In this document: in pieces, positions 1 through 33,669 of the stretch | Numbering within the stretch: the stretch's first letter is position 1 | How the letters are laid out: every line of letters starts with the position of its first letter | DNA from: Gammaproteobacteria bacterium | GTDB taxonomy: Bacteria; Pseudomonadota; Gammaproteobacteria; Steroidobacterales; PWYM01 | NCBI GenBank assembly: GCA_003567475.1 | Contig: PWZL01000059.1 | Location: 1-33,669, forward strand | DNA length: 33,669 nt | Direction of reading: 5' to 3' | Notes under the pieces: generated by a model | Seen by the model: only the letters and a program-made list of their open reading frames with translations | What the model was told of the DNA's origin: nothing | Databases searched by the model: none | Position numbers and translations under genes: made by a program

Positions 1-117
1 CCGTCCCCGCCCCCGCTGACCCTGAACTGGGAGGGTCAGCAGATCGCGCTCGAGCGCCTGCCGAAAGCCCGGGTACCCGCCCGCTTCGGCTACGTGCGCG
101 CGCCGCAGCCGGCATAA
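1..117 (+). CDS. 3' end of an unidentified gene
   Basis: The window opens inside a plus-strand reading frame that stays open from base 1 to a TAA at 115-117 and encodes 38 residues. The visible C-terminus contains LTLNWEGQQIALERLPKAR and ends in APQPA. No family can be assigned from so short a tail. Codon use is strongly GC-ending, like the next gene, which supports real coding. It lies 73 bp upstream of the M13 peptidase on the same strand, so the two could be cotranscribed. Confidence 0.5.
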   Translation, partial: PSPPPLTLNWEGQQIALERLPKARVPARFGYVRAPQPA

Positions 118-190
118 TTCTCTCCTCCTGCGTGGGCCGACAGCCGGCCGGACGCGTATCCAACCCTGAACTATCGAGGATCCCTGAACC

Positions 191-2254
191 ATGACAGCAC
201 GCCTGATCGCCACCGCCTGCATGGCAACCCTCCTCGCCGCCTGCGGCGAACCCCCACCGCCCGCGGCCGGGACCACCGATGCCGCTGCCACACCGCCGCC
301 CCTGGGGCTGGGGGTCGACCGGGACAACATGAGTGGCGACGTCCGGCCCCAGGACGATTTCTTCGAGTTCGTCAATGGCGGCTGGCTTGCCGAGGCGGAG
401 ATTCCGGGCGACCGCTCCCGCTGGGGCAGTTTCGACGAACTGGCCGAAGCCGCCGAGCAGCAGGTGCTCGCGATCGTCACCGAAGCAGCAGCCGACGCGG
501 ACGCACCCGCCGGTGCCGACCGGCGCAAGATTGGTGACCTGTTCAACGCCTTCATGGACGAGGCCACGATCGAGGCACGCGGCCTCGAGCCCCTCGACGA
601 GTTGATGACCGCCATCGATGCGCTGGACTCGCACGCCGCACTTGCGGCGTTCTGGGGCAACAGCCGCCGCTCGGCCACAGGCGCGCCCGTGGCCTTCAGC
701 GTCGGCCAGGACCAGGGTCAGACCGACCGCTACATCACCCAGGTCGGTCAAAGCGGACTGGGGTTGCCTGATCGGGAGTTCTACCTTGGCGAGGACGAGC
801 GCTCGCAGACGCTACTGGCGCGCTATCGTACGCATGTCGCGCGCATGCTCGAGCTCGCCGGGCACGCGGCTCCGGAGGATGCGGCCGCGCGCATCGTCGC
901 CCTGGAAACCCGCATTGCCGAGGCCCACTGGACCCGCGTGCAGAACCGCGACCGCACCCTGACCTACAACCTGCTGCCGTTCGATGAACTGCCGGCACTC
1001 GCCCCGGGCTTCGACTGGAGCGGGTGGCTGGCCGCGGGGGATGTCAGCGGTATCGACGAGATCGTCGTGCGTCAGCCCGATTACCTGACGGCGCTCGCGA
1101 CGCTGCAGGCCGACACCCCCATCGCGGACTGGCAGGACTATCACCGCTTCCACTTGCTGCGCAGCCATGCCGGCTACCTGCCGGCGGCCTTCGTCGAGGA
1201 GAACTTCGACTTCTACGGTCGCACCCTCAACGGTCAACCGGACATGCGCCCGCGCGAGAAACGTGCTGTCGCCCTGGTACAACGCCTGCTCGGCTTTGCG
1301 GTCGGCCAGGAATACGTCGCCCGCCACTTCCAGCCGGAAGCCAAGGCACGCATGGACGCGATGGTGGCGAACATCAAGGTTGCTTTTGGTGAGGCCATCG
1401 ATGAGCTCGACTGGATGACCGAGGCCACCAAGGAGGAGGCTCGCGCCAAGCTCGCGCGCTTCAACACCAAGATCGGTTACCCGGATGTCTGGCGCGACTA
1501 CGACTGCCTGGAGATCGACGCCAGCGACCTGGTCGGCAATGTCCAGCGCGGTCGGGCCTGCGAGCACACGCGGAACATCGAGCGCCTCGGACAGCCTGTC
1601 GACCGCGACGAGTGGTTCATGACACCGCAGACGGTCAACGCCTACTACAGCTCGACGATGAACGAGATCGTCTTCCCGGCCGCCATCCTCCAGCCGCCGT
1701 TCTTCAACGTCGACGCCGACGATGCCGTCAACTACGGGGCGATCGGCGCGGTGATCGGCCACGAGATCACCCACGGCTTCGACGACCAGGGCCGGCGCTC
1801 CGATGGCGAGGGCAACCTTCGCGACTGGTGGACCGAAGAGGACGAGGCGCAGTTCCGGGCCCGCGCGCAGCGGATGATCGATCAGTACAACACCTTCGAG
1901 CCCGTCGAGGGCATGACCATCAACGGTGCCCTGTCGCTAGGCGAGAACATCGCCGATCTCGGCGGTCTCACCGTCGCCTACCGTGCCTACCAGCTGTCAC
2001 TTGGCGGCCAGGCCGCGCCGGTGATCGACGGCTTCACCGGAAGTCAGCGGGTGTTCCTCGGCTGGGGACAGGTCTGGCGGATCGTCTACCGCGAAGAAGC
2101 CCTGCGGCGACAGCTGATGACCGGGCCGCATTCCCCCGGGCGTTACCGCGTGATCGGCGTGCTGTCGAACATGCCCGAGTTCTACGCCGCCTTCGGCGTC
2201 GAGCCGGGGGATGGCATGTACCGCGCGGAAGACGTGCGAGTGAAGATCTGGTGA
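191..2254 (+). CDS. M13 family (neprilysin/PepO-like) zinc metallopeptidase, lipoprotein
   Basis: This 687-residue protein is a full-length M13 zinc endopeptidase, a family that cleaves short and medium peptides. The N-terminus is a lipoprotein signal with lipobox LAAC (Cys18), so it should be anchored in the periplasm. The N-terminal M13 domain begins near residue 45 (PQDDFFEFVNGGW). The catalytic domain carries the substrate-binding NAY motif (Asn483-Ala484-Tyr485), the zinc motif HEITH (His524, Glu525, His528) and the third ligand in ENIADLGG (Glu585). The ATG at 191 follows a GAGG at 177-180. The family usually ends in a CxxW-type motif; here the end is VRVKIW with no cysteine, which fits a bacterial periplasmic member. 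The convergent amidohydrolase operon next door suggests a shared theme of peptide or amide degradation. The family call is secure; the natural substrate is unknown. Confidence 0.96.
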   Translation: MTARLIATACMATLLAACGEPPPPAAGTTDAAATPPPLGLGVDRDNMSGDVRPQDDFFEFVNGGWLAEAEIPGDRSRWGSFDELAEAAEQQVLAIVTEAAADADAPAGADRRKIGDLFNAFMDEATIEARGLEPLDELMTAIDALDSHAALAAFWGNSRRSATGAPVAFSVGQDQGQTDRYITQVGQSGLGLPDREFYLGEDERSQTLLARYRTHVARMLELAGHAAPEDAAARIVALETRIAEAHWTRVQNRDRTLTYNLLPFDELPALAPGFDWSGWLAAGDVSGIDEIVVRQPDYLTALATLQADTPIADWQDYHRFHLLRSHAGYLPAAFVEENFDFYGRTLNGQPDMRPREKRAVALVQRLLGFAVGQEYVARHFQPEAKARMDAMVANIKVAFGEAIDELDWMTEATKEEARAKLARFNTKIGYPDVWRDYDCLEIDASDLVGNVQRGRACEHTRNIERLGQPVDRDEWFMTPQTVNAYYSSTMNEIVFPAAILQPPFFNVDADDAVNYGAIGAVIGHEITHGFDDQGRRSDGEGNLRDWWTEEDEAQFRARAQRMIDQYNTFEPVEGMTINGALSLGENIADLGGLTVAYRAYQLSLGGQAAPVIDGFTGSQRVFLGWGQVWRIVYREEALRRQLMTGPHSPGRYRVIGVLSNMPEFYAAFGVEPGDGMYRAEDVRVKIW

Positions 2255-2265
2255 CCCCGGAGGTG

Positions 2266-2300
2266 GCCGGCGTGTCGTCGCTACCGGATGACACGCCGGC
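2266..2300. terminator. Strong hairpin between convergent genes
   Basis: Bases 2266-2276 (GCCGGCGTGTC) and 2290-2300 (GACACGCCGGC) form an 11-bp perfect inverted repeat. Three more inner pairs, one of them G-T, leave a 7-base loop. It lies 12 bases after the peptidase stop and 41 bases before the stop of the convergent amidohydrolase gene. It has no T tract on either side, so it may work as a bidirectional, non-canonical terminator or as an mRNA-end stabiliser. Confidence 0.65.
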
Positions 2301-2340
2301 GCCAGCCGCTCGCGCCCGCCGCTACCGAGGACATTGATTC

Positions 2341-3729
2341 TCATGGCCGGGTGCCCTGCCCGGCGGCCGGGACTTCGTAGCGCTGACGGTAGCGCTCGTA
2401 GAGCCGGGTGTGCCGGCTGGCGAGATCGATCTCCCGACCGTCGATCCAGGCCCGCTCGATCTGCGTGGTGATTTCCAGCGGGTCCCCGTCGGTGACGATC
2501 AGCGTGGCCTGCAGGCCTGGGGCCACCGCACCGATGCGGTCGTCGACACCGAAGATCTGCGCCGGGTAGAGCGTCACGGCGCGCAGGGCCTCCTCGCGCG
2601 GGAGGCCGAAGGCGGCTGCCGTAGCGGCCTCGAAGGGCAGATTGCGCTCATGCGCCGAGGCGAAGGTGGTGGCGACCCGCGCGATGGCAAAGGGCACGCC
2701 CGCCTCGTGCAGCTTGCGCGGCAGCACGAAGGGCGTGTCGTAAGGTTCGTGGCGACGCAGCGGCAGGCGATGGACCGTCGAGACGATCACCGCGGCGTCG
2801 AGCTCTCGCAGTCGCTCGGTCAGCCGCCAGGCATCATAGCCGCCGACCAGCACCAACCGGAGCTCATGCCGCTCGACGAAATTCAACGCCGCCTCGATCT
2901 GACGGAGCTCGTCGGCATGCACCACCAGCGGCATCTCGCGGGCCAGCACCGGCGCCAGCGCCTCCAGGCGCAGGTCCCGCGGCAGCGCAGGATCGGCCGC
3001 CCGCGCCTCACGATAGGCACGGGCTCGGGCGAAGAACGCATCGAGCTGCTCGACACGGGCCTCGGCGGCCCGCCGACGCGCTTCCGGCGAATCGACACCG
3101 ATGGCACCAAAGCCACCCCCGCGCTCGGTCGGCCAGAACACGTGCATGCCCACGCCAGACTGCAGCGTCATGTCTTCCCAGGTCCAGCCATCGAGCCGCA
3201 ACAGCGCTGAGCGCCCGCCGAGCAGGCCATCGCGACCTGCCTGCGGCACGGTCAGCGCCGTCAGGATCCCGGCGGCACGGGTCACGCCGAACAGTTCGCT
3301 CGCCGGGTTGACCGCAACCTCCGCGCGCACGTTGGGATTCATGACCCCGGTTTCGGCGATGTCGACCGTACCGCGCACCGTATCGACTTCCACCAATCCG
3401 AGTACGGTGTTGGCAGAGATCAGTCCCGGATAGACGTGGCGACCCTCGAGCCCGATACGCTGCGTGCCCTCCGGCAGGTCCAGCGCATCGTCGGGGCCGG
3501 CCACGGCGACGATACGACCCTGGTCGAACAGCACGCGCCCCTGCTCGATGCTCGCCCCGCTGACCGTGTGTACCGTGCCCCCCTCGAGCAGGATCGGCTG
3601 CTGTTGAGGCGGTGCGGGTACGCTGAGTTCCGCGGCCGCAGCGGCCAGGCTCATCGACGCCACGGCGAACGTGCCAACCCTGATGACCAGACGACGACCC
3701 CAGACGGCCATGATGCTGTCGATACTCAT
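2341..3729 (-). CDS. Exported amidohydrolase-superfamily protein, likely metal-site-deficient
   Basis: This 462-residue protein has an N-terminal signal sequence (hydrophobic stretch about residues 13-33, ending AAAAAELS). The mature part matches the imidazolonepropionase/prolidase-like amidohydrolase fold: an early beta-sandwich (ILLEGGTVHTVSG), a central barrel and a C-terminal sandwich (FGVDDRIGAVAPGLQATLIV). At the usual GLIDxHxH metal site it reads YPGLISANTVLGL, so both histidines are missing. The His of VVHADE is kept, but the late catalytic Asp position is not obvious. It is therefore probably not a classical metal hydrolase and may be a partner or structural protein. Its ATG overlaps the stop of the upstream amidohydrolase gene by one base (TGATG), indicating translational coupling. 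Family assignment is good; function is uncertain. Confidence 0.85.
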   Translation of the reverse strand: MSIDSIMAVWGRRLVIRVGTFAVASMSLAAAAAELSVPAPPQQQPILLEGGTVHTVSGASIEQGRVLFDQGRIVAVAGPDDALDLPEGTQRIGLEGRHVYPGLISANTVLGLVEVDTVRGTVDIAETGVMNPNVRAEVAVNPASELFGVTRAAGILTALTVPQAGRDGLLGGRSALLRLDGWTWEDMTLQSGVGMHVFWPTERGGGFGAIGVDSPEARRRAAEARVEQLDAFFARARAYREARAADPALPRDLRLEALAPVLAREMPLVVHADELRQIEAALNFVERHELRLVLVGGYDAWRLTERLRELDAAVIVSTVHRLPLRRHEPYDTPFVLPRKLHEAGVPFAIARVATTFASAHERNLPFEAATAAAFGLPREEALRAVTLYPAQIFGVDDRIGAVAPGLQATLIVTDGDPLEITTQIERAWIDGREIDLASRHTRLYERYRQRYEVPAAGQGTRP

Positions 3730-6700
3730 CAGTGGTTCTCCGCGGTGCAGGTCAGCGCATTGCTGCCGTCATGATAGAGATCGCGATACTGGCGCAGGTG
3801 CGCCTCAGCGTGCTCGAGCCAGAGCCTTCGCAATGCGCCCTGCACCCCGGCGCCGGGCGGGTCGCCGCCTTCCGCGCGTGGCGGACCCTGCGGCCGGGTT
3901 TCACGCGCCGCATCGAGCGCGAGCGCCATCAGCCGTTCGCGTTGCGCCGCCGCGTCGCGCCGTGCCTCGAGATCGCTCTCGAGATCGAACAGCCGCTGGC
4001 CGTCGATCCAGGTCTGCTCGACCCGGGCAAAGGTGGACAACGGATGGGCGCTCCAGACCACCAGGTCGGCATCCAGGCCCACCGCGATGGCGCCCACCCG
4101 GTCGTCGATCCGCAGCTGGCGCGCGGGGTTGAGGGTGACCAGCGCGAAGGCCTCCTCCTCGTCCATGCCGCCATGACGCACGGCCTTGGCCGCCTCGGTG
4201 TTCAGCCGCCGTGCCAGTTCGTTGTCGTCGGAGTTGAACGAGCTCAATACCCCGGCCCGCGTCATCAGTGCAACGTTGTGCGGAATCGCATCCCAGGCCT
4301 CGGCCTTGAATGCCCACCAGTCGCTGAACGCCGAGGCGCCGGCGTCGATCCGCGCGATTGCATCGGCCACCTTGTAACCCTCCAGCACGTGCTGAAAGGT
4401 GCCGACCTGCAGGCCGTAGGTCTCGGCCAGCCGCGCGAACATCAGGATCTCGTCCTGGCGGTAAGAATGAATGTGCACCAGCCGTTCGCCGCGCAGGATC
4501 TCCAGCGTCGCCTCCATGCGCAGGTCACGCCGGGGCGGCACCGCGCCGCGGACCCGGCGTGCCTGTTCGAGACGCTCGCCGTACTCGCGCGCGGCCTCGA
4601 ACTGGGCGATCAGAAACTGCTCGACCCCCATGCGAGTCTGCGGATAGCGGGTTCCGTCCGAGGCCCAATTGCTCTGCTTGACGTTCTCACCCAGGGCGAA
4701 TTTCACGCCTGGCATCGCCCCGGCGAAGTGCATCGCCTCGGCGCCCTGACCCCAGCGCAGCTTGATGACCGCATTCTGCCCGCCCATGGTGTTGGCCGAG
4801 CCGTGCAACAGGTGGATGGTCGTGACGCCGCCGGCGAGCTGGCGATACAACGCGATGTCGGTGGGGTCGATGACGTCGGCGATGCGCACCTCCGTAGTGT
4901 TGGAGTCCGAGGCCTCGTTCACGCCCCCGCTGATGGCGCTATGCGAGTGCGCATCAATCAGGCCGGGAGTAAGATGGCGGCCGTCGAGATCGACGCGCAG
5001 CACATCCCTCGGCGTGCGCAGATCACGACCCACCGCGGCGATACGTCCGTCGCGGACCAGCACCTCACCGCCCTCGAGCACGCCCTCCTCGCCCATCGTC
5101 CACACGGTGGCGTTGACGAACAGGAGGTTGCGCGGGGCGGCCGTCCGCCCGTCTGGCGCCACACCGAAGGCCCCGGCCGGGTAGCGCGGCACCTGCAAGG
5201 CCGGCACCGGCAGCACCGGCGCCCGCGCCTCCGGCACCGGCGGGGGTGCCGTGCGCTCGCCGCGGATCCGCAGGTGTCGACCATCGGGCAGGGCCAGCAG
5301 ACCCTCAAGGCGCCCGTCCAGCGGTTCGGCGGAGAGCCGTGCGAAGCCTTCCTCGAAGCCGAACAGCTCGGCGGGCGGCTGCAGCAGCACCCGGCCTTCC
5401 TCCAGCCGGCCGTCGAACCGCGTGCCGTCCTCGAGTTCACCGCGCAGACGGCGGTCCGGACCACTCAGCGAGAAGTCCAGGCTGCCCTCGGCGTGCACCA
5501 GGCGCCAGCTGCCACGGGGGTCCTCGCGGCGGGCCGCCTCGGCCGGAACCGGCTCGCCATCGATCACCGTCAGTCGCAGGCGGGCGTGGGCGTCGGTGAA
5601 CGGGTCACCGTCGAACACGCTGAGATAGGCGAGGTGTCCGGGGCGGACTTCGCCAAGACGATCCTCCACGCCCAGCAGCCGGGCCGGATGACGCGTCAGC
5701 CCCGCCAGCGCCCGCTCGGGCGAGAGACCGCGCCGGACGGCTTCGCGCAGCGCGGGCCAGAAGGCCTCGCCGGGCGACGCCAACCCTGCGCTGGTGAACG
5801 AGAACTCCACGCCGGCCTCGGCCAGAAAGGCGGCATTGGACGCGGCCAGCTCCCAGTGGGAGAGCGCGGCCAGGCTGATATCGTCGGCGCTTTCCACCCG
5901 CTCCACCGGCGGCACCTCGGGAAAGGCCAGCGGGATCACCACCGGGCGCCCGGCGCCGGCCAGCACCCCCGCCTTGCGATACTCATGGCCGTTGCCAAGA
6001 ATCGCGATATCCAGTTCGAATTCGCGCGCCAGACCGTCGATGCGCGCATAGTCGAGTTCGTCGCGGGCGGCAAACAACAGGCGCTGATCGCCGGCGGCGA
6101 TCGGGCGCAGAGCCGCCAGTGCCAGGTTGCGCTCTGGGCGTACCGCGGCGGCATCCTGCGTCCAGCGCGCTGACGCCTGTGCATGCCAGCGGCTATCGAT
6201 CAGGGCCTGGCGCACCAGCGCCATCGCCCCCATCAGCGAGGTCGGATACTCGCGGTTTGGCCAGCCGCCGAACTCGAAAGCCGCGTGAGCCAGCGCGGGC
6301 GCAGCCAGGACGCGGGTGCCCGCATGCAGTGCCCCGTCAGGCAGCGGCGCCAGGTGAGCCAGCGCTCCCGTCCCGCGAAAAATGCCCTGCGAAGGGGCGA
6401 ATTGCGCCAGCGTAAAGCCGAGTTCCCGCAGTTCATCGATCGCCGCGGCATCCACGCCAGGCAGACCGTCAGCCCGCCGCTCGGGCGTGATCCGGGGGTT
6501 CCAGTGAGCCGGCCCGTCAGGGCGCGCGGCCATCTCCGCCAGCGGCCTCGAAACGTCGATAAAACCGGCGTAGACGTTGGCGCCGTCGAGGTCCCAGACC
6601 CGCGCACCGGCCGGCGCGCTGACCGCGGTGCCAACGGCGACGATGCGCCCGTCGCGCAGCACCACTGTCGCCTGCTCCATCACCTCTCCCGGGGCCACGT

Positions 6701-6839
6701 GCACGCGGGCGTTGATCAGCGCGTGCCAGCGCGGCGGCGTCTCCGGGATGCCTTGGACGGGGGTGGTGTATTCGGTGGCATGGAGGCTCTGCACCGAAAT
6801 CGCCATGACGGCCACGGTGGCCAGTAATCGTCTCTTCAT
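3729..6839 (-). CDS. Exported tandem amidohydrolase protein (two domains, one with metal ligands)
   Basis: The protein is 1036 residues from the ATG at 6837-6839, chosen because it begins a good signal peptide (MKRRLLATVAVMAISVQSL). Upstream in-frame codons would add a charged, unlikely leader. Two amidohydrolase domains are fused. The first (about residues 25-430) has FIDVSR where the HxH site is expected. A linker with beta-rich sequence follows (about 440-570). The second domain (about 580-1000) keeps the metal site: GLIDAHSHS with His631 and His633, His789/His791 in VHIHSY, His817 in FQHVLEG and Asp871 in FNSDD. Length is about twice that of a single-domain amidohydrolase. It is the promoter-proximal gene of a two-gene operon. 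The likely role is periplasmic hydrolysis of a cyclic or peptide amide; the substrate is unknown. Confidence 0.88.
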   Translation of the reverse strand: MKRRLLATVAVMAISVQSLHATEYTTPVQGIPETPPRWHALINARVHVAPGEVMEQATVVLRDGRIVAVGTAVSAPAGARVWDLDGANVYAGFIDVSRPLAEMAARPDGPAHWNPRITPERRADGLPGVDAAAIDELRELGFTLAQFAPSQGIFRGTGALAHLAPLPDGALHAGTRVLAAPALAHAAFEFGGWPNREYPTSLMGAMALVRQALIDSRWHAQASARWTQDAAAVRPERNLALAALRPIAAGDQRLLFAARDELDYARIDGLAREFELDIAILGNGHEYRKAGVLAGAGRPVVIPLAFPEVPPVERVESADDISLAALSHWELAASNAAFLAEAGVEFSFTSAGLASPGEAFWPALREAVRRGLSPERALAGLTRHPARLLGVEDRLGEVRPGHLAYLSVFDGDPFTDAHARLRLTVIDGEPVPAEAARREDPRGSWRLVHAEGSLDFSLSGPDRRLRGELEDGTRFDGRLEEGRVLLQPPAELFGFEEGFARLSAEPLDGRLEGLLALPDGRHLRIRGERTAPPPVPEARAPVLPVPALQVPRYPAGAFGVAPDGRTAAPRNLLFVNATVWTMGEEGVLEGGEVLVRDGRIAAVGRDLRTPRDVLRVDLDGRHLTPGLIDAHSHSAISGGVNEASDSNTTEVRIADVIDPTDIALYRQLAGGVTTIHLLHGSANTMGGQNAVIKLRWGQGAEAMHFAGAMPGVKFALGENVKQSNWASDGTRYPQTRMGVEQFLIAQFEAAREYGERLEQARRVRGAVPPRRDLRMEATLEILRGERLVHIHSYRQDEILMFARLAETYGLQVGTFQHVLEGYKVADAIARIDAGASAFSDWWAFKAEAWDAIPHNVALMTRAGVLSSFNSDDNELARRLNTEAAKAVRHGGMDEEEAFALVTLNPARQLRIDDRVGAIAVGLDADLVVWSAHPLSTFARVEQTWIDGQRLFDLESDLEARRDAAAQRERLMALALDAARETRPQGPPRAEGGDPPGAGVQGALRRLWLEHAEAHLRQYRDLYHDGSNALTCTAENH

Positions 6840-6919
6840 GTGAGGCTCGCGTTCGCACGGAAGCGCCCAAGTATACCGGCCGGCCGCCAGCACGATCGAT
6901 CGCTGCAGGCGAGTGGACG

Positions 6920-6948
6920 CCTCAGGGCTTGCCTGAGGTCGTTATACT
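6920..6948 (+). promoter_or_regulatory. Putative promoter with operator-like inverted repeat
   Basis: A perfect 7-bp inverted repeat, CCTCAGG (6920-6926) and CCTGAGG (6932-6938) with a 5-base spacer, lies just upstream of a good -10-like TATACT (6943-6948). No strong -35 box is visible, which would fit an activator- or repressor-controlled promoter. It is about 30 bases before the small ORF at 6978. It also lies in the divergent region upstream of the tandem amidohydrolase gene, so it could affect both. There is no T tract, so it is unlikely to be a terminator. Confidence 0.4.
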
Positions 6949-6977
6949 CCGGGACACGCCGAGTCATCGGGAATGCC

Positions 6978-7172
6978 ATGACAGCACGAGTGATTGCCCC
7001 CAGGGGCGTGATGACCACGGCCCTGCTGCTCAGTGTTGTGCTCGTTCTGCAGTGCAACGAGACTGGCGTGGCGGTCGCCGAGGAGTCGCTTGACTATCCC
7101 CCGGCGGGTTCGGTGACGGGCCCCGAACGTGGCAGAGGAACAGGCGCTGCCGGAACCGGAGCCTCCCCATGA
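6978..7172 (+). CDS. Small exported or membrane protein coupled to DUF2891 gene
   Basis: This 64-residue ORF starts at ATG 6978 after a weak GGGA (6969-6972) and a TATACT box about 30 bases upstream. Residues 12-27 are strongly hydrophobic (MTTALLLSVVLVLQCN), consistent with a signal peptide or lipoprotein-like anchor, although no canonical lipobox is present. The rest is Gly/Pro-rich and low in complexity. Its TGA overlaps the ATG of the DUF2891 gene as ATGA (7169-7172), the classic sign of translational coupling and the main argument that it is translated. It may instead be only a leader peptide. I recognise no family. Confidence 0.4.
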   Translation: MTARVIAPRGVMTTALLLSVVLVLQCNETGVAVAEESLDYPPAGSVTGPERGRGTGAAGTGASP

Positions 7173-8221
7173 CGGCCCCGACCCCTGAATCATCTCGCCT
7201 GGATGCCAGCACAGCCGAACGTTTCTCCGCCCTGGCACTGGCCTGCATCGAACGTGAGTACCCGAATCAGATCGCCCACGTGATGACAGGTGATGCCGAT
7301 CTCGCACCGCCACGCCAGCTCACGCCTGCATTCTATGGCTGCTACGACTGGCACTCCGCCGTGCATGCCCATTGGATGCTCGTGCGCCTGGCGCGACTGT
7401 TTCCCGCCGAGGCATTCGCGGCACAGGGGCTTGCCACGCTGTCGCGTACGCTCACCAAAGAGAATCTGCAGGCCGAAGCCCTGTATCTCGCGCCCCGTGC
7501 GCGCGCCGGCTTCGAGCGCCCCTACGGGCTGGCGTGGCTGCTGCAACTGGTCGCCGAACTGCACGCCTGGGAGACGTCTCAGGCGAGACAGTGGCGGACA
7601 TGGCTGACGCCGCTCGAGCGTATCGCCCTCGAGCGCTTGCACCAATGGATTCCAAAACTGCGCCATCCCGTGCGCAGCGGCGAGCATTCGCAGAGCGCGT
7701 TCGCCTTCGGGCTGATCCACGACTACGCCAGAACGGTGGACGACACGGCCACACTGACCTTGATCGAGCAGGCGGCGCTGCGTCTGCATGGCGAAGAACG
7801 TCACGCCCCGCTCGCCTACGAACCCTCCGGCCACGACTTCCTCTCACCCTGCCTGGGCGTGGCCGACCTCATGCGCCGCGTGCTGAAACCTGCACGCTTT
7901 GCCGGGTGGCTGAACAGTTTCCTGCCGGACATCGGCGAGCCGGACGGATTACCGGTTGCCGTGGTCAGCGATCGGGCGGACGGCAAGCTCGCGCACCTCG
8001 ATGGTCTGAACCTGTCGCGCGCCTGGATGCTGGAGGCCATCGCGGCCGCCCTCCCGCCGGGAGACAGGCGACGCCGACCTCTGCTGGACCACGCGCAGGC
8101 CCATGCCCAGGCCGGGCTCGCAGGCGTCAGCGACCTGCACTATGCGGGTGCGCACTGGTTGGCGAGTTTCGCCGTATATCTGCTGACCGCGCAAGCGTTC
8201 ATGGTCGGCTCGGACGGCTAG
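7169..8221 (+). CDS. DUF2891 family protein
   Basis: This is a 350-residue soluble protein with no signal peptide. It has the family hallmarks: an N-terminal helical region starting CIEREYPNQI, the signature FYGCYDWHSAVHAHWML (about residues 56-72), FERPYGLAWLL (about 111-121) and the C-terminal DLHYAGAHWLASFAVYLL. The fold is probably an alpha/alpha toroid like those of glycan-processing enzymes; this is inferred from the helix and aromatic pattern. No reaction is established for the family. Its ATG overlaps the stop of the small upstream ORF (ATGA). It converges on the repeat protein gene at 8290-9912 with a hairpin between. Length is typical for the family. Confidence 0.88.
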   Translation: MTAPTPESSRLDASTAERFSALALACIEREYPNQIAHVMTGDADLAPPRQLTPAFYGCYDWHSAVHAHWMLVRLARLFPAEAFAAQGLATLSRTLTKENLQAEALYLAPRARAGFERPYGLAWLLQLVAELHAWETSQARQWRTWLTPLERIALERLHQWIPKLRHPVRSGEHSQSAFAFGLIHDYARTVDDTATLTLIEQAALRLHGEERHAPLAYEPSGHDFLSPCLGVADLMRRVLKPARFAGWLNSFLPDIGEPDGLPVAVVSDRADGKLAHLDGLNLSRAWMLEAIAAALPPGDRRRRPLLDHAQAHAQAGLAGVSDLHYAGAHWLASFAVYLLTAQAFMVGSDG

Positions 8222-8258
8222 TTGCCGCACATGACAAACGTGGCGATCTACTTGCCGG

Positions 8259-8277
8259 CCACACATCGACGGTGTGG
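8259..8277. terminator. Hairpin between convergent DUF2891 and repeat-protein genes
   Basis: CCACAC (8259-8264) and GTGTGG (8272-8277) are a perfect 6-bp inverted repeat with a 7-base loop. They sit in the 68-base gap between two convergent stop codons. There is no T tract, so this is at best a weak bidirectional terminator. The position is the main support. Confidence 0.35.
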
Positions 8278-8289
8278 AGGCCTGCAAGC

Positions 8290-9912
8290 TCAGCGACAGT
8301 GCCAGCCGCCGCCGGACGCCAGCGTACACGAGTCCGGTGCACCCTCCTGGTCCCACAACTGCGTAACCCCCGTCAGCACCATGGCCTGGGCGAATGCAGG
8401 CTGCGCCCGCATGTCGGCGAGCTCCGGCCACCAGAGATGCCCAAGCCAACCCGCCGGACCGCGATCGGCAGCGGCAAGCACCGACTCGGCACTGCGCTCC
8501 GGAAGTTCCAGCAGCGCGTACTCCATCAGGTGCTCGGCTGTGCGCATGCGCGCGGCCTGCGGCAGGGCAGCGATCGCCGCCAGTGCCGCATCGCGCTGGC
8601 CTCGATCGACCACCCCTTCGGCCACGGTCCGCGCGGCCGCCGCGTCGCCATAGTAGGTTTCAAGCCACTGCGAGAAATGTTCCACGAAGGCGGCGTCATC
8701 GCCGGCCCGCCGGGCCAGCAGCGCCTCGAACAGCGGGACGCCGTGGCCGGTGATTTCCTCTGCGATGCTCGCGAAGTTGCGCATGCCTTCATTGTCACCA
8801 GCAATCCCGTGAGCCTGCGCCAGCAGGCGATAGGCCTGGGCATCCAGAGGATCCGCCACCGCGGCGAGGCGGGCCTGCAGGCGTGCGCGTATCGCGTAGC
8901 CGGCATAGAGTTGTAACTGGGCATGAATACGCGCACCGCCGGGACGGGCACTCGGTCCCTGGGCAAGGCGCTCCGCGTGCTGGACCGCGGCCTGCCATCG
9001 GCGGTGCTCGAAGGCATCGTTCATCAGCAGCGTGTGTCCTCGCCAGTCGTCCGGGTTGACGGTCACCAGACGCTCGCCGAGCAGACGAGTGTCCTGCAGA
9101 CGTTCCGCGTTGCGCCGGGCGAGTTCTTCAGCAGTGGCTGGGGGCTCACCCGGTCGCGCAACGCTCGCCGTCATCGACCTCAGCGCAAGCAGGGTGTAGA
9201 GCGCCGGGCTGTAGTCCGGGGCCTGCTCCACCACCTCCCTGATCAGCCCAAGCGCCTCGAGTTGCTGCGCGTTGCTCCCGCGCGCCAGCTGGGTTGCTCG
9301 AAGATACTTGCCGTACACCAGGGGCGCGATGGGGGTGACGTCAACCACGGCGGCAACCCCGGCACCGGCCAGCACGCGGTCGCTTACGCGTGCGACGACG
9401 TTACCCACCCGCTCGGACGTAGGCTCGTCTTCCAGCGACCAGACGCGTGCCGCGCCCCTGAGCTCACGCATCTGCATGCGCAGCTGGGGTGGGCCGTTGG
9501 GCTCACGCGTAAGTTCGCCATCCACCGCGAAGTCGACGCCCAGCAGGTGAGCGAGGTAGGCGCCGTCGAGGTTCGACTGCGCGGCGGCGCGGGTGGAGTT
9601 ACAGGAGACCAGTCGCAGCCGACGTGTCTCCACCAGCCGTTCGGTGATGGCATCGCACAGCATGTTTCCCAGCGAGACGAGTTCGGCATCGGCGTCATCG
9701 ACCGCCGGGGCGAACACCGCTACGCCAGGCAGTTCGTAGACTCTGGGGCGATCCAGCATGTCGTCCAGCGTTGCCGCCAGCGCCAGAGATCCGCCCGGCG
9801 CGTATGCCGTTTCGCCTGCCGGCCGGAGCAACATGCGTCCAGCCACCGCCAGTGCCAGGCCCAGCAGGATCACCAGCAGCACCACGACACGGCGATCGAG
9901 CAGCTTGGTCAT
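8290..9912 (-). CDS. Membrane-anchored repeat protein resembling the sensory half of CadC-like regulators
   Basis: I place the start at ATG 9910-9912, because GGAG lies 8 bases upstream; this gives 540 residues. A GTG three codons earlier is less likely. A single transmembrane segment (about residues 9-25, VVVLLVILLGLALAVAG) follows a short basic N-terminus, so the bulk is periplasmic. Residues about 55-130 resemble the domain that starts with a 'VAVFAP...LGNMLCDAITERLVETRRLRLVS' pattern. That domain follows the transmembrane helix in CadC/ToxR-type regulators and some adenylate cyclases. The remainder (about 190-520) is helical and TPR-like (YSPALYTLLALRS, DPLDAQAYRLLAQAHG). No winged-helix DNA-binding domain precedes the membrane helix, so it cannot be a regulator of the usual type. 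The end contains two Cys (DSC, HCR) that might pair. Function is unknown. Confidence 0.75.
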   Translation of the reverse strand: MTKLLDRRVVVLLVILLGLALAVAGRMLLRPAGETAYAPGGSLALAATLDDMLDRPRVYELPGVAVFAPAVDDADAELVSLGNMLCDAITERLVETRRLRLVSCNSTRAAAQSNLDGAYLAHLLGVDFAVDGELTREPNGPPQLRMQMRELRGAARVWSLEDEPTSERVGNVVARVSDRVLAGAGVAAVVDVTPIAPLVYGKYLRATQLARGSNAQQLEALGLIREVVEQAPDYSPALYTLLALRSMTASVARPGEPPATAEELARRNAERLQDTRLLGERLVTVNPDDWRGHTLLMNDAFEHRRWQAAVQHAERLAQGPSARPGGARIHAQLQLYAGYAIRARLQARLAAVADPLDAQAYRLLAQAHGIAGDNEGMRNFASIAEEITGHGVPLFEALLARRAGDDAAFVEHFSQWLETYYGDAAAARTVAEGVVDRGQRDAALAAIAALPQAARMRTAEHLMEYALLELPERSAESVLAAADRGPAGWLGHLWWPELADMRAQPAFAQAMVLTGVTQLWDQEGAPDSCTLASGGGWHCR

Positions 9913-9949
9913 CTGCAGCACTCCGGCAAGTTCACGGCAGCATACCGAG

Positions 9950-9980
9950 AAAACTCGGCGATGCCGAGCGTCCTGTCAAG
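9950..9980 (-). promoter_or_regulatory. Hairpin and TTGACA-like box upstream of the repeat-protein gene
   Basis: On the minus strand a perfect TTGACA (fwd 9974-9979) is followed by the inverted repeat CTCGGC-ATC-GCCGAG (9954-9968) and then TTTTCT. The gene start is about 40 bases further on. A -10 box at the right spacing from TTGACA is poor (GAGTTT). The hairpin followed by a T run looks like a short intrinsic terminator or attenuator between promoter and gene. This is read directly from the sequence; the regulatory role is an inference. Confidence 0.3.
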
Positions 9981-10397
9981 ACGGTGTCGCCACCGACTCG
10001 GGAGTCGATGCGTCGGAGCTGACCGCGGACTACGCGAAGGGTCTGTTGAGGTGTGTGGAGGAACCAGGTTGCGAGGTCGAGCAGGCCCGTAATCTGTCGC
10101 GCTGGCAGCCTCACATGACGCGCTGCGCACTCGTCAACTCCATCGTCACTCTCCCCGGAGCGAACGCCTCCCGTCTGCGCTGGATCAGTGCCATGGCACC
10201 ACAGGTTACTGTCGGGCGTCATGGGGTCGTCACACAGGGCCGTTAGGCTGCGGCAGGGCGTTGGGTGTCAGCGGCGAGATCCCCGCCAGTACGCGACCCC
10301 GGGGAAAGCCGCGAAACGCATGGGCTTTACCCTTCCGGGGTGCTCAAACCCTGAACAGCCGTTATTGTGTACGCGTTGCATGGATGGGATCGTCCAC
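9981..10397. other. Gene-poor stretch with no recognised feature
   Basis: About 420 bases lie between divergent genes. Short open frames exist on both strands, but none has a ribosome binding site, a recognised motif or a sensible hydrophobicity profile. A GTTAGGC/GTTGGGT pair near 10243-10268 (integron-core-like heptamers) was considered, but no complete attC structure is apparent. The 3' part presumably holds the promoter of the chalcone-isomerase-like gene. Otherwise I see nothing in it. Confidence 0.5.
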
Positions 10398-11012
10398 ATG
10401 GTCACGGTGAGAACCTTGTTTTCCCTTGCGGGGGTTTGGACGATACCCATGCTGCTGACGACCGCTTATGCCGACGTCACCAGTCCAGAGCGATCCGGGG
10501 AGAAGCAGTTCAGCGACCGCGTTCAGGTCGAGTATGCTGATCGAGAATGGACGCTGGTGCAGACCGGGCAGACCGTGCGAAGACAGTACTTCCTGCGGAT
10601 CTATGCCATGGCTCACTATCTTGAAGGCGATCTGCACGCCACGCCGGGCTCGACTTACCGCGCGATCATCGATGCTCCCGGAATCAAACAGATCACGATG
10701 CGTTTCCTGCGCAACCTGAGTGCCGACCAGATCCAGCAATCGTTGGCTTCCGGGCTCAGAGCAAGCGCCGGAGCTGAGCAGTACGCGCGTATCCTGCCGG
10801 ACGTGGAACGATTCATGCGGGCCATCAACGACGACGCTCGGCGGGACACTGAGTTTGTTCTGCGATGGTATCCGGACGGGACGCTGGAATCGTTCTACCG
10901 CGGAAGCCGCATCAGCTCGATCAGGAACGCCGAGTTTGCGTCAGTGATGTGGTCGATCTGGTTCGGTGAGAATTCCGTGGTCGATCGAGCGGCTCTGGTC
11001 GAGCGCCTGTAG
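10398..11012 (+). CDS. Exported chalcone-isomerase-like protein
   Basis: The protein is 204 residues from ATG 10398, which has a GATGGGAT-type weak Shine-Dalgarno and starts a good signal peptide (MVTVRTLFSLAGVW...AYA-DV). An ATG at 10380 would add six residues. The mature part has the layout of bacterial chalcone isomerase-like proteins: RRQYFLRIYAMAHYLEG (strand-helix), a central IIDAPGIKQITMRFLRNLSADQI, a helical stretch, and a C-terminal strand-turn with WYPDGTLESFYRG followed by FASVMWSIWFGENSVVDRAAL. Members of this fold can bind fatty acids, but bacterial members mostly have no known reaction. It is followed 71 bases later by an RhlA-like gene on the same strand, which makes a lipid-related role attractive, though unproven. 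Confidence 0.78.
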   Translation: MVTVRTLFSLAGVWTIPMLLTTAYADVTSPERSGEKQFSDRVQVEYADREWTLVQTGQTVRRQYFLRIYAMAHYLEGDLHATPGSTYRAIIDAPGIKQITMRFLRNLSADQIQQSLASGLRASAGAEQYARILPDVERFMRAINDDARRDTEFVLRWYPDGTLESFYRGSRISSIRNAEFASVMWSIWFGENSVVDRAALVERL

Positions 11013-11018
11013 CTGGCA

Positions 11019-11028
11019 TTGGCGCCAA
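11019..11028. promoter_or_regulatory. 10-bp palindrome between chalcone-isomerase-like and RhlA-like genes
   Basis: TTGGCGCCAA is a perfect palindrome 6 bases after the upstream stop and 55 bases before the RhlA-like ATG. It could be an operator for the downstream gene, or a chance palindrome in GC-rich DNA. No -35/-10 pair is clear beside it. Confidence 0.25.
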
Positions 11029-11083
11029 CCGCAGGCCGTGCGGGTCAATTCGTTGGTTCACTGTGGAGCTACGCGGCACACCT

Positions 11084-11893
11084 ATGAAAATCATCAAGGG
11101 CGAGCTGAATTTGGGGCGTTTTCTGGTGCCCTACCGCGTGTACGGAGACGCTCGACGAACGATTGTCTGTATCAGTGGCGCCAAACAGACCATGGCGGCA
11201 TGGCGGTCGTTCATCAGCCATTTTGTTTCGGACTATTCGGTCGTGGTTTTTGATCTTCCGGGACAGGGCCGCTCCAAGATTCTGTCCGGCTCGCCTGGCG
11301 TGAGTTTTGAGGAACAGGTCGATGTCCTGCACAAGGTGATCACCGAAACCAACCGGAACGGGCCTGTGTGTCTGGCCGCGGCGTCTTGGGGGACGATCAT
11401 CTCGGCTGCATTGGCGGCTCGGCACCCGGAGTTGGTTGAGAAGATGATTCTTGGCAGTTTCGGTTCCAAACCAAGCAAGGCTGTGATCGAGGTCATCAAG
11501 GCCGGGCAGAGGCTTTTCGACGTGGGAGAAGTGACCGGCATAGCACCGTTGATGATCGAACACTTCGGCCAGTACATTCCGGAATCGCACAAACGGCAGA
11601 TGATCGAGCAGTTTCGCCACATGAGCCACGAGCAATTCGTGAGCTTTTACGAGCACTGCGCGTTCATCGAACGGTCGTCTGACATCTCGGAGTTCGTCGA
11701 TCTCGCAAACATAAAAGCCGCCACGCTCATCATTACCGGCGAGTATGACTCGATCCTGGACGTGACTGATGTCGAACAGGCCTCGCAGCGTATCCCGGAT
11801 TGTGAGTTTCAGAGGGTCCCGGGAGCCGGCCACTTCCTGCACTGGGAGAAAGCCGATATTCTCAATACGTACAGTGATTTCCTGGCGCGATAG
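11084..11893 (+). CDS. RhlA-like alpha/beta hydrolase (HAA synthase-type acyltransferase candidate)
   Basis: This 269-residue cytosolic protein has no signal peptide. The start is ATG 11084, because the sequence then aligns with RhlA N-termini; a GTG at 11063 adds seven residues. It shows RhlA-type features: VVVFDLPGQGRS (about 53-64), nucleophile elbow AASWGT with Ser101, LIITGEYDSI with Asp222 and RVPGAGHFLHWE with His250. The P. aeruginosa RhlA triad is, from memory, Ser102-Asp223-His251, a constant one-residue offset over the whole length. RhlA joins two 3-hydroxyacyl groups to make 3-(3-hydroxyalkanoyloxy)alkanoate, the lipid half of rhamnolipids. Whether this protein does the same is inference, since simple hydrolases share the fold. 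No rhamnosyltransferase (rhlB) is nearby. Hand-counted GC at 11101-11220 is 70/120, below the flanks, hinting at transfer. It is followed 12 bases later by a broken cupin gene. Confidence 0.75.
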   Translation: MKIIKGELNLGRFLVPYRVYGDARRTIVCISGAKQTMAAWRSFISHFVSDYSVVVFDLPGQGRSKILSGSPGVSFEEQVDVLHKVITETNRNGPVCLAAASWGTIISAALAARHPELVEKMILGSFGSKPSKAVIEVIKAGQRLFDVGEVTGIAPLMIEHFGQYIPESHKRQMIEQFRHMSHEQFVSFYEHCAFIERSSDISEFVDLANIKAATLIITGEYDSILDVTDVEQASQRIPDCEFQRVPGAGHFLHWEKADILNTYSDFLAR

Positions 11894-11905
11894 CAGGATT
11901 GGAAT

Positions 11906-12392
11906 ATGGCGAGGTTGAAGCTTGCGCCTGTTGACGCGCGGCCGGCTATCGATCAGACGACCTTTCACGCGGATTACTTTGCGCCGCTGAAACCGCTGGT
12001 CTTGGAGGAGGTCGCCAGTCACTGGACAGCCTTTTCCAAGTGGACACCGGAGTTCTTCAGGGACGTCCATGGCGACAAGCCGGTCAAGGTGTATGACGAG
12101 AGTTTCGTGGCAGCAGGGCTGCCATCACATGTCAGGCGTTCGAACCGTGCCGCTACGGGAGTATGCCGAACTGGTCTTGACGACCGAGCAGGATCTTCGG
12201 ATGTTTCTGTACAACATTCGCTTCGAGATTCACGAGTTGCTCGAAGATAACGTTCGCCTGTCGAGCCAACGCGACGCTTTGCTCGATCACGCCTCGATAA
12301 TCGCTGAAGCCGGCCGCCGCGGGGCGTCGGAAGCCTCGGACATCGCCGACATTGACTTGAGCTTTGAAGCAGTCAAGATTGCGTTAAAGTAA
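11906..12392 (+). pseudogene. Broken JmjC/cupin-like (Cupin_8) gene
   Basis: A frame from ATG 11906, 12 bases after the RhlA-like stop and preceded by AGGATT, encodes a typical cupin-like N-terminus: FHADYFAPLKPLVLEEVASHW, then WTPEFFRDVHG and VKVYDESFVAAG. The family's next block, HMSGVRTVPLREYAELV...DLRMFLYNI, continues only in the +1 frame from about 12123, so a single-base indel lies at about 12117-12130. After LYNI the sequence no longer matches the family. The metal-binding HxD and the distal His expected about 60-140 residues later are absent; a charged helical tail ends at 12392. The gene is both frameshifted and truncated, or fused to unrelated sequence. Intact relatives are Fe(II)/2-oxoglutarate-dependent oxygenase-like. 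A sequencing error could explain the frameshift but not the missing second half. Confidence 0.7.
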
Positions 12393-12462
12393 ATGGTCAC
12401 GCTCCATCGAAGACCACCCACCAACAGCGGGTAATCCCTGCCTGAGCTGCAGACACCTGATT

Positions 12463-13020
12463 CTAACGGACGAGGTCTGCTGTGCGCCGTGTGGTCGAGC
12501 CGAACCACAGTGGTTTGTCGACGACGAACTTCATCGAACGTTTCACCAGACCTTTGCCTGGGAAGAAACCGAGGTCGAGCCATAACCGGATCACCGCCAT
12601 AGCCTCGAGGTCAATGGTCTGCTCGATGGGCAACAGAAAACCTTCGTAATCACCCGCGGGTGTTACGAACCGCTCTTTGGTGATAGGCACAATTCGGTGC
12701 TGATACTCGCCCGTGTGCACAAGCTCCTGCGTTTCTCTATTGATCACCGTAGCTCTACCGGACGCGCTCCATGTACGATCGGGCACGATTCTGTTCGGCA
12801 GCACCACCACCGGGGGATCGTATAGCACCGTCTGACCTTCCGTCAGCACGTCCAGAGCGGTAAGCAGCACGCTGCCATCCGGGAGCTCGCGAAGATGGAG
12901 GATATTGTAATCGCCAAATCGCAGTATCCAGCCGCCTTCGCCCTCACCGGAACTCAGCGCCAGTACGACCTGCCGTCCTTCTCCGTCTCCGTCCACGATC
13001 TCGAACGTGCCATAGCGCAT
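12463..13020 (-). CDS. Hypothetical protein, possibly N-terminally truncated
   Basis: The frame encodes 185 residues rich in beta strands (RYGTFEIVDGDGEGRQVVL, GSVLLTALDVL, YQHRIVPITKERFVTPAGDYEG) ending in KPLWFGSTTRRTADLVR. It has no signal peptide, and an in-frame TAG lies 30 bases before the ATG with no clear Shine-Dalgarno. The start RYGTFEI is reminiscent of the middle of secreted lipoproteins that begin 'YYPLxxGNRWxY', so the signal peptide may have been lost. The region PAGDYEGFLLP followed by GLGxx...VKRS-like text fits such lipoproteins, but I cannot name a family. It lies 77 bases downstream of the cysteine-peptidase gene on the same strand and could be its operon partner. Confidence 0.5.
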   Translation of the reverse strand: MRYGTFEIVDGDGEGRQVVLALSSGEGEGGWILRFGDYNILHLRELPDGSVLLTALDVLTEGQTVLYDPPVVVLPNRIVPDRTWSASGRATVINRETQELVHTGEYQHRIVPITKERFVTPAGDYEGFLLPIEQTIDLEAMAVIRLWLDLGFFPGKGLVKRSMKFVVDKPLWFGSTTRRTADLVR

Positions 13021-13097
13021 CGCTGCACCGTTCGTCTGCCAGTTCGCTCGCTAGTGTCTGGCCACCGGCCAACCCTGACCAATCGCCCGGGCTGCAT

Positions 13098-15272
13098 TCA
13101 GCGCCGATAGATGATCGATCCCTTCTCGACATTGGCGATGCCGAGACCGATTTCGAAATGGCCGTCGATACCGTAATCCATCATGCTTTCGAGATAAAGC
13201 GCCGACCATTCCTCCGGAAAGCCGTTATCGATTACGTAGAAGCTGCGATTGCGACTGTTGTAGCCGCGAACCACGACCCAGTGCAGCGCGTTGATCGAGT
13301 CGTGCGGCGACCAGATGTCGGCGGCCAGCTGACTGCCCCACCCGACCAGGACGATCACAGGCTTGCCCTGATCAAGCAGGGTGCGCAGCCGCTCCAGGGC
13401 ATCGCGGTTTTTCCTGGCGTCACCCAGCGGCAGTGCCTGATGTACGAAGCCTGAGGCCATCTCGTTCATGCGATCGCGCAGGGTACCGGGCGGGGTGCCC
13501 CACCAGTTCTCCGTAAACAGGTTTCCGGAGCCGTGCACGCGTCGCTTGAACTGCTCGTAGGTGGTGTTGACGCCATAGAATCGCAGCACGCGGGAACCCG
13601 ACGAGGGTCCGCAGGAATTATCGCCACTGAGGCGGTTGGTGTAGTCACCCGTGGGCACGTCGATCAGCACATTCGGCTGAAATACCGAGAGGTCCGCGCG
13701 TGCCGGATCGATGGGCGCCAGCCGCACGTGCAGCGGCTCGTAGAACACGCGCACGCCGGTCCGAGAGCCGGCCTCCGGACCATCGGTGTCACCCACGGTA
13801 TGAAACACCCGGACGTGACTGCGTGCATTGCGCCGGGCAACATGAACCGGGTCGGCGAAGCGCACGGAGACCTTCTCTTGGCGCGGCGCCTCGCCGACCC
13901 CTTCGACAAGAAAATCATGCTCATGGTCGCGGTCGGTGTAGGTGGCCGTCGCCGTCCGGTCGAGCGCGGATTCGCGTACACGCTGATGTTGGTCGTTTTC
14001 CCACCAGCCATACTCGACATCGACCGAATCGATGCGCCAGCCCTCCGGCGCGGTCCAAAGTGTTTCGCCACTGCGGGTGCCCTCCGCACGGGTGTCACCA
14101 CCGCGGGTTTCCACCGCCGTTCCGCCGAATGTGGCGAGCAACCGGCGCCTGTCCGGCGACAGTGAGAGCATCGAGTGGACCGTCATGCGCGGGCCGTTGC
14201 CGCCGAATTCACGGTCGCCGGCGGTGTGCGGCAGGACGAAGAAGTTTGAATGCAGCGCGCTGAGCACAATGGAATGACTGCCCGGTGGCCCGCTGTGCGC
14301 CGGCGATTCGACGATCGGCACAACCACCCGGATGGGGTTGTACTGTATCTGCACACTGGTGCCACGCACCGTCTTGCGACCGCTGCGCACGGGCCCAACA
14401 TCGGGTCCGTTGGTATCACCCATCACCATGAAGGCCCTGACCGGCCCGCTCACCTCTGGAATCCGCCGGGGATCGACCTTGCCGTGACCCGGCACGATCA
14501 CGTCGATTTCCCAGTCATTGTCGACATAGTTGCCGGTAGCCGAAACGGGCGTGACAATGCGTTCGATGGGCGCACCATCGGGTTCGCACCACACTCTCAA
14601 CCGCCGATCGAGCCGACCGCTTGTCCAGTCCGGGCGGGTTTCACGGGCATGCATTTTTACATCGGCGTACAGACAGGCGCCGTCAATGGTCAGATCCAGC
14701 CGCAGCTCGACCTCGGGGCCATTGCCAGCAAAATCCCCATCACCGCGTCCGGTCTGCACCGCATAAAGCCTGTCGGACGGCGGGGGCTGAATCTCCACCG
14801 TTCTGGAAGTGATCCGGGGCAATGTCACAGCCGCCTCACGAACCACGGCACTCCGCGGCTGGGGCTCGACGCGAGTCTGACTTGCAGCGGGCGGTATAGT
14901 GACCGGCGGCTGCCGGGTCAGTGCTTCACGGGATACGGCGATCGTCGCCTGACGCGCAGGTTGCGAGGCGGCATTGGCATTGCACTGCCGCAACTGCTCG
15001 GCATTCAACGTGCGGCCGGGATACCCGTAGCTGACGATCCGACCGACCTTTGCTGCCAGTTGGGCGCAGGCAGCGACACCGGGCTGTGCCCAGGGGCCGG
15101 AAATTCGGCACTCCCGGTCGGCACATTGCCAGGTCAGGCTGCCGGCCGGCACCGCACCGGTTTCCAGTGCCGGGGCTGCAGTCCTCGCCGTGTAATTGTA
15201 GGTCTGGGCCGTGACCGACCCAGGCGCCAGGATCAGAACGATCCCGACCAGAACGATTCGATGCGGTTTCAT
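13098..15272 (-). CDS. Secreted papain-like (C39-like) cysteine protein with duplicated beta modules
   Basis: The protein is 724 residues with a clean signal peptide (MKPHRIVLVGIVLILAPGSVTA-QT). Domains in order: a four-cysteine N-terminal segment (about residues 43-100: WQCADREC, AACAQLA, LRQCNA); a proline-rich linker (about 100-165); and two copies of a beta-rich module (about 168-325 and 345-530). Each copy opens with GDxxFxGNGP and closes with a (M/V)GDTxGP motif. A C-terminal papain-fold domain follows (about 540-720): nucleophile in GDNSCGPSSG (Cys554), ALHWVVVRGY (His664) and FYVIDNGF (Asp682). The fold resembles C39-like peptidases or bacterial transglutaminase-type hydrolases. Because it is exported and carries binding-type modules, it may act on extracellular peptides or the cell wall, but the substrate is unknown. 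The three predicted catalytic residues are present, so it may be active. Confidence 0.78.
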   Translation of the reverse strand: MKPHRIVLVGIVLILAPGSVTAQTYNYTARTAAPALETGAVPAGSLTWQCADRECRISGPWAQPGVAACAQLAAKVGRIVSYGYPGRTLNAEQLRQCNANAASQPARQATIAVSREALTRQPPVTIPPAASQTRVEPQPRSAVVREAAVTLPRITSRTVEIQPPPSDRLYAVQTGRGDGDFAGNGPEVELRLDLTIDGACLYADVKMHARETRPDWTSGRLDRRLRVWCEPDGAPIERIVTPVSATGNYVDNDWEIDVIVPGHGKVDPRRIPEVSGPVRAFMVMGDTNGPDVGPVRSGRKTVRGTSVQIQYNPIRVVVPIVESPAHSGPPGSHSIVLSALHSNFFVLPHTAGDREFGGNGPRMTVHSMLSLSPDRRRLLATFGGTAVETRGGDTRAEGTRSGETLWTAPEGWRIDSVDVEYGWWENDQHQRVRESALDRTATATYTDRDHEHDFLVEGVGEAPRQEKVSVRFADPVHVARRNARSHVRVFHTVGDTDGPEAGSRTGVRVFYEPLHVRLAPIDPARADLSVFQPNVLIDVPTGDYTNRLSGDNSCGPSSGSRVLRFYGVNTTYEQFKRRVHGSGNLFTENWWGTPPGTLRDRMNEMASGFVHQALPLGDARKNRDALERLRTLLDQGKPVIVLVGWGSQLAADIWSPHDSINALHWVVVRGYNSRNRSFYVIDNGFPEEWSALYLESMMDYGIDGHFEIGLGIANVEKGSIIYRR

Positions 15273-15510
15273 GAGGGCTCTCTACAGGGAGTGCGAATCA
15301 AGACTCCAGCCTTTCTCGCGCTCAACTCTGCTGGGGCGATCTTCCGGGTGATCGCCGCATTTTTCTTCTCTTCAGATCATCATCTCGTCGTGTTCGCGGT
15401 TCAGTCCGTCTTAAATACCCTACCGCTTTGGCGATCTCAAGCCGCTGGGGCAGCCTGGGACACGGCGCCGTAGAACGTTCAGGACGTGCAGCACACCCCC
15501 AGCGAATCGG
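15273..15510. other. Intergenic region upstream of the cysteine-protein gene
   Basis: About 240 bases separate two minus-strand genes. It should hold the terminator of the 15511-16170 gene and the promoter of the cysteine-protein gene. The stretch around 15359-15385 is T/C-rich on the plus strand (A/G-rich on the minus). I cannot point to convincing -35/-10 boxes or a hairpin. Confidence 0.35.
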
Positions 15511-16170
15511 TCAGCGGCGGCGCTGGTCCTCGAATTGGTCACTACCGGTGCGTTGTATCGGGCATTGGTGCACGTTTGCCTGCCGGAATTGCGACAGTGA
15601 CACTTTGCCACTGCCACCACCACAACGCTCTGCCATCGTCCGGGCCAAGGCTGGAGACGCTTTGTCTATCGTGCGGCCTTCGGATCCCGCTGGGCAACCT
15701 CGACCCCAGCAGACCACGACAGAATCATGCTCGCGGGACGAAACATCACGCGCTCGACTGCCAGTTGCGGAAGCTGCGTCGGCATCTGAAGGATGTTTTG
15801 AAATGCCCTGATAATAGGCTTCAATCGAGGATTCTGGCCCATCGGCTGATGAGGATGCTCCAGGCCGGGCGCCTGGAGTCGACCTGACACCCTGTGCAGG
15901 GCGCCGTGCAGCTTCCAGCGCAACCGCTCCGCCGCCACCATCGGGTCCGGCAACACCGCCGTGCTCTTCGCAAAGTGCTGGCACCACGACGGCCAAGCCT
16001 TCTTCGCTGCCCTGGTAGGAGAAAATGCGCCCATCTTCGCAGATGATGGCGTGAAGGCTATCTTGCAGATGGTACACGTCCGCCGCTTGCGAGAAACCGC
16101 CGGTAACCAGTAGCAGCAGGACACTCCCGGCGACTGTTGTTGGATGAAGCGCATTCTTGACAGTTTTCAT
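15511..16170 (-). CDS. Secreted cysteine-containing protein of unknown function
   Basis: The frame stays open further upstream, but I choose the ATG at 16168-16170. It follows an AAGGGG ribosome site at a good distance and starts a signal peptide (MKTVKNALHP...LLLLVTGGFSQA-AD). This gives 219 residues. The mature protein opens with DSLHAIICEDGRIFSYQ and has a low-complexity Gly/Ala/Arg middle. A more conserved-looking C-terminal part has CWGRGCPAG, ARTMAERCGGG and HQC; these cysteines could form disulfides in the periplasm. No family is recognised. It is transcribed toward the papain-like protein gene and divergently from the TIG protein gene, forming a cluster of three secreted proteins. Confidence 0.55.
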   Translation of the reverse strand: MKTVKNALHPTTVAGSVLLLLVTGGFSQAADVYHLQDSLHAIICEDGRIFSYQGSEEGLAVVVPALCEEHGGVAGPDGGGGAVALEAARRPAQGVRSTPGARPGASSSADGPESSIEAYYQGISKHPSDADAASATGSRARDVSSREHDSVVVCWGRGCPAGSEGRTIDKASPALARTMAERCGGGSGKVSLSQFRQANVHQCPIQRTGSDQFEDQRRR

Positions 16171-16640
16171 GCTTTTTCCCCTTTTGAATTGGGTTCCGAT
16201 ACGGACCATCACAAGGTGAGCCTGAGCAATCCAAGGCACATTTTCGCTCGCCGGTGCCCGCTCCAGTCCTGCGCCGCTCACATGATGACACCCAACGCAG
16301 GCTTCGGCATAGTCCGGATCGTTGGCCGTCTCTGGAGTACAGCGCTTGGACTCGCTGCGTCCGGTCACCGCCCGTTTCGGGCCTGCCCTATGGCTGCTCA
16401 TGCTGTCGGGCATCCTCGCCGGCTGCGGGCTGCGCATGTCCAGCAGGTCGCCCCTGATCGCCTTGCCTCGGGCCAGTGCAGTCGCGGAGGTGGTGATCTC
16501 GGCTGCCGGCGCCTCTGTGGTGTCGGCCAAGGCCGCCAAGCAGATCCCCAATTCATGGTATGGCGAGTACACACCCGCACTGCATAGCCTTGGAAACCTC
16601 GGCAGACACTCTCGAATCCGACGCGTCCCTGGAGGCGATC
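16171..16640. other. Divergent intergenic region between two secreted-protein genes
   Basis: About 470 bases separate the starts of two divergently transcribed secreted-protein genes, so both promoters should lie here. On the minus strand 16285-16299 would read CVGCH, a haem-c-like motif, in a frame open toward the downstream gene, but without cytochrome context. On the plus strand a TTG-initiated frame from 16322 has a lipobox-like LAGC but runs into the TIG gene in another frame. Neither is accepted as a gene. Confidence 0.4.
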
Positions 16641-17693
16641 ATGTACTCGAACTCAAGCAAGACGACAATGGCGGGGACCGGTGCGTTGGGGCTGATACTC
16701 CTTGCGTTGGCGCTCCCGGCCCAGGCGCAGCGCGGGAGTACGCCCCCAGAGTGCGAGGAGATCGTGCGTGCCGCTGATGAAGGCCAGACGCTGGATGACA
16801 TTCGAACCCGTATCGAACGTACCCGCCCCACCCAGCCCACGCTTCAGCGCTGCCTCCCCGTAATCGCCGAGAACCCGAAAGTCGCGACGCTTCTTCGGCA
16901 GCAGGAACAGGCAGTACAGCGGCAGCTGCAGACCCGCAATGCCCAGATCACGACCTCCGCGAAGCGCTTTGAGCAGATCAGTGCGAATCAGCGCGTGATC
17001 AGAGCACGCAACGAGGGAACAACGCGCATGCAATCGATCGCGGCCCAGCCACCTGCTGCTGTCCCGCTTCCTGATCAGCAAGCATCGCCGCCCGCCATCA
17101 GCAACGTCACGCCATCGCCGGTGGTGCCGGGCGCGAACATCGTCATCGAGGGCACCGGCCTGGGCACGAGCGGCACCGTCCGACTGCTGCTCGACGGCAA
17201 GATCTTCAACGCCGCCATCAACCAGTGGTCCAGCGGCTGGATCAGCGCCTTTTTGAGCGCCGACATCAGTGGCGTGTCCGAAACCCAAGGCGCGGTTATC
17301 GAGGTGCGTCCACAGGGCGCTACCGCGATCAGCCGTGCTGTCAGCTTCGTACCCGTCTACGAGTCGAAAATACTGCAGACACACGCGAACCATACAGACT
17401 TAAGCGCGGCTACGGCCGTCCTAGCCGCCCTGGGCTTTCCGGGCGAAGGCTACGTTCATGTCTACCAGCAAACGATGCTCCAGAATTCCTGGCGCGTAGC
17501 ATCGGCCCCTTCGGCTAATGTTCAGAATTTCCTTGCTGGGTTGGAGTGCAGCATCGCCGGTCCGCCCGCGGCCACAACCGGGGCGACCAACCTCTCCACT
17601 CGACTCTATATGGCCTGGGGTCTCCTTCAAAACCCAGGGTGCACTTTCACGATAGAGATTGAAGGGCCTCGCGGACTCGATCCGGGGATATAG
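16641..17693 (+). CDS. Secreted IPT/TIG-domain protein
   Basis: The start is ATG 16641, preceded by GGAGG (16631-16635) at ideal spacing. The frame is open further upstream, but without a comparable site. The 350-residue product has a signal peptide (MYSNSSKTTMAGTGALGLILLALALPAQA-QR). A helical, Gln/Arg-rich region (about 35-135) contains two cysteines (PECEEIV, LQRCLPV), followed by a Pro/Ala linker. An IPT/TIG immunoglobulin-like domain spans about 153-238 (AISNVTPSPVVPGANIVIEGTG). A C-terminal domain of about 110 residues has a conserved-looking Cys pair (GLECSIAG, NPGCTFTIEI) of unknown type. TIG domains usually mediate protein or glycan binding. It is divergent from the 15511-16170 gene and may share regulation with it. 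Confidence 0.72.
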   Translation: MYSNSSKTTMAGTGALGLILLALALPAQAQRGSTPPECEEIVRAADEGQTLDDIRTRIERTRPTQPTLQRCLPVIAENPKVATLLRQQEQAVQRQLQTRNAQITTSAKRFEQISANQRVIRARNEGTTRMQSIAAQPPAAVPLPDQQASPPAISNVTPSPVVPGANIVIEGTGLGTSGTVRLLLDGKIFNAAINQWSSGWISAFLSADISGVSETQGAVIEVRPQGATAISRAVSFVPVYESKILQTHANHTDLSAATAVLAALGFPGEGYVHVYQQTMLQNSWRVASAPSANVQNFLAGLECSIAGPPAATTGATNLSTRLYMAWGLLQNPGCTFTIEIEGPRGLDPGI

Positions 17694-18085
17694 CGCTCTT
17701 TAGCAGATGCGGGTTGCAGTGCCGCAGCGACGGTTCGCCCGCGACCCAAAGCCTCCCGGAACTGCGTGAGTTCTGGCCTGTTCCGGTTCTCGCTCCATTC
17801 TCGCCGGATGTCGAGCACCCCTGCCCCGCCTCGGTCAGCGGGCCGGCAGGCGTGGGTCTGCTTAGGATGATCTGCCAGTTTGATCAGGCCACTTTGAACA
17901 GACGGTTCATTGTGGCTGTGGCCGCCCCAGGGCGCGACACCGCACAGAACTCCTGACTCCGCCCCCAGTATCCTGCTGCGTCCACCGTTGTATTCCGAAC
18001 TTGGAGCCAGGATGATGGTGTTTACGCTGCGATGCCAGAACCGGCAGAAGCACTCATCCTGGTTGTCACTCCAAAAGGGCTGAAC
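17694..18085. other. Gene-free stretch, possible decayed sequence
   Basis: About 390 bases separate the TIG gene and the DUF302 gene. A minus-strand frame is open over much of it but has no recognisable motif, signal or ribosome site. The plus strand carries only short frames. The DUF302 promoter presumably lies near 17990-18060. I can assign nothing firmly. Confidence 0.4.
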
Positions 18086-18469
18086 ATGAGTTATACGCAT
18101 GATCGCATTATCGACGCGTCCTTTGATGACGTCGATGTTCGCATTCGCAAGGCTCTGTCAGAACACGGCTTTGGTGTTCTGACAGAAATCGACGTCACGG
18201 CCACCCTGAAGGCAAAGATCGACGCCGAGATCGATCAGTATCGTATCCTTGGCGCCTGCAACCCCGGCATGGCCTACAAGGCCATTCAGGTTGAACCGCG
18301 CGTGGGGGCAATGCTGCCGTGTAATGTCATCATCCGGGCAGTGGGAGGCGGTGTCGAGGTCAGCGCCATTGACCCTGTCGCGTCCATGCAAGCGGTCGGT
18401 AACGAAGCACTTGACGCAATTGCGGCTGAAGTCAGGGACATGTTGATCAAGGCAGTAGAGGCCGCATGA
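18086..18469 (+). CDS. DUF302 domain protein
   Basis: The protein is 127 residues from ATG 18086, which has AAGGG at 18075-18079; an upstream in-frame ATG at 18032 lacks one. The whole length matches the DUF302 fold: SFDDVDVRIRKALSEHGFGVLTEIDV, then LKAKIDAEIDQYRILGACNPGMAYKAIQVEP, then MLPCNVIIRAVGGGVEVSAIDP. The small alpha/beta domain is found alone or fused to other proteins. Its function is unclear, although some members are linked to thiol or sulfur chemistry. The Cys in GACNPGMA and in LPCNV are typical family positions. It is probably monocistronic, since 274 bases separate it from the next gene. Confidence 0.88.
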   Translation: MSYTHDRIIDASFDDVDVRIRKALSEHGFGVLTEIDVTATLKAKIDAEIDQYRILGACNPGMAYKAIQVEPRVGAMLPCNVIIRAVGGGVEVSAIDPVASMQAVGNEALDAIAAEVRDMLIKAVEAA

Positions 18470-18645
18470 CGCAGCCGTTTTGGCGCGCGAGCTCTCAACC
18501 TCGCCGGCAAATAATCCGAGCGACGACTTCATCGTGGCCATCCGTTTGATCTGCGGCATTGCGGCCGCCGGCACTGCAAACGCAGCAGGCCAGAGGCTGG
18601 AAGGGATACTGACAGCAATCAATGCCTGGGGCGACTTGAATCATG

Positions 18646-18655
18646 CGCACGTGCG
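18646..18655. promoter_or_regulatory. 10-bp palindrome upstream of secreted hydrolase gene
   Basis: CGCACGTGCG is a perfect palindrome, followed by CTATATGCT (about 18669-18677), a possible -10 element, and by the hydrolase start at 18744. A regulator binding site is possible; so is chance. Confidence 0.25.
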
Positions 18656-18743
18656 TACCGTCATCTTTGCTATATGCTGAGCCTGCTTTATCGCCGGTGA
18701 CAGGTCCCTGAGCGCACACGCTGAGACGTGGGTATCGGAACAT

Positions 18744-19730
18744 TTGACGGAGCGCGTTGTGATTCGATGGTGTGAAATTAGAGGTATCCGTTGGGCGTTT
18801 GTCTGTCTGGTGCAAGCCGCATTGATGGCCATGCTGATGCTGATCGGCGTCAGCCCCGCGGCAGCGGAGCTGCGTTACCAGACGGTGCAGGGCCATGGCG
18901 GCGTGCCGCTCAACGTCGTCTCGGCGGGCGATCCGGCGAATCCGGCACTGCTGCTGATCCATGGCATCGGACAGAGCGCGGTGTCGTTCGAAGCGCAGAT
19001 GGTGCCCGCCCTGTACGAGGAATTCCATCTCGTCACTTTCGATCTGCGCGGACACGGCAATTCCGGCAAGCCCTGGGATGCGCAAGCCTATACCGATTCG
19101 GCCAGCTGGGCCGGCGATGTGCAGCGCATTGTCGAGGCGCTGGATCTCGAACGCCCCGTGATTCTGGGCTGGTCGTACGGCACGCTCGTCGTGGCCGACT
19201 ACCTGCGCCATTATGGCTCCAGCCCGCTTGGCGGCATCGTGCTCACCGGCGCCTGGGGCGGACTCACTGCGCCCCCACCACCACCGGAACCTGCAATGGC
19301 GGAGCGCTTCGCGCGCAACCGCGCACTGCAGATGAGCCCGCATCCGGCGGATAACCTGAGGGCCGCACAGGACTTCGCGGGGATGCTGACCGCGCGCGAC
19401 ATGGGCGAGGAGTGGCGACAGCGCGCAGCAGCCGTGGCGATGATGTTGCCAGGCTATGCGCGCAGGCATATGTTTGATCGCGCGCTCGATAACACAGACC
19501 TCGTTTCGCTCATCGAGGTGCCAGTGATGCTGGTCGTGGGCGGCAAGGACGGCAGCACGCCCGAGGGGGCTGGGCGAGAGCTTGCAGCGCAGCTGGAATC
19601 CCAGGGCAGCCGGGCACTGGTCCAGGTCTACAGCGACTCCGGCCACTCACCGTTTGCCGAAGAGCCGGCGCGTTTCAACCGCGATCTAGTGGACTTTGTC
19701 CGCGAAGTGAAGGCGTCGCAGGCCGACTGA
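18744..19730 (+). CDS. Exported alpha/beta hydrolase
   Basis: The frame starts with TTG at 18744 or GTG at 18759; either gives a signal sequence with hydrophobic residues about 18-36 ending SPAAA-EL. The 328-residue product is an alpha/beta-hydrolase of the lipase/haloperoxidase/esterase type. It has LLLIHGIGQS (oxyanion HG motif), TFDLRGHGNSGKP, nucleophile elbow GWSYGT, MLVVGGKDGST for the acid residue and SDSGHSPFAEEP for the catalytic His. A proline run (APPPPPEP) precedes the cap region. The substrate is probably an ester or small hydrophobic compound; it cannot be told from sequence. It is not closely like the RhlA-like protein at 11.1 kb, which lacks export signals. Confidence 0.85.
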   Translation: MTERVVIRWCEIRGIRWAFVCLVQAALMAMLMLIGVSPAAAELRYQTVQGHGGVPLNVVSAGDPANPALLLIHGIGQSAVSFEAQMVPALYEEFHLVTFDLRGHGNSGKPWDAQAYTDSASWAGDVQRIVEALDLERPVILGWSYGTLVVADYLRHYGSSPLGGIVLTGAWGGLTAPPPPPEPAMAERFARNRALQMSPHPADNLRAAQDFAGMLTARDMGEEWRQRAAAVAMMLPGYARRHMFDRALDNTDLVSLIEVPVMLVVGGKDGSTPEGAGRELAAQLESQGSRALVQVYSDSGHSPFAEEPARFNRDLVDFVREVKASQAD

Positions 19731-19833
19731 GTCCGTGGAATCCGCGCTCGGCGCTGCACCACCTGACACGCGGGTCCAGCATCTCGTCAACCGATTTTCG
19801 TTACGGGCTGCGGCTTGAATTCTCTTAAACTCA

Positions 19834-20010
19834 CCAATCCCACCGCTTGGTTGTTCCATTCGCCACACACGACATCCAGTGCGACACTGCTTCCCCAACG
19901 CGGCCCGGACGGCTACTGCCAATAATGCCTGCCACTTTGAGCAGGGCTTCCTCCGTGCCGACGATCCCGGGGCAATACGCGTTGGCCGTGATGCGGTCGT
20001 CTGCAAATGT
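19834..20010 (-). pseudogene. Relic of a short-chain dehydrogenase/reductase
   Basis: Within the 528-base gap between the secreted hydrolase and the methyltransferase gene, the minus strand encodes DDRITANAYCPGIVGTEE (about 19945-20000). This closely resembles the conserved C-terminal block 'ITVNAYCPGIVGT' of acetoin/diacetyl-reductase-type SDR proteins. Some family-like text follows (GRVGEAVSHWMS). The Rossmann glycine motif and the catalytic YxxxK are not found upstream in any frame, so only a fragment remains. The open frame continues over unrelated sequence in both directions. Confidence 0.5.
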
Positions 20011-20258
20011 CCTGATCGCCGGCAACGACGCGGCCAGTGCGAGGCACAGCGGATAGGTGACATCCCAGTACCAGCGGGAGTCCCAGGCCTCGCGGCGCCC
20101 GGACTGCGCTGGAGCGACAGCCCACGACAAGCCCGCGTACACACGCTTTACAGCCCGGGCAAAGAGGGCTTTCCGGAGGACAAGCCGCTGCCGTTCTGGG
20201 AGCGGCTCCCAGGCTGCCGCCGTGGCCGGTGGTGCTGGGCACCGCACTGGCGGGCTGG

Positions 20259-20969
20259 CTATGCAGTCTGGCGTTCTGCACCGTCCCCCGGACCACCGAA
20301 CAGCTCGGGCTTGATCCAACGGAACACCCGCATCGGCGGCACGTTGCGCCATACCCAGGTCGTGAGTGCGGGACCAAAGTGCGGCGCGAGGTAGCGGGCC
20401 ACATGAGGTCGCCACTGGTAGGCTATCATGCGGCCGCCGGGGGCCAGCGACGTGTGGATCGACGCCGCAATCTTCTGCGCCAGCACCTCCGGCAGGGTCG
20501 AGAAGGGAATGCCAGAGATCACGGCATCCGGCGCCGGCAAGGCGTGCTGGAGCAGTATCTCGGCGAGCGACTCGGCACTCCCCAGGTGAACCACAAGCCG
20601 CGGATCGTCGAGCTCACGACGCAGACGATCGCAGAAACCCGGATTGACATCGATTGCGAGCAAGCGCGCATCAGCGGGCAGCGCTCGCAGCAGTGCACGG
20701 GTGGTGCCGCCGGTGCCTGGGCCGAGTTCCACAACGCAGCGCGCCTGCGAGACCTCCGCCCGGCGCACGACGCGGGCTTCAAGAACAACCGAACTGGGCA
20801 CCACCGAAGCCACTTCAGACGGCCTCTCGAGGAACCCGCGAAGAAATGCCGCTGCATCGGCGAGCCTGGACAGCCGCCCCGGTCGGGCGTCGTTCCGCGT
20901 GGAAGTCGACGGCTTGCCCCCGGGGCGAGGCACGGCCACAGTGGCCTTGCGGCCCTTGTCGTCACTCAT
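20259..20969 (-). CDS. PmtA-like SAM-dependent methyltransferase
   Basis: This 236-residue protein has a basic N-terminal tail and then FLRGFLERPSEVASVVPSS, the sequence that precedes the SAM site in bacterial phosphatidylethanolamine N-methyltransferase (PmtA)-like enzymes. SAM motif I is VVELGPGTGGTT (residues 79-90), followed by LLAIDVNPGFCDRL (acidic ribose ligand) and DAVISGIPFSTLP (motif IV). The C-terminus has RNVPPMRVFRWIKP, typical of the family. Such enzymes convert phosphatidylethanolamine toward phosphatidylcholine at the inner membrane; related proteins of unknown substrate share the pattern. It is divergent from the ExoD-like gene with 194 bases between. Confidence 0.75.
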   Translation of the reverse strand: MSDDKGRKATVAVPRPGGKPSTSTRNDARPGRLSRLADAAAFLRGFLERPSEVASVVPSSVVLEARVVRRAEVSQARCVVELGPGTGGTTRALLRALPADARLLAIDVNPGFCDRLRRELDDPRLVVHLGSAESLAEILLQHALPAPDAVISGIPFSTLPEVLAQKIAASIHTSLAPGGRMIAYQWRPHVARYLAPHFGPALTTWVWRNVPPMRVFRWIKPELFGGPGDGAERQTA

Positions 20970-21163
20970 CAGGAGTCTCTCAGCGGTCGGAGCGTGCAGG
21001 ACCGACCTACCGACCGGCTTGGCCGAGGTACCCCGATTCGAACCTTTGTCGTGCGCTGAATTCTAATCACCCGGCTGTTTTGGGATGGCGTGACGGCGAA
21101 CTGCACGGCGCAAGCGCACGTCATCGCGAAGTCTAGCGGTAGAGGCGGCACGGGGGGAAGCGG

Positions 21164-21862
21164 GTGCCAGGTCAGGAGCGAGAAGTCGAAATCGACCTTG
21201 AAGGGCGGAAATCGGTCCTCGGCCGGTTTCGTACACGCACACGGCGATGGCGCCAGAGCTTCCGGGCCTTTGCGATCCGGCGGCCACTCTCCCATATCCT
21301 GATCCACTTTGCCGCCTACGAGCCGGTGCCCAGTCACGTGGGCCGCCTGCGCGACCGGCTGGCCGAACGTGGCATTGCCGCGTTTCTGTTCCTGGTGGGG
21401 GCGTTCAACCTGCTGCCCCTGCCGCTCGGTACGGGCCTCGTGAGTGGCATACCCGCCCTTATGCTTGCATGGCAGATGATGCTCAAGCGTCAGGTCGTCT
21501 GGCTGCCGCGGCGCGTGCTCGAGTGGCCCTTGACCGAGGAACACCTTGAAACCTTGCGCAGGCGCATCCTGCCGCGCCTGTTCTGGTTGGAAAAGTTCGT
21601 GCGTCCGCGCTACTGGCCACTTGCCCGCGGCCGGGATGAAGCCCTGATCGGCATTCTCTGTGTCGTCCTTGCCGTGGCGCTCATCGTGCCAGTGCCATTG
21701 GGCAACTGGTTGCCGGCCCTGTCAATCACTCTGCTTTCCCTGGCGCTGCTGCAGCGCGACGGACTGCTTCTGCTGTTCGGGCTGGTGGTGTCCACGATTG
21801 CGCTGACGATTTTCGTCACGGTTTTCCTCGGTACCCTGGCGCTGGCAGGAAACATGTTCTGA
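21164..21862 (+). CDS. ExoD family exopolysaccharide-synthesis membrane protein
   Basis: I place the start at GTG 21164, preceded by GGGGGAAG (21152-21159). The 232-residue protein matches the ExoD family: IHFAAYEPVPSHVGRLRDRLAERGIAAFLFLVGAFNLLPLPLG, the first hydrophobic hairpin, then GIPALMLAWQMMLKR, PRLFWLEKFVRPRY, and two or three transmembrane segments at the C-terminus (LIGILCVVLAVALIVPVPLG, PALSITLLSLALLQ, LVVSTIALTIFVTVFLGTLAL). ExoD proteins affect exopolysaccharide production and alkali or invasion phenotypes in rhizobia; the mechanism is not settled. No exopolysaccharide operon is visible in the window. The family call rests on the hydrophobic pattern and the LPLPLG...GIPAL motif. 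Confidence 0.85.
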   Translation: MPGQEREVEIDLEGRKSVLGRFRTRTRRWRQSFRAFAIRRPLSHILIHFAAYEPVPSHVGRLRDRLAERGIAAFLFLVGAFNLLPLPLGTGLVSGIPALMLAWQMMLKRQVVWLPRRVLEWPLTEEHLETLRRRILPRLFWLEKFVRPRYWPLARGRDEALIGILCVVLAVALIVPVPLGNWLPALSITLLSLALLQRDGLLLLFGLVVSTIALTIFVTVFLGTLALAGNMF

Positions 21863-22290
21863 AGCGACCTGTCCCGTACGATCGGCCTGCGTTACCTGAG
21901 TATCGACCGCATGATGCCCCTTGTCGCTGGTTGCTGCCCGCGCCGCGACCCCGGCGATAAGAAACGAGATCGCCGAAGTCGAAGTCGAAGTTCACCTGCC
22001 GTCCGCCCGCGACATCGAGGCTGAAGTAGTCCATGCTCATCTGCCACCGCTCCCCGAGGCGGGTACTCAGGCGCACCCAGAGGTCGGTATCGCTCTCGGG
22101 CACGCCGAGCCGGGCGAGATTGATAGAGTCGATGTCCGTATAGCTAAGGTAACCGGCCCGAAACGAGCGTCATTTCGAGGGAACCCACCATGGCGGTGCT
22201 GTTAACGCCAGAGGGTATTGCGGGGATGGTGCATCAGCTGACGATTGCTGAGCGCCCAGAGAGAGCTTCGACAAGGACCGCTGCAGGCTT
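21863..22290. other. Gene-poor gap between exoD-like and recD genes
   Basis: About 430 bases separate the convergent exoD-like and recD genes. The only recognisable coding trace is the outer-membrane-type fragment listed separately. I find no convincing terminator hairpin for either flanking gene. Confidence 0.4.
21955..22169 (-). pseudogene. Fragment of a beta-barrel outer-membrane-like protein
   Basis: A minus-strand frame, open after a TGA near 22170-22172, reads GYLSYTDIDSINLARLGVPE, then DLWVRLSTRLGERWQMSMDYFSLDVAGG and VNFDFDFGD. The alternating polar/hydrophobic pattern, with charged turns and aromatic residues at strand ends, is that of outer-membrane beta-barrel strands. It has no start or signal peptide and breaks off after FDFGDL into non-barrel sequence, so it is a remnant. 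The parent family is unknown; it is not a copy of the DUF5916 gene as far as I can see. Confidence 0.4.
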
Positions 22291-24129
22291 TCAGCCCAGC
22301 CTTGCGGCCAGACCGGAACGCCGTTCGACCCGCCGGGCGATTGCCCCGCGCAGCACCTCGGGCGCGGCGTGCACCCGCAGGCGCTCGCGGGCGCGGGTCG
22401 CGCCGGTGTAGACCAGCTCGCGGCTGAGCACCGGGCTGTCCGTCTCCGGTAACAGCAGGTGTACCGTGTCGAACTCCGAGCCCTGGCTCTTGTGCACGCT
22501 CATCGCGAATACCGTCTCGTGCTCGGGGATCGACGTGGGCAACAGCGCACGCACCGACTGCTCCCCGGGAAACCACACCCGAAAGCGTCCGCCTGAGTCG
22601 GCCAGGCATACGCCCGTGTCGCCGTTGAACAGCCCAGCCCGATAGTCGTTGCGCAGCACGATCACCGGGCGACCATGAAACCACTGCCGGTCCGGATCGA
22701 GATCATGACGCGCATCGAGCACCTCGCGGATGCGCCGGTTCATCGCCAGCACCCCCGCCGGCCCGATCCGCGTGGCACACAGCAGCCGGATCCGCTCCAG
22801 CAGCATGAGCGCCTCGGCCGGCTCCTCCACCTCGAGCAGCGGCGAGTACGCGATGGCCAGCTGCTCGGCCAGCGCATCGAGATCCGGCACGGGCCCAGGC
22901 GACAGTTCGAGCGTCGACGGATCCGCATCAGCGAGGGCGATGGCGCCCTCGGCGTCACCTGCGTTGACGGCAACGGCAAACCGCCCGATGGGGCTGTCGA
23001 CATCGAAGCGGTGACTCTTCTCCAGCGTCACCACATGATCGGCGATGTTCGCCGCCCCGGCTGCGGCAGGTGGCGGCGCATCCGCACCGAGCAGCGGCCC
23101 GAACGCTTCGTGCTGCCCCGCGGAGAAGCGGTTGCGCCCGGCCAGCGCACAGAGCTCCGCCAGCACGGAGCCCGACTCCACAGCGGCCAGCTGGAAGCGA
23201 TCGCCGAGCAGCACGAGACGGGCCTCGGGCCCGAGCGCATCCAGCAGTTTCGCCATCATCGGCAGATCGACCATCGAGGCCTCATCGACGATCACCGCAT
23301 CGGCGGGCAATGGATGCTCCGTATCATGGCGTGGCCGCGTGCCCTGCAGACCAAGCCCGAGCAGTCGATGCAGGGTCATCGCCGAGGCCGGCAGCACCCC
23401 GGCCAGTCGTGTCGCAGCCGGCAAGCCCTGCAACGCGTCCAGGCCATCACGGATCGACTGCATCATGCGCGCCGCCGCCTTGCCGGTCGGCGCCGCCAGT
23501 GCGATCACCGGCAACGGACGTCCGGCGGCAGCGGCCGCCTCGGTCAACAGATAGACCAGGCGCAGCACGGTATAGGTTTTTCCGGTGCCCGGTCCGCCGG
23601 AAATCACCGCCAGCCGATGCCGCAGCGCCACCGCCGCGGCCACCGCCTGCCAGTGGGTCTCGCCCGGCGCCAGGCGATGGCCGTCGAACAGGCCCCCATC
23701 AGGCCCGAGCACAGTCGGGTCTACGGGCTGCGGGCGCGCGGAGAGCAACCACTGCAGGCGCGTCGCCAGGCGGGTCTCGTAGCGCCAGTACCGGTGCAGG
23801 TACAGCCGCTGGCCGTCGAGGATCAGCGGACACGCGGCGCCCGGTGCACCGGTCAGCGCACTCGTCGCCAACGCGGCAACGAAGGCCTCAGCGCTGCACC
23901 ATGGCCCTTCACCTGGAATCGCCGGCGACAGGTCATCGAGCTCAAGGCAGGCGTGCCCGCCTGCGGTCGCCTGGTTGACCAGCGCAAAGGCGAGCGCCAC
24001 CTCCGCCACGGCACCATGGCGCAACGCCCAGTCCGCCAGCGCCAGATCGATCGCCTGTAGCTGACCGCGGTCGAAGGCCGCCTCGAGTCGGGCCCGGAAA
24101 CTGTCATGACCGGTAACCAGCAGCGTCAT
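22291..24129 (-). CDS. recD: RecBCD exonuclease V alpha subunit (5'-3' helicase)
   Basis: RecD is 612 residues, close to the E. coli length. It is the 5'-to-3' SF1B helicase of RecBCD and controls nuclease activity before Chi. Visible motifs: Walker A GGPGTGKT (residues 178-185) after LAVISG; IALAAPTGKAAARM (motif Ia); VIVDEASMVDLPMM (Walker B, DEAS); RLVLLGDRFQLAAVESGSVL (motif III); and the C-terminal VHKSQGSEFDTVHLLLP (motif V) and LVYTGATRARERL (motif VI). The ATG overlaps the recB stop as ATGA (24126-24129), so the two are translationally coupled. It is the last gene of the DUF5916-recC-recB-recD run. Confidence 0.96.
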   Translation of the reverse strand: MTLLVTGHDSFRARLEAAFDRGQLQAIDLALADWALRHGAVAEVALAFALVNQATAGGHACLELDDLSPAIPGEGPWCSAEAFVAALATSALTGAPGAACPLILDGQRLYLHRYWRYETRLATRLQWLLSARPQPVDPTVLGPDGGLFDGHRLAPGETHWQAVAAAVALRHRLAVISGGPGTGKTYTVLRLVYLLTEAAAAAGRPLPVIALAAPTGKAAARMMQSIRDGLDALQGLPAATRLAGVLPASAMTLHRLLGLGLQGTRPRHDTEHPLPADAVIVDEASMVDLPMMAKLLDALGPEARLVLLGDRFQLAAVESGSVLAELCALAGRNRFSAGQHEAFGPLLGADAPPPAAAGAANIADHVVTLEKSHRFDVDSPIGRFAVAVNAGDAEGAIALADADPSTLELSPGPVPDLDALAEQLAIAYSPLLEVEEPAEALMLLERIRLLCATRIGPAGVLAMNRRIREVLDARHDLDPDRQWFHGRPVIVLRNDYRAGLFNGDTGVCLADSGGRFRVWFPGEQSVRALLPTSIPEHETVFAMSVHKSQGSEFDTVHLLLPETDSPVLSRELVYTGATRARERLRVHAAPEVLRGAIARRVERRSGLAARLG

Positions 24130-27100
24130 GCGACCGCCTCGCCGTCGAACAGTCGGTCCAGCGACTCGATGAGCGCCCCGTCGGGCCGGTCGACGAACAC
24201 CCCGGTGGCGGCATCCCGCCCGTTCATCCCCCGCAGGAAGAGGTACTGCGCCCCGCCCAGGTGCGCCTCGGGGCGGTAACCGGCCAGGCGCAGCCGCAGG
24301 TGACGATGCAGGGCGACGAGGTAGATCAGATACTGCAGATCGTAGTGACCGCGACGCACGGCGTCGGCGAGCCGCGCAGGCGTATAGTCGCCCGCGGCCG
24401 GACCCAGCCGGTTGGTCTTGTAATCGATCACCCAGTAGCGGCCCTCATGCTCGACCACCAGGTCGATGAAGCCCTGCATCAGCCCCTGGAGGGTTCCGGC
24501 CGCACGGGCACCGACCGGCAGCCCACCGTAGCCGTGGCGCTCCAGCAGCGCGCCGACAGCGGCAGGCGACTGTCCACCCAGGCGCATCACGAACCCCATC
24601 TCGGCCAGCCGACAGGCCGGCGGCACCGCCGCCAAGGGGCCGAGTTCCGGCAACGACGTGTGCAGGCACCGCGACACCAGTCCGGCCACCGCTTCGAGCT
24701 GGCGCTCGCCGGCGACACCGCCCGCCAGGACCAAACCCTGGCGCTGCAGCTGTTCGGCCACCTGCCGGCGCTCGGCGGCGGACGGCGGCTGCCCGGGCGC
24801 AGGCCAGTCGTGGAATACGGCGTGTTCAAGCAGGTCATGGACGGCGGATCCGAACGCAGTCCCGCCAAGCCCCGCGAGCCCTGGCGGCTCCAGCGGGCGA
24901 TCCTCGGGCGGCCCGACGGCGTCGGTAATGTCGGGGCTCTGCGGGCCGTCCGTAGCGGCCTGGAGCGGACCCGACTCGTCGTCACGACCGCCGGGCTCGG
25001 GCGCCGCAGTGCTCTCGCCGCGCAGCAGCGCCGAGTAGGAGAGCATCCGCCAGGGCGCGCGCACCGCCGGAAAATCATCGCGGGCTGGACCCAGCGCAGC
25101 GCCCGCGGCTGGCGGGCGGCTCGGCATCCCGTGGGTCGCGGGCAGCTCGCACACCTGGATGCTGCCGCCACCGGCGCGCATGAGGTCAGCCAGCCGGGCA
25201 GCCACTCGCTCGGCCGTGAACCAGTGCGGCGCACTGCGCCCCCGCTCCCAGGTGTCGCCCGCTGCGCCATCGGCGGCGTGCAGCACCCAGGCCAGGGCCG
25301 AGTTCTGGACACCGTTGGCGCGACACCAGGGCAGGACGATGGCCTGCTCGGCGCGGGTCAGGGCGACGTACAGCAGCCGCACCGCCTCAGCCCGGCGCTC
25401 GAGGATGGCCTGCGTCCGGGCCGCCGCCTCGACCTCAGGCCCGGGTGCCAGCCACTCTGCGCCGTCTGCCGCGTGCCAGCGCACCGGCGGGCTGCCGGGA
25501 TCCCCGGCACCGACGCCAAGGAAGGGGGCGTAGGGCAGGAGCACCACCGGAAACTGCAGGCCCTTGACGGCATGGACGGTGGCGATCCGCACCAGTGCCT
25601 CGTCGCTCTCCAGGCGCAGCTGCGCCTCGTCTCCAGGCGCTCCGGCGCCCGCGCGCGCCCGTTGGCCCGCCAGCCAGCGTTGCAGGCCTGCCGGGCCGAA
25701 GCAGCCGGCCTCGGCCTCCTGCAGACACTCGGCCAGATGCAACCAGTTGGTCAGCCGCCGCTCACCATCCACCAGCCCCAGCAGGCGCGGCGCCGCCGCC
25801 TGCAGCAACGGCTCGAGCATGGCCAGGACGCCGTCGCTCAGCCAGCGCTCATGCGCCTGCTGCAGGCGCTCCACCCAGCGCTGCCAGGCTTCATCGTCGC
25901 CTTCCAGCGCCACCAGGTCACCGAGCCGCAGGCCGAACAGCTCGCCCGCGAGCGCGGTGCGGATCCGCTGCGCATCGGCCGGGGTAGCGGCGGCGGCCAG
26001 CACCGCCTCCATCTGGTCCGCCTGCGCACTCGCGAACAGGCTGGCCTGTTGCAGGCAGACCGCCGGTATCCCGGCCGCCGCCAGGCGCTGCTGCAGCTCG
26101 GCGGCCTCGGCATTGCGATTCACCAGCAGACACAGATCGGCGGGCTCCAGTGCTCGCGAAGCCTCGCCCTCCACCACCCGGGCGTCCCGGGCGGGATCGA
26201 GCAGCCGGACCACCTCCGCGACCGCAGCCGCGGTGAGCCGCTCATGCACCTCGCCGACTGTCCGCAGGCCATCGGCCTCTGCGGCCGTCTCCGGCCAGCT
26301 CCAGAATGCCAGCGCGGGTAATGGCTCGCCGTCAAGCTCGATACGTCGATCCCCTGCCTGACGACCAGGCAGCACCGGCACGAAGTCGATCCCGGAGACG
26401 AGGAAGGCGCCGGGCGTCGCCGTAAACAGGGTCTCGATGGCCTGCAGGACCTCGGCGGTCGAGCGGTAATTGGTGGTCAACCCGCGCTGCCCGGTGGCCT
26501 CCCGCGCCGCGGCCAGATAGGCATACACATCGCCGCCGCGAAAGCCGTAGATCGCCTGCTTCGGGTCGCCGATCATGACCATGCCGCCGCCCTCCCGACC
26601 GGCATAGATCTGCCGGAGAATCGCGTACTGCAGGGGGTCGGTGTCCTGGAACTCGTCGACCAGCGCGAACGGCCAACGCTGGGCCAGCGCCGCGGACAGC
26701 CCGGGGCCACGCTCAGGGTCCTGCAGTGCCGCATACAGCGACTCCACCAGATCGGCGAAAGTGTAGACGCGCCGCTCGCGCTTGCGCCGCGCCAGCAGGG
26801 CGCCCACCTCCTCGCGGGCGCGATGCCATTGCTGCAGTGGCGCGCAGGCCGTTGCGGCCAGCACCGCGTCGACGGCACGGGCGAGCGCCGGCGGCATACC
26901 GGCCTTCTTCGCCGGCCCCTTGAGCTGGCCATCGAGCCGTGACGTCCCCAGCAGTTCGAGTGCCTCCGGGCTGCTCGCGGCGGCATGGCGGCGGACATGC
27001 TCATCGATCGCCATGAACACGGCGCCGGCCCCGCCGGCCTCGGCAACGAGCCTGGCCAGCCGTCGCCCACCATGGAACCCGTTGCCCCCCTCGACCGCGA

Positions 27101-27797
27101 GGAACCAGTCCCGCAGGGCCTCGCGATGGGCGGTCCACTCGGCAACTGCCGTCTCGCAGGCCGCGCGGAGGGCCGCCGGCTCGGGACCGGCGAGCCGCAC
27201 CCAGGGCCGCGTCAGCAGCTCGCCCAGCCCCTGCGTCAGATGAGCTGGGGTCGGCCAGACCCCCTGGATGCGTTCGGCCAACGCCGGGTCACCGCCGAAT
27301 ATCTGCCGGCGCCACCAGTCAGCGACGGCCTCATCGAGTAATGCGCGCTCGTCGACCTGCTCGCCTCGATCGAACGCGACGCCGCCCTCGAAAGCGTGCT
27401 CTTGCAGTGCCCGACCAGCATAGCCGTGGAGCGTGAGAATGGTCGCCTCGTCCATGCGCACCGCAGCCTCGCGAAGGCGCGCGGCCAGGCGTTCGCGCGG
27501 CTCGTCGCTGCGCTCGATCACCGCCAGGGCGAAGGCGGACTCTGCACTGTCCGGGGCCGCTGCGGGATCAGCCGCGAGCCGTGCAGCGTCGGCCACCCGC
27601 CTGCGGATGCGCTCGCGCAGCTCCTGGGTGGCCGCGCGCGTGAAGGTCATGACCAGCACGTCGCGGACATCCAGGCGCTGCTCGATCAGCAGGCGCAGAT
27701 ACAGTCCGGCCAGGGTGAACGTCTTGCCGGTCCCGGCACTGGCCTCGATCAGACTGAGCCCGGCCAGCGGCAGCCAGGCGGCCTCGTCCTCACTCAT
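24126..27797 (-). CDS. recB: RecBCD exonuclease V beta subunit (3'-5' helicase and nuclease)
   Basis: RecB is 1223 residues. It supplies the 3'-to-5' helicase and the only nuclease of RecBCD, and loads RecA after Chi. Motifs: Walker A SAGTGKTFTL (residues about 20-29); VMTFTRAATQELRERIRRR (motif Ia); ALVDEFQDTDPLQY (motif II); MVMIGDPKQAIYGFRGGD (motif III); GLTTNYRSTAEVL; IATVHAVKGLQFPVVLLP; and LLYVALTRAEQA (motif VI). The C-terminal nuclease has GFIDLV with Asp1112, and VIDYKTN with Asp1125 and Lys1127. The 13-residue Asp-Asp spacing and DxK match the E. coli active site. The start overlaps the recC stop by 8 bases and the stop overlaps recD by 4. All catalytic residues appear intact. Confidence 0.97.
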   Translation of the reverse strand: MSEDEAAWLPLAGLSLIEASAGTGKTFTLAGLYLRLLIEQRLDVRDVLVMTFTRAATQELRERIRRRVADAARLAADPAAAPDSAESAFALAVIERSDEPRERLAARLREAAVRMDEATILTLHGYAGRALQEHAFEGGVAFDRGEQVDERALLDEAVADWWRRQIFGGDPALAERIQGVWPTPAHLTQGLGELLTRPWVRLAGPEPAALRAACETAVAEWTAHREALRDWFLAVEGGNGFHGGRRLARLVAEAGGAGAVFMAIDEHVRRHAAASSPEALELLGTSRLDGQLKGPAKKAGMPPALARAVDAVLAATACAPLQQWHRAREEVGALLARRKRERRVYTFADLVESLYAALQDPERGPGLSAALAQRWPFALVDEFQDTDPLQYAILRQIYAGREGGGMVMIGDPKQAIYGFRGGDVYAYLAAAREATGQRGLTTNYRSTAEVLQAIETLFTATPGAFLVSGIDFVPVLPGRQAGDRRIELDGEPLPALAFWSWPETAAEADGLRTVGEVHERLTAAAVAEVVRLLDPARDARVVEGEASRALEPADLCLLVNRNAEAAELQQRLAAAGIPAVCLQQASLFASAQADQMEAVLAAAATPADAQRIRTALAGELFGLRLGDLVALEGDDEAWQRWVERLQQAHERWLSDGVLAMLEPLLQAAAPRLLGLVDGERRLTNWLHLAECLQEAEAGCFGPAGLQRWLAGQRARAGAGAPGDEAQLRLESDEALVRIATVHAVKGLQFPVVLLPYAPFLGVGAGDPGSPPVRWHAADGAEWLAPGPEVEAAARTQAILERRAEAVRLLYVALTRAEQAIVLPWCRANGVQNSALAWVLHAADGAAGDTWERGRSAPHWFTAERVAARLADLMRAGGGSIQVCELPATHGMPSRPPAAGAALGPARDDFPAVRAPWRMLSYSALLRGESTAAPEPGGRDDESGPLQAATDGPQSPDITDAVGPPEDRPLEPPGLAGLGGTAFGSAVHDLLEHAVFHDWPAPGQPPSAAERRQVAEQLQRQGLVLAGGVAGERQLEAVAGLVSRCLHTSLPELGPLAAVPPACRLAEMGFVMRLGGQSPAAVGALLERHGYGGLPVGARAAGTLQGLMQGFIDLVVEHEGRYWVIDYKTNRLGPAAGDYTPARLADAVRRGHYDLQYLIYLVALHRHLRLRLAGYRPEAHLGGAQYLFLRGMNGRDAATGVFVDRPDGALIESLDRLFDGEAVA

Positions 27798-30700
27798 GCA
27801 CGACTCCCGAAAGCGCTTCAGCCGGTGACAGCGGCTGCTGCCGAAGCAGCACGGGCAGACAGACGGCGGCGCTCATGCCGCAGAATGCGCTGTCCCCCGG
27901 TGTCGCGCCGAGCGGCATCCCGGGCCGCAGCAGCTGCACGAAATAGGGCGCGGCCAAGGCGCCGGGACCCCGAAACCTGCCGTTGTCGGGGCCCGCGCTC
28001 AGGGCGTGATTGAGGGCGGCCAGGGCGGCGGCTCCGGCTTCGCCGTGGGCCTCGACACACTGCTCGGCGGCCGCGGGATCCACAGCGGGTGCGGCCTCGA
28101 GCAGCGCGCGGGCGTACTGCTCGGAGAGATCCGCATGAAAGGGCAGCGGAACCTGCTGACCTTCGACGTACCACTCGACCAGACGGGCAAGCCACCGCCG
28201 GGCCTCCTCAGGGGTCACCCGCAGAACGCAGGTCTCGGGCGTACCCGACTTCGCGAGCCCTGCGGCAAACAGCGCCGCCGGGTGACCTGCTGCGACCAGC
28301 GCGAGCAGATCGATCCAGCCGGCGAGCAGGTGCTTCATCTTCAGACGGCCGACATGCAGGCGATGCAGTCCACCAGGGCGCCAGTCGTTGATCCGCCCGG
28401 TCAGCCGGCGCCCCTGCGGCAGCGCGAGATCGATCACCACGGGCTCGGGCCGGGGCGCCTGCCAATGCCGCTGCAGGGCATACAGCGCCGAGACGGCCTG
28501 CACGGCCTGGCGCCAGGCGGCATGATCGAGCGGGGGTGGCGGCAGCAACGCCCGCCGCTGCCAGGCGCGCGGCGGCGTCTCGGGCGGCAAGTGTTCGCCC
28601 GCGCCGGCCCGCGCCAGCAGCACACTGCGCAGCTTCCAGGCGTCCAGCGCCTCGAGCTTGAGCGCCTCGTTATCGTCACCCCGCCCCTCGTCCCCAGCGA
28701 GCGCGAGCCCCAGGCGCTCGCGCAGAAAGGCCGCTGGCGGATCACGGTAAAACCGCTGCAAGGCCTCGAGGGTCACGACAGGTTCGGCCTGCGCCGGGGC
28801 CCGCGTGCCATCGTCCAGGCCAGGCGGGAGCACACGCGCGCGCCCGCTGGCCGCGGCCCCGTCGCGCCATCCGCCCGAGAAGGTGAACACGCGGGCGTGC
28901 GCGGCGCGGCCGGCAAAGTAGCGCGGACTGAACGGCTGCATGGGCTGCCGGGTGATCAGCCGCGACGCGAACGCCGCCGCCGACAGCCCGACGCAGTGAT
29001 GCTCCCGCAGGAACTCCAGCCATTCGGTGACCGTGGTCGAGGGCTCGAGCGTCTCGCCACTGCGAACGTTGCAGCCGATATAGCTGACATAGAACACGTC
29101 GCGCGCCGCGAGCATCAGCTGCAGAAACGCCAGGCGGTCCTCATCGCGATTGCGCCGGTCGCCGAGGCGATGTTCGCCGAGCACCAGGTTGATACCGGTC
29201 GCGGGGTCCTCGCGCGGGAACTCCCCGTCGTTCATCCCCAACAGGCAGACGACCCGAAATGGCACGCCCGCCAGGCTGCGCAGGTCGGCGAAAGTCACGC
29301 CACCGGAGAGATAGGGTTGGCGCGCACCGGCACGGCCGAGCTGCGCCAGCAGCACCTCGCGGACCACAGGCCAGCCGAGTGGCGCGTCACCGAGCGCGGC
29401 GTCGGCCTCATCCAGCACCTCCAGTGCTGCATGGACTTCAGCCAGCGCCTCGCGCTCGTCGCGATCGTCCTCATCGATGGTGAAGAACGTCTGTAGCGCG
29501 GCGTTGAGCCGGATGCGCCACTGTGCCGCCGGACGCGGCTCGGCCAGCAGCTGTTGCCAGCGCGCGAGCGCCTGCACCAGGCGCATCAGTGACCCAGCCA
29601 GCAGGGTGACCCCGCCCTCCAGGCCCGTCCAGGGCGAGACGTCATCGACCAGGGCATCGGGGTCGTCGAGCATGGCCCCGAGCAGCAGGCGGTCAAGCCC
29701 GAAGGCCCAGGTGTACTCGTCATAGTGCCCGGCACCCAGGCGCTCGCGGGTATCGGCATCCAGCCCCCAGCGCACGCCAGCCGCCTGCAGCCAGTGGCTG
29801 ATGGTCAGCAGACCGCTCTCGTCCAGACTGAAGCGCCGCATCACCGGCGCCACCGCGGCGAAGGCCAGCACCTCGGAGGCGGACCAGCGCGACTGCGGCA
29901 GCTCACAGAGCTCGCGGACCGCCTGCACCAGCGGGTGGGCGGCGCGGCGTGACTGGTCGGCCAGCGACCAGGGCATGCGCCGCCGGCCGGTGGCGCCACC
30001 AAAGACGCTGCGGATCGCCGGGCCGTAGCGACTCGGATCGGGCATCGCCACAAGAATGTCGCGTGGCATGAGCGTGGGATCGGCCGCCAGCAGGTCGAGC
30101 AGCTGGTCGTGCAGCACCTGCACTTCGCGCAGCACACCGTGGCAGGCGTGCACCTGGATGGAGACGTCATCTTCCGCAGGGGGGCAGGCTTCGGCCACCG
30201 CCGAGAGCGTGATGATGCCGCGCTGCAGGCGCTGCAGCAGCCGCGCGCCCTGCGGCGGCTCGTAGGCCATGGCGGGGCCGAGCTCGGGTTCCTGGATGCC
30301 GGCGAGCTCGTCAGCGTAAAGCAGGTGCAGGCAGTCGCGCAGCGGTCGGCCCAGGGCGGCCAGCAGGGGATGACCCTCGGCCACCCGGCGCTCGGCGGCG
30401 GGCAGGCGCTCGGTGCGCGCCTCGCGCAGGCCGAGGCGCGTGGCGCGGATGTCACCCCAGTAGACCTCCGAGGGATTCGGCAGCAGCAGATGAATCTCAC
30501 GTGCACGTCCCAGCGCATAGAGCAGGCGGAGATAGTCGGGCGGCAGGTCGGCGGTGGCGAACACGTACAGCGGTCCACTCCCGGCCGCGCCGGTCGGGGG
30601 CTCGGTGGTGAGCCGGGTGACCATCTCGCGCAGGACGAGTGCGCGGTGTCGTGGCCCCAGACGCGCGCGCAACGCCCGCCAGACCTGCCCCTGCCAGGCC

Positions 30701-31176
30701 GCCGCGGGCTGGCCACCACCATCACCGCCACGATCCCACTGAGCGATGAGATCGGCGCGAAACACCTGGTACTGATCGAACACGTCAGCCAGCCGCTCGG
30801 CCAACTGCAGCATGACCAGTTCCCGCGGCTCGCCGGCGAGGTAACGGGCCACCGCGGGCACCTCGGCGGCGACCGTCGGCAGCAGCGCGAACAGTTCCCA
30901 GCGCATGCGCGCCCTGAACCAGCCTTCAGCCACGGCGCTGAGCCCCAGCGCCGGCCGCAGGGTCTGCCAGGTGAAGGTGGCGAACAGCGGAAAATCGATG
31001 TTCGCGGCGATGCCGTCACTGCCGGCCAGCTCCGCCTGCAGCCAGCGGCCGACCCCGCGGTTGGGCACGATCACCTGCTCAGGCACCAGCGGCGAGCCGG
31101 CGCGCGAACGCTGCATCAGCGCACCGAGCAGCTCTGCCAGACGTGCGAGGCTATGGTGATGGTAGAGGTGCAGCAC
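27790..31176 (-). CDS. recC: RecBCD exonuclease V gamma subunit (Chi recognition)
   Basis: I start at GTG 31174-31176, which makes VLHLYHHHSLARLAELLGALM the N-terminus, matching RecC proteins that begin MLxxYHSNRLxxL. AGGAGG (31192-31197) lies 15 bases upstream, somewhat far. The frame extends 37 codons further up, but those codons overlap the previous gene. The protein is 1128 residues, close to the E. coli length. RecC is an inactivated helicase-like subunit that splits DNA and reads Chi. Family blocks include QVIVPNRGVGRWLQ, ANIDFPLFATFTWQ, DILVAMPDPSRYGPAIRSVFG, RVVCLLGMNDGEFPRED, GEHRLGDRRNRDEDRLAFLQ and FYVSYIGCNVRSGETLEPS. It overlaps recB by 8 bases. No ptrA (M16 peptidase) gene sits between recC and recB, unlike E. 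coli. Confidence 0.95.
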   Translation of the reverse strand: MLHLYHHHSLARLAELLGALMQRSRAGSPLVPEQVIVPNRGVGRWLQAELAGSDGIAANIDFPLFATFTWQTLRPALGLSAVAEGWFRARMRWELFALLPTVAAEVPAVARYLAGEPRELVMLQLAERLADVFDQYQVFRADLIAQWDRGGDGGGQPAAAWQGQVWRALRARLGPRHRALVLREMVTRLTTEPPTGAAGSGPLYVFATADLPPDYLRLLYALGRAREIHLLLPNPSEVYWGDIRATRLGLREARTERLPAAERRVAEGHPLLAALGRPLRDCLHLLYADELAGIQEPELGPAMAYEPPQGARLLQRLQRGIITLSAVAEACPPAEDDVSIQVHACHGVLREVQVLHDQLLDLLAADPTLMPRDILVAMPDPSRYGPAIRSVFGGATGRRRMPWSLADQSRRAAHPLVQAVRELCELPQSRWSASEVLAFAAVAPVMRRFSLDESGLLTISHWLQAAGVRWGLDADTRERLGAGHYDEYTWAFGLDRLLLGAMLDDPDALVDDVSPWTGLEGGVTLLAGSLMRLVQALARWQQLLAEPRPAAQWRIRLNAALQTFFTIDEDDRDEREALAEVHAALEVLDEADAALGDAPLGWPVVREVLLAQLGRAGARQPYLSGGVTFADLRSLAGVPFRVVCLLGMNDGEFPREDPATGINLVLGEHRLGDRRNRDEDRLAFLQLMLAARDVFYVSYIGCNVRSGETLEPSTTVTEWLEFLREHHCVGLSAAAFASRLITRQPMQPFSPRYFAGRAAHARVFTFSGGWRDGAAASGRARVLPPGLDDGTRAPAQAEPVVTLEALQRFYRDPPAAFLRERLGLALAGDEGRGDDNEALKLEALDAWKLRSVLLARAGAGEHLPPETPPRAWQRRALLPPPPLDHAAWRQAVQAVSALYALQRHWQAPRPEPVVIDLALPQGRRLTGRINDWRPGGLHRLHVGRLKMKHLLAGWIDLLALVAAGHPAALFAAGLAKSGTPETCVLRVTPEEARRWLARLVEWYVEGQQVPLPFHADLSEQYARALLEAAPAVDPAAAEQCVEAHGEAGAAALAALNHALSAGPDNGRFRGPGALAAPYFVQLLRPGMPLGATPGDSAFCGMSAAVCLPVLLRQQPLSPAEALSGVVHE

Positions 31177-31201
31177 TGCGCTTTTCGTCAGCCTCCTGCG
31201 C

Positions 31202-33382
31202 TCAGATCCTGAACGTATACGACAGCCGGGCGCCAAAGTCGCGGGTCTGGCTGTCGAGGCGACGCCCGTCCTCGACCAGGACGTCATGATCCAGCGCCAG
31301 CGTCAGCGACTGCCCGAGCCGCGGCACCCAGCGTAGCCGGCTGCTGACCCCGAAATTACCCGAGACGTTGTCGTATTGCAGGGTGTTGGTCCAGGCCCAG
31401 TGGACGTTGAACGCCACATCGGCACGCAGTCGCAGCAGACGGGTGATGAAATCCCCGGACGCGAGCGACAGACGGTTGATCGAGCCGCTGGCATCGAACA
31501 GAAGGTGGCGGTTCGGGCGCCAGGCCGCGCCGAGACGGAGGTCCTGCCGGTGGCCATCGAAAAACTCGCCACCCTCTATGGTCAGCGACGGCCTGAGCTG
31601 ACGGAAGCCCGCAGCATTGAAGCTCATGCCGACACGCTGGAAGGTGTAGATCCCGGGCGGGACCTCGAGTACACCCGCCACGGCGAACGGCCGCTCCAGC
31701 CGTTCGCGCTCGCGCGTCCAGTAGACGTTGAGGAAATCGCCAGCGGCGAGGAACACGTCCACCGGCACCACCCGGATGCGCGAAGACTCGAGCCGGCCGT
31801 CGAGGTCCGTGACCTGGGTCACCTCGCCCCCGACCCGCCAGTCGCGCAGCAGCGGCACAGGCTCCCGCCACAGGCGAAACAGCGAAGCGTCGACCTGGCG
31901 GATATCCCGGCGATTCACGAACCCCATGGCGGGGCGGAAGTTGCGCTGCAGCTCCACCAGGCTGGCCTTCATCTCGAGGGTCTCGTTCGGCAGCCCCAGG
32001 CGCAGCCCCCAGGCCAGGTCGTCCCCCACCAGACCCTCGTTCCCTGAGCGCTGCACCCAGGCCCCGGCCTCGACCGCCTGGCCGTTCAGCCAGGTGGTGT
32101 TGCGAAAGTTCCAGTCGGTACCGACCAGCCAGCTCTCGCGGTTGCTGCGCGGATCCCCATGGGTCGCCATGATCCCCACCGAGGAGGCCTGCAGGACATC
32201 GGCCGAGGCGCGGGCGACCAGCAGGGTGTCGGCGTCGACTTCGCCGTCGGCGTCCTGGTGGACGCCCAGCAGCCCGAGATTCCAGCGGCCCAGGCGCCCC
32301 GTGAGCTTGCCACCGGCCACCAGGTCCACCGGGTCACCACCGGCGGACAGGCCGATGGTCCGCGAGAAGAACGGTCGGCCGTTCTGCTGCAGGTTGGCAA
32401 ACTCGAAGATGTCGGCGCCCTGGAGGAAGAACTCCCGCTTTTCGGGGAAGAACAGCGAGAAGCGCCCGAGGTTGACGCGCCGGTCATCGACCTCGGTCGC
32501 CGAGAAATCGGTATTGAACGTCAGGGCTCCGATCAGGGCGGGCGTGAAGCGGTAGAACAGGTCCAGCGCCGGCTCAAGCGTCCTGTGCGCACGCCCGCTG
32601 GCGAAATCGCGACGCTCACGGAAGGCCAACGACGGAATCACGTCCAGTCCCCTGCCCTCCTCGAGGTCGCGCAGACCGGTGATCAGGCCCAGGGCGTCGT
32701 TGCTGGCACGGAAGTCCCGGAAGGTCCAGGCCTGGCGTTCGCTGGTGCGACCGACCTGACGCACCACGGTCATGCCCCAGTCCGGGCGTGCCGGATCGAA
32801 CGAGAGCGTACGAAACGGGATGGCGATTTCGGTCGTCCAGCCCTTCTCGTCGATGCGACTGCGGGCATCCCAGATGCCGTCCCAGTTGAGGTTCCAGGAG
32901 GTGTCACCGGTACTCAGCCCATCGACCTGGACACTGTTGGGATTGACGAAGAACACGTAGCCGCGGCGTGCCGAGTCGAGCGGATCGAGCAGAATCTGCA
33001 CATGGTCGTCGCCGGACACTCCCCGGCCCTGCACCAACTGGTTCGCGACGATCCGCGCGGGCTCGGCATCGTAAGCGCGGATCCCGATGTACAGGGCCCT
33101 GGCATCGTAGAGCACCCGCACTTCGGTGCGCTGTGATGGCGGCGCTCCTGCGCTCGGCTGCAACTGGGTGAAGTCATCGAAGGCTGCGGCAAGACGCCAC
33201 ACGGGATCGCCGAGGTCACCGTCGATCACTGGGCCCTCACTGACACGCTGAACGGACACGCTCTTGCGCACCGGCAGGCTCGCGTCCGCGCGCGCGACGG
33301 CACTGGGGGCGGCCTGCAGCGACACCGGCAGCGCCAGCAGAAAAACGCCGGCCAGCCTGATCCGGCGCGAGACGATCGACAT
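31202..33382 (-). CDS. DUF5916 protein: secreted CBM9-like domain plus outer-membrane barrel
   Basis: The protein is 726 residues with a signal peptide (MSIVSRRIRLAGVFLLALPVSLQA-AP) and a GGGAG ribosome site before ATG 33382. Residues about 40-245 form a family-9 carbohydrate-binding-like beta-sandwich: GPVIDGDLGDPVWRLAAAFDDF, then VLYDARALYIGIRAYD, DDHVQILLDPLDSARRGYVFFVNPN and GWTTEIAIPFRTLSF. The remaining roughly 480 residues match DUF5916 and have many amphipathic strands ending in LSYTFRI, consistent with an outer-membrane beta-barrel. FFPEKREFFLQGADIFEF is a typical family block. The substrate is unknown; a glycan or oligopeptide role has been guessed for relatives. It ends 25 bases before the recC GTG, so it may be cotranscribed with recCBD. 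Confidence 0.92.
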   Translation of the reverse strand: MSIVSRRIRLAGVFLLALPVSLQAAPSAVARADASLPVRKSVSVQRVSEGPVIDGDLGDPVWRLAAAFDDFTQLQPSAGAPPSQRTEVRVLYDARALYIGIRAYDAEPARIVANQLVQGRGVSGDDHVQILLDPLDSARRGYVFFVNPNSVQVDGLSTGDTSWNLNWDGIWDARSRIDEKGWTTEIAIPFRTLSFDPARPDWGMTVVRQVGRTSERQAWTFRDFRASNDALGLITGLRDLEEGRGLDVIPSLAFRERRDFASGRAHRTLEPALDLFYRFTPALIGALTFNTDFSATEVDDRRVNLGRFSLFFPEKREFFLQGADIFEFANLQQNGRPFFSRTIGLSAGGDPVDLVAGGKLTGRLGRWNLGLLGVHQDADGEVDADTLLVARASADVLQASSVGIMATHGDPRSNRESWLVGTDWNFRNTTWLNGQAVEAGAWVQRSGNEGLVGDDLAWGLRLGLPNETLEMKASLVELQRNFRPAMGFVNRRDIRQVDASLFRLWREPVPLLRDWRVGGEVTQVTDLDGRLESSRIRVVPVDVFLAAGDFLNVYWTRERERLERPFAVAGVLEVPPGIYTFQRVGMSFNAAGFRQLRPSLTIEGGEFFDGHRQDLRLGAAWRPNRHLLFDASGSINRLSLASGDFITRLLRLRADVAFNVHWAWTNTLQYDNVSGNFGVSSRLRWVPRLGQSLTLALDHDVLVEDGRRLDSQTRDFGARLSYTFRI

Positions 33383-33511
33383 ACGAGACTCCCGAAACTC
33401 GTGTTGGGCGCGTGCCGCGCCGGCGCGCCAAGGACCGGTCGGCCTTCGCGCGTCGCGACAAAACTGGCTATCCTTCGCCGATGGGCACAGGCGCGGTCAG
33501 GAGGATATACG
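33383..33511. promoter_or_regulatory. Divergent promoter region
   Basis: About 130 bases separate the DUF5916 start (minus) and the last gene (plus). Promoters for both should lie here. If DUF5916-recCBD is one transcript, this is its only obvious promoter region. I cannot identify confident -35/-10 boxes. Confidence 0.35.
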
Positions 33512-33669
33512 ATGGAGCAGGATGACGCCGCGCCCGGGGACGATGGATTCTGGCTTTACGATCTGCGCGTGGACACGGTCATCGGTGATCGCCCGCCCGT
33601 CTGCCGTCACGTGCCCGGCGAGGCATTCCGCGTCGAGGGCGAGAATCTGGTGTTCGAGGCGGGCCAGCG
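33512..33669 (+). CDS. 5' part of a small protein, possibly TIGR04076 family
   Basis: The gene runs off the window end; 52 full codons are visible. ATG 33512 has a near-perfect AGGAGG (33499-33504) seven bases upstream. The visible part is acidic at the start (MEQDDAAPGDDG), then FWLYDLRVDTVIGDRPPVCRHVPGEAF, RVEGENLVFEAGQ. The pattern of a strand, then VC.H..G..F.V.GENL.F..GQ, resembles TIGR04076-family small proteins of unknown function. The call is tentative because the C-terminal half is missing. Confidence 0.55.
   Translation, partial: MEQDDAAPGDDGFWLYDLRVDTVIGDRPPVCRHVPGEAFRVEGENLVFEAGQ

Follow-up and report, generated by a model that had tools for sequence, protein, structure and literature searches.

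What kind of enzyme is the RhlA-like protein encoded in this DNA, and what might it make in the company of a protein with a chalcone-isomerase (CHI) fold and a cupin-type gene? The window, by which we mean the whole stretch of 33,669 nucleotides analyzed here, contains an intact open reading frame at positions 11084 to 11893 (+ strand) for an alpha/beta hydrolase of 269 amino acids (RHL). It is preceded by the open reading frame of the CHI-fold protein (10398 to 11012, + strand, 204 amino acids) and followed by cupin-type sequence. The first-pass annotation had placed both open reading frames at these positions and had read the locus as a possible free route to 3-(3-hydroxyalkanoyloxy)alkanoic acids (HAAs) or as that of a different hydroxyacyl-joining enzyme. 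Its statement that no RhlB or RhlC is encoded nearby was borne out: none of the window genes scanned was recognized as a glycosyltransferase, and the whole genome contains no RhlB-like protein at E<=1e-5, making rhamnolipid synthesis unlikely. A scan for sigma-70 promoters gave no match. Elsewhere, the window contains an ordinary RecBCD operon (recC-recB-recD, 22291 to 31287, - strand).

Relationship of the hydrolase to RhlA and PhaG

The hydrolase is most similar to RhlA in sequence and in predicted fold. In a phmmer search of the PDB its best match was RhlA, 3-(3-hydroxydecanoyloxy)decanoate synthase (8ik2, E 2e-21), and the next was at 1e-10. The AlphaFold model (pLDDT 86) matched RhlA best in Foldseek (1.3e-21 vs 4e-17), and in a structural alignment RhlA again came first, with a Z of 30.1 over 262 residues and 27.0 for the next structure. 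The generic NCBIfam models PcaD and MenH scored weakly on the protein. Naming by HMM family is uninformative here, because even a true RhlA matches only NCBIfam models that do not stand for RhlA.

Phylogeny places the protein beside RhlA and not within it. We used RhlA and PhaG reference sequences from plasmid records, and in the IQ-TREE tree the window protein and its relatives form a clade of their own (100/98) that is sister to a clade of RhlA plus PhaG (100/100). Together these make a joint clade (100/98) apart from 35 generic hydrolases, so that the tree as a whole falls into three clean groups. A quick tree with more rows gave the same joint clade with a support of 84, and the stems are long on both sides. 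Placement among ordinary esterases, the outcome that would have spoken against an RhlA-like enzyme, was therefore rejected on the tree. We searched 369 genomes of the window organism's class, taken to be Gammaproteobacteria since the cupin of one member (G291) is identical to that of a named gammaproteobacterial metagenome-assembled genome (L041). Whether the query was the window protein at E<=1e-16 or a Halomonas-type RhlA at E<=1e-10, the search returned only the new family and RhlA, and no generic hydrolase, at those thresholds. Members of the family, which comprises at least 29 loci including the window copy, are 51-84% identical to the window copy, whereas identity to RhlA is about 22-30%. 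In a Syntrophomonadaceae metagenome-assembled genome, two adjacent alpha/beta hydrolase genes (at 9093 and 9980 of locus L063) are distantly similar to the family.

The catalytic residues and their surroundings are in line with this position. Ser101, Asp222 and His250 align with Ser102, Asp223 and His251 of RhlA, and the triad is invariant in an alignment of 23 sequences. The first-pass annotation had taken this even register as strong support for an RhlA-like enzyme. The register is real: the spacing (121 residues from Ser to Asp and 28 from Asp to His) is found in 29 of 29 members of the family and in 7 of 7 RhlA and PhaG sequences. However, it also occurs in 4 of the 35 unrelated hydrolases and so is only moderate evidence by itself. 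Twelve positions are common to the family and RhlA/PhaG and rare in generic hydrolases, among them Ala33, Thr36, Ala38, Trp102 (beside the nucleophile), Pro166, Lys170, His191, Phe251 and Leu252. Eleven other positions are fixed in both groups, but differently, and changes from RhlA/PhaG to the family include Asn to Ser31, Ala to Gln35, Gly to Thr104, Asn to Ile158 and Asp to His253. These differences suggest that the substrate or acceptor may differ from those of RhlA and PhaG.

Based on the separate clade and the differently fixed positions, we conclude that the hydrolase is a member of a sister family of RhlA plus PhaG and is not RhlA itself; the proposed likeness to RhlA was right as to nearest relatives. 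With RhlA it shares the full-length fold, the positions and spacing of the triad, the SWG nucleophile elbow, the GHFL motif, Lys170 and His191. It differs in its low identity, its separate clade, the lack of an RhlB/RhlC partner, and its association with a cupin oxygenase and a CHI-fold protein. PhaG has the same superfamily branch and motifs but groups with RhlA, and in contrast to PhaG the new family shows no link to polyhydroxyalkanoate (PHA) genes at the loci annotated, with many carriers lacking a PHA synthase.

The CHI-fold and cupin partners

The protein encoded at 10398 to 11012 is, as first annotated, an exported protein with a CHI fold. It matches Pfam Chalcone_3 (PF16036) with 77.2 bits against a cut-off of 27 (2e-21), begins with a hydrophobic leader that is a putative N-terminal signal peptide, and has an AlphaFold model whose best matches are chalcone isomerases, CHIL, FAP3 and Aim18p. 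Arg61, Tyr69, His73 and Arg105 are conserved. Plant FAPs, which have this fold, bind fatty acid. The yeast CHI-fold proteins Aim18p and Aim46p bind heme and not fatty acids (PMC9996372), and by analogy the ligand of the bacterial protein could be either a fatty acid or heme. It shares with FAPs and Aim18p the fold, by Pfam and by model, and conserved Arg and Tyr residues, but differs in being an exported bacterial protein with no flavonoid pathway context seen.

The gene after the hydrolase, described at first as cupin-like, does adjoin it as cupin-type sequence, but it is not intact. The open reading frames at 11906 to 12250 and 12069 to 12392 belong to a single broken Cupin_8 gene, read in two frames. 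Alignment by BLASTN and at the protein level to the intact cupin of a relative (L035) places a +1 frameshift, an extra base, near position 12118, and beyond about 12247, short of the HxD...H metal site, nothing more aligns. The truncation at 12247 would by itself suffice to remove this site. The remnant of this Cupin_8/JmjC-type 2-oxoglutarate oxygenase gene thus covers 11906 to 12247 (+ strand), and the open tail in the second frame (12248 to 12392, + strand) has no homology to the cupin relatives and no significant Pfam match. The remnant scores 23 bits against a Cupin_8 cut-off of 27.4, compared with 98 bits for the L035 protein, and no copy of the metal-binding core was found elsewhere in the genome of the window organism, which is 98% complete. 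Judged by its sequence, the window cupin is a dead remnant, a pseudogene. The two other genes are intact: against L035, the hydrolase has a dN of 0.10 and a dS of about 2.2 (dN/dS about 0.05, with dS near saturation) and is under strong purifying selection, and the CHI-fold gene has a dN/dS of about 0.2 (dS again near saturation).

In the cupins of the aligned relatives, HxD and YWH are conserved, and the closest solved relatives of the intact cupins are the hydroxylases JMJD5, TYW5 and FIH, with which they share the HxD...H motif and the Cupin_8 profile. They differ from these hydroxylases in an extra conserved C-terminal tail (about 40 amino acids, ending ..WFxWK) and in the close linkage of their genes to a sister gene of RhlA, the window copy being a remnant.

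Conservation, spread and decay of the cassette

We compared the loci of 28 relatives of the window copy, 25 from a scan of GTDB species genomes and 3 from relatives. The neighborhood of CHI-fold gene, hydrolase and cupin suspected from the window is conserved in unrelated contexts. The Cupin_8 gene lies directly downstream of the hydrolase gene in 23 of the 28, the exceptions being four Alteromonas and one Oleiphilus, and the CHI-fold gene lies directly upstream in 12. Because the gaps are short or negative (the cupin follows the hydrolase at -71 to +58 bp, and the hydrolase follows CHI at -4 to 168 bp, with a 4 bp overlap in L035), we infer that the genes are co-transcribed. By our own count there are about 15 distinct genomic contexts across the Gammaproteobacteria. 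A wider operon was considered and rejected: the flanking genes (SulP transporter, RNase E/G, cytochromes, peroxidase, TonB receptor and M14 peptidase) vary by lineage and were judged unrelated. Two genomes from another family (G142 and G265) have cupin, CHI and hydrolase in a different order, as far as the pieces found indicate. In the Thiotrichaceae group a downstream gene, by eye of the uracil-DNA glycosylase type, recalls the synteny of phaG in Pseudomonas; this concerns few loci only and was not used.

Where a partner is not linked, it is generally missing altogether. All five genomes without a linked cupin lack it genome-wide. Fourteen genomes have no intact CHI gene linked to the hydrolase, and 13 of these contain no CHI match at all. 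The fourteenth has only a broken CHI piece with an in-frame stop codon upstream of the hydrolase (about 9712 to 9813 of locus L051); from its sequence, a cassette partner has decayed here for a second time, independently of the window cupin. Pairwise divergences of both partners correlate with those of the hydrolase (rho 0.77 for the cupin and 0.90 for CHI). Given the conserved linkage, the joint genome-wide absence of partners and the tracking divergences, the three genes behave as a functional cassette in which the hydrolase is the constant member. Neither partner is essential to the enzyme, since four of five Alteromonas loci and Oleiphilus do without the cupin and many lineages do without CHI.

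In the window organism the data point to horizontal acquisition of the cassette followed by partial decay. GC content is 0.56-0.60 in the cassette and 0.64-0.73 in most other window genes, and no ortholog was found in genomes of the same genus; we take these two observations as the grounds for acquisition. Regions from two same-genus genomes lack the cassette but each carry one flank gene, 93% alike in one case and 66% in the other, and neither shows a clean empty site. No relative was encoded on viral contigs, which thus gave no sign of the cassette on phages; among plasmids, the best matches were only RhlA proper and distant hydrolases, with no member of the sister family among them. Next to the cassette, an open reading frame of 185 amino acids (12463 to 13020, - strand) has a similarly low GC content, matches nothing in Pfam or NCBIfam, and may have arrived with the cassette. 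The neighboring 724-amino-acid protein (13098 to 15272, - strand) has a CC_3452 region at its N-terminus and a C39-like peptidase domain at its C-terminus, and a 93% identical copy stands in another setting in one same-genus genome. We found no description of the cassette in titles and abstracts of the open-access literature, and it is apparently undescribed.

Candidate reactions and products

RhlA takes (R)-3-hydroxyacyl-ACP and joins two hydroxyacyl chains, and the activity described for PhaG is that of a 3-hydroxyacyl-ACP thioesterase (PMC12628675, PMC7054101). The explanation that we prefer, and to which we would give an even chance, is a horizontally spread lipid-enzyme cassette built around a 3-hydroxyacyl-thioester enzyme of the RhlA-sister family, with an oxygenase and a CHI-fold protein as partners. 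The hydrolase is most likely a 3-hydroxyacyl-thioester acyltransferase or thioesterase whose product would then be modified by the oxygenase. We postulate that it takes (R)-3-hydroxyacyl thioesters, probably 3-hydroxyacyl-ACP, and forms an acyl-Ser101 intermediate, from which the acyl group would pass to a hydroxyl acceptor, which could be a second hydroxyacyl chain, as when HAA is made, or some other alcohol; alternatively, a free 3-hydroxy acid could be released. In most carriers the presumably co-transcribed JmjC/Cupin_8 Fe(II)/2-oxoglutarate oxygenase might hydroxylate the product or acceptor, the natural guess because intact cupins resemble JMJD5-type Fe(II)/2-oxoglutarate hydroxylases, and in part of the carriers the exported CHI-fold protein might bind a pathway ligand in the envelope. 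Only an unmodified product would be possible in the window organism, where the oxygenase is dead. Substrate class, reaction type, cupin target and CHI ligand are all predictions, and several observations stand against the preferred explanation: the low identity to RhlA with long stems on both sides, the positions fixed differently from RhlA/PhaG, the carriers that do without the cupin or CHI, and the fact that the cupin's nearest solved relatives (JmjC) act on proteins or tRNA and not on lipids.

The alternatives differ in how much of this they retain. Unglycosylated HAA, made as by RhlA, is a plausible candidate product: RhlA/PhaG is the closest family, the window genome has no RhlB, and RhlA alone suffices for HAA synthesis in E. 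coli (PMC7054101). RhlA homologues that stand alone, with no RhlB, are known from Enterobacterales and Halomonas and do not require an RhlB/RhlC operon (PMC7054101). As the specific function we nevertheless consider a free-HAA synthase unlikely, for the hydrolase lies outside a RhlA plus PhaG clade that already holds at least two activities, several residues fixed in RhlA are changed, and the known HAA and rhamnolipid operons have nothing that corresponds to the oxygenase and CHI partners. Since the protein belongs to a sister family, free HAA is only one option, and the other suggestion of the first-pass annotation, a different hydroxyacyl-joining enzyme, fits better. A PhaG-like 3-hydroxyacyl-ACP thioesterase or transacylase that feeds PHA synthesis would agree with the sister position of PhaG and with the PHA synthase (PhaC_N) encoded by the window genome and several carriers. 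The absence of PhaC_N matches from all Alteromonas and Methylococcales carriers searched makes this unlikely as a general role, no PHA gene was seen next to any annotated locus, and we regard it as very doubtful.

Two further readings remove the hydrolase from lipid synthesis. An ordinary catabolic or detoxifying esterase with a chance resemblance to RhlA would explain a triad common to all alpha/beta hydrolases and the weak scores of generic models, but the separation from the 35 generic hydrolases, the fold Z by which RhlA stands out and the fixed oxygenase linkage in many contexts leave it quite unlikely. It is also conceivable that the target of the JmjC-type oxygenase is a protein or amino acid, that the hydrolase acts on the hydroxylated product, and that the role of the CHI-fold protein is to carry heme or to sense the redox state. 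The solved structures closest to the cupin and the heme binding of Aim18p and Aim46p (PMC9996372) would accord with such a non-lipid target; the invariant member of the cassette, however, is RhlA-type, and its nearest characterized relatives act on acyl thioesters, and we think this reading very unlikely.

We favor a lipid-enzyme cassette, which probably makes a so far undescribed fatty-acid product. More speculatively, and with only a small chance of being right in full, the mobile cassette could make a new class of secreted or envelope lipid, a 3-hydroxy-fatty-acid ester formed by the RhlA-sister acyltransferase, hydroxylated by the JmjC-type oxygenase and bound outside the cytoplasm by the CHI-fold protein. 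Alteromonas strains that have both CHI and the enzyme make the cassette testable in culturable hosts. RhlA and PhaG, the nearest described branches, feed biosurfactant and bioplastic synthesis. A third branch, conserved and repeatedly accompanied by two partner genes, would provide acyltransferase specificity from a new source, besides offering a concrete test of the roles of bacterial CHI-fold and JmjC/Cupin_8 proteins, which are largely unassigned.
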